From Dactylorhiza incarnata (lineage: Eukaryota > Streptophyta > Magnoliopsida > Asparagales > Orchidaceae): a stretch of 64,000 bases of DNA. A model generated the notes under the pieces. The model was not told the DNA's origin, searched no databases, and saw nothing but the letters and a program-made list of their open reading frames with translations. The first letter of the stretch is position 1; each line of letters opens with the position of its first letter. The stretch covers positions 2,356,001 to 2,420,000 of the forward strand of contig JAWHQI010000166.1 of NCBI GenBank assembly GCA_033032865.1, given 5' to 3'. The position numbers and the translations under genes were made by a program. Positions 1 through 64,000 of this stretch are shown here, piece by piece.

Positions 1-602
1 TTAAGATTTGTCCTTGAACTTATATTGATTGAGATTATATTATCGATATTTAATCTCATTCTTGTTTTCGTAGTCAAATAATCGAGAGGTTTTGAGTTCG
101 AATCGATCACTTTAAGGATAAAGAGATTTGAATGCACTCCTCGAGAGAGGATGACATAAATCTCCCGGATTGGAGTTATATCCAATAGAGGGGTTCACTT
201 CGATAAAGCGAGCTTTAGGGGTTTCAATTCTAGAACGAGAGTTCGATTGATCAACCTAAACTCAGTTTGGCGTATCCTCGAGAGAGGTACGTTCATAAAT
301 CAGGAACCTCCACGGTCAAGCATTTCTTTTAAAGAGGATTAGAAGTTCTATTTCTTTATTTATTTCTTTTTCCAAGGTGATTCAAGGTTGAGTACTAACT
401 TTTAATTCATTAATTTAAATAAACTATTTCTCATTTTTCGCAACCAACCAACCACAAATTCTTTTCGATAAAATAATAGAGATTTTCCGAAGTAAGAGTA
501 TTCAACCGCCCCGAGTCTAATACGACCTTGTTTTAATAACCTATACTACATTCGATAAGATATACTTGCCGTTATCGTTTGCAAGCATAGTTTTGCCCAT
601 CA
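1..602 (+). repeat. G1 5' LTR, 3' part (R/U5)
   Basis: Collinear with 8946-9547 of the 3' LTR. It ends in CA at 601-602, six bases before the primer-binding site. U3 and the 5' TSD lie left of the window. Confidence 0.95.
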
Positions 603-608
603 AGTTTT

Positions 609-626
609 TGGCGCCGTTGCCGGGGA
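609..626 (+). promoter_or_regulatory. G1 primer-binding site (tRNA-Asp)
   Basis: TGGCGCCGTTGCCGGGGA is complementary to the 3' end of plant tRNA-Asp including CCA. A near-identical PBS is found in element G2 at 54505. Confidence 0.9.
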
Positions 627-932
627 CACGGTTGATATTTTGAAAACCGAAATATCTATTAATTTTATCTTTTTCCTTTTTCTTAATTTTAAGGTGCAAT
701 TAAATTCCTGGAAAGGACGCTTTGGGTTTGAATTACCATCATAGCCTCTAGTACCTTGCAAACCCTTCACCGGGTAGATCTTGGGAAGTCCAGGACTAAT
801 TTTAAATCACCTAATAAATTAAAAAAAAAATCAATCAAAAAAATTTTAATAAAATAAAAATTAACTTTTTTATCTAACAATCTTATTTTTCCCTTTTACT
901 TTTTCCGCTTTCTCTCTTTTCTTTTTTGGTTT
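627..932 (+). other. G1 untranslated leader with a ~100-bp block repeated after pol
   Basis: No ORF. Positions 692-791 hold a block that recurs nearly unchanged at 6506-6606, beyond the pol stop codon. AT-rich spacer follows up to the first ATG at 933. Confidence 0.85.
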
Positions 933-1136
933 ATGACCCGAGGAAACTCTTCAATTGATTTTGAATTTGGTTTTGATCCGGAAATCGAGCGCACCCTGCG
1001 GCGACGTCTTCGATTTAGTGATCTACCAATAATTCGCGAAGAGTCAGTCGGAGAGACTAACGAAGATATAATGGGTGACCCCGACCATAATGAGGCTCCG
1101 CTACGGACTATGTCCTATTATGCTAGGCCAAATTGA
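933..1136 (+). pseudogene. G1 gag N-terminus, ended by a premature TGA
   Basis: This 67-codon ORF starts with the first ATG of the leader and lies in the same frame as the long gag-protease ORF that resumes at 1170. The intervening codons are open and read like ordinary gag sequence, so the TGA at 1134-1136 is best explained as one nonsense mutation. A C-to-T change in a CGA arginine codon would create it, which is typical of methylated transposon DNA. A readthrough stop is possible but the position is unusual for gag. Confidence 0.8.
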
Positions 1137-1169
1137 GAGGGAACACAATCAAGTATTATTCGCCCAGCA

Positions 1170-3365
1170 GTGGCAAATAATAATTTTGAAATCAAAACGA
1201 GTATCATTCAAATGGTACAACAAACCGTCATCTTTGACGGGTTACCAGATGAAGATCCAAATTTACATTTATTGAATTTTTTGGAAATTTGCGATACGTT
1301 TAAAATTAATGGCGTCACCGATGACGCCATTCGCTTGCGTTTATTTCCATTTTCTTTGCGGACTAAGGCCAAGCAATGGTTGGGATCTCTTCCTAGAGGT
1401 TCCATCACTACATGGGCCGAGATGACAGAGAAATTTTTGACTAAATATTTTCCTCCGGCGAAGTCCGCTAAATTACGTACGGACATTCTCTCATTTACGC
1501 AAATAGACTCGGAGTCTCTCTATGACACATGGGAGCGCTTCAAGGAATTATTGCGGAGATGTCCTCACCACGCCCTTCCCTTATGGCAACAAGTTCAAAC
1601 ATTCTACAATGGTTTGAATCTCCAAACGAGGCAGATGATTGACGCAGCAGCTGGGGGAACTCTAAATAATAAAACCCCAGATGCCGCTCAAGAGCTTTTT
1701 GAGGAGATGGCCATGAATGCTTATCAGTGGAATGCGCCACGGTCGCGTCCTAACAAACCGACCGGACTCTTTGAAGTCGAGGCCACACCGAATTTAGCAC
1801 ATCAAGTAGAATGGCTTACTAAGCAATTGGCGGAGATGTCTGCTTCCTCCGCCATTAACGGGGGTAATAATAATAACAATTATAATAATAATTATAATCA
1901 AGAACAAGTAGACTATATGGGAAACTCTTATCGCCCTCCTTATAACCCAAATAATATTCCTAATAGTTATAATCCGGGTTTAAGGAACCACCCAAATTTT
2001 TCATGGAGCAACCCCAATAATGCTCAACGCCCCCCACTAGTGAATCCTCCCGGATTCGCTCAACCACAACCACCAAAGTCCCCTTCGCTTGAAGAGGTCT
2101 TCACCAAATACGTTGCCACTACTGACTCCAATATCCGGAACCTTTTCGGATCTATCAAAAGTCTAGAAAATCAAATTGGACAACTCGCAAAGATGTTCTC
2201 CGAACGCCAGCAGGGAGCTCTACCGGGCAATACTGAGCCCAACCCTCGGGAGAGCGCCAACGCAGTTACCCTCCGTAGCGGAAAGGAGGTAACTTCTTCA
2301 AAATTGGTCGAGCCAGAGGTAAACGTTTCAACTTCATCTCCGCAAGTTATTTCTTCTCCTACTCTACCTTCTTCTGCTTTAGCTCTGCGTATTCTTAAAA
2401 ATCCTTCTATTCCTTATCCTTCGCAATTTAAAAATGAACGCAATGAGGAGCAATATAGAAAATTTACTGAAATTTTTAAACAAGTTCAAATAAACGTGCC
2501 ATTTTTCGAAGCAATCGCCCAAATGCCCAAATACGCAAAGTATCTAAAAGATCTACTTTCCAATAAAAATAAACTTGAAAATTTTTCGCGTATATCTTTA
2601 AATGCTGAATGCTCCGCAATTTTATTAAATAAATTACCGCAAAAACTAAACGATCCGGGACGGTTTTCCATCCCGTGCTTGTTTGGTAATTTCTTAATAA
2701 AACACGCCTTGGCAGACTTAGGCGCTAGTATAAATTTGATGCCATTTTCATTATTTAAAAAGCTTGGTTTGGGCACCCCAAGCCCAACCAATATTAGCAT
2801 CCAACTAGCGGACAGATCTATTAAATACCCGATAGGGGTGATTGAGGACGTGCTTGTCAAGGTTGACAAATTTATCTTCCCGGTAGATTTTGTCATCCTA
2901 GACATTGAGGAAGACTCCGAAGTCCCAATTATACTCGGACGTCCTTTTCTCGCCACCTCTCGGGCAATCATTGATGTTAGTAATGGCAAACTTCTCCTAC
3001 GAGTTGGGGATGAAAAAGTAACTTTTAGCATTAACAACTCTATGAGAAATTCGTTGTCTAATGACGACTCTTGCTTCACGTTAGAATCAAATTTTGAAGA
3101 AGAAATAACGTCAATTTCTGAATTAATTTCACCCTTATTTGAAAATCCGGAAATTGAAAATTTATTTTATCTAAAAGAAATAACTCGGCCGCTCAAATTT
3201 GAAGAAGTAAAATTAAATATTTCTAAAATAAAAACATCTTACGAGGAGCCACCGAGTTTGGAATTGAAACAACTGCCGGAACATTTAAGATATGTTTTTT
3301 TAGAAAAAGATTCAAAATTGCCTGTGATTATATCTTCCGCGCTTAACGATTTGGAAATTTCCTAA
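1170..3365 (+). CDS. gag: G1 gag-protease polyprotein segment
   Basis: 731 codons. Residues ~20-190 form a retrotransposon gag (capsid-like) domain. An Asn/Tyr/Pro-rich stretch (~230-300) follows. No CCHC zinc knuckle is present, as in related plant gypsy gags of this type. Near the C-terminus is a retropepsin-like aspartic protease: the catalytic motif Asp-Leu-Gly-Ala has its Asp at residue 516 (codon 2715), followed by the flap/strand motif ILGRPFL. Protein processing and particle assembly are the expected roles. The ORF ends at TAA 3363-3365, but the same frame stays open on both sides, so this stop splits what was one gag-pol reading frame. Confidence 0.9.
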   Translation: MANNNFEIKTSIIQMVQQTVIFDGLPDEDPNLHLLNFLEICDTFKINGVTDDAIRLRLFPFSLRTKAKQWLGSLPRGSITTWAEMTEKFLTKYFPPAKSAKLRTDILSFTQIDSESLYDTWERFKELLRRCPHHALPLWQQVQTFYNGLNLQTRQMIDAAAGGTLNNKTPDAAQELFEEMAMNAYQWNAPRSRPNKPTGLFEVEATPNLAHQVEWLTKQLAEMSASSAINGGNNNNNYNNNYNQEQVDYMGNSYRPPYNPNNIPNSYNPGLRNHPNFSWSNPNNAQRPPLVNPPGFAQPQPPKSPSLEEVFTKYVATTDSNIRNLFGSIKSLENQIGQLAKMFSERQQGALPGNTEPNPRESANAVTLRSGKEVTSSKLVEPEVNVSTSSPQVISSPTLPSSALALRILKNPSIPYPSQFKNERNEEQYRKFTEIFKQVQINVPFFEAIAQMPKYAKYLKDLLSNKNKLENFSRISLNAECSAILLNKLPQKLNDPGRFSIPCLFGNFLIKHALADLGASINLMPFSLFKKLGLGTPSPTNISIQLADRSIKYPIGVIEDVLVKVDKFIFPVDFVILDIEEDSEVPIILGRPFLATSRAIIDVSNGKLLLRVGDEKVTFSINNSMRNSLSNDDSCFTLESNFEEEITSISELISPLFENPEIENLFYLKEITRPLKFEEVKLNISKIKTSYEEPPSLELKQLPEHLRYVFLEKDSKLPVIISSALNDLEIS

Positions 3366-3515
3366 TTAATAAAAATATTAAATAATCACCGCCATGCAAT
3401 TGCATGGAAAATTTCTGATATCAAGGGGATTAACCCCTCTTTTTGCACGCACAAAATTAATTTAGAAAATAATTCTCGCAGTACTATTCAGCCTCAACGA
3501 CGGCTTAATCCAAAT

Positions 3516-6170
3516 ATGAAGGATGTCGTTAAGGCCGAAATAATAAAATTATTAGATGCGGGAATTATTTACCCAATCTCTGATAGCACTTGGGTTAGCC
3601 CAGTGCAAGTCGTGCCCAAAAAGGGTGGAATAACGGTAATCACAAATGAAAATAATGAGTTCATCCCGACCCGTACTGTTACGGGTTGGCGAGTATGCAT
3701 CGATTATAGAAAATTAAATGATGCTACCCACAAAGATCACTTTCCGTTACCCTTTATTGACCAAATTTTAGAACGCTTATCCGGTCACTCACACTACTGT
3801 TTTCTCGATGGTCTTTCGGGATATTTTCAAATCCCAATTGCGCCCAAAGACCAAGAGAAAACCACATTCACCTGTCCGTTCGGTACTTTCGCATATCGAA
3901 GAATGTCGTTTGGTCTTTGCAACGCGCCGGCTACATTTCAACGATGTATGCTGGCAATTTTTAATGAACTTGTAGAAGACGTCATGGAAATTTTCATGGA
4001 CGATTTTTCTGTTTTTGGCGATTCATTTAAAAATTGTTTAAATAATCTTGATCGTGTTCTTCAACGCTGCGAAGACACGAATTTGGCACTCAACTGGGAG
4101 AAGTGCCACTTTATGGTCCAAGAGGGATTAGTCCTTGGGCATAAAATTTCTAATAAGGGGATCGAGGTCGATAGGGCCAAGATCGAGGTCATAGAAAAAC
4201 TCCCCCCTCCTACCAATATAAAATCTATTAGAAGTTTTCTAGGACATGCGGGTTTTTATAGACGGTTTATAAAAGATTTCTCAAAAATTTTGAAACCGCT
4301 AACTCATCTTTTGGAAAAAGAATCCGCGTTTAATTTTGATGACGAGTGTTTAAAAGCGTTTAACAAAATCAAAAATGAACTAATAAATTCCCCTATTTTA
4401 ATCGCGCCAAACTGGTCTCTTCCGTTTGAAATCATGTGCGATGCGAGCGATTTTGCTGTAGGCGCAGTTTTAGGCCAACGGGTGAATAAACATTTTCACC
4501 CAATCTATTACGCAAGCAAAACGCTAACATCCGCACAAGCAAATTATACAACAACGGAAAAAGAATTTTTGGCAATAATTTTTGCGTTTGACAAATTTCG
4601 ATCATATTTAACGCTTTCAAAAGTTATTGTTTTTACAGATCACTCCGCTCTCCGGTATTTACTACAAAAAGGAGATGCAAAGCCTCGACTGCTAAGGTGG
4701 ATCCTCCTACTACAAGAATTCGATTTGGAGATCCAAGACAAAAGGGGAGCGGAGAATGTTGCGGCCGACCACCTCTCACGGTTGGAGAATCCGGCTGCAG
4801 GAGCACTAGTGGAATCCGCAATTGACGACAAATTCCCTGAAGAGCGCCTCCTTGCTATCGAAAAGGTAACGACTTCTTCCACCCCTTGGTACGCGGATTT
4901 GGCCAACTATTTAGTGGCCCGGGTCCTACCAAAAGATTTTTCAAGTCAACAAAAGAAGAAATTCTTTTCAGATTTGAAAAATTATTTTTGGGAGGACCCC
5001 TTTTTATTTCGTGTCTGCGCGGACCAAGTGGTAAGAAGGTGTATTTCGGGCGAGGAAGGCGCCCAAATTCTGCGGCACTGCCACGAAGGGCCAACCGGTG
5101 GCCATTATCAAACGAACCGGACCGCAAGAAAGGCGCTAGAGTCGGGCTTCTATTGGCCCACCTTATTCAAAGATGCTCACAATTTCGTGAGTAATTGTGA
5201 TCGGTGCCAACGGTCAGGTAACATTTCTAACTGGGACGAAATGCCCCAAAATATTTTATTAGAATGCGAATTTTTTGATCTTTGGGGAATAGATTTCATA
5301 GGTCCTTTACCCTCCTCTTTTAATAATAAATATATCCTTGTTGCGGTCGATTACGTGTCAAGGTGGGCGGAAGCACAAGCTTTCCCCACTAACGACGCGA
5401 GAGTCGTCGTAAATTTTTTAAAAAAATTATTTTCACGATTTGGCACACCCCGAGCACTAATTAGTGATCGGGGCACACATTTCTGTAACAACCAACTTGC
5501 TAAAATTTTAGCAAAGTATGGAGTTACCCACAAGCTATCTACCGCCTACCACCCACAAGCAAATGGCCAAGTGGAGGTGGTGAATCGCAAACTAAAAAGA
5601 ATTTTAGAAAAAACGGTCTCCGTTAATAGGAAGGACTGGTCGTTAAAATTAGACGACGCTATATGGGCATATCAGACAGCGTACAAAACCGCCATCGGAT
5701 GTACACCGTACCGATTAGTCTACGGAAAAGCTTGTCATCTACCGGTGGAATTAGAACATCGCGCCTTTTGGGCGCTAAAATTTTTAAATTTGGATTTAAA
5801 CTTAGCCTCCGAGCACAGAAAACTACAATTAAATGAATTAGACGAGTGGCGCGCAAACGCTTACGAAAATAATAAGATTTATAAGGAGCGCACAAAATTT
5901 TATCATGATAAAAAAATCAAAAATCCAAAAACTTTTTCACCAGGAGACTTAGTCCTATTATTTAATTCAAGACTTAGGCTTTTTCCGGGTAAATTAAAAT
6001 CACGATGGTCCGGTCCCTTCATAGTTAAAGAAGTTTGGCCATACGGAACGGTGCTAATAGAGCACCCGGAAAAAGGCTCTTTCAAAGTCAACGGACAACG
6101 CTTAAAATTATATCACCCGGGCGACCCAGCGCCCGGAAACATCGAAACCATTCACTTCCAAAATCTTTAA
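3516..6170 (+). CDS. pol: G1 pol: reverse transcriptase, RNase H, integrase
   Basis: 884 codons from the first ATG; the frame is actually open from 3366 and equals the gag frame. The reverse transcriptase carries FMDD at residues 160-163, a variant of YxDD. RNase H starts around Asp309 (CDAS). The integrase has an HHCC zinc domain near residues 520-560 (ends CDRCQ) and a DDE triad at Asp593, Asp651 and Glu687 with the canonical 35-residue gap. The C-terminus has a GPF/Y-like segment (WSGPF) and no chromodomain. All catalytic residues are present, so only the two upstream stops at 1134 and 3363 prevent a complete polyprotein. Enzyme functions are reverse transcription and chromosomal insertion in virus-like particles and nucleus. 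Confidence 0.95.
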
Positions 6171-6505
6171 AATTACCACTTAGTCAAGCTACGCGACGGT
6201 AAACAAAGCGCTCCTGTGAGGCAACCCAATGTTAACCTCTTTATTTTCTTTTCTTGTTAGCTTTTTTTTTTCTAATTTAACTCTGCAGGTGTTCGACCGG
6301 CAACCCCGACTATCATTCAGGGAAGCCCTCCTTACACTTTAGTAATTTCTCTTGATTTTTCTTGACATTTTTGTTTTGTTTTTTGTTTTATCTTTCATAC
6401 TTAGTTTTAAACATTGGGGACAATGTTTAATTTTAAGTATGGGGGTGTAGCATAGCTTTCTTTGTAGTTTTTCTTGAAAAATAAAAAAATATAATAATAA
6501 AAAAA

Positions 6506-6606
6506 ATGCAATTAAATTTCTTGGAAAGGACGCTTTGGGCTTGAATTCCCATCATAGCCTCTAGTACCTTGCAAACCCTTCACCGGGCAGATCTTGGGAA
6601 GTCCAA
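6506..6606 (+). repeat. Second copy of G1 leader block
   Basis: Direct repeat of 692-791 with only a few substitutions, including the shared segment around CCTCTAGTACCTTGC. It places similar RNA just after the PBS and just after pol. Confidence 0.85.
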
Positions 6607-7950
6607 GAACAAAAAAAAATCTATTAGAAAATGTTCTTTTTATTCATCAAAACTCTCACTTGCTAAATTGTAAGTTCTAAGTAGACTATTTTTCATATGA
6701 ACTAAAAATAATTTTGTGCTAGAATAGTTTTTGAAACTTTTGAGTAAAATTGTTGACTCATGTAGTGCTCCTAGTCTTATGCTTGTCTTAAGTAGTTTTG
6801 GTGTAAAATTAAATTCTTGGCATAGATCTAAAATTATGTTTTATTAATTTGCGTAGTAATAATTTATTTTACTTTTAAATTCGAATCCGGTCTTATCCAA
6901 AAGTAGTTTTGGTGAGTGTGTAGAAGATTGTTAGAAAGCTATTACTCGAATTGAACAAAAGGGTGTCCTTTCTCGATGTCTAGAACTTGCCCCAAGCTAT
7001 TTTCAAAACATTTGCACTTTAGACAAATTAACTTTACAGAAATGATTTAGGCCTTTCTTTGGATAGTTTGAGCCTTTGCACCCAACCTAGATTTACCACC
7101 ATTGTTCACACAAGTTTGAGCCTTACACCTTTATTTGATCCACCCTCCTCATTTCGGCACCAAAGCTAAAAAGCCCAAAACCCAAATAAACACTTTGAGA
7201 TTTTGAGCTAAAATGAAAAAATTTTGGGTACGATTCTATGAAAAAAGACAATTCTGGGTATCAATTCAAAAAAAAAAATTGTTTAAATCTCAAAAAGTAA
7301 TAATCTCATAATGATATGTGGCCTAGGTATGTACATGCATACTTGGAATGATCCCAATTATGAAGATTCATGATTTAAATAAATGAGTATGAGAGTGTTT
7401 CCCCTTTGAAAAAATACAAGTATGGGGGTAAAGCTTCATTATTTTATGGTGGCAATCATTTTCTTTTAGCTCAAAAATTTTGTTTAAGTGGAATGCGCCT
7501 TAATGTTTATCATTGTTACCTCACCCTTAAACCCAAGCCTTAAAATGTACCCTATTTAAGTCCTAAAGATCCATAGAGTCGATTTTGTTCGAAGTGTAGT
7601 GGAGAAAGTGCAAACGGGCAAGCCTATGGCCGTCGACATTGATGGATTTCTTTGGAGGCCACCCCGAACGTTTACATCTAGTAATTTAAATCTCAGCAAT
7701 CATGCTATTTTTTCCCTTCACATAACTTTTTGATTGACCGTCGACTCATTTTTAAAATAATGATAAATAATTATAACGCATTTTTGAAGTATTTCATAAA
7801 TTAGCATTTATGCCAAGAACATCTTTTTACTAAAATATCTACACATGCCAGCATAATACTTCGCATTTTACTCTCTAGTCTTCACATTCTATCTTGCATT
7901 AATTTTTCTCACCCTTGTGAAAAATGGATTGCTCGGGACGAGCAATGAGC

Positions 7951-7965
7951 AAGTATGGGGGTATT
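7951..7965 (+). promoter_or_regulatory. G1 polypurine tract
   Basis: AAGTATGGGGGTATT directly abuts the TG that opens the 3' LTR. This is the plus-strand priming site. Confidence 0.85.
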
Positions 7966-9547
7966 TGATGAGTAATTTATTTACTCATCTTTTAGTTTAG
8001 GTTTATTATGTTTTCTATATAAAATTATGTTATTTTTAGGAATTATTTCATATAAATCCTTCCATTGTTATTTCATAAGCTAACTTAAGGTTATTTTGTG
8101 TTTACAGGTTTTCTGGGCTGTTTCGAGCAAAAAGTTAAAATTACACGCCCCAGGTCACGGGCGTGACCATGGGCGTGTAACCTACGAAATACTCCGGACC
8201 TGCTTCTGCCGCTCCGGGGACGCTCCGTGAAGATTTCACCAAGTACACGCCCCAGGTCACGGGCGTGACCAAGGGCGTGACCCAATGTCACGGCCACGAC
8301 CCGCCACAAGCATCCGGAGCACGCTGCCACGTCAATTAAAATTACACGCCCTCAGTCACAGGCGTGACCGAGGGCGTGACATCAGGTCACGGGCGTGACT
8401 CGGCCCGCGCTTCTTCCCGCCAGAGTTTCCCGCCAGCAGCCAGATTTCAGGATTACACGCCCCAGGTCACGGGCGTGACCTAGGGCGTGACACGGCCGAA
8501 ATGCTCGCAATTACTCAAGAAGGCGCCCTCTCCGCTGCCGCTTCGATCACGCCCCTTACACGCCCCAGGTCACGGGCGTGTAACACCAAAAATTCAGCTA
8601 TTTAAAGGGAGCTTTTCCAGATGTTTGGGGACGAATTTTGGGAGTTCTAAGTTTATTTTCTTGCACTGCTTTCATTATTCTTAAGCTTGTAATCTTCTTC
8701 CTTAGCTTGCACTTTCATTTCAGGTTTGTAATCTCTTGTTTCTTAGTTGTAATTTTCCCTTTCGATCAATAAAATAGCACTTTTACTCTTATTCTGCTCT
8801 CAATCTTCATTATGCACCTCTTGTATTTCATCAATTCCTTCATCTCCATGAGTAGCTAAATTTCATTAGTACTCGGCCGAGATGATCCAAGGAAAATATA
8901 ATCCATAATTCAGTTTAGAAATTCTTTTTCTCTTATTTAGATCGCTTAAGATTTGTCCTTGAACTTATATTGATTGAGATTATATTATCAATATTTAATC
9001 TCATTCTTGTTTTCGTAGTCAAATAATCGAGAGGTTTTGAGTTCGAATCGATCACTTTAAGGATAAAGAGATTTGAATGCACTCCTCGAGAGAGGACGAC
9101 ATAAATCTCCCGGATTGGAGTTATATCCAATAGAGGGGTTCACTTCGATAAAGCGAGCTTTAGGGGTTTCAATTCTAGAACGAGAGTTCGATTGATCAAC
9201 CTAAACTCAGTTTGGCGTATCCTCGAGAGAGGTACGTTCATAAATCAGGAACCTCCACGGTGAAGCATTTCTTTTAAAGGGGATTAGAAGTTCTATTTCT
9301 TTATTTATTTATTTTTCCAAGGTGATTCAAGGTTGAGCACTAACTTTTAATTCATTAATTTAAATAAACTATTTCTCATTTTTCGCAACCAACCAACCAC
9401 AAATTCTTTTCGATAAAATAATAGAGATTTTCCGAAGTAAGAGTATTCAACCGCCCCGAGTCTAATACGACCTTGTTTTAATAACCTATACTACATTCGA
9501 TACGGTACACTTGCCGTTATCGTTTGCAAGCATAGTTTTGCCCATCA
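7966..9547 (+). repeat. G1 3' LTR (1,582 bp)
   Basis: Opens TGATGAG and ends CCCATCA. U3 holds five dyad-symmetric modules (8143-8583), a TATA-like TATTTAAA at 8599-8606 and a polyadenylation signal AATAAAA at 8768-8774. The last 602 bp equal the 5' LTR fragment at 1-602. Confidence 0.93.
8143..8583 (+). promoter_or_regulatory. G1 U3 array of CACGCCC/GGGCGTG dyads
   Basis: Five modules start near 8143, 8245, 8344, 8454 and 8558, roughly every 100 bp. Each contains ACACGCCCC, then AGGTCACGGGCGTGACC, mostly followed by a second GGGCGTG. The last module ends 15 bp upstream of the TATA-like box. The placement suggests an enhancer or operator array. Confidence 0.8.
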
Positions 9548-10957
9548 CTGCTCTTCAATATGTAGCTCTGGTACTACTTCATTCCCAATGGTCTTGAGTA
9601 GACCTAAACTGTCAGATTTTGAAGGATGAGGGGTTTTGTGAGAAGGAGCTTTGTGGCTGGAGAGCTGCTCTTCATCTATCTTCTCCCCCTTCTTGACCTT
9701 CTTAGCCAAGGAGGTGAAGAAAGACTTGGTGACCCTAGATGAAGAGATTGAGGATTTCAGGTTTTGCACAGAGGCATTGACCCCATCTATTTGGGTTTGC
9801 ATGTGCATGATGGAAGAGTGAATTTGAGAGCAGTGTCCATCCAGTAAGTCCTGAAACTTTTGGGCTGCTGACTGGATACACTGGGTGATGAGGTTTTTAG
9901 TGGATGGTTCAGAATGTGGTGATGGAGGAGGAGATAATGGTGGAGGAGGAGATAATGGTCGAGGTGAATGTGAGGAAGGTGGAGAGGGGACTGTATCAAG
10001 TTGATGAGGTGTATTTGATGGAGGAGGTGGAGGAATAGAAGAGGGTTGAGCAGGTGACTGAGTTGGTATTTGTGAAGGTGTGGATAATGGTGGTACAGAA
10101 GAGATGTCTGTATGAGGAGGAGGAAGAGGTAAAGATGGATGATCAGGAGAGTTAGGAGGAGATGGAGTTCTTTCAGGAATGGAACCAGGCTTGGGAATTT
10201 GCCTGGTCCATTTTGAGAAGAGGGATATTGACATCCTTTTTCCTGGAGGGATATGGATTCCTTTTGACCTACATAGGTCAGGGAAGGAGTGGAAGAGTAC
10301 TTGACTCATGATTCTCATGTAGGCATTCTCTTTATGAGAGTATTTGTAGCCTATCATTCTGAGCAGGAGGCTGGACCAGTCTATCTTCTTCTTCAACACA
10401 AGGGCCCCCATGATGTTCAGTTGCTGCTTGGGTACTGCATCATGGGCAGAGATCTTGCATAGTATAATTTTTCCTACTATATCTGCCAGTAATCTATATT
10501 CATCAGAAAAGTCAATTTTCTTCAGGTGGATTGGTCCATCTTTTGAAAACTTCATGGTGATTAATAGATTCTTGATTTCATCAGGGGTGAGTTCCACATG
10601 TTCATCAACTGATAAGGGAATGATGAAGGAGACTTATTTAGTTACTCTTTAGAAACTGATTTTCTTTCCCTATTAACATTGTAATGTACCTGATGGAAGA
10701 TCAAAGGTAGTCCTAATGTGTTCTGCAGCGATTGAGACAGGTTTGTCATGGATTGTTCCTTGGATTTCTCCTTGGTCAGATATCTGAACATGAGTCATGA
10801 GCTCTGTGAGTTCTGTCTCCAGGAGCTTGCATCTTGTGGAGATGAGCTTGTCTAATCCAGCTTCAGTAAATAGAGCTATGATGCTCTTGTAATTTTCTGC
10901 GGCGGTTTGGAAAGATTTGAGGTCAATGTAAAAGCCTGAGTTATTCTTAGGAGCCAT
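9548..10957 (-). pseudogene. S1 accessory gene, two predicted exons, 3' end cut by G1
   Basis: Exon 1 runs 10957-10690 and exon 2 from 10608 to the G1 junction. The 81-nt gap between them contains several stops but has a good donor (CAG|GTACAT) and acceptor (CCCTTATCAG|TT), and splicing keeps the frame. The product has a folded N-terminal half (~220 residues). A long Pro/Ser-rich linker (10200-9900) and a coiled, Lys-rich tail (AKKVKKGEK) follow. The layout resembles the 'putative plant transposon protein' domain found in retrotransposon accessory ORFs; that is my recognition, not a search. S2 (52316-52966) and C (24307-24930) carry homologues. The function is unknown. The last residues and stop come from the inserted LTR. 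Confidence 0.75.
10609..10689 (-). other. Predicted 81-nt intron in S1 accessory gene
   Basis: Minus strand GT at 10689-10688 and AG at 10610-10609, with a pyrimidine-rich stretch before the acceptor. Length is divisible by three, yet the interval holds four in-frame stops, so splicing is needed for a continuous protein. Confidence 0.65.
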
Positions 10958-11401
10958 TTTAGGTCAGTGATAGAGAGGAAGAAATGGTTGGACTGAGGAG
11001 CAAGAAGAATGAAAGATGCAGAGGTCGTGAAGGTTTCTAACTGAAGAGTCTATTTAAGTCAGGTGAAACGTCGAAACGAGGCACAATTCGATGCTTATTC
11101 GGTACAGCAGTGGATGTGACCGAAAATATTTTAGTATTGCCGCTCGTTTTCATGAAGTCGACGTTACGTCGAATGGAATTTGACGTGAGCGTCAATACTG
11201 TCTGGTTTGGGATGATAGGGTTTCCTATCAACGTATGCGTCGATTGGAGTTGATGCATGCATCAATTTCATTTATTGAACTGAGTTATCGACGGTGCGTC
11301 GATTCGAAGTCGACGTGACTTTATTTGACAGATTCTGGGTTTTCCTTGAGAAATTATTTCTTCCTATTCCTAAAGTTTTCTAAATTACTGTAGGACTAAT
11401 T
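10958..11401 (-). promoter_or_regulatory. Internal promoter region of S1 accessory gene with dyad cluster
   Basis: A TATA-like CTTAAATA on the minus strand (11058-11051) lies about 95 bp upstream of the ATG at 10957. Directly upstream (11065-11325) is a cluster of half-sites GCGTCGA and TCGACG in inverted pairs, for example around 11286-11325. The same motif fills U3 of the S1 LTR (14828-15065). The arrangement implies that the accessory gene has its own transcript. Confidence 0.6.
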
Positions 11402-13705
11402 TTAAGAACAATTTGATTGATTATGCCAACACTGTTTGGCAGTGTGGCCAATTTTATTACAAATATAACACCTGATTTTCTTTTGACTAAGGAAATTTGA
11501 GTTTAGAGAGGAATAGAGATGGTGATTAGGATAAAGGTTTTGAAAAGATTTTTGATTGGAATAGAAGTTTTGATCAGGATAACAATTTCGATCAGGATGA
11601 GAGGGTCCCGAATTGGGGTTAAGATGGAAGGTTTTTGGAGGATAGGTATTCAAGTTGCTCTGAGTTCGTATGCGTCGATATCCATTCGACGTATGTTGAT
11701 AGTTGCGTTGTATATTCGGCGCTTTCTTTAGATTCGTTGATCTGATATCGACGCATGGAAGAAGTTGCGTCGATTCGATGTCGACGTACTTGTATTCAAG
11801 CGTCGAGTTGAGGTCGAGGCATTTGAGCGATTGCGTCGAGTATAATTTGACGTACTGTCATTCATGCGTCGATATGAAGTCGACGCAATTGTGTCTTTAC
11901 AAATTTTATTTTTCCCTTTTTCTTATTTTATTTCTTTATGAGTTGTTTCTTTTGACTTAGTTGCCTTCTTAGAAGTAGTTTGAGAGTCTTCATCTGTATA
12001 GTATGATGTTTCATCAAAATGATTTATCTCATTGAGGGAGTCTTCTTCCTTATTTTGTGAGTCTTTTTCTTGGTCTATTGATTTAGTGGGTTTAGTGAAT
12101 TTTACAGGGCTCATCCAAGCAGGTTTGTTGGATGGAATTGGACTATCTGAGGGATCAGCTCCTAGCCCAAGATTTTTAAGTCTTTTTGTTTGTTTTTCTG
12201 TGATTTCTTTAAGTGTTTGGCCTCTCATTTTTATTGATTCTTCAAAAGCTTTTGCCTGAGATACCTTATCCTTAAGGAGCTGGTTTTCTATTCTAGCCCT
12301 TTCTATTTCCTTTTCTATGATGTTAGCCCTTAATTCATAGTTTTTAGAGCATGTAGCCTCTCTATTTCTCTAGTTTTTAATCATATTAATTTGTTCTTTT
12401 AGATCCTTAATTTCTTGCTTAGCTTTTAGTTGATCTAAACATAATCCTCTAAAGTTGTTTTTGAAATCATCACATGAGAAATCTATTTCATTAAAAATGC
12501 TTATCTCATCCTTATCCTCAGATTCATCTTTGAGAATAAGGCTATTTTCTCTTTCATCTTCAGATGATATGTTTTCTTCTGATCCTGTCTCACTCCATGA
12601 TTCAGCAACATCATCTTTCTTTGAGCATTCAAGAGCCATTAAGCATAGATCTTCTTGCTTAGACTCTTCATTGTCACTTTTAGAAGAGGAGCTGTCCTCA
12701 AAGTCTGTTCACTCCAGGCTTCTGCAATAAAGCCTCTTTCTTTCTTCTTCCCCTTTTTCTTGAGATCTTTCTTTTTCAGATCTTTCTTTGTCTCAGCATT
12801 TTCTGGACATTCTGGGGCAATATGTCCAGGTTTCCTGCAAGAATAACACACAATTTCTTTAGTGGGAGTTTTGTCATACCTTGGTTTTGACTCTCTCCTT
12901 CTAGATCCATCTGTCCTAGCCCATTTCTTGAATTTTCTAGCCATGAAACTGAATAGTTCTTCTTCAGTGACAGAGGTTCTTCCTTCTGTTGCTTTTAATG
13001 CAATGTTCCTGTCTTTTGAAGAGGTTGGATTATTTTCTCTTCTTTTCTTCTTTTCTCTGGTTTTCAGCAGTTGCTCATAGGATTTGAGTTTTCCTAAGAG
13101 AGCATCTGTTGAAATTTCCCTTTGTCCTCTTGTATCTCTTATTGCCCATATTCTTGAGTCCCATGAAGTTGGGAGACCCATTAACAGTTTGTCATTGATC
13201 TCTGTGAGAGAGATCTCTCTATCCAGGCCTCTTAATTGATTAATGATCAGACTGAATCTGTCATACATCTCAGAGATGCTTTCTTCCTTTTTCTTTTGGA
13301 AATGCTCATATTAAGAGATTGATAGAGCCTTCCTATCTTTTCTTTCATCAGCACTTCCTTCTACCATCTTTGTAAGAGCTTCCCAGATTTCTTTGGCTGA
13401 TTCACATTCAACAACCTTTTGAAAGATTTCATCTGAGAGGGTTGAGACCTGAATGTTCAAGCTTTTGCATCACATGTTCCTGCCTTCTTCTCTTCAGCTG
13501 TCCACTCAGCCTTTGGGACAAGTGTTTGAGTCACTTCACCACTTGAGTCTCTTCTATAGGGCTTGGGAGGACCTGTCAAGATAACATTAAACAATTCTTC
13601 ATCAATAGAATTCATATAAATCCTAATTCTTGTTTTCCAAACTGCAAACTTTTCAAGATTGCACATTGGTGGTCTGGTGGAAGCATAATCTTTGATTTGT
13701 GCCAT
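11402..13705 (-). pseudogene. gag: S1 gag, decayed
   Basis: The start ATG is at 13705 and the N-terminal part has the copia gag WKTRIRIYM-type helix. A frameshift near 13465, a TAA near 13313, a frameshift near 12640, a TAG at 12370 and further breaks interrupt it. Recognisable parts in order are the gag helical domain (13705-13080), a first zinc knuckle CYSCRKPGHIAPEC (near 12850), and a Lys-rich stretch. An acidic region and coiled coil (12639-11923) follow, and last a second zinc knuckle CYICNKIGHTAKQC (near 11430). Two knuckles flanking a coiled coil also describe the B element gag. Position 11660-11900, between coil and second knuckle, is packed with GTCGA dyads. Confidence 0.85.
11660..11900 (-). 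repeat. GTCGA dyad cluster inside S1 gag
   Basis: At least five inverted half-site pairs of the type TGCGTCGAT(5-6 nt)TCGACGYA, spaced roughly 45 bp apart; clear examples lie at 11668-11692 and 11868-11890. The same motif is in the S1 LTR and upstream of the accessory gene. Confidence 0.8.
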
Positions 13706-13726
13706 GTGAAAAGATATAGTTTTCAG

Positions 13727-13728
<2 letters not shown>

Positions 13729-13761
<33 letters not shown>
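13729..13761. repeat. (AT)n microsatellite
   Basis: About 16 AT dinucleotide units just upstream of the S1 gag start codon. Confidence 0.95.
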
Positions 13762-13763
<2 letters not shown>

Positions 13764-13810
13764 AGGTAGGATCTTTTTGATCAAGGAGTTAACCTTTTTA
13801 GATCAACCTC

Positions 13811-13822
13811 GCTTTGATACCA
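13811..13822 (-). promoter_or_regulatory. S1 primer-binding site (initiator tRNA-Met)
   Basis: Minus strand TGGTATCAAAGC, two bases from the LTR end, matching the 3' end of tRNA-iMet with one mismatch. Confidence 0.88.
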
Positions 13823-13824
13823 AT

Positions 13825-15145
13825 TGAAAGTGCACAGTTAACCTCACTAGAATTCTCTAGAGGGGGGGGGGGGGGTGAATAGAGATTAAAAATACTTTGT
13901 GCAATTATATATATATGTGTATAATAATCACAGATTTAAACTTCCCACACACCAACAAGAATTAAGCAAGCAAATAAGAAAAATAACAAGTAGAAAATCA
14001 CATCACAACACAAGAAAATATAGTGGTTCCCCAAACTTTGGGTAGTCCACTCTTCTACCCCCTTGGTAGGAATTCACTAACTTGCACTGAGTCTTTTGAT
14101 AAGGAGACTCTTAGAACCAGACTGAGTCTTTTGATAAGGAGACTCTTAGAACCAGTACAACTGAATTTTTTGAAGAGAGATTCTAAAAACTCTTTTACAC
14201 AGTTTGAAAATGAAGTAAGAAAGAAAAGAAGAAGTAGAACAAGTAGAAGAACAAGAAACAATATATGTAAGAAGGAATCTTCTTCCTAGCAAGAAGATTA
14301 GAAGCACAAGTATAGTGAATAGGATCTCTCTTCTATAGTGAGAAGGAGATGGTAAGCTTTTCTCTTTTTTTATGAGAGCTTTCAGAATTTGCAGCAGAAT
14401 GGCTTCAGAATAAGGAGAAGATGAAAGCTTGATTTTTGCTGCAGCACTATTTCTCAATTGTCTCTCTTTTCACTTGGGAGCTCTTCCTCTTTTTCAAAAT
14501 GAATATGGTGGATCACTTGTTCTATTCTATGCCGACCTCCTTCTTATTTATAGCTCTGTTTAAAATATATTGCTAAAGGAGAATAATCAATTAGCAGACA
14601 GAGAATTAAAAAGAGATAAAAGATTTCCATAATTAATATTTCTGTAGAAGGAAATGAATTCATCCTGATTTCAAATAATATCCATAATAGTCTTAATCAA
14701 ATTAGCCAAGAATCAAATAGAAGGAAAGGCTGATTCAGAATGGCTATAAAAGAATAATATCATTCCATATAAATCAGATCTACAGAAAGAAGGAAAGAGA
14801 TCTGGCGTGTTTTTGAATTTCTTCTAGATATCGACGTGCGTCGATTACTATTCGACGTAAGCATCGAATTCATCATGGCTGAACGTCGAGAGGAGAATAA
14901 GGAAGGAGCGTCGACTAAGGTGCGTCGACTTCACTAGATGCGTCGATTAGAAGTCAGAGTAACGTCGACATAGAATGCGTTGAATTCTTCTAAGAGTTAC
15001 TTTGACTCATTCTGAGAGAAACATCGAATGTATTTCGACGTTGCGTCGAATACTATTCGACGCATATTTACTTAGACTAATTTTTCATACTTAGAATTTA
15101 TATTCTTCTTAATTCTAGGGGTTAAGATAAATCATTTCCCCAACA
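13825..15145 (-). repeat. S1 5' LTR (1,321 bp)
   Basis: On the minus strand it opens TGTTGGGG and ends GCACTTTCA. U3 (15145-14553) contains GTCGA dyads at 14828-15065. TATAAATA lies at 14552-14545. R/U5 contains tandem hairpin units (14089-14145). A run of 14 C (minus strand) lies at 13862-13875 near the LTR end. Confidence 0.88.
14089..14145 (-). repeat. Tandem hairpin units in S1 LTR
   Basis: Two 35-bp direct repeats each contain GAGTCT paired with AGACTC (14089-14110 and 14124-14145) around a loop of about 10 nt. The S2 LTR has the same layout with different stem bases. Confidence 0.75.
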
Positions 15146-16575
15146 ACGCCGCCCTGGGCGCTTCTCGGCAAGTAGCCGAGCGTGCCTCCTGAGCAAGGCC
15201 GGGCACCGCCTGGCCCCATCGCCCCGGGCGCGGCTCAGCGAGCGGCCGAGCACCGCCCGGCCACGCCGCCCTGGGTGCTGCTCGGCAAGTGGTCGAGCAT
15301 GTCGCGCTGGCAAGGCCGAGCGTCACTCTGCGGGTGGCCCGGTCGCCGCTCGCCAAGTGGCCCGGGCGCCATCCGGTGCACGACCAAGCCTGCTGGACGG
15401 TCGCCGCCTGGCATGCGACCAAGCATGCCAGGTGGAACCTCAGGCGCACCCAAACCACCCAGTGCGACCCCATTGGCACCCCGATTGGTTGTGCACATGC
15501 CCGCAAAGCCGCCTCGATATGGTCTTTCTCTCAAAGTATTATTATTCTATTTTGGCAAGGAACGGGAAAATTACTAACCTCCGGCATGGTACAGTGCGTC
15601 GCACAAAGATGACCGTGATCGAAACTGCCGCAAAAAAATCAAAACTTCCGCACTCCTCCACACAGTGATCCGGACTTCGAAGGTTCAGGGGGTTTATGAT
15701 GTGCATCTGTAGATTTATAAGAGCTATTGGGGTGCGTTTAGAGGAGGCTCCACTAAAGAGAGGCGGAGTTAGTGGGGTCAAAATTCAACCCATGATCATA
15801 AGAGCTGAAAAACTCGTCGTGCACAACTCACGCTCTCTTAGCGCTATGCGCAGTCAAAACTACACCCCACTATTGGGATGGCGTCAGCCTGCACCACACT
15901 AGTGGGGTGCGGGTCGCGCACACCCCGTTAGTGGGGAGTGTGGCCAAGCCGCACCCAATGGGTGAGGCCAAGATGCAACCCCATGGGGTGCGGCCAAGCC
16001 GCAACCCTCATGCCGGGGTGCGTCCATTCCCCCCCGCCTTGCGGGGGAGGCGACCGAAGCCGCACCCCCTCGTCGGGTGCAGCCGGAGTTCACTTTCCCC
16101 TTTGGGAGCGCGACTTATCTTCTCCCGAGTTCATTGTGCGCTCAGAGCTCTCCCGAGTTCGTTGCACGCTCAGAGCACCCCCATGGTCGTTGCGCGCTCA
16201 GAACGCTCCTGTGTTCATTAAGCGCCCAGAGCGCTCCTGTGTTCATTAAGCGCCCAGAGCGCTCCCGTGTTCGTTGCGCGCCCAGAGCGCTCCTGTGTTT
16301 GTTGTGTGCCCAGAACGCTTCCGCACACACTCAGAATGCTTCCACGTTCCCGCGCGCAATTAACCTTTCATAATTTCTCAGATTGTAGATATCGTTCATC
16401 ACCTTCAACGAAGATGCCTGAACTGCCTGACCTATCCGAACTGCCCGAGGGGCGAAATGGTCATTTACGAAAAATGGCAATCAGTGTGCTCCGAATCGGC
16501 AATGGTGATTAGCCCGTCAGGTGGTTACAGTGGTTACGATAGCAAAATTATCGGGCTACCCCCAGCCAAAGCCAC
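15146..16575. other. Unassigned repeat-rich DNA between S1 and F
   Basis: No supported gene. 15146-15420 is very GC-rich and made of imperfect repeats of CTCGGCAAGTGGCCGAGC-type dyads, which look like U3 of a further LTR family. 15530-15780 is unremarkable. 15890-16080 repeats GTGGGGTGCGGCC-type segments. 16120-16336 is a minisatellite. The ORFs here are overlapping and frame-ambiguous, as expected from GC-rich repeats. Confidence 0.6.
16120..16336. repeat. 28-bp minisatellite, ~7.7 copies
   Basis: Units begin at 16120, 16148, 16176, 16204, 16232, 16260, 16288 and 16316 (partial). The unit is close to CGCTCCTGTGTTCATTAAGC followed by GCCCAGAG. Units 4 and 5 are identical. The period is not a multiple of three, so it is not protein-coding. 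Confidence 0.93.
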
Positions 16576-17241
16576 TGTGAGAACTTGAAAATAACAGAAT
16601 TTTTATTTCCAAAAAATCTAAGTATTATAAGAGTATTGCCTCCTTTATATATACTAAGAGGGAAAGAGGAAAATACAAATACACAATGTGGGACTAAATA
16701 CAAGTATAATACACAAAGCAAGCTGGGCGGTCAGGCGGTCCGAGAGAACAAGACCGCAGTGACCTCGGCGGTCTGGAGAGAATACGGGCGGTCGCACGAC
16801 AGGAGGAAGGCCGTGTGACAGAGAAGGCCAACAGATTGTGAGACCGCTCTGGCGAACACTCCCCCATAAAGGAGATGCCGGGGGTACCAGACGGCTTCCC
16901 TTCATATGAAGCGATCTGGTATACCTGAGGAGAAGCGGCAGTCTGATTCTGGGAGACCGCACAGACCGCAGTTATCAGACTATTATTTGATTGAGCTGGG
17001 GACCGCTGATCTTCATACAATGCGATCTCGCACTTCTGAGGAGAAGGCGTGGTATGATGCTGGGGGACCACACAGACCGCAGTTATCAGATCGTTATTTG
17101 ATGGAGCTGGAGACCGCTGATCTTCATACGGCGCGATCTCACACATCTGAGGAGAAGTCACGGTCTGATTCTGGGAGACCGCACAGACCGCTGACTCGAG
17201 ACCGCGCGGCTTCAACTCTTTGAGATCACATGGCTTCAACA
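16576..17241 (-). repeat. F 3' LTR (666 bp)
   Basis: Minus strand opens TGTTGAAGCC and ends TTCTCACA. GCGGTC/GACCGC half-sites are dense at 16725-17220, upstream of a TATATATAAAG box near 16643-16653. Two and a half 111-bp tandem repeats occupy 16901-17190. Confidence 0.85.
16901..17190 (-). repeat. 111-bp tandem repeat in F LTR U3
   Basis: Equivalent points TTCATAT/TTCATAC occur at 16901, 17012 and 17123. Each unit holds paired GACCGC sites. Confidence 0.85.
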
Positions 17242-17256
17242 CTCCCCCACAAGATG
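17242..17256 (-). promoter_or_regulatory. F polypurine tract
   Basis: Minus strand TCTTGTGGGGGAG directly precedes the TG of the 3' LTR. Confidence 0.8.
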
Positions 17257-17277
17257 GAGCATATATATCAATCATGC

Positions 17278-18846
17278 CTAGCTTGTTGCACACATCAGAG
17301 AAGGATGAAGATATGGGTTTGGTGAAGATATCAGCCAGCTCTTTATCCGAAGTAACGAGGGAGTGCAGATTTGTTTCTTCAAGATTTCTTCCCTGATGAA
17401 ATGATAGTGCACTTCAATGTGTTTGATTCTCTCATGAAAGACTGGGTTTTGAGATATATAGATTGCAACTTTACTGTTATAGAACATTGGCAAGGGATGG
17501 TTGTAAACTTCTACAAAATCTAGAAGGAGAGTTTGTAACCACATCAATTCACATGTAGTTTGGGCCATGCTCCTGTACTCGGCCTCAGCACTTGATCTGG
17601 TTACTACTGCTTATTTCTTGCTCTTCCAGCTCACAAGATTTCCTCCCAGGAATGTACAGAACCCAGACGTGGGTTTTCTGTCTCCTTTATCATCAGCGTG
17701 ACTAGCATCTGAGTAGGCTTCTATCTTGAGATGGTTGTTTCTTTGGAATAGAAGTCCCTTTCTTGGAGATCCCTTAACATATTCCAATATCTTTAGAGCA
17801 GCCTGAAGATGACATTCCCTTGGGGTTTGCATGAATTGGCTGACCTTCCCAACGACATAACAAATATCAGGTCTTGTTACAGTTAGGTAGATGAGCTTGC
17901 CTACAAGACGACAATATCTAGTACTATCAGGTAGAGGTGGAGAGTCGTCATTCTTGAGTTTGTCATCTCCTATTGCCATTGGATACTTAGCAGGTTTAGC
18001 ACCAAGAAGACCTGTTTCCTTCAGAAGATCAATAGAAAACTTACGTTGTGAGAGGACAACAGAGCTATGCTTTCTTGAGATCTCAATGCCCAAAAAATAC
18101 TTTGGAGTCCCCATGCCTTTTGTTACAAAGTGTTGAAGAAGATGTTTCTTTGTAAGGGTGATACCTTAAATATCATTACCAGTGAGAAGGATGTCATCAA
18201 CGTAGACAGCCAGAACTACTATTCCATGAGAGGTCTTGCGAATGAAGAGAGAGTGATCTTCAGAGCTGCGGACAAATCCAATTACCTTGATTACTTCGTT
18301 AAACTTTTCAAACCAGGCACGAGGAATTTGCTTGAGACCATAGATAGCCTTCTTTAGCTTACATACACGAGTCTCCCCCGGAGCAACATACCCTGGAGGT
18401 TGCTCCATGAAAACTACCTCTTGAAGATCACCATAAAGAAAGGCATTCTTGACGTCCAATTGAGAGAGTTGCCACCCTTTGTTGACGGCCACAGAGAAGA
18501 GGACCCTGATGGTTGTAAGACGATCAACAAGGGAGAAGGTGTCAAAGAAGTCAACTCCATATGTCTGAGTAAAACCTTTGGCAACCAAGCGAGCCTTGTA
18601 TCGGTCGACAGAGCCATCGACACAGTATTTGATCACAAAGACCCATCTACATCCAACAACATCTACCCCAAGAGGTGGAGGAACAAGCGTCCACGTGCCA
18701 CGGTCCCGAAGAGTGGTTATTTCATCATCCATGTCTGCCTTCCACTGTGGGATAGTAAGAGCATCCTGATAAATAGCTGGAATGACAGTATCTAAAATAG
18801 CAATAGCAAACGCCCTAGCAGAGGGGGTGAGTTGAGCATAGGTCAC
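17278..18846 (-). pseudogene. pol: F pol C-terminal part: reverse transcriptase and RNase H
   Basis: Three segments (18846-18166, 18114-17611, 17568-17278) share one frame and are separated by TAA codons at 18166 and 17611. The reverse transcriptase has YVDD at 18204-18193 with LVAKGFTQ and YGLKQ motifs. The connection and RNase H follow (SDASHADD, then KHIEVHYHFIREE). After the last segment the frame shifts, and the usual IFTKP end is found out of frame. Both TAA codons could arise from CAA by a single C-to-T change. Confidence 0.9.
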
Positions 18847-19125
18847 AACATCATGAATAGAATGTTGCGTACACGAGCAAACTCCCTTTCGAAGGGCAAT
18901 AGGGAGGTCTTCAGTGGTGATTGTATTAGCAGGAGAGTCATCATCAGAAGAAGATAGTGCTGTCCCAAGAGTTGGGAGAGGAAGCCCCGTAGTGGGACGA
19001 CCAATGGTAGGAGACTCTGTAGATGGTGGAGTGAAAGGAAGAGGTGATGGAGTTAGGAGAGGAGGTGTTGTCGGTGGGGAGTGAATGAGAGGAGGTGTTG
19101 GATGAGTTGCAGGAGGTAGAGAGGT

Positions 19126-20645
19126 TTAAGAGTGAGAAAAGTATGGTATATTCTCAAAGAAGGTGACATCAGCGGAAACATATTGTTTGCGAAGAAGAGG
19201 ATCATAACATCGATAACCTTTTTGAGTAGGAGAGTAACCAACAAAGATAAACTTAACTGCCCGAGGGGAGTGTTTGTCATGACCTGGTGAAGGAGTGTGG
19301 ACAAACGCAGTACAACCGAAGACTTTGAGAGGTAACGAGAAAGGTTGCAAGGTAGGATATAGAAGAGAAAAGGGTGTGGAGCCTTGAAGAAGGGTGGAGG
19401 GAATGCGGTTAATGAGATAGCAGGAGACGAGGATGGCATGACCCCAATAGGTTTTGGGCATATTCATCTGGAAGAGTAAGGTGCGAGTCATGTCGAGGAG
19501 ATGACGATTCTTACGTTCCGCTATCCCATTTTGTTGAGAAGTATAAGGACAACTAGTTTGATGTATAATGCCATGATTCATGCAAAACTCAGAAAAATAA
19601 TGAGAGACATATTCTTTAGAATTATCAGTGTGAATAGCTTTGATAGACACTCCAAATTGAGTGGAAATTTCATTATAGAAGGCTGAGAAAACAGTAAACA
19701 GTTCAGAGCGTTCTTTTAAAAGATACACCCAAGTACATCGAGAAAAGTCATCAATAAAGTAACAAAATACAAACTACTTCCACCCACTGTCTTGGTAGGG
19801 GAAGGACCCCAGATATCAGAGTGAACTAGATCAAAGGGACGAGTCGAGCTACGTCCATGTTTGGCAGGATAGGAAGCCCGATGGTGCTTTCCTAGTTGAC
19901 AAGCTTCACAATTGAGAGGAGAGGTATCGTTGGTGAGGTGAGGTAGAAGTTGATATAGCAGCCGAGGTGGAGGGTGACCAAGATGGAGGTGCCATTGATG
20001 GAGAGAATCAGAGGCTGTGGAAGAAGAATGAGCAGCAAGAACATCAAGGAAGTAGAGGCCTCCACTCTCAGTCTCAGTAGCAACTGTCTCCTTCGTGTGC
20101 AGATCCTGAAAATAACAGTTAGTCGGAGTAAATATAATAGAACATTGTAACTGTTGAGAGAGAGCCTTGACTAATAGTAAGTTGCAAGGAAATGTAGGCA
20201 CATAAAGAGTGTTCTTAAGAGAGATAGCCGGAGTGACTTGAACTATTCCAGTCCCACACACGTGTGAGGGAGAACCATCTGCTGTTAGAACTAGGGGAAA
20301 ATTCGTGTGTTTCAGTAACTGTGAGAATAAGTGAGGGTTCCCTGTCATATGATTTGTTGTTCCAGAATCAATAAGCCACATACCTTCAGTAACCATCTGC
20401 ACGCTACCTGAGGAGGTAGCAACAGAAGCAGACGATTGTGTAGTACCAGGATGAGAAGTCGCAGCCGCGGGGCGAAGGTGAGGATGCTTGAGATAGCAGC
20501 GATCAATAATGTGACCCTTCCTACCACAATGAGAACAGATGTACCGAGGAGGTCCACGGCCCCCAATAGATCCGCCACGGCCACCAGGGTGACCACGATC
20601 AGCCCGGTGAGCAAAGCTCCCTGGAGGAGGAGGAGAGGATAACAA
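19126..20645 (-). pseudogene. pol: F pol N-terminal part: zinc knuckle, protease, integrase
   Basis: 20645-19716 encodes a CCHC knuckle CSHCGRKGHIIDRC, the protease motif LIDSGTTNHMTG, a GAG-pre-integrase HHCC domain (HLHLGH, CEACQLGKH) and the first integrase Asp (HSDIWGP). A frameshift near 19720 moves to 19728-19126. That segment carries the second Asp (HTDNSKEY) and the catalytic Glu (QQNGIAERK). A TAA at 19126 precedes an open Pro/Ser/Thr-rich linker to the reverse transcriptase. Confidence 0.9.
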
Positions 20646-20789
20646 GGGTCATTGGAGAAGGGAGGTAATGACAAAAACCCAAGCAGCGATGGCAACAAGG
20701 GTTGGAGAGTCAGCTTCCCCAAGAATTGTTGTCGGATAATATCATAGGACTCAGGAAGACAGAGAAGGTTGTTGGGAATCTTGCCCACA
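20646..20789 (-). pseudogene. gag: F gag C-terminal remnant
   Basis: Frame-shifted relative to pol. It contains a LPESYDIIRQQ-like segment typical of the end of the copia gag helical domain, then stops where element C begins. Confidence 0.6.
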
Positions 20790-22480
20790 TGATTCCTGAT
20801 TTGAAGAAGTCACCAAGTCAAGAAAACTTCACTTTGTATTTGATCACTTCTCTAGCTTATAAATCTCAGGAATTCAGTAGAACAAAATTTGTCGAACGCA
20901 GAAGGAAGTTCATCGAACTCAGAAGGAAGATCGTCGAACACTGAGACTTGGCGAGTTAGTCAAACGCTGAGACTTGGCAAGATCGTTGAACGCTGAGACG
21001 GGATAGAAGAATGAAGCTTGTCGAACGAAGATTGCCGTTTGTCGAACGCAGAGAAAAATGAAGACAAAAGGAAGAAATGTCATCCAGAAGACGTAGTATC
21101 GTCGACTTCACCAAAGTGGCCTTGTCTTCGAGAAGAACAGACATCATCGTGAAGAAGCCTTGTCGCTGAAAAGGCTAAGTATTACTGATGGAGTCGAACA
21201 TCATCATAAAGAAGGCATGCCATCGAAAGAACAAGGTGATTACGACGACACAGTCAGAGATAGCATATCAAGAAGCGCCATAATGTCTCGTATCGTCGAG
21301 ATAACTGCATCAGAGGCAGAAGCTAGAAGAATTGAAAGGTCTACCTAAGTTCAAGACATCTACAAAGTCCTGTCATTGAGATATTGTCCATGTCGTCGTA
21401 ACATTGGAAATATCGTTGAGACGGATTCAAATATTGTGGACGCGCTGTCAGCATTTAATGTCGCCGCCTGATTGTCCAATCAGCGCGTGCTCTTAAGGAA
21501 AGGAGCATCTAACGCTTAAGGAAATTTTTTAGAGACCGTTGGGGACCTCGCACTCTTATAAAAGAGTTAAGAGGATGCCCTAGAAAAAGAAAAAATAGTG
21601 AGAAAAGAAAAATGAAAAAGAATCCCCCGCTACACTTCAATAGAGCAATTTTCTCGGCGGAGAAGAAGAAGTTGAAGTAGAGAACAAGCATCAAGTGTTC
21701 TCTGAAGAATCAGTCATCTCCATTGACTGAAAAGTAGTCGATCAACACCAGGCAAGAGAAGAGGAGGCTGAAGAAGATCCAGTGCTAAAATTCCAAATCA
21801 AGAAGCATCTTCTTCAACCTAAAGAAGCCGATCTTCGTCAGGCTAAAGTTGCCGATCTTCATCCGGCAGAAGAAGCAGTTCTTTTTACTGTAATTTCTTG
21901 TAAGGCTTGCGGGCCTATTTGTATAGCTTGAGGGCTGGAGAGCTGTGAGGCTTGAGGGCCAGGGCAGTGGACTTGCGGGTCCGACACAGTCTAGCTTGAG
22001 GGCTGGAGAGCTATGAGGCTTGAGGGCCAGAGCAGTGGACTTGCGGGTCCAATCTTGTCGAGCTTGAGGGCTCAGGCGCAGTAGGGGCTTGTGGGCCTAG
22101 GCTGTAGGCACAAGACTTGCGGGTCTGTGTTGTGTAGGGCTTGAGGGCCTGAGTGTCGAGCTTGCGGGCTCGGGGGCAGTAGGGGCTTGCGGGCCTAGGC
22201 TGTTGGACTTGCGGGTCCGTGGTGTAAGGCTTGAGGGCCTGAAGGTTTTGGCGGTGTTTGCCGAGCCTAGCACACTTCTAGGTAGGCACAGAGGGAAAGA
22301 GGACTACTCAAGACACCCGGTCTTGAGGAACCTCTATACATCTTTGTGTGCTTTTCTGTGTTGTGCTTTCTACTTTATAGATCTATTAACCAGAAATAAA
22401 GAACACCAAAAAGGGGATAATAATTTGAAAAACCTATTCACCCCACCTCTAGGTGATAAGTTGACACCCAATAAACAACA
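20790..22480 (+). repeat. C 5' LTR (~1.69 kb, left edge inferred)
   Basis: It ends AAACAACA two bases before the PBS. TATAAAAG lies at 21557-21564. U3 holds repeated GTCGAACGCAGA/CGTTGAACGCTGAGAC elements (20888-21050). The transcribed part holds the hairpin array at 21903-22237. No partner LTR was found. Confidence 0.65.
21903..22237 (+). repeat. Array of ~15 mini-hairpins in C LTR
   Basis: Each unit is a 3-5 bp stem closing the loop TTG(C/A/T)GG. Stems vary but stay paired: AGGC/GCCT (21903), GGAC/GTCC (21970, 22037, 22205), GAGC/GCTC (22060), AGAC/GTCT (22114), CGAGC/GCTCG (22157). Two 68-bp direct repeats carry several units each. Confidence 0.85.
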
Positions 22481-22482
22481 AG

Positions 22483-22494
22483 TGGTATCAAAGC
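22483..22494 (+). promoter_or_regulatory. C primer-binding site (initiator tRNA-Met)
   Basis: TGGTATCAAAGC two bases after the LTR end, identical to the S1 site. Confidence 0.88.
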
Positions 22495-22570
22495 GAGGTT
22501 GTTAAAAGAAAATCTTAACAGCTTGAACAGATCTGCCATTGGGTGTCCAAGTATCACAGGCTTCACAGCT

Positions 22571-24255
22571 ATGGAGTCAAGAATAGCTGTTTGTTCTAGA
22601 GAGAACTTTTTCCTTTGGAAGATAAGAGCTAAAATATTCATGGAGGCAGTGGATCCAAGAATATTTTTGATTGTTCAAAAAGGACCCTCCAAGACAATGT
22701 TAAAAAATGAGACTCTTCTAGCCAGCTTGGACAAAGAAGCAAGAAACATTCTAGCTGGTGTAGTAGATCTGGCAACGCACCAGAAGCTAAGTCATTGCAC
22801 AACAGCAAAGGACATGTGGGACTCCTTAGAAGCCCTCATGGAAGGGTCAGAGGAAGATTTTGAAGAAGAAACCTCTTATGAAGAGGTATGCATCAGAGCA
22901 CCACTGACTACTTCAGACAGTGAATCAGAAGATGAAGAATGCTCTGGAGCAGGAGAAAGAATAAGAGCACCCTTGACTCTCACAGACTGTGACTCTGGGG
23001 ATGAGGAAGTCTATGGGTTGATGGCTCTATCAGATGAAGAAAATCATGATGAATCACATCATGATCAGGAATGCATTACTCACACATCCTTACTACCTGC
23101 TTCAATTAAGAAAACTAAGAGTGCATCAGGTGATTGTTCATCCTCTGAAGATGATGCAGAAGACTGCTCATCATGCAACAATAAGAACCATGGGATCTAA
23201 TAGAACAGTTTGGTGATCTCTTGGGAGCTCTGAGAAAGAGCGAGAAGCTTGTTAAGAAGCAAGCTAGGGAGCTAGAATCACTCAGACCTATTAAGGCTAA
23301 GATGAATAAGGAAATGGGTATGTCCCCCAATGAAGGCACCAACTCCTGTGAGCTCAACAAAATCATAGACAAGCTTTATGATGAAAGAAGCCAAAGGGAA
23401 GAACTTATCAAGAAACTTAAGAATGACCTTCTTAAAGAAAGAAGCTTGGTGGCTCAATTCTCTAAGCCCAAAACTGTACTGCCCATCATTGACACCTTCT
23501 CCTCCAATGGAAATAGGAGGGGATTGGGTTACAATGAAGGGGCAATAGATGCTGGGAATAGAGAAAGGGGCAAAACTAAAGCAGAGCCTCACACCACCTT
23601 TCAGAAGGTAGTGCTTCCCTCAAATAGGTATGATCAGGACAGTGTCCATGGTCACTGGATGAATGGAAGCTCTATTAGTCATGGAAATGCTCCTGACTAT
23701 GGAAAGAGAAAGGGCATGGGGATGATTGCATTAAAGGCTCCCCATGAGGAAATTCAAATGGCCCATCATGGACCATTTGTGTTTGGTGCCCCAACCCTCA
23801 CTCTCAAGGATAAAGGTGCAACATCTTCTCAATCTCTTCCAGATAAGAAGCAGACTAGTAGCCCTAGTATGATCAATTCTCACTTGAACATATCTGATGC
23901 CATCAACACCATGTCAGCTACCAAGCTGACATCTGTTGCTGACAAACAGATAAAGTCAAGAATAAACAATGATACTAGAGCAGCTAGTCAGCTCTTGGTT
24001 GAGAAAGATAGGAAGAATGCTGCTGCCTTCTCTACTGAACACACTTCAAAAACTGTTCAGAAAAGAAGGTACAACATCCATGAATGTTGGTGCTGTGGCA
24101 AAGTGGGACACTTTGCCATCGACTGATGGCACAACCCTAGTGTGCCTAGAGCAAAGGTGAGACCTCCTAGATGGGTTGGGTTGAGTAGAAGATTTCCCTA
24201 TTATGCTAACAAGAACCTAGGACCCAAGTCACCTTGGGTTCCTAAGGGATTATAA
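22571..24255 (+). pseudogene. gag: C gag, decayed, internal deletion
   Basis: The likely start is ATG 22571. The first ~90 codons give the gag helical domain, cut short and fused to an acidic Ser/Glu/Asp region in which IRAPLT occurs twice. A stop near 23198 and a frameshift lead to 23221-24126, with a coiled coil (23221-23450) and a zinc knuckle CWCCGKVGHFAID. A TGA at 24124 replaces the expected last knuckle residue. An in-frame WVPKGL-like end follows, then TAA at 24252-24254. Confidence 0.8.
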
Positions 24256-24306
24256 AATCTATTTTGCAGGGTAGTCCATTTAGCCAATAAAAGGCAAGCA
24301 AGGCTA

Positions 24307-24930
24307 ATGGACAATAAGTGCTCCAGGCTCATCTCTGGACTAAGAAAAACTCACCACATGCAAAGGTGCACTGATCTAGGGGGAGCTAAAAGTAAAGATA
24401 AGTGGTCGCCCATCAAGGGGGAGTTTGTAGCTCAAGAAGACTTAAAAGCAAAGGTCAAAGTGAATCCCAAAAGATTGAACAGGGATCTTCAGTTGCCAGC
24501 CTTTGCCAAGGGGGAGGAAGACGAAAAGATTACTCAGGAAGACCTTAAAAAGGCTCTGGCTTGGTGCGGGTTTTCGAGCAAGATCTATGGATCTCTGGAA
24601 AGGAAAAGCTTCAATCAACAAGGGAAGCTGATGGCAGACATTGCGGGAAAAGCCCTCCTCTACAAGGTAGGGTAACATGATAGGATATCCAAGCCCATGT
24701 TCGAGATGATAGCAAGGATAATCCTAAGTAAAAGGACCAACTAGAGTCAGCAAATCTTCAACAGGATACAAGAAAGCTTTCAAGCCCCAAATATGGGAAG
24801 AATTCTATCACAATACTTTCTGTTTTCCTACCCTGAAAGTTGTAACAAAAAGTATGGAGTAAAAATCCATCACATGAGGAGGATGGATATCAGAATACTG
24901 GAAAGATAGGAAAAAGTTCCGACTAGGCCT
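24307..24930 (+). pseudogene. C accessory-gene remnant (homologue of S1/S2 gene)
   Basis: 24307-24675 encodes a segment corresponding to the middle of the S1 accessory protein (LADIVGK region; here MADIAGKALLYK). The same frame continues through stops near 24673, 24742 and 24907. Residues resembling the conserved C-terminal part of the folded region (CNKKYGVKIHHMRR) follow. It is in sense orientation to gag. The N-terminal half is missing or unrecognisable. Confidence 0.6.
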
Positions 24931-24939
24931 CCCAAGAAG

Positions 24940-25536
24940 TTGAAGACTGCAGAAGGTGTGAAAAGGAAGGTGGAAAGCTCGTCTGCAGAAAGTGAGTCAG
25001 GCAACAACTCACCTCCATATGTCTCTGAGGCAGCTGTGGAGACAAGGAATGTCGTCCTCCAGACCTCTGCTCCAAGTCAAGGATCCAGGATAACAACAGG
25101 GTTCAAGGAAGACAGGAAGAGTACCTCAGGGACATATCAATTCCTTGGTGTAAGATTGATCTCGTGGAGCAGTAAGAAGCAGACCCGTATGGCAATCTCA
25201 ACAGCAAAATCAGAGTATATCTTTGCTGGGAGCTGCTGTGCCCAACTGCTATGAATCAAACATCAACTTGAAGACTACAATCCAAAGATGACCAAAACAC
25301 CCATGTTTTGTGACTCTTCCAGCGCAATCTCAATTGCTAAGAACCCTGTCTCTCACAGCAGGACTAAGCATATTGAGATCAGGTATCACTTCATCAGGGA
25401 GCATGTGGAAAATGAAGATATCACCCTTGAGTTTGTCCCAACAGACAAAGAAGTGGCTGATATATTTACAAAGCCCCTAGATGAAACTAAGTTTAATTTC
25501 TTCAAATTCCAACTAGGGATGTTAAACTTAGAGTAA
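24940..25536 (+). pseudogene. pol: C accessory tail fused to copia RNase H end
   Basis: 24940-25090 reads as a Ser/Glu-rich tail. From 25090 the sequence becomes the last part of SIRE-type RNase H (EDRKSTSG, then [32 protein letters not shown]). One TGA at 25252 interrupts it. The join lies inside the codons before EDRKSTSG, pointing to a deletion or recombination that removed protease, integrase and reverse transcriptase. Confidence 0.8.
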
Positions 25537-27130
25537 TCCTCTACTTATTTATCACTAATCCCTTTCTAGGTAAGGTGGGGAAACTTCTCCTCTCCATCCA
25601 CTGAAGGAGTTATATGGGTTAATTGGGGAGGGGGAAGAGTATAACTCCTAATTGCCATAATCACTATTAATGGTGATTTTCGGTTTCTTATGGGAGGAAA
25701 CGAATTGGTCATCAATTAGGCCGAAAAAAGGGCTGAAACTTCTCCTCTCCTTAAGGGGAGATGAATGGTGCCATAAATTGAGTTTATTTGGCCGTAAATG
25801 TCATTCTCCTCCTCTTCCTCTCTTCGCCATTTTTTGGGAAAATAGAGCTTTCTCTCTCCTGGCCGAAATCCTTCAAATTAAATGGCCAACTCAGCAGCAT
25901 TCAATCCCCATTAGGTGGTGGACCACCTCATTTGGGTCTAGCCTAGGTGGATAAGTCATTTTGACCTAAATTTAGGCTAGGGTTGACTTTGGTCAAATTG
26001 ACCACTTGGGTTGACCACAATGTGTGGGTAGTGACCCATTTGACTCCCTTGTGAGTTAGGAAGGCTTAGGTGGAGTCAATTTGGCATAGAGAGGGTGAAT
26101 TGCCCCTTATTAGGGCACTTTGACCAAATTAGGGTTTAGGGCAAATTGGTCAAATTGGAGGCCCCATGATTGGGCTTTTTGGTCCATTAGGTTCCTAGTA
26201 CTCATACAAGGGTAGGGGCAGGGTCAATTTGGCATGGTGAGGGCCAATTGACCATAATTGAGTTGGTTTGACCAATTTAGGGTTAAGGTTGACTTTAGTC
26301 AAATTGGCCTCTTAAGTTGCCCCCAATGGGTCACTGGTGCTTCAAGGAGACCCCTAATTGGTTAGGGATGCTATGGTGTGGTCAAGGTTCAAGGTGGGAC
26401 CCTAAAGTCCAACCCTAGGCTTGGTATCTGAAAATTGTTATTTGCGGACCAGTTGGGTTTTCTCCTTCTCACCAAAATTCACATGGTCTTGGGCTCTTCC
26501 TATGGTTTTGTCATGGCCTAGTCATGACAAAACCAACTTAGGGGTCTAGCTGTTTGGGTGATGTTACAGCAGAGGAGCTGGCGAGGCCTGGCCTTGGTTG
26601 GTTGTCGTTAGAAGGTAGGCGAGCAGGATCTTCACGGGCCGCTCGCCTAAGGAGGGTTCACGGGCGATACTCGCGGGGAGACTCGCGGGGAGTACCAGGA
26701 GTGGCGCTCTTGCAGGCCACTTGCCCAGGGGCCAAGGAGGTGAAATCACCCTTCTGCCCTTGGTGGGCTGCCAGTAGCCCTTCAGAACATCAGAGTTTGG
26801 CTGTTAGCAGGCTAATTTGGGGTGCATTTAGTAAAACCAAAAGGCGGCACCCCGCTATTAGCAGATCAGTTCAGAAAAACTATAAATAGGACCCTAAGGG
26901 CACTTTTGGAGAGACTACTTTTTTGTCTTCTCTCTCCTCAGGTCATCTTTGGTTGGCATTTTCAGAGCTCTCTAAGGTGCCCGGCTTCAGTTCTTAGCTT
27001 GGGAGGGGAAGCGCTCTACGATCTTTCGGGTGTGTGGTGGGACCTCCACACTGTCGCCAAGGGTCTCAGTTCTAAGTCTTCGGTCTTTGGGGGTCTGAAC
27101 TCCTCGTTGGGCCAAATCCCGATTCCAACA
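25537..27130 (+). repeat. LTR-like region with TATA box, unassigned
   Basis: No gene. A purine-rich run at 25617-25630 (GGGGAGGGGGAAGAG) could be a polypurine tract. 25960-26450 repeats TTGACTTTGGTCAAATTGACC-like dyads. TATAAATAG lies at 26881-26889. The stretch ends CCAACA at 27130 followed by AGTGG, which resembles an LTR end plus the start of a PBS. It is unlike the C 5' LTR. Confidence 0.5.
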
Positions 27131-27148
27131 AGTGGAGTATACGTCTCT

Positions 27149-28133
27149 ACCATGTTCTAGACTTCGATATCTAGTGCAATTAGAAAACAACGCATACGAG
27201 TTTTCCAATAGTTATAGTCCATGCCCGTGAATAAGGGTGGTCGACTAATCCCTTGACCCTCTATAAACACATGATCCTTTTGCGCCATTACTCCCGGTGG
27301 TAAAACCATTTTGGAGCAACCTCCCTCTGATACCAAGTGTTGGATCTTGCGGCGCCCTTAGAGGGGGGTGAATAAGGGCTAATATTTACTTTGAATATTT
27401 TCTAAAATATTAAGATAATTTTGCAATGATAAACAAGTAGATTTTTACACAACTTAAATAATCATTTAGAAAATCATGAGGAAATTGGAAATCAGATTTT
27501 ATTTTCATAAGTGATGAATACAAAGAATTATTGATCTTAATAAAGCATAAAATCAAGGCTATGATAGAAATGAACTTCTTTTCAATTTACCGGTCCTTCA
27601 ACCAAGGACCGGTCGGTTATAATATATCTCTTCCTAGATCTTGCTACTATCTTCCCCTTAGATCTCTCCACGATTTAGACGCTGCACACAAGGAGACAAT
27701 TTACTCCTAAGCCACACAAGGACCTAGACGCCATGCGCAAGGCGACGATTTCCTCCTAAGCCACACACAGACTTAGACGCCACACACAAGGCAGTGATCT
27801 CCTCCTTCGATTACAAAATGATAAGATAAAATACAAAATATAAATTAAGATATGAAACTCCCTAAATATGAAGCTCTGAAGATTGCGTTGAATCCTTGCA
27901 AAGATTGCCTGAGATGCTGCGCACGGACTGTCTCTTCTTCACTCTTGAACGTTCTTGCAAAAATGGGAGTTCTCAGAGTTCTGGACCTCTCTAGACGAAA
28001 TGCACTCGGGAATTGGTACTCCATATTGGTGTATATCCTTTTCTCCACAGAAATCGAGCCAATATATATTTTTCGATGTCGTCGACGACATCTAGTTGTC
28101 GTCCGCCGATGTTATCTCCTCCAGCTGCCACGT
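27149..28133 (-). mobile_element. A2: 5' end of a second A-family element (fragment)
   Basis: Minus strand: U3 (part), R and U5 of an A-type LTR (28133-27338), PBS TGGTATCAGAGG (27335-27324) and about 190 bp of gag start. It is broken at about 27149 on one side and by the S2 LTR at 28134 on the other. It preserves the perfect palindrome TGTCGTCGACGACA at about 28076-28089, which is mutated in the A 5' LTR. Confidence 0.88.
27338..28133 (-). repeat. A2 LTR, 3' ~800 bp
   Basis: Reverse complement of the last part of the A LTRs (30840-31462; 51420-52211). It ends in GATCCAACA on the minus strand and contains the CCGGTCCTT/AAGGACCGG hairpin. Confidence 0.9.
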
Positions 28134-29784
28134 TGAAAGTGCACAGTGTGCCTCTGAGAATTCTCTAGAGGGTGGAGGGGGGTGAATAGAAATTTAAAAT
28201 CTTTTCTATCCTAACTATGAATACAATAAAACACCTAAGAAATTATGCTTCAGCAACACCAAGGTGCAGAATAAATTAAGTGCAGTAAATATAGAAACAG
28301 AAAAATAGTAAGCCATACATAAGGGGATAGCACAAAAAAGATACAATACAGAAGACACAAGATTTTTATTGAGGTTCCCAAAAATCTGGGTAGTCCTCTC
28401 TTCTACCTCCCTGGTAGGATTGCACAACCTATGCCTGAGTCTTTTGGTAAGGAGACTCTCAGAACCAAAGATAGTTTGATAAGGAGTTCTTGAACCACTC
28501 AAATTTTTTTATAAGGAGATCTTGAACCACTCAGATATTTTGATAAGGAGATCTTGAACCGCTGAATCCTTTGGAAGAGGGATTCATAAAACACTGTACA
28601 GGTGAAGAGTAGAGTAAGAAGAAAGAAGGAAGTAGGAGATCAAGAATTCTGTTCTCAGAATTCTTTAGAAGCTTTTCTCAAGTTCAGCTTCTGTTCTCTT
28701 TCACTGGATCTGCTGATGATGAACCCTTGCTTATGATTGTGATGATTTGCAAGGCTATGTTTGTCAGATCCTTTTCTCTGAAAGCTTCTTGTATTCTGGC
28801 TGCTGTAGGATGTAGAAGAAGAAGAAACAACCCTATATCTTTTCTGTGTAGAGAGAGCACTTAATTTCTATTTGTGTCTCTTAGGGTTGAAGGAGGAAGA
28901 AGAAGAAGAAGCCCTAATTGACAGAGAGAGAGAGAGAATAATGTAATGAATGCTCTGTTATTTTCTTGTCCTCTCAGCCTACTTATTGTCCATCATTTGA
29001 TTTGAATTTCTTTCTTCTTTTGGACAGACCTGAGAAGGCATTCTTATTGGATACTTGATTTTTCTTCTTCTTTTGTTCCCGACCCGTCTATTACATTCTA
29101 TTTCATTCCAAGAATGCCTTTACTCTTCTGGAATAATTCTTTCCTTTATTGGCAACAAATTAGCCATTGGACAATTGTCTTCAGTATGGTAGACCTTCTG
29201 AAAAGGTATTAAAAAGAAAACTAGAAAGAATTTTTTCTTAACTGTATTCGACACTGCGTCGACTTCATCTTCCTTCATGTCGACGCACCTCTGAGTTCTT
29301 ATTGACGTAACTTTGAATTGCTCCTTAGCTCTGGTTGAGCTCAGATGTCGACGTTGCGTTGATTACTTATCGACTTAACCGTCGAGTTGAAGACTTGGAC
29401 TTGACCTTCATCTTCTGCGTCGAGTTGAAGTCGAAGTTGTGTCGACTTCTCATATAGCTTCAACTGGGTCTTTCTTCTGCGTCGAGATCCTTTTGACGTT
29501 CCGTCGGCTTGTTATACTTTGATAGAGAGATTGAGTTTCTTGAACTTCTAGTCTGAGTTGCGTCGACATCAAGTCGAAGTTGTGTCGACTTATATTCGAT
29601 GCAAGTATTAATTTAACTCAGATTGTGCTTATCCTGACCTGGTCTTAACACTCTAAGGTGAGTGAGACATCCTAAGACATCTAATGACCAAATTACCCTT
29701 ACTATACAATGGGTAATAAAACTAAGAGGTAAAATTACTTATAGTTAATTTGTTATGTTAAATCAAAAGGGGTTTTCCCCAACA
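28134..29784 (-). repeat. S2 3' LTR (1,651 bp)
   Basis: Opens TGTTGGGGAAAACC and ends GCACTTTCA on the minus strand, like S1. GTCGA dyads lie in U3 at 29245-29605. Hairpins GAGTCT/AGACTC (28437-28458) and GAATCC/GGATTC (28564-28585) lie in the transcribed part. The minus-strand PPT TAGGGGAGAT adjoins at 29785-29794. Confidence 0.88.
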
Positions 29785-30002
29785 ATCTCCCCTATATATC
29801 TTAACAAATTTTACAGATTGTTTTAAAGTGATTTTAGACATTCTTTGACATAAAATCAATACAGACAAAGCATACATAGACAATAGAGAAAAATAAATGG
29901 AATCACATCAAGAAACCACAATGTTCTTAATAGTTGTATCCACCAGAGAATAGAACTGTACTGGGCTCATAATTATAGAGTACTTAACTTCATTGTCTTT
30001 TG

Positions 30003-30507
30003 TCAGGGGTTTTCCTTTTCCTGGAGAAGACTTTTGGAACTACCTTCCTTGTAGCAAATGCAAGAGGTTCTTCATCTTCTTGAAGATTCCTATCAGCTTC
30101 TTTATTGACTTCATCATCTTTGGGAAGCTCGTCGTCTTTAGGAAGCTCCCCATAGATTGAGCATTTTCCTCAGCATCCTGAGCAGCTTCCTTAGCAATTG
30201 TTGCAACTTCATCTAGAAGTAGATCATCTACAAAGAGCTCCCCCTGATTTTCTGCATGCAATTCTCCAGCTGGTTCCTGAGAAATTGTAAGAAGCTCCCC
30301 CTGATTTGGTGCTTCTTCTTCAGCTATCATCTCTTCCTGGTTCAACTTTGCATCTGATTCTTGAAGTGGAAGCTCAGGCTCCCCCTGATTCACTTGAGGC
30401 TCCACTTGAGACTCCCCATGATCATTTGCATCTAGGAAGATAGTAATTTTGTTAGGGTCTTCAACATCCTTTCCCTTTTAATGGTCACTCATCTCTAGAG
30501 TAGGTCT
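30003..30507 (-). pseudogene. S2 accessory gene, C-terminal part
   Basis: An acidic Glu/Gln-rich segment with repeated QGE motifs (30405-30180), a frameshift around 30110-30170, then a basic end FSRKRKTPDKR near 30008-30040. That end looks like a nuclear localisation signal. Upstream, the frame reads through a TAA near 30478 to the A insertion point, and matches 52217 onward once element A is ignored. So a TE-encoded protein with a Pro-rich linker, acidic region and basic C-terminus was cut in two by A. Confidence 0.65.
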
Positions 30508-31462
30508 TGTTGGAACATGTTTTTCAAACTCCTTGGTTTGCTAATAACAAATCCCGGGTGTGTTTGATCCTATTTTCTCTATGGTGTGTAGGTATAATAG
30601 GTATGCAACTATGCTAATTATTGTTTGGAGCTCAGAATGAATAGTCCAGAAAAATCACTGTCGTCTGCGACAGCTAGATATCGGAATCCGACATCCCACG
30701 TCTCAGCGGTTTCCACACGTTCTGCAAGTTCCATCCACTATCAGAATTCCGACAGTGATATCAGAATCCGATAGCCCACATCTCAGCAGAAACCATCACG
30801 TCGCGCACACACTTCGTTCTCATGGGACACGTGTCAGCTGGAGAAGATAACGTCGGCGGACGACAACTAGATGTAGTCGACGACATCAACAATTTATATA
30901 TTGACTCATTTTTCGTGAAGGAGTGGTTACACATCATTTTTGGAGTACCAATTCCCGAGTGTATTTCATTTATTCAACTTGTAATCCGTAGAGAAAATCG
31001 TTGCCTTGTGCGTGGCGTCTAAGTCCGTGTGTGGCTTAGGAGGAAATTGCCGCCTTGTGCGTGGCGTCTGGGTCCTTGTGAGGCTTAGGAGGAAATCACC
31101 GCCTTGTGTGCAACATCTAGATCTTGGAGAGATCTAGGGGGAGGCTAGTAGCAAGATCTAGGAAGAGATTCACTAATAGTCGCCCGGTCCTTGGTTGAAG
31201 GACCGGTAAATTGAAAAGAATTTTATTTTTATCATAGCCTTGATTTTAAGCTTTATTAAGATCGACAACCCTTTGTATTCATCACTTATGAAAATAAAAT
31301 TTGATTTCCAATTTCTCATGATTTTTTAAGTGCTTATTTAAGTTGTGTAAATATCTACTTGTTTATCTGTTAAAATTATCATAATATATTAGAAAAATTT
31401 CAAAGTAAATTTTAGCCCTTATTCACCCCCCCCCCCCTTTAAGGGCGCATCAAGATCCAACA
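30508..31462 (+). repeat. A 5' LTR (955 bp)
   Basis: Dyads CTGTCG-TCTG-CGACAG (30658-30673), TATCGGAATCCGACAT (30679-30694) and others to 30780. TGTAGTCGACGACA (30872-30885) sits 9 bp before TATATA at 30895. R/U5 hairpins follow, including CCGGTCCTT/AAGGACCGG (31184-31206). It ends in C12TTTAAGGGCG and GATCCAACA. It lacks 162 bp present in the 3' LTR. Confidence 0.93.
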
Positions 31463-31464
31463 AT

Positions 31465-31476
31465 TGGTATCAGAGG
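31465..31476 (+). promoter_or_regulatory. A primer-binding site (initiator tRNA-Met)
   Basis: TGGTATCAGAGG, two bases after the LTR; one mismatch to tRNA-iMet at its last base. Confidence 0.88.
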
Positions 31477-31511
31477 TAGGTTACTCCAAAACGGTTTTAC
31501 CACCGGGAGTA

Positions 31512-33475
31512 ATGGCGCATAACGATCACGCATATGTAGAGGGCCAAGGGATTAGTCCACCACCTTTATTCACGGGCATGGACTATAACTATTGGAAAAC
31601 TCGTATGCGTTGTTTTCTAATTGCACTAGATCTCGAAGTCTGGAACATGGTAGAAATGAGTTATACTCCACCGACATTAGGCCTTGGTAGTGTAACAATG
31701 GATAAGCCTAAGGATAAATGGGATGATACTGATAAGTTACAATGTAAGAATAACGCAAAAGCAACGAATGCTTTATTTTGTGCGTTAGATAGAACTGAGT
31801 TTAATAGAGTATGTGCATGTGAAACTGCGTTTGAAATTTGGAAATTATTAGAAGTTACTCATGAAGGTACTTCACAGGTGAAGGACTCCAAACTGTTCCA
31901 ACTCGAGTCAGAATTTGAAAAGTTCAGAATGGAGGTTTATGAAGACGTCGATACGATGTACACCAGATTTAGCAAGATCGTCAACAATTCCAAAGTCCTT
32001 GAAAAGAATTTTTCAAATGGAGATTTAGTTAGAAAAATCTTAAGATCACTTCCCCCGAAGTTCAATCCGAAGGTGACCGCCATCTAGGAATCTCATGATC
32101 TTAAGACTCTTCAACTAGAGAGTTTAATTAGAAATCTGAAGACACGTGAAGTGGAACTGAAAATCCAACAACAAGAGTACAGTACGGAGCCAAGAAAGAA
32201 GGCATTGGCACTAAAGTCTAAGAAAGAAGTTGAGAGTGAGACTGATGGAGATGAGGAAGAAGATGAAGAAAGTTTGTTTGTGAGAAAATTTAAGAAGTTT
32301 ATGAGAAATCCGCAAGGGAGGAACACTTTTAAGAAGTACTTTAACAAGAAGGATTTTTCATATAAGAAGGGAAAAGGAAAGAGTGAAACTGAGGAAGATG
32401 ATGAGCATCCACCACCGGAATGTTATCATTATAAGAAAATTGGACATATAAGGAGCAAGTCCCAAAGTTTCTGAAAGAGCAAAAAGAGAAAGGGAAAAAT
32501 AAGAGAAACAAAAAGAAAGTTCTAAAGGCGGAAACATGGGCCGACACATCATCGGAAGGAGAAAATGATTCAAGTTCCGAAGGTCATGAAGAAGCTAATA
32601 TGTGCTTAATGGGAAAAAGCGACGCATCATCTGAGAACGATTGCAGTGTCCAGAGCGACACTGAGGTAACTCCCCCAACTTATGATGAGCTTTATGATGA
32701 ATTTCTCCGTACTTGTAAATTTTTTCAAAAATGTCTTAAAGATGTTGATAGTCTAAAATCTAAAAATAAAATTCTTTCAAAAGAAAACAAAAAACTAACA
32801 AATGAATTGAAAGTTCTTGAGAAGGAGAAGATTGCTTGTCAAGAGTGTGATCGCTCTTTGATAAGAATTAAAGAATTAGAACTAGAACTTTCTAAATCCA
32901 AATCCAAAGTAGATTTTCTTATCAAAGAAAAGAGGGATTTAGTAAGATCTTTGAAATCTTCTTATTCACAATTGGATAATAACAAGAAAGGATTTTCAAA
33001 TCGGGGAGTTATGTTAGTCAAAGAAAACACTGCTTTGAAAACTCAAGTCCATGATTTAAACTTGGCTATAAATAAGTTTGGAGTTGGTCGAAAATCACCG
33101 AATATGATATTAGCCAACCAATGCCATGGAACTGCTAAGTTTGGACTTGGATATGTTGCTGGAGGCTATCGGAAAACGACAGCCACTGTCGCCGATGATA
33201 GTGAAAATTCCAGTAAATGGAAAGTTAATAATGAAAATAAGTATAAAACTACTACTGCAACATCCTCTTCCAGTAATAGTCCACAGAAAACTTTGACAAG
33301 AGTATCATCTCTCTTTGTTGTATGTGCCAAATGTAATAGATTTGGTCACATCACGGACTCTTGCAGGAAGAAGGGATCATGTAATATTAAGCAAGTCTGG
33401 GTACCTAAGGCGTCCACCTATACTATGGGAGGAACTACTTGGGTAACCAGATCTTTACTCTCATCATCTTGTTAG
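31512..33475 (+). pseudogene. gag: A gag, decayed
   Basis: ATG 31512 is the start conserved in A2 and B; the upstream ATG used in B is ACG here. It holds a helical gag domain with WKTRMRCFLIALD, then TAG at 32085. A Lys/Glu-rich segment leads to a knuckle CYHYKKIGHIRSKSQ that has lost two cysteines and is followed by a 1-nt frameshift near 32460. The coiled-coil region (32600-33060) and second knuckle CAKCNRFGHITDSC (near 33335) come next. It ends at TAG 33473-33475, a stop also present at the same point in B, in frame with protease. Confidence 0.9.
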
Positions 33476-36400
33476 GTATGCAGGAAGGCTAAGGATAAAA
33501 AAGATGTGTGGTATTTGGACTCTGGTTGTTCAAAGCACGTGACGGGCAATAAATCAAAGTTCCTTAGCCTGGAGATGAAGAAAGGAGGAGTTGTAACGTT
33601 TGGCGACAATGGAAAAGGAAGGATCATGGGAGTTGGTGAAGTTGGTAATGATTCTTTCAAAATCTCTAATGTTTTATTTGTTAAAGGTTTGAAACACAAT
33701 TTAATATCTATTAGTCAATTATGTCATAGAGGCTTGAATGTTTTTTTGAGTCAACGTCAAACCTTTGCAAAATAATAGATTCAAAAACTCATGAAGTTAT
33801 TTTTACCGCACCAAGAATTCATAACATTTATATGATTACCTTCCATGAACTTTCTCATTCATCACTTAAATGTTTTATTTCAAAGAGTGATGAGTTCGAA
33901 TTGTGGCATAGGTGACTAGGACATTCTAGTACTAAACTTGTAGTGAAACTTTCCAAAAACAAATTGATTAAGGGTTTACCCCTATTAGATGGAAAGCTTT
34001 CTTCATTGTGCTCGCCATGTCAAAAAGGAAAATTTACAAAATCATTTTGTAAAAGCAAATATTATGTCTACTTCTAGGCCTTTGCAATTAATTCACATGG
34101 ATTTGTTTGGTCCAATTTCAACTCAAACTCTAGGAGGTAGAAAATATACTTTTGTCTTAATTGATGACTATTCTCGTTTTTGTTGGACTATTTTTCTAGT
34201 ATCCAAATTTGATGCATATATTGAATTCACTAAGCTATGCACTCGCATTCAAAATGAATTAGATTTACAAATTAAATGTATACGATCAGATCATGGTGGT
34301 GAATTTGATATTTAAAAATTTATTTCATATTGTACTGAATTTGGGATAAAGCATGAATTTTCTGCTCCTCGTACACCACAATAAAATGGTGTAGTGAAAA
34401 GGAAAAATAGAACACTTCAAGAACTAGCACGCACAATGTTATCTGAATTTAAACTACCAAAATATTTTTGGGCCGAAGCTGTTAGTACTACATGTTATGT
34501 TATAAATCGTGTCATGCTACATCTATGTTGAAACTTTCTCCATTTGAATTATATTTTCAAAAGAAACCTAATGTATCTTATTTCAAAGTATTTGGGTGTA
34601 AATGTTTTATTTTAAATACAAAAGATACTTTAGGTAAATTTGATGAAAAATGTGATGAAGGTATTTTCATTGGTTATTCTTCAACTAGTAAGGCTCATAG
34701 AGTTTATAATATACAGACTAAAGTAGTTGAAGAAACAATTCATGTTAAATTTGATGAACTTGTTCCATGTGTAGTGGAGAATAAATCTGTAGGCGATGGT
34801 GAAGAACTTCCATTGAAAAGAAATGATGATGAAGAAGACATACTTGAAAATGAAAAAGAAGAAAAAGAAGAAAAAGAGGAAGAAGTACAAGAAGAAGTTG
34901 AGGAATTTGTGCCACCAAGCGAACTTAGATTCACTACTGATCATCCGCAAGACTTGGTCATTGGAAAACCTACAAGAGGGGTAAGTACATGTGCTTCTCT
35001 ACATGATTTATTTTCAAACCTTTATTTTATTTCCAACATAGAACCAAAAGATGTTTCAACCGCTTTAAGTGATGAATCTTGGTTTTTAGCTATGACATAA
35101 GAACTTAATCAATTTGAGAGAAATAAGGTTTGGAAGCTTGTAGAAAGACCTAGTGATCATCCTGTTGTAGGAGTAAAATGGATTTTCAAAAATAAATTAG
35201 ATAGTGAATCTCGGATTACTAGAAATAAAGCTAGGCTTGTAGCAAAAGGTTATGCTCAAATTGAAGGAATAGATTTTGATGAAACCTTTGCACCTGTAGC
35301 ACGTCTTGAAGTAGTTAGGATTTTCATTGCATTTGTTAGTTATAAATGATTTAAATTATTACAAATGGATGTTAAAACTGCATTTTTAAATGGGTTCATT
35401 AAGGAAGAGATTTATGTCGAACAACCACCTGGCTTTATTAATGATAAATATCCTAATCATGTTTATAAGTTATATAAAGCTCTTTATGGTTTGAAACAAG
35501 CACCCCGAGCATGGTATGAAAGATTGATGCTCTATTTATTAAAGAATGATTTTAAAATGGGTAGTGTTGATTGTACACTCTTCATTAAGTATGTAAATGA
35601 TGATATAATTGTCTTGCAAATTTATGTTGATGACATTATCTTTGGATCAACTGATGAAGAGTTATGTAATGATGTTGTTAAAGTGATGAAACATGAATTT
35701 GAAATGATAATGGTAGGAGAACTTACTTATTTTCTCGGTTTTCAAATTACACAAAAACGTGATGGCATTTTTATTAATCAATCTAAATACATTCATGATA
35801 TGTTAAAGAGATTTGGTTTTGACAATCTTAAACAAGCTAATACTCCTATGAGTGTTTCATTAAAATTGGGAAAGGATGAAAGTGGAATTTCTATAGATCA
35901 AACTTTATATAGAGGGATGATTGGATCATTATTATATTTAACCACTTCAAGACCTGACATTATGTTTGTTGTATGTTTATGTGCTAGATTTCAGGCTAAT
36001 CCAAAAGAATCACATTTAAAAGCGGTTAAACGCATATTTCGTTATCTAATTGGTACTTCTAAACTAGGTTTATGGTATCCACATAGTGATAACTTTATTT
36101 TGCATGGCTATTCTGATTCTGATTATGCTGGGTGTTCATTAGATCACAAAAGCACTAGTGGCACTTGTCACTTTTAGGCCCTTCACTCATTTCTTGGTCG
36201 AGTAGGAAACAGAATTCTGTTGCCCTCTCCACCACCGAGGCCGAGTATATTGCACTTGGTAGCTGTTGTGCACAAGCTCTTTGGATGAAACAAACTTTAG
36301 AAGACTATAACAGTAATCATCAAATAATAAAATTATGGTGTGACAACAAAAGTGCTATTGACTTAACAAACAACCCAGTACATCATTCTAGGTCTAAACA

Positions 36401-36569
36401 CATCGATGTTCGCCATCATTTTATACGAGATCACATCAAACAAAATCACATTAAAATTTCATTTATAGGCACCGATTCACAACTTGCCGATATATTCACA
36501 AAACCACTTCCCGATTCCCGCTTTTCAATGCTAAGACTAGAATTGGGAATCCTAGACATATCAAATTAA
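33476..36569 (+). pseudogene. pol: A pol: protease, integrase, reverse transcriptase, RNase H
   Basis: Protease YLDSGCSKHVTGN (33509-33547). After a frameshift, the pre-integrase segment is at 33900-34020 and the integrase core at 33989-34480 (HMDLFGP, RSDHGGEF). The usual QQNGVVERK is altered by TAA and a Glu-to-Lys change. Further stops or shifts lie near 34314, 34500, 35098 and 35348. Reverse transcriptase YVDD is at 35623-35634 and RNase H ends at 36569 after a small frameshift at 36170. Motifs are SIRE-type. It is about as long as the B pol and more decayed. Confidence 0.92.
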
Positions 36570-36870
36570 ATATCCAAATTAAATGTTAATAAAGACAAAA
36601 ACAACAACAACAACAAAATTATTTCAAAAATGTTAACTCCACACCATGTGATTAAAACATCATTAAAATTCATCAAATTCACACTACCTGAAAGTTTCAT
36701 ACAAAAACTAACTGAAGATAACTTCTCCATATAAGTTACAACACTGAAAACTGAAAGAAAATTACAACTTCACAGTCGTCAATGACATCTAGCTGTCGCC
36801 GACGACATCTACCAGAAGATCAATATCTGTAGAAAAACACTCAAAAATCTCCGCTCTCAGCACCACTACT
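36570..36870 (-). pseudogene. A: end of antisense accessory gene and dyad module
   Basis: 36774-36812 has the dyads GTCGTCAATGAC and CTGTCGCCGACGACATC-like. 36870-36841 continues, on the minus strand, the accessory frame interrupted by B at 47667 and ends at TGA (36843-36841). The rest is AT-rich spacer after the RNase H stop. Confidence 0.7.
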
Positions 36871-37018
36871 TGTTGGAGCATGCGTTTCTCACTCCTCCGG
36901 TTTGATAATAACAAAGTCCCGTTTGTATTTGATTCTATTTTTATCAATGGTGTGCAGATAACAGGTATGAGATGTTCAAATTTCTACTGGAGCTAAAATT
37001 GAATGTGGGAAAATTTCA

Positions 37019-37164
37019 CTGTCGGAAAATTCCGACAGCCACTGTCGCCCAGGCGACAGCTCGGCGGTTACAACAACTGCCCACGACTCCACCCACGACG
37101 GCACTCCAGCGGCAGTTTAGCGCTGTCGGAAAATTCCGACAGTCACTGTCGCCCAGGCGACAGT
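37019..37164 (+). promoter_or_regulatory. B LTR promoter: two IR-B/IR-A dyad modules upstream of TATA
   Basis: IR-B is CTGTCGGAAAATTCCGACAG (37019-37038 and 37124-37143). IR-A is CTGTCGCCCAGGCGACAG (37042-37059 and 37147-37164). In both modules the gap is exactly 3 bp. The second module ends 8 bp before TATAAATT (37173-37180). TGTCGG is a known high-affinity half-site for plant auxin response factors, so a host factor is one candidate reader. Confidence 0.85.
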
Positions 37165-37462
37165 AAATTTCTATAAATTGGTTCCTTTGGTTTGTGCATT
37201 CCAAGCTTTTGAGAATTCCAGTCCCTTCCTGAGTGCATACGAACCAGAGAGCTCCAGAACCTCCTCAACTCCCATTTGTGCAAAGAAGGATTGAAGATTG
37301 AAGACGAGATCGGGCGCGCTTCTACATCATCAATCATCTCGAGGCTTCAACAATCCGTTCAGAGATCTGATTTTCTAGGGAGTTGTTCTTTTCATATTGT
37401 ATTTTCATTCACATATTTTTCATTTTGTATTGGTAGAGAAATCGTCGTCTTGCGTGCGGCGT

Positions 37463-37649
37463 CTAAGTCCTTGCGCGGCTTAGGGGAAAATCGCTTCCTT
37501 GTGCGGAGCGTCCAAGTCCTTGCGTGGCTTGGTGGGAAATCGTGGCCTTGTGTGCTACGTCTAGATCTTGGGAAGATCTAGAGGATAGGCTTGGGCTTGG
37601 TCTTGGGAGAGACAAGCGATAGCCTTCCGATCCTTGGGAGAAGGATTGG
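37463..37649 (+). repeat. B LTR R/U5 hairpin series
   Basis: Stems CTAAG/CTTAG (37463-37483), CCAAG/CTTGG (37512-37532), CTAGATCTT/AAGATCTAG (37561-37581) and CCGATCCTT/AAGGATTGG (37627-37649). The first two are tandem variants with compensatory change; the last varies in A as CCGGTCCTT/AAGGACCGG. Confidence 0.8.
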
Positions 37650-37973
37650 TAAACCAAAATTGTAGAATTTTTAGTAAATATAATTGTGCCTTGATCTTAA
37701 GCATTGTTAAGATCATTTTTATTGTACTCAAATTTCATGATTAATATAATTATGTCTCTTTCTTTAATTATATATTTGATGGCATAATCTTTATCTTAAA
37801 AATTTGTGTTTTGGTTTAATACTAAAATTGCATTGGTTTGAAAGTGTTTAGAAGTAATTTTTTAGTAAAGTAAAATCTCTTTAAAAATTTACTAAGTAAA
37901 AATTTAATTTTTAAACACACCCTTATTCACCCCCCCCCCCCCCCCCTCTAAGGGCGTTATACGATCCAACAAG

Positions 37974-37985
37974 TGGTATCAGAGC
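37974..37985 (+). promoter_or_regulatory. B primer-binding site (initiator tRNA-Met)
   Basis: TGGTATCAGAGC, a perfect 12-nt match to the tRNA-iMet 3' end, two bases after the LTR. Confidence 0.93.
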
Positions 37986-37999
37986 GAGGTTACTCCAAA

Positions 38000-39952
38000 A
38001 TGGTTTTACCACCGGGAGTAATGGCGCACAACGATCACGCGTTCGTTGAGGGGCAAGGAATTAGTAGGCCACCACTTTTTACGGGCACAGACTATAATTA
38101 TTGGAAAACACGTATGCGTTGTTTTCTAATTGCGCTAGATATAGAAGTCTGGAATATGGTAGAATCTAGTTACACTTCTCCAACATTTGTTGTAGGAGAT
38201 GTAACTATGGATAAGCCCAAAGATAAGTGGGATGATAATGATAAATTAAGATGTAAGAACAATGCAAAAGCCATGAATGCTTTATTTTGCGCACTAGATC
38301 GCACTGAATTTAATAGAGTTTGTGCTTGTAATTCTGCATTTGAAATTTGGAATTTATTAGAAATCACTCATGAAGGTACTTCGCAGGTAAAGGACTCAAA
38401 GCTATTTCAACTGGAATCTGAATTTGAAAGGTTCAAAATGGAGGTAGATGAAGAGATTGATACAATGTACACACGGTTTACAAAAATCGTGAACGACTCA
38501 AAGGTGCTAGGAAAGGTGTTCTCAAATGGAGATTTGGTAAGGAAAATCTTAAGATCACTTCCCCCGAAGTTCAATCCTAAAGTGACTGTAATTTCTGAGT
38601 CACATGATCTTAAGACCTTACAATTGGAGAGCCTCATTGGGAACTTGAAAACTCATGAAGTTGAATTAAAAATTCAACAACAAGAGTATATGGAGCCAAG
38701 GAAGAAGGGATTGGCTCTAAGATCAAAGAAGGAAGAAACTAGTGATTCTGAGGAGGATGAAGAAGATGAGGAAAGTTTATTTGTTAAAAAATTTAGAAAA
38801 TTTATGAAAAATCCGGAGAGAAGGAATTCGTTTAAGAAGTATTTTAAGAAGGAGACCTTTAGGAAGAAAAAAGGAAAGGAGGGCGATGAGGAGGAAGAAA
38901 GACCGCCACCGGAGTGCTATCACTGCAAGAAGTTAGGACACATTCGAAGCAAGTGTCCAAAGTACTTGAAAGAACTTAAAGAAAAGAAACACAAAGGGTC
39001 GAAGAAGGTATTGAAGGCGGAAACCTGGGATGATACTACTTCTGAGGATGCAAGCAGTTCCGACTCAAGTAAAGAGGAGGAGGCCAACATATGCTTAATG
39101 GGAAAAAGCGTCATATCTGATGACGAATGCAGTGTCCAAAGCGACACTGAGGTAACTCCTCCAACCTATGATGAATTGTTTTCTGAATTTTTAAAGACTT
39201 GCAAATTTTTTGAAAAAAGTTTAAAAGATAATGATCTTCTAAAATCTGAAAATGGAATTTTACTTAAAGAAAACAAAAAATTGTTAAATGAAATTAAGAC
39301 TATTGGAAAAAGAGATATTTCTTGCCAAGAGTGTGATCACTTTTTGGGAAGAATTAAGGAACTTGAAGAATCTCTTTCCAAATCTCATTCTACAATAAAA
39401 GTACTTACTAAAAAGAATGAGATTTTAGAGAGAGATCTGAAATCTTCAATTTCCATAGTCCATGAGGGAAAGAAATCTTTTGAACGGAGATGCGTAAATC
39501 TAGTATCCGAGAATACAAAAATGAGACACCATATTCATGACTTAACACTAGCCATGAAAAAATTTGGAATGGGCCGAAGATCACTGGATATGATCTTAGG
39601 ATACCAATGCCATGGATCTGGAAGGTTTGGGCTCAGATACACATCTAGAAGCTGTCGCCCGGCGACAACCACTGTCGCCGGCGACAGTGAAAAGTCCAGA
39701 AAATTCACTTTTAAAAATTCTAAAATTAATGAAATATCAAATACTGCATCCTCATCCAGTAAAAGTCCAGAAAAGTTATACTCTTCTAAATACATTACTT
39801 GTGCCAAATGCAATAGATTTGGTCACACTACGGACTCTTGCTGGAAGGAAGGAAAAAGCAAAATTAAACAAATCTGGGTGCCTAAGGATTCTACCTATAC
39901 TATGGGTGGAACCACTTGGGTAACCAGATCTTTACTCACCTCTTCTTTCTAG
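38000..39952 (+). CDS. gag: B gag polyprotein
   Basis: Open frame of about 650 codons; ATG 38000 is first, and ATG 38021 is the one conserved in A and A2. It has the helical gag domain (WKTRMRCFLIALD region), a Lys/Glu-rich linker, a first zinc knuckle CYHCKKLGHIRSKC (near 38920), an acidic region and a long coiled coil (39160-39560). A segment whose DNA is the palindromic IR-A variant (39652-39687) precedes a second knuckle CAKCNRFGHTTDSC (near 39800). Structural protein for virus-like particles and RNA packaging. It ends at TAG 39950-39952 in the same frame as protease. Confidence 0.93.
   Translation: MVLPPGVMAHNDHAFVEGQGISRPPLFTGTDYNYWKTRMRCFLIALDIEVWNMVESSYTSPTFVVGDVTMDKPKDKWDDNDKLRCKNNAKAMNALFCALDRTEFNRVCACNSAFEIWNLLEITHEGTSQVKDSKLFQLESEFERFKMEVDEEIDTMYTRFTKIVNDSKVLGKVFSNGDLVRKILRSLPPKFNPKVTVISESHDLKTLQLESLIGNLKTHEVELKIQQQEYMEPRKKGLALRSKKEETSDSEEDEEDEESLFVKKFRKFMKNPERRNSFKKYFKKETFRKKKGKEGDEEEERPPPECYHCKKLGHIRSKCPKYLKELKEKKHKGSKKVLKAETWDDTTSEDASSSDSSKEEEANICLMGKSVISDDECSVQSDTEVTPPTYDELFSEFLKTCKFFEKSLKDNDLLKSENGILLKENKKLLNEIKTIGKRDISCQECDHFLGRIKELEESLSKSHSTIKVLTKKNEILERDLKSSISIVHEGKKSFERRCVNLVSENTKMRHHIHDLTLAMKKFGMGRRSLDMILGYQCHGSGRFGLRYTSRSCRPATTTVAGDSEKSRKFTFKNSKINEISNTASSSSKSPEKLYSSKYITCAKCNRFGHTTDSCWKEGKSKIKQIWVPKDSTYTMGGTTWVTRSLLTSSF
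39652..39687 (+). repeat. IR-A palindromes within B gag coding sequence
   Basis: CTGTCGCCGGCGACAG at 39672-39687 is a perfect 16-bp palindrome. A second copy at 39652-39667 is imperfect at its end. They are in the coding frame, just before the distal zinc knuckle. Confidence 0.9.
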
Positions 39953-41098
39953 GTGTGTTGGCAGGCTAAGGACAAAGAAGACGTGTGGTACTTGGACTCG
40001 GGTTGTTCAAAGCACATGACGGGCAATAAAGAGAAGTTCCTTAGCCTGGAGATGAAGAAAGGAGGAGTTGTTACATTCGGTGACAATGGAAAAGGAAAAA
40101 TCATCGGCATCGGTGTTGTGGGTAACGAAAATTTTTCAATTTCAAATGTTTTATTTGTAGAAGGATTAAAGCATAATTTGATTTCCATTAGTCAATTATG
40201 TGATAAGGGTTTGAATGTTTTATTTGAATCTTCTACAAATTTGTGCAAAATTATTAATTCCAAAACAAATGAAATTGTTTTTACCGCACCTAGATGTCAT
40301 AATGTATATATGATTAAATTTCTTGATTTTTCAAATTCTACTTTGAAATGTTTTCTATCAAAAAATGATGAATTAGATTTATGGCATAGGCGACTTGGAC
40401 ATGCTAGTGCCAAGTTAATTTCAAAACTTTCAAAAGATAAATTAATTAAAGGTTTACCTTTGCTAAATGGAAATTTATCTTCTTCACTATGTGTGCCTTG
40501 CCAAAAAGGAAAATTTTCAAAATCATCTTTCAAAAGTAAAAACATTATTTCTACCACTAGGCCACTTCAATTAATACATATGGACTTATTTGGGCCAATT
40601 GGAATTTCTAGCTTAGGAGGTAGAAAATACACATTTGTTTTGATTGATGATTATTCTCGTTTTTGTTGGACTTTATTTCTAACCTCTAAATTCGAAGCAT
40701 TTTCAGAATTTTCAAAATTATGTTTGCGTATTCAAAATGAATTGGAGTTAAAAATTAAACGCATACGATCGGATCATGGAGGAGAATTTGAAAATGAAAA
40801 GTTTATTTCTTTTTGTACGGTGTCAGGAATTAAACATGAATTTTCCGCTCCACGCACACCACAGCAAAATAGTGTAGTGGAAAGGAAAAATAGAACTCTT
40901 CAAGAGTTAGCCCGTACAATGTTATCTGAATTTAAATTACCAAAATCTTTTTGGGCTGAAGCGGTTAGCACGGCATGTTATGTAATTAATAGAGTTATGC
41001 TTCGCCCTATTTTAAAATTAACTCCTTATGAATTAATATTTAGTAAACAACCAAAGTTTCTTATTTCAAAGTTTTTGGTTGTAAATGTTTTATTTTGA
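39953..41098 (+). CDS. pol: B pol part 1: protease and integrase (frameshifted end)
   Basis: Same frame as gag, immediately after the UAG. Protease YLDSGCSKHMTGN; pre-integrase DLWHRRLGHASAKL with CVPCQKGKFSKSS; integrase Asp in HMDLFGP, Asp in RSDHGGEF, and Glu in QQNSVVERKN (the usual Gly after Asn is Ser). The frame is lost near 41056 by an apparent 1-nt deletion and stops at 41098. The same protein continues in another frame from 41095. The deletion removes the integrase C-terminal region from the reading frame, so B is probably not autonomous now. Confidence 0.93.
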   Translation: MCWQAKDKEDVWYLDSGCSKHMTGNKEKFLSLEMKKGGVVTFGDNGKGKIIGIGVVGNENFSISNVLFVEGLKHNLISISQLCDKGLNVLFESSTNLCKIINSKTNEIVFTAPRCHNVYMIKFLDFSNSTLKCFLSKNDELDLWHRRLGHASAKLISKLSKDKLIKGLPLLNGNLSSSLCVPCQKGKFSKSSFKSKNIISTTRPLQLIHMDLFGPIGISSLGGRKYTFVLIDDYSRFCWTLFLTSKFEAFSEFSKLCLRIQNELELKIKRIRSDHGGEFENEKFISFCTVSGIKHEFSAPRTPQQNSVVERKNRTLQELARTMLSEFKLPKSFWAEAVSTACYVINRVMLRPILKLTPYELIFSKQPKFLISKFLVVNVLF

Positions 41099-41588
41099 AT
41101 TCTAAAGATTCCTTAGGAAAATTTGATGAAAAATGTGATGAAGGTATTTTTATTGGCTATTCTTCAACTAGTAAAGCTTATAGAATTTTTAATAAAAGAA
41201 CAAAAATAGTTGAAGAATCTATTCATGTTAGGTTTGATGAGTTTGCTTCATGTGTAGAAAAGAAAATTACAGGAAAAGAAGATGAACTCCTTCCCACGAT
41301 GGAGAATGATGAAGAAGAACTTGGAGAAAATGAAGAAGAAAAAGGAGAAGAAAGAGAAGAAGAAAGAGGAGAAGAAAATAGAGAAGAAGAAGAAAGAGAA
41401 GGATATGTGCCTCCAAGTGAATTGAGATTCTCAAAGGATCATCCAAAGGAGCTTATCATTGGAGATCCGCAAAAAGGGGTTAGTACTCGTTCATCACTCA
41501 TGTTTTATTTTCAAACCTTTGTTTTGTTTCTGAAATAGAACCAAAAGATGTTTCCACCGCTTTAAATGATGAATTTTAGTTTTTAGCT
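41095..41588 (+). pseudogene. pol: B pol part 2: integrase C-terminal region and acidic linker
   Basis: 41095-41538 continues with the conserved EKCDEGIFIGYSS motif and a long Glu-rich linker, then runs into a second frameshift near 41505. The following segment up to the reverse transcriptase has a TAG at 41578 where a Trp codon is expected (A has TGG). Confidence 0.88.
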
Positions 41589-43067
41589 ATGAATGAAGAA
41601 CTTAATCAATTTGAACGTAATAAGGTTTGGAATCTTGTAGAACGACCCAAAAATCATCCTGTAGTTGGTGTTAAGTGGATTTTTAAAAATAAAATGGATA
41701 ATGAATCTAGAATTGTTAGAAATAAAGCCAGATTAGTTGCAAAAGGTTATGCACAAATTGAAGGGGTAGATTTTGATGAAACTTTTGCACCCGTAGCAAG
41801 ATTAGAAGCGGTTCGAATATTTCTTGCATTTGCTTGTTTTAAAAGATTTAAATTATATCAAATGGATGTCAAAACCGCATTTTTAAACGGGTATATAAAA
41901 GAAGAAGTTTATGTAGAACAACCCCCTGGCTTTATAAATGAGAAATATCCAAATTATGTTTATAAATTAGATAAAGCACTTTATGGATTAAAACAAGCGC
42001 CTCGTGCTTGGTACGATCGATTAACTCAATATTTGTTAAAGCACGATTATAAAATAGGAAGTGCTGATTCTACACTCTTCATTAAGCAAATTGATCATGA
42101 TTTAGTTATTTTACAAATTTATGTTGATGATATTATTTTTGGAGCCACTAATGAAGAGTTGTGTAATGAAGTAGTTGAAATTATGAAAAATGAATTTGAA
42201 ATGAGTATGGTTGGAGAACTTTCATATTTTTTAGGTTTTCAAATTACACAAAAACATGATGGTATTTTTATATGTCAAACCAAATATATTCATGATATGT
42301 TAAAAAGATTTGGATTTGAAAATCTTAAGCATGCAAACACTCCTATGAGTTCTTCACTAAAATTAGGAAAAGATGAAAGTGGTGTTTCAATTGAACAAAC
42401 TCTTTATAGAAGTATGATAGGGTCTTTATTGTATTTAACCGCATCTAGACCTGATATTATGTTTGTCGTTTGTTTATGTGCTAGATTTCAAGCTAATCCT
42501 AAAGAGTCACATTTAAAAGCGGTGAAACGTATCTTTAGATATCTCATAGGCACATCAAAATTAGGTTTATGGTATCCTCATAATGATTCTTTTATTTTAC
42601 ATGGTTTTTCGGATTCGGATTATGCGGGATGTTCCTTAGATAGGAAAAGCACTAGTGGCACTTGTCACTTTATCGGCCCTTCACTTATTTCATGGTCGAG
42701 TAGGAAACAGAATTCTGTTGCCCTCTCAACTACGGAGGCCGAATATATTGCACTAGGTAGTTGTTGTGCCCAAGCTCTTTGGATGTCACAAACATTAGAA
42801 GATTTTGGCATGCAACAAAGTAGTGTAGAATTAATGTGTGACAATAAAAGTGCTATAGACTTAACTAACAATCCCGTATTACATTCTAGATCTAAGCATA
42901 TAGATGTCCGACATCATTTTATAAGGGATCATATTAAGAAGGGTAATATAAAAATCAACTTTATAGGCACAGAAAATCAAATAGCAGATATATTCACTAA
43001 GCCGTTACCGGATTCCCGTTTTTCTATGCTTAGGCTAGAATTGGGAATTCTAGACATTTCACAATGA
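41589..43067 (+). CDS. pol: B pol part 3: reverse transcriptase and RNase H
   Basis: 492 codons with no break. The reverse transcriptase has [31 protein letters not shown] and the catalytic YVDD at residues 178-181. The connection [15 protein letters not shown] follows. RNase H starts at [11 protein letters not shown] and ends [13 protein letters not shown] and [13 protein letters not shown]. The motif set is that of the SIRE lineage. All catalytic Asp residues seen are intact, implying recent activity or preservation. Confidence 0.95.
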
Positions 43068-43362
43068 ATATATCACTATTTAAAGCCTATAAAATTAAAA
43101 AAAAAAATTATTATCACAAAACATAAACAATGTACAAAGAAAAAGCTAAGATCTTAAAAATCAAAACATAAAATTTCAAAAGACTTAACAAAAATTCAAC
43201 ATCATTAATATTCATCAATATTGTTCAAATAAAAATAGTAGAAAAAACTTAAGGATCAAGTTCATTAAACAAAAGCAGAAATCTAAAGAAGTTCACTGTC
43301 GCCCAGGCGACAGTGGATGTCGGAAATTTCCGACATCGCCCAGCAGCAGCAGCAACATAAAA
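43068..43362 (+). promoter_or_regulatory. B spacer with IR-A/IR-B module downstream of the antisense gene
   Basis: AT-rich spacer after pol. IR-A at 43296-43313, a 3-bp gap, then the perfect 20-bp palindrome ATGTCGGAAATTTCCGACAT at 43317-43336. The antisense gene stops 27 bp further on. Confidence 0.85.
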
Positions 43363-44478
43363 CTACTCTGAATCTTCATAACCAGCCCCGCTGCTCTCTG
43401 GACAATCTTCTGGAGGTCCTCGTCTCACGGCTTTACCACGGCGAGTCCGCCTCACCGATTCGCGTGGCGGTTCTTCGTCCGGAACTTGCCATTCGGCCTC
43501 TTCCTCCGGAGTTGGCTTTAACTTCAGACCCTTGACGAGAAACTTCATAAATTTCTGCATTCGACTACGGTCCTTCTTCACTTCCCTCTTGTGATCCTCT
43601 AATGAATCACGCAAATCATCAATGGACTCTCATAGTGATCCTGCACTAGAAATGGTCGGCTCTCTAATCTCAATCCCCGGATGAGCTTTTCTCTGCGGCT
43701 TCTTCACCTTCATTGAACCCGTATAATATATTTCCGGATAACAATCATCCAAATAAGCACCTTGCACTATCCATCCATACTTCTTATAGAGTACACGCTG
43801 TATTACCGCCCCCATTGGCAGCGTATGAACCTTCACCCATCTTGGATGCTTTAATCTATACGCATACCTAATCTGGGAGAGTATGAAGTCCGCCACATCA
43901 AAAAGCTCATCCTCCATAATATAGTATGTAAAGAGGGTCAACTGAGCCGTAATACTTCTTGTGTCTCCACTCTTCAACATCACTGAATTCCTTAATATAT
44001 CTTGGACTAAGAAAGCATCCGGAGTAAGTGACGTAACTTCAGTGGTAAGAGTCTTCTTTTGATTCCCATGTAAACTCATGTTTACAAGGGTCCAATCTCT
44101 ATCCTTTCGATAATTCTCCACTATATCAGGCATATTCTCACTCATCACTAGTCCGAATTCCTCTCGTAGATCAACATGTGTTATTTCCACATGTTGACCT
44201 TGGATCCTTGATCTCACTCCTCCATCCAATTCAGTGAAATTTGGGTCTTCCAAATGGTTATAAAATTCACGAATGAAAAAGGAAGAAAACCCCTCTGGTG
44301 TGATTATTGAAATTATACCTGCGTTCGCAAGCCGATCATAGATATGATCGTGCTTTGGCGACTCAAATTCCACATACTTCGCTATTCCAACAATAGCCTT
44401 CTCCACCCCAGGAAAAACTTGATATGAACTACGTGCATCTTCCGAAGTACTCTTTCGAGCTTTGGAACTGGAAGCCAT
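43363..44478 (-). pseudogene. B antisense accessory gene, one premature TGA
   Basis: Start ATG 44478 is supported by the equivalent MASSS(K/R)AR start in A at 48770 and by a splice acceptor one base upstream. 372 codons with a single in-frame TGA at 43632-43630, where A has an arginine codon. The protein has a Ser-rich start, then a folded region (~30-270) with a FYNHLEDPNF motif and a helix-rich second half (LTPDAFLVQDILRN, LPMGAVIQRVLYKKYGW). A basic coiled segment (DHKREVKKDR) and an Arg-rich, acidic-ended tail follow. The layout matches the S1 protein. It resembles the 'putative plant transposon protein' domain family; function unknown. It lies head-to-head against the 3' LTR and antisense to gag-pol. 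Confidence 0.85.
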
Positions 44479-44479
44479 T

Positions 44480-44998
44480 CTGCAAATAACATACAAAAAT
44501 TTTTGATTAAACATGGTATCATATTGTGCACTGGCACACTGTCGCCCAGGCGACAGTGACTGTCGGAAATTTCCGACAGCTCACCAAGTGATTTCTCTCA
44601 AAATTTTTTTTTATCCTTCCAGATCTACTCAAAATCAATGTTATTTCAACATCACGTTTTAAAAAAATTTTATCAACATATTCTACAAATCCTTTACTAT
44701 TCATCATCTTCAACCCTCTACACTAAACTAGATCTACAAAAACCCTTTAGAGAATGAACAAATGGAACCCTTCATCACAAAAATCACAAAATCAAAAATT
44801 TTAACAAAGATCCAACAAGATCCACTTGTTTTTAAACTAGATATACATTTTCTTTTTTAAACAAAACTAAACTTCAAAAACCTACATCATTCATCAAACA
44901 TCAACATGAAAACTACATTTTCCTTCTTCTCTACTTTCAAAATAAAAAATCCAACAAAAAAAAATAGAGTCAAAACCATAAAAAGCAAACTCCCATAC
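44480..44998 (-). other. Predicted 5'UTR intron of B antisense gene, with dyad module
   Basis: Minus strand donor CTAAG|GTATGG (GT at 44998-44997) and acceptor TTATTTGCAG|A (AG at 44481-44480), placing the acceptor one base before the ATG. The intron contains IR-A 44539-44556, a 3-bp gap and the perfect palindrome CTGTCGGAAATTTCCGACAG at 44560-44579. Confidence 0.6.
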
Positions 44999-45094
44999 CT
45001 TAGATCTTGAGATATCGCCGATTTCCGACAGCCCTCTCTCTCTCAACAGTCCAGAAAAATGAAGCACAATAGGGTTTGACTTGGTCTGATGCCC

Positions 45095-45150
45095 TATTTA
45101 TACTTTTGGCTGTCGCCCAGGCGACAGTGGGTGTCAGAATTTTCCGACAG
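45095..45150 (-). promoter_or_regulatory. B antisense promoter: TATA plus dyad module
   Basis: Minus strand TATAAATA (45102-45095). Seven bp upstream is IR-A (45127-45110), then 3 bp, then an imperfect IR-B (45150-45131). Order, gap and distance to TATA match the LTR promoter at 37124-37180. A CT-rich leader follows downstream to the predicted donor at 44998. Confidence 0.75.
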
Positions 45151-46466
45151 CTCCAAATGTTCTAAGAAATCAATGTTGGGTCCCTTTGATGATCTACAAT
45201 AATTATATGTCATTATTAATGCTTCACCTCATGACTTGATGACAAACCATGTGCTATTTATTTTAAAAAAAATGACTTACATGTTTATATGATTTCATTT
45301 CCAAGCTATCATCGTATTGACACTTCTACTTAGTTGTTTAGACCATTGGAAATTGTTTTCGCATGCCTCTAAGTATGAGAAATTGTTTATCTATCATAAT
45401 GAACTATCACGTTCACTTCTTTTGATCAATACATATGTGTACTTCTTTAATATATACATGGATCATATTTGCTTTAACATAATAAAATAACACTTCTTAA
45501 ATACAACTTTCACCCTTGATTTGTTAGCACAACAAAATATACACAATCTTTTGCGATTCAAGTGAATTCGGAGATCCTTGGTCATTTAAAAAAAATAATA
45601 TATCAATATATCAAAATTAAGATATCACAACATCTGTGATAAAAAAAATTAAAATAAAGACAAGGATACTCCACCAAGCACTACTTACCCTCCTGATAAG
45701 TCTTAATGAGCATTGTGAGGTTAAGCACCTTGGACAGAATTGTTAAGTGTCTTGTGCAAAAGAAACATGGTTTTCTATTCATCTTGTGCTATATCTTCAA
45801 AGTCAAAGTTGCCTTTATGTGCTTTTATTATGTTCTACATTTCAATGATCATGTAAATTAAATAGCTTCATATGTTTGATCTAAGTATCACATGTACACA
45901 TCATTATGTTAAATAAATATTCATCTCATGAGAATTGGACCGAAAATATTCCATAATTCTATACACTATTGTGTCTTTCTATGATACTTTCAAATGATCT
46001 TACTCATGTTTAAGTTATTTTCTTTCATTACTTCATATGGCTATACCGTCACTTCATGAGTTTATTCATACTATGACATATTCCTATTATTTCATGGACT
46101 TCAATCATTTCCACAAAAAAAAAGTGCTTCCGCTTACTCTTTCTTTCTATATCCTATGTCCATTCCATCAAGAACTACTCTTTTATCTAATATTAACTTT
46201 TGCTGATATCAAAAGGGGGAGAATTAAAAGTATAAAAAGAACAATCACAAATCTATTACACCTAAATATCCCACCTACACAATACATCATATATTTAGGG
46301 GGAGCATATATGTAGGGGGAGCTTTCATTTAGGGGGAGCTTTCATCTAAAGGTAGATCATTTATTTTCAAGAAATATATATCATGTTAATTTTGTGCACA
46401 CATCAAAGGTTAAAATCAACAATCTAAATAGACATGATTTCTTTTTATACGGATTTGTTATTATCA
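45151..46466 (+). other. B 3' noncoding region with a block conserved in A and extra PPT-like runs
   Basis: No gene. 45668-45760 is a block similar to 50080-50170 in A. Runs of AGGGGGAG appear near 46210, 46296, 46312 and 46331 ahead of the true PPT. Confidence 0.75.
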
Positions 46467-46478
46467 AAAGGGGGAGAT
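46467..46478 (+). promoter_or_regulatory. B polypurine tract
   Basis: AAAAGGGGGAGAT immediately before the TG of the 3' LTR. Confidence 0.9.
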
Positions 46479-47666
46479 TGTTAGAGCATGCGTTTCGCAC
46501 TCCTCCGGTTTGATAAAAACAAAGTCCTGTTTGTATTTGATTCTATTTTTATCAATGGTGTGCAGATAACAGGTATGAGATGTTCAAATTTCCACTGGAG
46601 CTAAAATTGAATGTGGGAAAATTTCACTGTCGGAAAATTCCGACAGCCACTGTCGCCCAGGCGACAGCTCGGCGGTTACAACAACTGCCCACGACTCCAC
46701 CCACGACCGGCAGTGTTGCGCTGTCGGAAATCCGACATCGATGTCGCTCAGGCGACAGCTCGGCGGTTACAACAACTGCCCACGACTCCACCCACGACGG
46801 CACTCCAGCGGCAGTTTAGCGCTGTCGGAAAATTCCGACAGTCACTGTCGCCCAGGCGACAGTAAATTTCTATAAATTGGTTCCTTTGGTTCGTGCATTC
46901 CAAGCTTTTGAGAAGTCCAGTCCCTTCCTGAGTGCATACGAACCAGAGAGCTCCAGAACCTCCTCAACTCCCATTTGTGCAAAGAAGGATTGAAGATTGA
47001 AGACGAGATCGGGCGCGCTTCTACATCATCAATCATCTCGAGGCTTCAACAATCCGTTCAGAGATCTGATTTTCTAGGGAGTTGTTCTTTTCATATTGTA
47101 TTTTCATTCACATATTTTTCATTTTGTATTGGTAGAGAAATCGTCGTCTTGCGTGCGGCGTCTAAGTCCTTGCGCGGCTTAGGGGAAAATCGCTTCCTTG
47201 TGCGGAGCGTCCAAGTCCTTGCGTGGCTTGGTGGGAAATCGTGGCCTTGTGTGCTACGTCTAGATCTTGGGAAGATCTAGAGGATAGGCTTGGGCTTGGT
47301 CTTGGGAGATACAAGCGATAGCCTTCCGATCCTTGGGAGAAGGATTGGTAAACCAAAATTGTAGAATTTTTAGTAAATATAATTGTGCCTTGATCTTAAG
47401 CATTGTTAAGATCATTTTTATTGTACTCAAATTTCATGATTAATATAATTATGTCTCTTTCTTTAATTATATATTTGATGGAATAATCTTTATCTTAGAA
47501 ATTTGTGTTTTGGTTTAATACTAAAATTGCATTGGTTTGAAAGTGTTTAGAAGTAATTTTTTAGTAAAGTAAAATCTCTTTAAAAAATTACTAAGTAAAA
47601 ATTTAATTTTTAAACACACCCTTATTCACCCCCCCCCCCCCTCTAAGGGCGTAATACGATCCAACA
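46479..47666 (+). repeat. B 3' LTR (1,188 bp)
   Basis: Matches the 5' LTR except for an extra 91-bp tandem unit at about 46668-46758, which adds a third dyad module, a C run of 13 instead of 17, and about 12 substitutions. The net length difference of 87 bp is fully explained by +91 and -4. Confidence 0.95.
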
Positions 47667-48770
47667 CTACTCTCTTCCTGATCCCCTCTGGAGCTCTGAC
47701 CAGCATCTCTTCCATGTCGCATTCGTCTCATCGACTGCCGCGGCGGCTCTGGTTCTGAATCTTCCCATTCAGCGGCCTCAGCAGGTGTAGGCTTCAGCTT
47801 TAACCCTTTCACCAGAAAATTTCATAAATTTCTGCATCTTGCCCGTCTTCTTCTTCACATCCTTCTTGTGCTCCTCAAACGACCTCCTATGCTCCTCAAG
47901 TGAGTCACGTAACTCATCCACAACTTTGCGTACAGATCCTCCACGTGAGATTCGTGGATTTCTCATCTCTACCGATGGCTCACGCTGAGATCGACTAGGT
48001 CGCATAGTATCCGTAGTGAAAATACCGGGAATACAATCACTCAAATAAAACTCTTGGTCTATCCAAGAATATTTCTTATATAATATGCGTTGGATGATTG
48101 CTCCCATCGGCAAGCTATGGACCTTCTTCCAAGTCGGACTCTTCAATCTAAATGTATAACACATAATGGATAACAGTAGATCTGCAACATCAAATGACTT
48201 TCTTTCTAATATTACATACGTCACAAAGCTAAGTTGTGCCGTAATACTCCTCTAGTCACCGGCTTTGTACATGACCATATTCCTTAGGATTTCTTGCACA
48301 ACCTGTGCATCAGGTGTGAGCGTCATCGCAGTTATGATTAAATTCTTCATAGAATTTCCATGCAATACCATATTGAGGAGCGTCCAATCTCGTTCTTTTC
48401 TATAATTTTCTACTATGTCAATCACGTGCTCACTCTCAATCAGTCCAAATTCATTTCTCAAATCTATGTGGGTAATTTCCACATATTGTCCTTGGATTTT
48501 TGATCTTACACCACCATTTAAATCCGTATAATTTGGATCTTCCAAGTGATTGTAAAACTCTCAAATTAGCACTGATGAGAACATGTCTGGAATTATAATG
48601 GAAATTATACCTGCCTCGGCGAGTTGATCATATATGTGTTCGTGTCTTGGAAGGTCAAACTCCACCACCTTAGCTACTCCGATAAGTGACTTTTCAATGC
48701 CCGGATAACTTTGGTATGACGAATGGGAGTCACCAGAAGTACTTCTCCGTGCTCTAGAACTTGATGCCAT
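47667..48770 (-). pseudogene. A antisense accessory gene, cut by B
   Basis: ATG 48770 to the B insertion point, with the last codons at 36870-36841. Breaks are a stop near 48561 after the FSSVLI segment, TAG near 48252 and a frameshift near 47815. The protein parallels the B antisense product along its length (FYNHLEDPNY, LTPDAQVVQEILRN, LPMGAIIQRILYKKYSW, then a longer coiled EEHKKDVKKK tail). That two diverged elements retain this protein in the same antisense position argues that it was functional. Confidence 0.87.
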
Positions 48771-49440
48771 CTCTTTACTCGACCAACCTTCACATCAAAA
48801 ACCAAAATTTTCTTTTTATATTACCGACACTTCGATTGAGCATTTCATTCCCCCAAATCTAAAAACAAAAAAAAAACAACAAAAAAACAATACAAAACCC
48901 TACAGAAAAAGACTCCCAGATCTGCCTTCCTCGGTTTCGAGACTTTTTAGGTTCTTTTTGCTGTCGTCGACGACAGCTAGCTGTCGTTTTCTGACATCAT
49001 CAAAACTTAAATAAGTTTCTAGACTTCATACACAACATGAAATCTAGTATTTTCTTAGATCTACACATATGTCTCATTTTTTCTCAAAACTTCACAAAAC
49101 CAAGTTTTTATTTCAAAAATTATCACCAAAATTTATCAAAAACCCATACATTATATTAGATCTAGGATTTTCTTTCTAAAACTTCACAAAACAAAAAGGA
49201 ATCCTTGAATCAAGTTTTACTTTCTAAAATTTCACCAAAAATTAACAAAAATCCATAAACTTACCTCAAAAATTGGATTTCCGGCGACTTACGACAGCAG
49301 CTCTCGCACAAACCCTACAAGAAATGCCTCCCAGATCTGCTTTCTCTCGGATTCGCGATCTTTTATAGTTTCATCGATGTCGTCGACGACACCTTGATGT
49401 CATTTTCTGACATCCTAAAAAGGTCAAATTTCTTTTAATT
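48771..49440 (-). promoter_or_regulatory. A antisense promoter region, apparently duplicated
   Basis: Distal copy: minus strand TATAAAA (49367-49361) with the perfect palindrome TGTCGTCGACGACA (49378-49391) 10 bp upstream and GATGTCA-TTTTC-TGACATC (49396-49414) beyond it. A donor-like GAG|GTAAGT lies near 49262-49255. Proximal copy: the perfect palindrome CTGTCGTCGACGACAG (48961-48976) and a second dyad to about 49000, with a degraded TATA (CTAAAAAG) near 48942. Both are followed by similar CCCAGATCTGC leader sequence, so the promoter and first exon look tandemly duplicated. Confidence 0.65.
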
Positions 49441-51081
49441 TTTTTTTTGTTTTTCGAAAATTACTCAAAAATATTTCCTTTTATATGCAATATTTTGTTT
49501 TGTATTTCTGGCTATTTTTGTAATTTTTGTTTTGCTTTTATTATGAAGCATCATTTAAAAAAAAACTTCGCACATCCAATTTTTTTTTTCTCTTTTTCTA
49601 TTAAACAAATTAAAAAATTATGATCTTTATTACTAATATCAAGCATGAATGAATTCTATTATTTAGAATTGTTTACAATGTTAACACTTATTCCTTCAAA
49701 TTACTATGAACATTGTTTTGTTTATCATGGTTTGATATATCTATTTAAAGTGCATCAATTGTATTGAAAAATATGTGTAGACCCAAGCTTAGCATGCCTC
49801 TAAGTATGAGTAAATGTATTATGATTGATAATGATACCTTTCACTCACTTATTTTGATAATCAACATGTGTGTTTAAATCTAAAAATGCTTGTTTGTGTT
49901 TTGTATTTGTACAATAAATTAAAACTTGCATAAGTTTATTACCTACACTACATTTGAATTGCACTTATGAAATTTTGAAAAGTGGTTAAGTTTCCAAAAT
50001 TGTGGGTTTGCAAACAAGTGTATTCGGAGAATGTTGTCGCACAAATGTGCACAAAAAAAAAATATGTAGACAACTATAACTCCACCAAACACTACTTGAA
50101 TCTCCTGATAAGTTTTCATAAGCATTGTGAGGTTGAGCACCTTGGAAAGAATAGTAAAGTTTCTTGTGCAACCCTTGATCAATACACCACTTTATATAAA
50201 CTAGTGTGCATTAAAGTGTGTGAACGTTAATTTACTTGTGTTTTATTGTGCACTTTACTTTACATATGACTTGTATTTTGTGATTTATATCCATTGTTAA
50301 CATTTCTCAAAACACACTTATGTGCACATCATTATCTTTCATAGCACTTCTTCTCATGAGTATTGGATTCTAATGTTATCTCTATACTACTCTTTATATA
50401 AGAAATACACTAGATAACCTAGCATGATCTCTATAATGTTTTTGGTATCTCTTACAATTCACATACAGTAGCATTGTAGTATATTCTCTTTCTGATATAT
50501 TCTTATCACGCTTGATAAATTTATGAAAAATTATGAGTTTGACAAAGGTTACAACATCTTTACAATTTGAACTCCAACTCATATTTATACTTATGATTTT
50601 CATGCTTACAATCCAATGTTTCTGATAATCTTCCGCTAGACTAAATCTCGTATTTATTTCTTGTGAAATCTCTACACTACTATGTTTAAACTCTTAAACA
50701 TTACCTTTATTACAAAAGGTCAATCATAGTTCCTCACTCCTAAAGATTGCATCATTATTTCCCTACCCCTAATTTCTTTTAATAATACCAAAAGGGGGAG
50801 AATTATTCTTGTAAGAAAGAAAGAAATCATTCCTAAACACATTAATTTCTTATCATATTTAGGGGGAGTACATACTTAGGGGGAGATTACATATAAGAGT
50901 TGAACATCCTAAACACATTAATTTCTTATCCTATGAAGGGGGAATACACACTTAGGGGGAGAATACGTATATGGAAATTTCATCCAAATAACGTCGTCGC
51001 ACAACCAATTATTTAGTCTTGCTTATCTTATATCACTTAATAGGACACTCTGATTTCTTTCAAAGAGGATTTGTTATTATC
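49441..51081 (+). other. A 3' noncoding region
   Basis: AT-rich, no gene. It contains the block shared with B (50080-50170), a shared ATGCCTCTAAGTATGAG segment near 49793, and PPT-like AGGGGGA runs near 50790, 50871, 50889, 50937 and 50954. Confidence 0.75.
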
Positions 51082-51094
51082 AAAAGGGGGAGAT
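51082..51094 (+). promoter_or_regulatory. A polypurine tract
   Basis: AAAAGGGGGAGAT before the 3' LTR, identical to that of B. Confidence 0.9.
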
Positions 51095-52211
51095 TATTGG
51101 AACATGTTTTCCGAACTCCTTAGTTTGCTAATAACAAATCCCGGGTGTGTTTGATCCTATTTTCTCTATGGTGTGCAGGTATAATTGGTATGCAACTATG
51201 CTAATTATTGTTTGGAGCTCATAATGAATAGTCTAGAAAAATCACTGTCATCTGCGACAGATAGATATCGGAACTTGACATCCCACGTCTCAGTGGTTTC
51301 CACACGTTCTGCAAGTTCCATCCACTATCGGAATTTCGACAGTGATATTGGAATCCGACAGCCCACGTCTCAGCGGAAACGGTCACGTCGCGCGCACACT
51401 TCGTTCGCATGGGACACGTGTCAGATGGAGGAGATAACATCGGCGGACGACAACTAGATGTAGTCGACGACATCAATAATTTATATATTGACTCATTTTT
51501 CGTGGAGGAGAGGTTACACATCATTTTTGGAGTACCAATTCCCGAGTGCTTTTCATCAGAGAGCTCCAGAAATTCGAGAACTTCCATTTCGACAAGATCG
51601 TTCAAGATCGAAGGAGAGACGGTTCATGCGTGGAATCTCAGGCAACCTTTGCAAGCATTCAACGTCATTTCCAGATTCGTGGATTTAGGGAGTTCTCATA
51701 TCTTAATCTCTATTTTGTATTTCATATATTCATCTTGTAATCCGTAGAGAAAATCGTCGCCTTGTGTGGCGTCTAAGTCCGTGTGTGGCTTAGGAGGAAA
51801 TCTCCTCCTCGTGAGTGGCGTATGGGCCCTTGTGAGGCTTATGAGGAAATCGCCGCCTTGTGTGCAGCGTCTAGATCGTGGAGAGATCTAGGGGGAGGCT
51901 AGTAGCAAGATCTAGGAAGAGATTCGCTAATAGTCGGACGGTCCTTGGTTGAAGGACCGTTAAATTGAAAAGAATTTTATTTTTATCATAGCCTTGATTT
52001 TAAGCTTTATTAAGATCGATAACCCTTTGTATTCATCACTTGTGAAAATAAAATTTGATTTCCAATTTCTCATGATTTTCTAAGTGCTTATTTAAGTTGT
52101 GTAAAAATCTACTTGTTTATCCGTTAAAATTATCATAATATATTAGAAAAATTTCAAAGTAAATTTTAGCCCTTATTCACCCCCCCTCTAAGGGCGCCGC
52201 AAGATCCAACA
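51095..52211 (+). repeat. A 3' LTR (1,117 bp)
   Basis: Opens TATTGGAAC where the 5' copy has TGTTGGAAC, so the terminal G has mutated. It retains 162 bp lost from the 5' LTR. It ends C7TCTAAGGGCG and GATCCAACA, followed by TSD GGTCT. Confidence 0.94.
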
Positions 52212-53016
52212 GGTCTTTCCTCCTCCTGAATTTTCTCCCCCTTCTTAACCTTGCTGGCAAGTGAGGTTAAGAAATCCTTTATCACCAAGGAGGAAGACAT
52301 GAATTCTTTGAGGCCCTAGAGAGACCTCTTTGAATCTAGAATTTCAGACTCCATTTGGGAGTACTTCCTCTCAAATCTTTTGGCTTGGCTGGCTAGTAGG
52401 TCAGCAAATGTGTTGGAGGCCAAACCTACTGCAGTAGAAATTGCTTGCTCAATGTTGATGGAAGGGGTAGGTGTGGTAGACATAGGAGGTGGTGGTGGTA
52501 AGTTTTCTTGGGTATCTTCAAAGTCTTGGTGGATGGGAGAATGGAGTGGATAGACTTCTAGAGAAACATAGTATGATGGTGGTGGTGGAGGAGCAGACTG
52601 AATGTCTGTGATGATAGTGGATGGTTGATGCTGAGGCAGGAGAGTAGTTTGAGGTGCAGGATCTGCGGGAGGAATGGATGGACTGGCCTGGTTGTACTGG
52701 GCTGGATCAACATTTAGATTAGCACCTGGTTGATTATCTAGTTGACTTGCTGGAGTGTCTTGAGGAGGAGTATTATCCCTTGGGGGATTTGGTAGATGTC
52801 TCTCCGAATCTTGAGGAGGTGGAGAAGGAGGAGGTGAAGATGGAGCTTGACCAGGCTTTAAAATTTGCGTGGTCCACTTTGAGAATATTCCTATATTAAT
52901 TCTTTTGCCTGGTGGAATTGGCACTCCCTTGGATTTGCAGACCATTGGGTAGTGAAGGAGGAGCACCTAGCTCATGATTCTTATATAGACATTTTCTTTG
53001 TGGGCATATTTTTGCC
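52212..53016 (-). pseudogene. S2 accessory gene, middle part
   Basis: 52966-52316 encodes the conserved IPPGKRINIGIFSKW end of the folded domain and a long Pro/Ser/Gln-rich linker with helical tail, closely parallel to S1. A TAG at 52314-52316 interrupts it; the same frame then continues (KKGEK motif) to the A insertion. Upstream of 52966 the homologous HKEN..RIMS segment continues through a stop to 53016, where the G2 LTR cuts it. Confidence 0.82.
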
Positions 53017-54498
53017 TGATGAGTCCCATTTATATACACTTTTTTGGACTCATTCGGGCTAATTTTCACACTTGTACACGTCCTTTTTGAACTATTATTG
53101 CTCATATTTCTCTTATAATCACTTCCACACTATGTGCACTATTTAGGCCCGCTAGAGGTGTATTCCCAGCTGATTATTGTGCTGTGAAGGTGGACAGATC
53201 TCCATTTTGCCCAAATTACATTTCTGCATGAATCGCACGATCGTGCATTTTTCTTGACGCACGATCACTCCGACCGTGCGTGCGTATTTGCTGGCAAAAA
53301 TTGTGATATGGATTCGCCCGTGCATTTTTACGCACGGTCATTTTCGACCGTGCGTGAGTAAAACACACGAGCCCCTCTGTTGGCCTATTTTTTCGCATTC
53401 GGAATTTGCCCGTGTGTTTTTACGCATAGCCAGCTTCGACCGTGCGTGAGTAAAATGCACGGGCTCTCCTGCTTCTTCTTCCTAGGGATATTAGTTGATT
53501 AATTTTGCGCGGTTCACATACGGTCGTGCGTTCGGCCGTGCGTGACTAATTTATGACTAATTTTCTATAAAAGCTGCAAAATCCGCCCTAAATAGGGGAT
53601 CATCATTTTCGCGCACAGCTCTGCTCCGCGCCATTTTCGCTGCTCCATCGCCGCCAACCTAAAGGAGGAGCTCTGACCACCATTTCCTTGCAAATCCAAA
53701 GCCGGAGCATCCTCTCGGCCGCCTCCATCATCCAAGAGCTTCAAGGAGAGGATTTCACCCTCATCTTCATCACCATGCAAGCGTTCTTCGCATCGAACGT
53801 GGCCAGATTGTAGCTTACCGGAGAAGACGGGTCCATTGGGAGGAAGTGACAACCCTCTTCTACCCCGGACGATAGTTGGGACTGAGCTAGGACGCAGAAT
53901 GACAACCAGGTGATTCCTACCGAGAATCTACAACAAGCCTCCGGATTCGGTCGTACCTCTTGCCTTTTTTCTCTTATTTGTGTTGATGTATATGAATGTA
54001 ATCCTTATTATTTGATGATGTGGCACATATAAACCTTGATTTGTAGTGTTTATTTCATGTCTATGTGAAATTACTCTTTTGTTTATTTATGTGTATGAGG
54101 TGCGCCGATTCATCCCCCCACTTCATTCCACTCCGTAAACCAGCCATTCCATTCTGTTTGACTACTTGTCCATCCTCCCTTGCGAAGTAGTGCGTTCAAG
54201 GCCTACATAGTTTCCATTCCGCCTAGCAAAGTAGTGCGCTCAAGGCCTGCATAGGAGTAGTTTAGTTACTTTTATTTTATTTTCCATCAACCAAATCACT
54301 CCCTACACAATCACCCGACCTAAAGGACTTCGATCTCAAGACCTTCCTCGATAGATAATTCCACCTTACTGTGTTCCTTTGAGATTCGATACTTGGGGAT
54401 TCACTCCCATATTTTATATTACTTGAACGATCGGTACACTGTCGTTTCGTGCTGCAGTCTCGCTACTGCCTATAGCGGTGTGCTAGATTCACGCATCA
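53017..54498 (+). repeat. G2 5' LTR (1,482 bp)
   Basis: U3 has ACGCACGGTC/GACCGTGCGT dyads at 53222-53547. TATAAAAG lies at 53566-53573. Two AAGTAGTGCG(T/C)TCAAGGCCT-type repeats lie near 54185 and 54228. It ends TTCACGCATCA. Confidence 0.85.
53222..53547 (+). promoter_or_regulatory. G2 U3 dyad array
   Basis: Inverted half-sites such as TTTTTACGCACGGTC and CGACCGTGCGTGAGTAAAA recur at about 53230-53280, 53325-53360, 53410-53460 and 53520-53545, ending 18 bp before TATA. Confidence 0.8.
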
Positions 54499-54504
54499 AG
54501 TTTT

Positions 54505-54522
54505 TGGCGCCATTGCCGGGGA
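54505..54522 (+). promoter_or_regulatory. G2 primer-binding site (tRNA-Asp)
   Basis: TGGCGCCATTGCCGGGGA differs by one base from the G1 site. Confidence 0.88.
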
Positions 54523-54717
54523 ACACAGTCGTGTTAGTTTTCTGGAGAGAGAGAACCTGCAATAGAAGTTCATCCATTTGTGAATTGTATCCTTTATTTT
54601 TATTTCAGTTCTTCTTATTCCATTTTCTTATTTTATATAGGTTGTTTAGTAAATTACTGTTGGGTGTAGTATTTTGCACAATAGTGTTTTTATTTTGAAT
54701 ATGGTTTTCTTCACACA

Positions 54718-55936
54718 ATGTGGGCCTCATTTAATATTCGTTGTCGTTGGTGTGGAGATATTTCTCATGCTAGTGAGAGTTGTCCAAAGGGAGATAATAG
54801 CCCTAGCACTAAAGGCCCAGTATATGGAGCACTCACTTCTTCTGGTACTTCATATGGTGCGCGTAAGTATTATGGCTATTCTTCTGAGCTTTTAATGATA
54901 TACTTCTTTGCGGCTCCAGCACCTGTGTTGCCAAAGAAGCCAGCAAGGCAGTGCTTGTTTTGTCGGAGCACAGATCATGCCTTAAAGGATTGTGCTGCTT
55001 ATCTTCGCCAATTGGACGAGGATGACGAGCCGGATATCCGGATTGTCCCGAATCCTTTATCCGGCAGCACACCTTCTAATTTTGATTACGTGTATGTGCC
55101 ACCTTCATGTTTTGAAGGGAATGATGCATACACACTTATCAAAGTTGTGGCAGATGTATGTTCTGATAAGGCTGAGCCCATCTCCCCTTTGCATATATTA
55201 CCGCGCATGGAGTTGATTCTTTGTGAGGAATCAGTGCTTGACACTTATCCAAGCACTACTCCTCCCCCTTTTGTGCATACTACTACTTTTGTCTCTGATG
55301 CCATTATTGAGAATTTTTCGCAGGATAAGACAGGTGATTTATATATTATGCCTATTCCAATGGAGGAGGATATTTTCCAAGGTGACGAGGACTTTACCTC
55401 AGCACTGGTGGAGGAAGTCCAAATCATGGAGGAGGCCACAGATGATCCTGCCGATCCCTACAGCATTGTCGATAATGCCGACAGTATCCTTCTGCTTCAA
55501 CCTATTGGGAGTGAGACCGGGACCACTCCCCCGATTTTTGATTAGTTAAGTCATTCTTCTCTTTTATTCCTTGACCCCCAGTCTTCAGTGTCTGAGCCTG
55601 TGCAGGTTGATTCTTCACAGGAGGATTCAGAGCATCTTGCTTATGCCAATAAGGCGAGCATTCCCTTATGTGAGGAGGTTGATTTCCCCTCCATGGTGGA
55701 AGCTCCACTCATTGCCTTTTCCTCCTGCATCCGTCTTGAAGAAGACAATACTTTGCTGGGCAAGTACATATATTTTGGTGAGAATAGTGAGGAGGACTCC
55801 TCCACTTCTTACTTTCTGCTTCCTCTACCTGTGAATAGAAGGTATTATTATTTAGTTAAAGGGGTAACTGTTCTATCGCCATATCGGTACCCATTACCGA
55901 CACGGATATTAGGCCAGTTACTTGTGCACTTTTCTC
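54718..55936 (+). pseudogene. G2 ORF: two-zinc-knuckle acidic protein, no known family
   Basis: 54718-55545 (275 codons) starts with knuckle CRWCGDISHASESC, a linker, then a second knuckle CLFCRSTDHALKDC. A long acidic region follows, with no enzymatic motif that I recognise. A TAG at 55543-55545 is in frame with a further open stretch to 55936, where D begins. The first ATG choice is uncertain; an upstream gag domain is absent. It may be a nucleocapsid-like protein retained by a non-autonomous element for RNA packaging; this is inference only. Confidence 0.65.
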
Positions 55937-57380
55937 TGAAAGTATCTAGTCGCAACCTAAATCACCTAGAGGGGGGTGAATAGGTAGATTCTGCGTCTTT
56001 TTGCGGAATAAAAATATTGGAAGTAAAAGCACACAGAAAAGTAAACACAGCACAACACAGAGAATTTATAGTGGTTCCCCGATGTGGGTAGTCCACTTTC
56101 CCGCCTCGCCTATCTAGCACTCCAAGGCTAGATTGGGCTACTTCACCAAACTCAGATCAATCAATATCCTACTACTCGGAGTTCACAACTCCTACAAGCT
56201 CGGAGCAAGAATACTTCTACAACAACTCGGAGAACAAACTTCTCCTACAAACTCGGAGCACACAAGCTCCTACAACTCGATCCTCAAACAAGGATCTACA
56301 CAATAACTCGGAAGCAAGCTTCCTACAAGATTTAAAATATGGTTCTTATAACAACACAGTAAATTGAAAAACAATCTTCTTAAACTTCCGATGAAGTTCT
56401 TCTTCAGATCTTGAGAGAAAGATTTCTTCTTCTTAGCAATAAACTTCAGTCCTTTGTGAATGAAGAATGAAGAAATCTTGAAAACGATTTGAAGCTAGAT
56501 CTGAGAACTTGAATCGACTTGATCAATAGAAGATGAGAGCTAATCAGTAGATCTTGATCTTGACGATTGAACTTTTGAGGACGAGTCACGAATCGCTGGC
56601 TTTGACAGAGACGAAATGTTTGCGCAAGAATAGTCGGCCGTCAGTCGTAGTTTGCGAGAGATTTTTCAATTCACGATTAGGGTTATTTTGAAATAATCCT
56701 TAGGTATTTATAGAATCTACTTCCAACGGTCATAAGCACGAATTAGGGATCAAGCTCCACGTGTACTGTACATGGGAAATGCCCTAAAGAATACGCCGTC
56801 GAAATGAACCGGAAACTACCTGCAGACCGATTCGGCGAAATGGATTAACCGAATGGCATTAACCGAATTTATTCGGTTAAACCATATAGTCAAATTCGGC
56901 AGTTCTAGGGATTCGACTAAACAGATTCACCGAATTTCATTAGTCGAATTCGACTATTCTTTTACTTAGAAAAATAAACCTTTCGGACAGGGATTAGCCG
57001 AATTTGGTTATATCCATTCAAACCATATAGTCGAATTTGACTATATATTCTTAAATGATATAATCGAATTTTACTTAAGTTCTTTTCCTTTCTCAAATGA
57101 TTCCATCATCAGCTCCAGTCCTTCTTCTCTAGCACTTTATAAATGAAGTACATCCCAATAGAGAGATTTCACATGAGCCAACACTTTGGTATATACAATG
57201 AGGGATTACATTGCACAGGCCTGTGTTTGACGACTCATTGAAACCTGACATTGGTTTGTACTTAGAGTGTAATAACCTGTCACATCACAGCTAAAGTGCG
57301 TAATCAAATACAATTATAATTTGTCTTAGTTTGAAGGGGACTTCTTCAAATCAGGGCTATTGTGGATACAATACCCAACA
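55937..57380 (-). repeat. D 3' LTR (1,444 bp)
   Basis: Minus strand opens TGTTGGGTATTG and ends ACTTTCA, like S1/S2. U3 dyads at 56790-57065 include the perfect palindrome TAGTCGAATTCGACTA (56941-56956) and CCGAAT/ATTCGG pairs. TATAAATA is at 56712-56705. A hairpin array occupies 56178-56323. Confidence 0.85.
56178..56323 (-). repeat. Hairpin array in D LTR
   Basis: Five short hairpins: GGAGTT/AACTCC (56178-56192), GGAGAA/TTCTCC (56229-56245), GGAGC/GCTCC (56255-56270), GATCCT/AGGATC (56279-56296) and GGAAGC/GCTTCC (56310-56323). Stems differ but all pair perfectly. Units are separated by CTACAA-type spacers. Confidence 0.85.
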
Positions 57381-57576
57381 ATCTCCCCTTATTCGAAGAA
57401 GTCAGAACCCTATCTACTAAGGTGAATTGCACATGAAATAATAAATATAAGAAAGTAAAGAACTGAACTATGTGGATATATAAAAGCATCAAAAACTTAA
57501 GTCATCCAAAAATTAATTTAACAGCAATATATAAATGTTCTTAAAAGAGAAATAGAGTCTAGCAATCAAGTATCCA
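57381..57576 (-). promoter_or_regulatory. D polypurine tract and 3' spacer
   Basis: Minus strand AAGGGGAGAT at 57390-57381 adjoins the LTR. The rest is AT-rich spacer after the ORF stop. Confidence 0.8.
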
Positions 57577-58869
57577 TCATTTCTCTTTCGTCTTTCCCTT
57601 TTGAATCTTCTTCAATTGTTTGACAAAGTAAGCTTTTGGCTTCGGAAAATATCTTGGAGGAGGAGAAGGAGGCTTTTCATCATCTTGATGGTTCCTGTAG
57701 TGAATTCTTCTCTTGAACCTAGTCATCTCCAATATGTGGATCTCATCTCTATCATAGTAATTGTCGACAGATTCATTAGAGTTCATCACGAGATTATAAG
57801 TGTCCAAAATGATATTCCTGGATTCCGGACTCCACAGTTCTCCAACAATCTTCCTGGGATGAGGTGCTCTTGGTTCTAGAGATCTTGGACCTGCAGCCCT
57901 TCTAGCATCATGCATAAAGCCACCTGAGCTTGATCCTCCTTGATCAACTCTAGCTCTTTTCCAGAAGTTTTCTTCTTCATCGTCTGACCAATGATAATTT
58001 TCAGGAGGAATAAAAGGTTCAGACGGAGCAGCAAATTGAATTTCTGGATGGAATTCTTCAGACGGAAACGCTGGCTGCGCAGAAGATTGGCCTGGCCCTT
58101 GGAAACCATGGGCATAGCCTCTTGACAATTCATTATGCAACCACATTTGATTTTGATGCAGATAACCATATAAATCTTGAAACTTGACATCAATCCCTCT
58201 TGAAATTTCTGAAAGCTGGGATTGAACATTCATATATGATTCTTGAATTCTTCCTTCGATCTCTCTATTCAAATCAAAAATTTGCGTTTGAATCCTTTCA
58301 TGCAATCTTTCCTCCCCCTTTCTGACTTCTTCAGTCAGGGTTTGGATAATTTCATTCTTTACACTTTGGAGAGAGTTCTGACTGGCCGATCTTCCCCTCA
58401 CTACATCCTCAAAAATATATTGCTGATTTTCAGAGAGTTTTGTAGTATTATCACAAATCGAGTGTAATCCATCCACTACATGCTTTAGGGTGGAAGCACC
58501 CATCGAGAAATATTCATCTTGCTTTTCTTTGACCTTGTCTAAACTGTGAGCTACTGAATGTAAATGATTTCCCATCCCCTTCTCTATGGCTCTGGTCTTG
58601 TCAAAAACCTGATGGAGAGCAAATTCAAAGAATCTTTTCTGCTTTATAAGCAGTTCTTCCAAATTGATCATCATGGAGTCTTCAGCAGAGGGAGGTTGAG
58701 ATTGGATTCGAGAGGATATTCCAAAATCATCCTCAGCGACCAGAAAATCACTTGAATCGACATCATTCATATAGTGATAAAATTGAAGAGCATCAAGGGT
58801 ATCTGTGAAAATTTCTCGGACCTTGTGAGAGCAAGCAGGAATAACAACTAGAGATACAAGCCAAAGCAA
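57577..58869 (-). CDS. D accessory protein: long coiled coil with basic C-terminus
   Basis: About 420 codons in sense orientation, ending near the 3' LTR. It has an acidic N-terminal part, a helical coiled-coil region (about residues 70-230, Lys/Glu/Gln-rich heptads), a Pro/Gly/Ser linker with an acidic WSDDEEENFWKRAR motif, and a basic end KKIQKGKTKEK. The listed start is not an ATG-certain start: a TAA lies just upstream at about 58882 and E cuts the gene 25 bp beyond, so an upstream exon may be missing. Position and tail resemble the S1/S2 accessory proteins, but I cannot see the conserved folded domain here. Confidence 0.7.
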   Translation of the reverse strand: MLWLVSLVVIPACSHKVREIFTDTLDALQFYHYMNDVDSSDFLVAEDDFGISSRIQSQPPSAEDSMMINLEELLIKQKRFFEFALHQVFDKTRAIEKGMGNHLHSVAHSLDKVKEKQDEYFSMGASTLKHVVDGLHSICDNTTKLSENQQYIFEDVVRGRSASQNSLQSVKNEIIQTLTEEVRKGEERLHERIQTQIFDLNREIEGRIQESYMNVQSQLSEISRGIDVKFQDLYGYLHQNQMWLHNELSRGYAHGFQGPGQSSAQPAFPSEEFHPEIQFAAPSEPFIPPENYHWSDDEEENFWKRARVDQGGSSSGGFMHDARRAAGPRSLEPRAPHPRKIVGELWSPESRNIILDTYNLVMNSNESVDNYYDRDEIHILEMTRFKRRIHYRNHQDDEKPPSPPPRYFPKPKAYFVKQLKKIQKGKTKEK

Positions 58870-58894
58870 CCAGAAACAATTTTAGGCAAACAAC

Positions 58895-60038
58895 TGATCT
58901 TTATTGATAGCAAACTTCAATTACAGGGCAAGACATGCTTGACGAGACATGATCTCGTCAGCACAAAACTCCAAAGAGAAGTACAAAAAAAAACTGATAA
59001 AAGGAGACCGCCTAACCCGCGCGACCTCCCATGCGATCTCTGATAGTTGCTAGACCGCAACTCTCTGCCGACCACAGAACACCACCAGACCGCTGCACAG
59101 ACCGCTCCCTTCTTCCGACCTCCTGATACTCCCGAAATCCAGCACCACAACTCCAAGCCGCAGACCGCCTGAACACTTTCAGAGGAAGAGGTGATCGCTG
59201 CTGCCCACACTATCCGCAGAAGCTGCACAAGAAGAGTTCAATCAGAGACTGCCCGGTCAGAAATAAGCAGACCGCAAGAACAAGAGCGAACTCAGCTTAC
59301 ACTTGGTGTGTCAACTTGCTGCTATAGTGGCCTCCTATTTATAGGCGTGGGACCTAATCCAGTCACCACCCTATGAGATAGGATCACCACCCCCCCAGAC
59401 CGCGCGACCAGACCGGTCAACCCGCGCGATCAGCAACAGAACTCCTGCTTCATTTTGGTGAACACGCCAGCTTCAACATCGACCATGAGAGACCGCCACT
59501 CTCACAGCAGACCGCGACTCCACAAGGAGCTCGCCAGACCGCCCGAAGCTATTCACCACCTGTGTTCGCACGAGACTGCGAACACAGTCAGTTCGCCATT
59601 AGATCGCGAACTCCTGTCCGCATGTCGATCTCCTCCTGAGACCGCGAACAGCAACCAGCTCGCATACCAGTCTCCTCCTGAGACCGCGAACTGAGACCGC
59701 GCGACTAAGACCCTTAGTCCGCGAATACCCTCAGAAAGCCCGGTCAGCTACCAGACCGCATTCCGGAGAGAACCTGGATCAAACTGTGCGGTCACACTAG
59801 ACCGCCACAGCCTTGAAGAGGACAGCACGCCACGCGGTCACGCACAGACCGCGCGGCTCCACCTTCAGCAGACTTTGGATAAGACCAGCGGTCAACCCGG
59901 GAGACCGCAGCTAGGCTTAGATCAGCCAGACCGCGGATGCAGACCGCCAGGTCGTGCGGTCACGTCAGACCGCCCGACCTCCTCCCAGACCGCCCAGGTC
60001 CAAAAGCCTCCTTCACTTCCACTTCAACAATTTCAACA
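58895..60038 (-). repeat. E 3' LTR (1,144 bp)
   Basis: Minus strand opens TGTTGAAATTG and ends AAAGATCA. GACCGC/GCGGTC half-sites are dense at 59396-60000. TATAAATA lies at 59343-59336 and an AATAAA signal at about 58908-58903. The PPT AAGGGGGAG precedes it. Confidence 0.85.
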
Positions 60039-63000
60039 CTCCCCCTTGAAGTGGGAAGTGGAAACCAGCCCAAGTAGCTCCCTTAGCCGTGTGAACGACC
60101 CCTTTGCCAGCGCCTTTGTGAAGATGTCTGCGACATTGTCCGCACTCCGCACATGCTCGACCGAAAGAGATCCCTCCAGCACCTTCTCCCGTATGAAGTG
60201 ATGCTCTATCTCGATATGCTTGGTCCTCGCGTGACAAACTAGATTGGTTACCAGTTTCAGAGCACTCTCGTTGTCACCGCGTAGCAAAGTCGGCTCCCGA
60301 ACCTCCTTGTGGACGTCTCCCACCAACCTCCTAAGCCAGATGGCTTCCTGAGCTGCCAAGGCCGAAGCCTTGTATTCCGCTTCTGTGGTGGAGACCGATA
60401 CGGAATCCTGCTTCTTGCTGCACCATGATATAGCCGTAGGGCCCGCCATGAAGACGAATTCAGATGTCGACTTCCGATCATCCGAATCTCCCCCGTAATC
60501 AGCATCCATGTATCCATGCACTTCGAAGCCCGCATCCCTCCTATATAGGAGACTCATGTCCGAGGTCGCCTTGACATACTTCAGAATGTTCTTGGCCGTT
60601 AGCAGATGAGGTACCTGTGGCTCCGCCATATACCGACTCACTCTGCCTACTGCATATGCAATATCCGGCCTCGTGATCGTCAGATAGATCAAGCTCCCAA
60701 CCAGAGCTCGGAACACCAACGGATCTTGCATAATCCTCCCCTCATCCTTCCGAAGCTTCATAGCCTTCTCCAGAGGTGTAGAGATGCACTTCCCTTCCTT
60801 CATGCCGAATCGCTCCACGATTCACTCCGCATATCCAGCCTGGGACACCAGCACTCCACTTTCCTTCCTCTGCACCTCGAGTCCAAGGAAATGGTGAAGC
60901 TCACCTAAGTCCTTCATCTCGAACCTGATAGATAGCTCGGCCCGTAGCTGTGCTACTTCCTCCTTCGAGTTCCCCGTCACGATCATGTCGTCAACGTATA
61001 GCAGTACGATGACTTGAAGCTCCCCGCTCTTCTTGACGAACAAGCTTGAGTCTGAGTCTGAAGCACAAAACCCACAGAATAGGAGATATTCTGCGATCTT
61101 TCCGTACCACGCCCTTGGCGCTTGCTTCAACCCATACAGGGCCTTCTTCAGCTTGTAGACATGCTCCGGAAAATCTTCAGACACAAAGCCTGGTGGCTGG
61201 ACCATGAAGATGTCCTTGTCAATCTCGTCGTACAAGAAGGCGTTCTTGACGTCGAGCTGCCAAATCTCCCATCCACTGAATGCCGCCAAGGCAATGATGA
61301 ACCGAACTGAAGTCATTTTGGCCACCGGACTGAAAGTCTCTTCGTAGTCTTCACCGCATTGCTGCGAGAACCCCCGAGCTACAAGACGAGCCTTATACCG
61401 CTCGATACTGCTGTCAGCTTTCTTCTTCAATTTGTAGACCCATTTGCATGTTACAGGAGTAGTGCCCTTGGGCTTGGCCACAAGAGACCAGCTCTCATTC
61501 TTCTCAAGAGCTGCCATCTCTTCTTGCATTGCAACATCCCACTCCTTCACGCCTTGGGCCTTCTCAAAGCTCGACGGCTCCCTCTCATCCAAGGGACCAG
61601 CGAAGAAACATGAGACAAAGCTCACTGCGTTTCCTCCTGTATAGCGATCAGGGGCAACGATTGCTCGCTTCGACCTCCTCAGCTCCTTCCCCTGAACCGC
61701 ATTATCTCCAGCTGCTTCTTCCCTAGCTCCTCTTCCAGACGTGCTAGGAGCATTGCTCCCCCTGCTCCCTGAACCAGAAGCCCCCGTCTCGGAACTAGAA
61801 GGAGATGGACCACCTGGTGACACAGGTAGCTCCACCTGAAGATTCTCCACAGCTTTCTCCGGCACCTCCACCCTGCTCTCTGGTAGCTCCACATCAGAAG
61901 ACCCCTTGTAAGATGTCACCTCATCGAACACAACGTCGCGAGAAACAACAAATCTCCGCGTCTCCGGGTCCATGCACTTCCAGCCTTTCTTCCTCTCATC
62001 GTATCCCACGAAGACTAGCTTCCTTGCTTTCGCATCCAGCTTCGTCCGAAGAGCATCTGGAACATGCACGTAGCAGGTGGAACCAAATACCCGAAGGTGA
62101 GCCACGCTTGGCTTCTCTTTGAACATCATCTCATGAGGAGTCAACATATTGATGGGACTCAAAGGCATCCGGTTGATGACGTAGGCAGCACAAGACATTC
62201 CCTCCGCCCAGAAGGACTTTGGGATGCTCTTGGCATGCAGCCAACACTTGCAGGTCTCCGTCAAATGACGGATCTTCCGCTCTGCAACCCCGTTCTGTTG
62301 TGGAGTATGAGCACAAGTGAGCTCCCTCCGGATGCCTGCCTTCCTGCAAAAACTGGAGAACTCAGCAGAGGTGAACTCCCCTCCGTTGTCCGTCCTCAGC
62401 TTCTTGATCCGCAGATTCAGCCGACCCTCCACGAGCTCCTTGAACTCCACAAACTTGGCAAACGCCTCCGCCTTCTCCTTCAGAAAGTAAACCCAGACAT
62501 ATCTGGTGTAATCATCGATCAACACCAACATATACCTGCTGCCTCCGAGGCTTGGGGTAGCAGTTGGTCCCATCAAGTCACCGTGGATGCACTCCAACGA
62601 CACACTACTCCTCATCTGCGACTTATCAAACGGCAGTCGATGAGACTTGCCGAACTGACATCCTTCGCAAACATGACCTTCACCGTAGGAAGATAGATTT
62701 GGCAGGCCCTTGACCAGACCTCTCACCGCCATAGCTTTCAGCTTATCCATCCCTACGTGCCCCAACCTCTCATGCCATATCACGACACCATCATTCGTCT
62801 TCATCTTGTCGACATAAGAACTTGTCGATAAAACAAACAAGTCTTTCACTCTCCTCCCGACATGGACGACCTCGGCCTTCACGGCCTCTACATTATGTAG
62901 AAATTTCACTTCTGTTGGGCCGAACAGAACGTGATACCCAGCGTCAACAGCGTTGGTAACGGAGAAGAGGATTTTCCTCATACCGGGCACATGATAGACA

Positions 63001-63185
63001 CTCTTCAGGATTAATGGCCCTCTATCACTGCCCAAGGAAACAACCCCGACCTTCTCGACTGCATGCACAGTATTATCTGCAGTAATAATAGCATTGTTAC
63101 CTGTGTAGGGCTCCGCTGAAGAAAGCTTCCATCCATCCCCGGTGAGGTGATGACCACACCCCGAGTCCACGATCCAGTCCTCCTA
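60033..63185 (-). pseudogene. pol: E pol: protease, integrase, reverse transcriptase, RNase H
   Basis: One frame from TAG 63185-63183 to TGA 60035-60033, with one further TGA at 60824-60822 between reverse transcriptase and RNase H. Protease IVDSGCGHHLTGD. Integrase HHCC (WHERLGH, CEGCQFGKSH), then Asp in HGDLMGP, Asp in RTDNGGEF and Glu in QQNGVAERK. Reverse transcriptase has [22 protein letters not shown] and YVDD at 60998-60987. RNase H has MDADYGGDSDDRKSTS and TKHIEIEHHFIREK. The pol stop TGA lies inside the LTR, and the PPT encodes Lys-Gly-Glu. Apart from the stops the catalytic residues look intact. Confidence 0.93.
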
Positions 63186-64000
63186 ATAGTTGATAGGAAC
63201 CGAGACACCAATAGAAGCCGAGAAGGCTCCTCCCCATCCTCCATCAATATGACTGGCCGGTGCTTCCTCCTTCTCAGCAGCATGCCCTGGCTGAGTATTC
63301 AGCCTGCAGTCCTTCTTGAAGTGCCCAACCTTCCCGCATTTGTAGCATTTGAGACCTTCCTTCTTCTTCTTCTCCTCAGCCTTAGGAAGATAGCCCCTCT
63401 CCTGCTATCCAGAAGTTGAAGGCCCATAGCCTCCAGCGGTCTTCTTCTTCTTATCCCACTTCTTCTTCTTTCCCGAGAAGAAAACCTCGCCATCTACCCC
63501 AGACACGGACACCCCCGCCATCTGCCTTGCTAGACTTTCCTGCGACGCTAGCAGATTCTCCAGCTCTATCAAAGACGGCTGATTAGCCCAACCCTGCACC
63601 GACGTCACAAAGGCCACATATTCCTTCTGCAGGCCGCGGATGATGTGCCTCTTCAGCTTCGCCTCAGAAATTGGCTCATCAGGATCCAGTGCTAATATCT
63701 CAGCGCAGAGGTTCTTCATCTTCAGAAAGAAATTTGAGATAGAAAGATCACCCTGAGCCGACCTTGCCAGCTCATTCTCTAAGAACTGTAGCCTAGCTAC
63801 ATTCTTCTTGTTAAACAACCCATCCAGGGCTCTCCAGATCTCGGCAGCTGATCCACACCCTAAGATGTGATCAAATAGATCAGGTGAAATGGCACGCTTC
63901 AAAGTGAACTCGGCCTTAGCATTGGTCTTTATCCATGCCCTCACGGCCGGACCATTGTCACCCGCTTCCGTTGCCTTCACCTCTTCAGTCGCATCTCCTC
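63186..64000 (-). pseudogene. gag: E gag, C-terminal two-thirds (continues beyond the window)
   Basis: The frame is open from the window edge to TAG 63407-63405 and then continues through knuckle CYKCGKVGHFKKDC (about 63350-63306) to the next TAG at 63185-63183. The helical gag domain (IWRALDGLFNKKN, LENELARSAQGD) is well preserved. Both TAG codons occupy positions where a sense codon keeps the polyprotein continuous. Confidence 0.9.

What the first reader, a model, noticed from the sequence alone, without database searches (positions are those of the whole stretch)
37019..45150. Sense LTR promoter and antisense gene promoter of element B share one composite operator-like module
Two palindromes, IR-A (CTGTCGCCCAGGCGACAG) and IR-B (CTGTCGGAAAATTCCGACAG or variants), always occur as a pair with exactly 3 bp between them. 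Pairs are at 37019-37059, 37124-37164, 43296-43336, 44539-44579 and 45110-45150. IR-A lies 8 bp upstream of the LTR TATA and 7 bp upstream of the antisense TATA, with the same module order relative to transcription. This looks like a bidirectional control circuit: one factor could set both gag-pol and accessory gene output. Candidate readers are the TE's own accessory protein, by loose analogy to VANC proteins of VANDAL transposons that recognise short TE motifs. A second candidate is a host auxin response factor, since TGTCGG inverted repeats are their preferred site.
Basis: partly seen in the sequence, partly recalled or inferred. Interest (0 to 1): 0.92.

Follow-up and report, generated by a model that had tools for sequence, protein, structure and literature searches.

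The report
Shared palindrome switch in plant retrotransposon
A plant jumping gene carries the same pair of palindromic DNA sites just upstream of both its main promoter and the promoter of a small backward-running gene, and a related family carries a different palindrome at the same two places, which suggests that one factor, perhaps made by the jumping gene itself, controls both.

Summary
Element B is a young Copia (Sirevirus-like) retrotransposon nested in a relative, A. All seven exact IR-A copies in the window have an IR-B 3 bp away; along transcription both promoters read IR-B, 3 bp, IR-A, 7-8 bp, TATA. The host genome holds 10,437 exact IR-A (reversed control 0). In 30 close copies found by the antisense protein, blind to palindromes, the promoter IR-A is in 29; the TATA gap is 7 bp in 46 of 46 antisense promoters and 8 bp in 13 of 13 LTRs detected. 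The antisense gene looks real: dN/dS 0.12, own TATA, inferred leader intron, weak PF20167 match. The A family has another core (TGTCGTCGACGACA-like) at both promoters: the site has co-diverged.

Palindromes in Sirevirus LTRs and near their third gene were published in 2010; antisense accessory genes are known in Gypsy elements. New here: an identifiable antisense promoter carrying the LTR's palindromes, fixed geometry, matched change between families. Best reading: the antisense protein, or less likely a host factor, reads both promoters, as VANC or foamy-virus Tas do. No binding or transcription was shown. Two gene-less derivatives have IR-B, not IR-A, next to TATA. Auxin response factors fit poorly.

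The parts
36871..37971 (+). 5' LTR of element B (TSD CTACT)
   Evidence: 12 differences in 1097 aligned positions to the 3' LTR
37019..37059 (+). LTR module 1: IR-B 37019-37038, 3 bp, IR-A 37042-37059
37123..37163 (+). LTR module 2, TATA-proximal: IR-B 37123-37142, 3 bp, IR-A 37146-37163
37172..37179 (+). LTR TATA box (TATAAATT), 8 bp after IR-A
   Evidence: 8-bp gap in 13 of 13 IR-A/TATA pairs detected in B-family LTRs; exceptions with IR-B next to TATA in two gene-less elements
39652..39687 (+). palindrome pair inside the gag frame; its sequence type differs between subfamilies
37952..43067 (+). gag-pol of element B (Retrotran_gag_2, rve, RVT_2), in several open pieces in this copy
43296..43336 (+). 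pol-end module, 3' of the antisense gene: IR-A, 3 bp, IR-B
   Evidence: IR-A in 29 of 30 blind copies
43630..44478 (-). antisense accessory ORF, weak PF20167 Transposase_32 match; 282 aa here, 371 aa in 8 of 9 other copies with an open frame (346 aa in the ninth)
   Evidence: dN/dS about 0.12
44480..44998 (-). inferred 5' UTR intron of the antisense gene (GT donor at 44998, AG acceptor at 44480-44481)
   Evidence: GT donor in 18 of 20 aligned copies (L022 has GC, L021 is interrupted by an insertion); no RNA evidence
44539..44579 (-). intron module: IR-A 44539-44556, 3 bp, IR-B 44560-44579
   Evidence: IR-A in 30 of 30 blind copies
45095..45102 (-). TATA box of the antisense promoter (TATAAATA)
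   Evidence: TATTTATA in 28 of 29 blind copies and a gap in 1
45110..45150 (-). antisense promoter module: IR-A 45110-45127 (7 bp from TATA), 3 bp, IR-B 45131-45150
   Evidence: IR-A in 29 of 30 blind copies; 7-bp gap in 46 of 46 detected
46479..47666 (+). 3' LTR of element B
46627..46667 (+). 3' LTR module 1
46721..46758 (+). 3' LTR degenerate extra pair (gap 2 bp), not seen in the 5' LTR
46822..46862 (+). 3' LTR TATA-proximal module
30871..30886 (+). element A, 5' LTR TATA-proximal palindrome (ATGTAGTCGACGACAT), 8 bp before TATATA
51458..51473 (+). element A, 3' LTR TATA-proximal palindrome
36793..36808 (+). element A, pol-end palindrome
48961..48976 (-). element A, antisense leader palindrome copy 1 (CTGTCGTCGACGACAG)
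49377..49392 (-). element A, antisense promoter palindrome (TGTCGTCGACGACA core), 9 bp from TATAAAAG
28076..28091 (-). element C (truncated A-type LTR, minus strand), TATA-proximal palindrome ATGTCGTCGACGACAT, 7 bp from TATATA

Best explanation
The palindrome pairs are a family-specific operator shared by the element's two promoters. One sequence-specific factor binds them as a dyad, just upstream of the TATA boxes of the sense LTR promoter (gag-pol) and of the antisense promoter, and so sets both outputs together. The most likely reader is the antisense gene's own PF20167-like protein, making an autoregulatory loop of the foamy-virus Tas kind or a VANC-like anti-silencing system; the extra modules in the leader intron, gag and linker fit the latter better than a simple promoter switch. 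Shown: modules, fixed geometry in the copies examined, purifying selection on the antisense protein, conservation of the sites, matched difference of palindrome between two families. Inferred: that a protein binds, that it is the element's own, and the sign of its effect.
For: (1) Same order and spacing at both promoters: IR-B, 3 bp, IR-A, then 8 bp (LTR, 13 of 13 detected) or 7 bp (antisense, 46 of 46 detected) to TATA; both were detected in 12 loci, which had been chosen through IR-A hits. (2) Found blind to palindromes, by the antisense protein (close copies, 98-100% identical): promoter IR-A in 29 of 30, intron IR-A in 30 of 30, pol-end IR-A in 29 of 30. (3) Sites change less than their surroundings: blind set of 29, pairwise difference 0.008 (intron IR-A) and 0.028 (promoter IR-A) against 0.098 background; in 14 diverged copies 0.115 and 0.040 against 0.247 (biased choice). 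(4) Matched difference: the A family has a TCGTCGACGA-type core at both LTR and antisense promoters where B has CGCCCAGGCG; 9 of 16 A-family antisense genes on the listed contigs have an exact TGTCGTCGACGACA 375-830 bp from the matched protein piece on the antisense-leader side, chance expectation 0.0015. (5) IR-A keeps its CCCAGG centre on the element's plus strand at all 7 sites while the module order flips with transcription, so the antisense module is not simply an inverted copy of the LTR module. (6) The antisense protein is under purifying selection (dN/dS about 0.12); 126 of the 138 scored copies have no stop inside the match (my count).
Against: No binding or transcription data. The protein has no recognised DNA-binding domain; its Pfam match is below the curated cut-off, no solved relative was found, and both AlphaFold runs failed (mean pLDDT 32.8). 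In the A family the partner palindrome (IR-B position) is not the same at the two promoters, its LTR site is asymmetric (TGTAG) in 5 of 5 LTR pieces read and in both LTRs of the window copy, and only 2 of the 6 full antisense sites compared stand next to a true TATAAAAG, the other 4 next to GATAAAAG/A. One of 6 A-family antisense promoters has only a half-site (L085); 7 of 16 genes have no exact site there. Two non-autonomous elements (L037, L039/L046) have an IR-B-like palindrome, not IR-A, next to the LTR TATA. Elements without the gene keep LTR palindromes, which a host reader would also explain. IR-B is less conserved than IR-A in the blind set, though not at the intron site of the diverged set (0.090 against 0.115).
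Confidence: 0.47

Rival explanations
1. A host transcription factor (auxin response factor, or another factor that reads TGTCG half-sites) binds the palindromes and drives both promoters; the element merely displays host sites.
For: The TGTCG half-site persists in both families while inner bases and spacing change, and IR-B can stand in for IR-A next to TATA in two gene-less elements. TGTCGG is the preferred ARF element (passages of PMC10690724). Elements without the antisense gene keep LTR palindromes, as do OPIE-2, PREM-2, Osr8 and Tnd-1, listed without ENV in PMC2829016 Table 3.
Against: ARFs prefer inverted repeats spaced 7-8; these are 6, 4 and 2. The A-family LTR site destroys one TGTC core. 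Arms are symmetric over 8-10 bp, beyond a TGTCNN site. A conserved host reader does not predict that the inner bases differ together at both promoters of one family.
Confidence: 0.3
2. No dedicated reader: the copies are kept alike by template switching or gene conversion within the element, and palindromes persist for structural reasons (hairpins, small-RNA or methylation targets).
For: All 7 IR-A copies have the same strand orientation. Two loci (L018, L019) carry a hybrid pol-end/promoter module with the antisense gene removed between them, so modules do recombine. Maize Sirevirus LTR palindromes are small-RNA hotspots (passages of PMC5311732).
Against: Homogenisation does not place sites at a fixed distance from two unrelated TATA boxes, nor flip module order with transcription. 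Flanks of LTR and antisense sites look unlike beyond the palindromes and TATA (by eye). LTR and antisense modules lie upstream of the TATA, so they are outside the 5' ends of the inferred mRNAs.
Confidence: 0.15
3. The palindromes act mainly as silencing or insulator sites recognised by host chromatin factors, and the antisense transcript serves to make dsRNA against the element rather than a protein.
For: Antisense transcription as a source of dsRNA has been proposed for plant antisense ORFs (PMC7264820). The sites contain CpG.
Against: The antisense reading frame is under purifying selection (dN/dS about 0.12) and has no stop inside the match in 126 of 138 scored copies (my count), so a protein seems to be selected.
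Confidence: 0.06

Closest known systems
Sirevirus repeated motifs (RMs), Bousios et al. 2010, PMC2829016
   Same: Element-specific palindromic boxes upstream of the LTR TATA, and extra copies before the third (ENV) gene in the 9 RM-bearing elements that have one, none in the linker of the 4 without; an internal promoter for that gene was hypothesised (sections 9 and 20 read, passages elsewhere).
   Different: There one motif per element, with a CGG-CCG core in 12 of 13, and no internal promoter could be identified. Here two palindromes in a fixed composite, abutting an identifiable TATA on the antisense strand, plus sites in an inferred leader intron and in gag.
VANC / VANDAL anti-silencing (PMC5735166)
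   Same: Family-specific short motifs spread over the element's own non-coding regions, including introns of its genes; motif and protein change together (passages).
   Different: VANDALs are DNA transposons (recalled) and their motifs are not palindromic; no protein homology was tested here; binding is shown there and only inferred here.
Foamy virus Tas with LTR and internal promoter
   Same: One element-encoded factor acts on the LTR promoter and on an internal promoter (starts of abstracts of PMC8670036 and PMC4929722 in a search listing).
   Different: Its internal promoter runs in the sense direction (recalled); no homology is claimed.
Antisense accessory ORFs of plant Gypsy elements (Grande gene23, RIRE2, Retand TRP28)
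   Same: Antisense ORF between pol and 3' LTR; own promoter and nuclear protein for Grande; a regulatory role was proposed (PMC7264820, parts 1 and 2 of 3 read; PMC11963269 passages).
   Different: Copia/Sirevirus-like rather than Gypsy; PF20167-like rather than TRP28; the parts that I saw report no operator shared with the LTR.
Athila ORF with Transposase_32 (PF20167), sunflower, PMC11728184
   Same: Same Pfam family in an additional retrotransposon ORF (passages).
   Different: Sense-strand ORF of a Gypsy element.

Membership tests
Sirevirus genus (Copia) | Copia gag and pol domains in the order gag, integrase, reverse transcriptase | tested here: met
   Retrotran_gag_2, rve, RVT_2 in order
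Sirevirus genus (Copia) | multiple polypurine tracts before the 3' LTR, poly-C signal near the LTR end, conserved LTR/PBS junction | tested here: met
   GGGGGA at 46215, 46298, 46315, 46332, 46470; poly-C at about 37930-37946 and the CCAACA/PBS junction read by eye; criteria from passages of PMC2829016
Sirevirus genus (Copia) | placement within Sireviruses by reverse transcriptase phylogeny | not tested
   no tree built; no named Sirevirus sequence fetched
Sirevirus RM boxes | repeated palindromes in the upper half of the LTR, upstream of a TATA | tested here: met
Sirevirus RM boxes | CGG-CCG core signature (12 of the 13 published RMs) | tested here: inconclusive
   IR-B has TCGG/CCGA; IR-A has CGCC/GGCG and lacks it
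Sirevirus RM boxes | extra copies at the 5' side of the third gene | tested here: met
   promoter and intron modules of the antisense gene; strand of ENV in the published elements not checked
VANC-like anti-silencing system | element-encoded protein binds the element's motifs and removes silencing marks | not testable with these tools
   no binding or methylation data
VANC-like anti-silencing system | family-specific motifs in the element's non-coding regions including introns | tested here: met
   the intron itself is inferred; one pair also lies in gag coding sequence
VANC protein family | sequence homology to VANC | not tested
   Pfam scan gave only PF20167 below its cut-off and three hits at E 0.06-0.63; VANC itself was not compared
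PF20167 Transposase_32 | score above the Pfam gathering cut-off (45 bits) | tested here: not met
   31.6 and 34.9 bits, E 1.9e-7 and 1.8e-8: related, not a full member by Pfam's rule
ARF binding site (IR7/8) | TGTCNN inverted repeat spaced 7 or 8 | tested here: not met
   spacings 6, 4 and 2; criterion from passages of PMC10690724

The most novel reading that the evidence does not exclude
Sirevirus-type Copia elements encode, on the antisense strand, a DNA-binding regulator or anti-silencer that reads family-specific palindromes at its own promoter, in its own leader intron and at the LTR promoter; reader and sites co-evolve, so each family runs a private circuit, and relatives without the gene live off it through LTR palindromes of the matching kind.
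Probability: 0.4. Interest if true: 0.85.

Novelty: new variant of a known kind. Interest (0 to 1): 0.63.

Why it matters
What Sirevirus LTR palindromes do, and how the third gene is expressed, were left open in 2010 (PMC2829016). Here the third gene has an identifiable promoter, on the other strand, carrying the LTR's palindromes at a fixed distance from TATA, and a second family makes the same arrangement with a different palindrome. That turns both questions into one direct binding test, and would give a retrotransposon counterpart of VANC: a selfish element steering only its own kind.

Tried and rejected
Structure of the antisense protein: single-sequence and three-sequence AlphaFold gave mean pLDDT 32.8 both times, so no fold search was run. 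Protein database: 247 candidates, none at E <= 1e-3. Viral contigs: 3 pattern matches, none a relative. Solved structures: none at E <= 1. NCBIfam: none at E <= 0.1. Literature: searches (open-licence PMC only) listed 0, 1, 1, 5 and 4 papers; of these I opened PMC11728184, PMC11963269 and PMC7264820, in part, and saw no antisense PF20167 gene in a Sirevirus; the others were seen as listings only. The 2016 maize Sirevirus palindrome paper is not held and is known to me only through PMC5311732. ARF as reader was considered and disfavoured. The idea that the LTR module was copied inverted into the antisense promoter is disfavoured by the unflipped IR-A centre. Symmetric compensatory changes exist but are few (5 of 171 cells at intron IR-A, 1 at promoter IR-A, 0 at both IR-B), so they are not used as evidence. 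In some searches the columns labelled TATA and TATA spacer were misplaced by two bases; only one search is used for TATA conservation. One search filtered out most copies and was superseded. From L021 was dropped before the count (insertion in the leader) and 5 near-identical copies were set aside. The LTR form of the A-family palindrome could not be counted genome-wide.

For that last fact I lowered the best explanation from 0.50 to 0.47 and the novel case from 0.42 to 0.40, and raised the first rival from 0.28 to 0.30 and the second from 0.14 to 0.15.
Full report
WHAT IS THERE. Element B (36871-47666) has LTRs that differ at 12 of 1097 aligned positions and a CTACT target duplication. It carries Copia gag, integrase and reverse transcriptase, several polypurine tracts and a poly-C stretch near the LTR end, which are Sirevirus hallmarks by the passages of PMC2829016 seen. 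It sits in or next to the 3' end of the antisense gene of an older relative, element A (LTRs 30508-31462 and 51095-52211, TSD GGTCT, 58 of 948 differences). A truncated A-type LTR, element C, lies at about 27146-28200 on the minus strand.

THE PALINDROMES. IR-A occurs exactly 7 times in the window; each copy has an IR-B 3 bp away. Along the strand of transcription, the LTR promoter is IR-B, 3 bp, IR-A, 8 bp, TATAAATT, and the antisense promoter is IR-B, 3 bp, IR-A, 7 bp, TATAAATA. Further pairs lie after pol (43296-43336), in what looks like a 5' UTR intron of the antisense gene (44539-44579; GT donor in 18 of 20 aligned copies), and inside the gag frame (39652-39687). At the gag site another B subfamily has a different palindrome of the same half-site; in the seven pieces read the frame has 0 or 1 stop over about 200 codons.

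NOT CHANCE AND NOT ONE COPY. The host genome (G000, 3.27 Gb) holds 5299 + 5138 exact IR-A matches against 0 for the reversed pattern. To avoid choosing copies by their palindromes I searched with the antisense protein: 7,934 first-look candidates, 138 scored, 30 loci cut, 98-100% identical and one of them the window's own. IR-A (up to 4 mismatches) is present at the intron site in 30 of 30, at the promoter in 29 of 30 (missing in L051) and after pol in 29 of 30 (missing in L067); both misses are deletions. TATTTATA stands 15 bp from the start of IR-A in all 29 promoters, and IR-B is recognisable at 3 bp at all sites found but one (L056, pol-end). One search was given 53 of the 88 loci held (23 fetched earlier plus these 30; overlapping pieces, gag pieces, L011, L017-L019, L031 and the A-family pieces were left out). 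With detection as TATA plus IR-A (up to 5 mismatches) 4-12 bp apart, it found 46 antisense promoters, all with a 7-bp gap, and 13 LTR promoters, all with an 8-bp gap; 12 loci had both. The 30 blind loci do not reach the LTR. Of the 10 other loci without an LTR detection, 5 end before it, 2 (L036, L042) showed no TATA of the searched forms, and 3 (L037, L039, L046: two non-autonomous elements) have an IR-B-like palindrome 8-9 bp from TATA instead of IR-A. Three further LTRs looked at (L018, L019, L045) have IR-A-like sites at 8 bp.

CONSERVATION. In the blind set without the window copy (29 loci) pairwise difference is 0.008 for intron IR-A, 0.028 for promoter IR-A, about 0.071 for both IR-B sites, 0 for TATA and 0.098 for the rest of the leader; 0.6% and 7.1% of 522 18-bp background windows are as conserved as intron and promoter IR-A. 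In 14 copies more than 5% apart, of 19 aligned, which had been chosen through IR-A hits and so are biased, intron IR-A is 0.115, promoter IR-A 0.040, intron IR-B 0.090, promoter IR-B 0.113, background 0.247. IR-A is constrained at both sites; IR-B moderately.

THE ANTISENSE GENE. The window copy reads 282 aa. Among L001-L022 the script found nine distinct copies with an open frame starting MAS: eight of 371 aa and one of 346 aa (L015), ending in a heptad-like stretch, a basic run and an acidic tail (these labels are my reading). NG86 dN/dS over 10 copies is 0.12 (42 of 45 pairs, those with dS above 0.03; dS up to 0.35 against the window copy). Pfam gives PF20167 Transposase_32, below the curated cut-off. 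The A-family protein is 71% identical over 102 residues and 51% over 147.

THE KEY TEST: A SECOND FAMILY. If one reader serves both promoters, a family with another palindrome should have it at both. Element A and its kin do, with exceptions. In the window, A's antisense leader has CTGTCGTCGACGACAG and ATGTCGTCGACGACAC, its LTRs have ATGTAGTCGACGACAT and element C's LTR has ATGTCGTCGACGACAT. From 150 scored A-family antisense genes I took 6 by open frame and identity spread (97-85%), blind to palindromes, and read small pieces. Antisense promoters: exact TGTCGTCGACGACA in 3 of 6 (L077, L081, L083), one mismatch in 2 (L079, L087), only a half-site in 1 (L085). LTRs: one of the 6 pieces missed the LTR (L080); of the other 5, 4 have TGTAGTCGACGACA and 1 a further change (L086); the gap to TATATA is 8 bp in 5 of 5 and in both window LTRs of A, 7 bp in element C. 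For the window copy and the five full sites the antisense gap is 9 bp in 5 and 10 bp in 1, but the box is TATAAAAG in only 2 and GATAAAAG/A in 4 (read by eye). The exact A-type core occurs 390 times in the genome against 4 for the reversed control. Of 16 A-family antisense genes on contigs covered by that listing, 9 have it 375-830 bp from the matched piece on the antisense-leader side, and 2 at LTR distance; 0.0015 expected in the leader intervals. Against: 7 of 16 have no exact site there, the partner palindrome of the A family differs between LTR and antisense promoter, and its LTR site is asymmetric.

DERIVATIVES. L018 and L019 lack the antisense gene: sequence after pol runs up to one module and continues with the sequence beyond the antisense promoter, as if the two same-orientation modules had recombined and removed the gene. 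L008 also lacks it, with another breakpoint. Three non-autonomous elements (L043/L037, L044/L042, L039/L046) keep B-like LTRs with TGTCG palindromes of both kinds and about 75 bp of gag; no match to either antisense gene was found in them and no palindrome in the internal stretches read. L030 has gag sequence next to the antisense gene with no pol between, and keeps the leader and LTR modules.

MECHANISM. A dyad-symmetric site 7-8 bp upstream of two unrelated TATA boxes, with order tied to the direction of transcription, points to DNA reading by a protein. The centre of IR-A keeps one strand orientation at every site while the module order flips, so the antisense module is not just an inverted LTR module. 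The LTR and antisense sites lie outside the 5' ends of the inferred transcripts, which weakens RNA-hairpin readings. The joint difference of the inner bases at both promoters, the selection on the protein and the sites within its own gene favour the protein; the survival of palindromes in elements without the gene is neutral, and the IR-B site next to TATA in two of them shows that the TATA-proximal palindrome need not be IR-A. Activation, repression and anti-silencing are not separated by these data; sites in intron, linker and gag lean towards VANC-like anti-silencing.

PRIOR ART. PMC2829016 (sections 9 and 20 read, passages elsewhere) already shows element-specific palindromes in Sirevirus LTRs and before the third gene, present in the linker of 9 elements with that gene and absent from the linker of the 4 without it, and states that an internal promoter could not be conclusively identified. 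PMC7264820 (parts 1-2 of 3) and PMC11963269 (passages) describe antisense accessory ORFs in Gypsy elements with proposed regulatory roles. PMC5735166 (passages) gives the VANC precedent. The combination reported here was not found in the searches named under Tried and rejected.

Noticed in passing
window 8144-8583: Another LTR element (repeat copies at 1-300 and 8946-9245) carries four near-identical palindromes CACGCCCCAGGTCACGGGCGTG in its 3' part: palindrome arrays are not confined to the Sirevirus-like elements here.
   Followed up: no
window 11158-11303, 11865-11887, 14830-15064: Several palindromes built on TCGACG/CGTCGA in a third region.
   Followed up: no
L018, L019 (and L008 with another breakpoint): Copies in which the antisense gene is missing; in L018 and L019 exactly between the pol-end and promoter modules, leaving one hybrid module: same-orientation modules may promote loss of the gene.
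   Followed up: partly
L043/L037, L044/L042, L039/L046: Non-autonomous elements whose roughly 4 kb of internal sequence has no match to the A or B reference pieces, with B-like LTRs but an A-like region before the 3' LTR; in L037 and L039/L046 an IR-B-like palindrome stands next to the LTR TATA.
   Followed up: partly
L030: Derivative with gag sequence joined to the antisense gene, no pol between, modules kept.
   Followed up: no
window 39652-39687 and 33166-33182; L023-L029: Palindrome pair inside gag that changes type between subfamilies: possible DNA-level constraint within coding sequence.
   Followed up: partly
window 46721-46758: 3' LTR has an extra degenerate module not seen in the 5' LTR: LTR module number varies even within one element.
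   Followed up: no
window 55467: One isolated exact TGTCG...CGACA site outside elements A, B and C.
   Followed up: no
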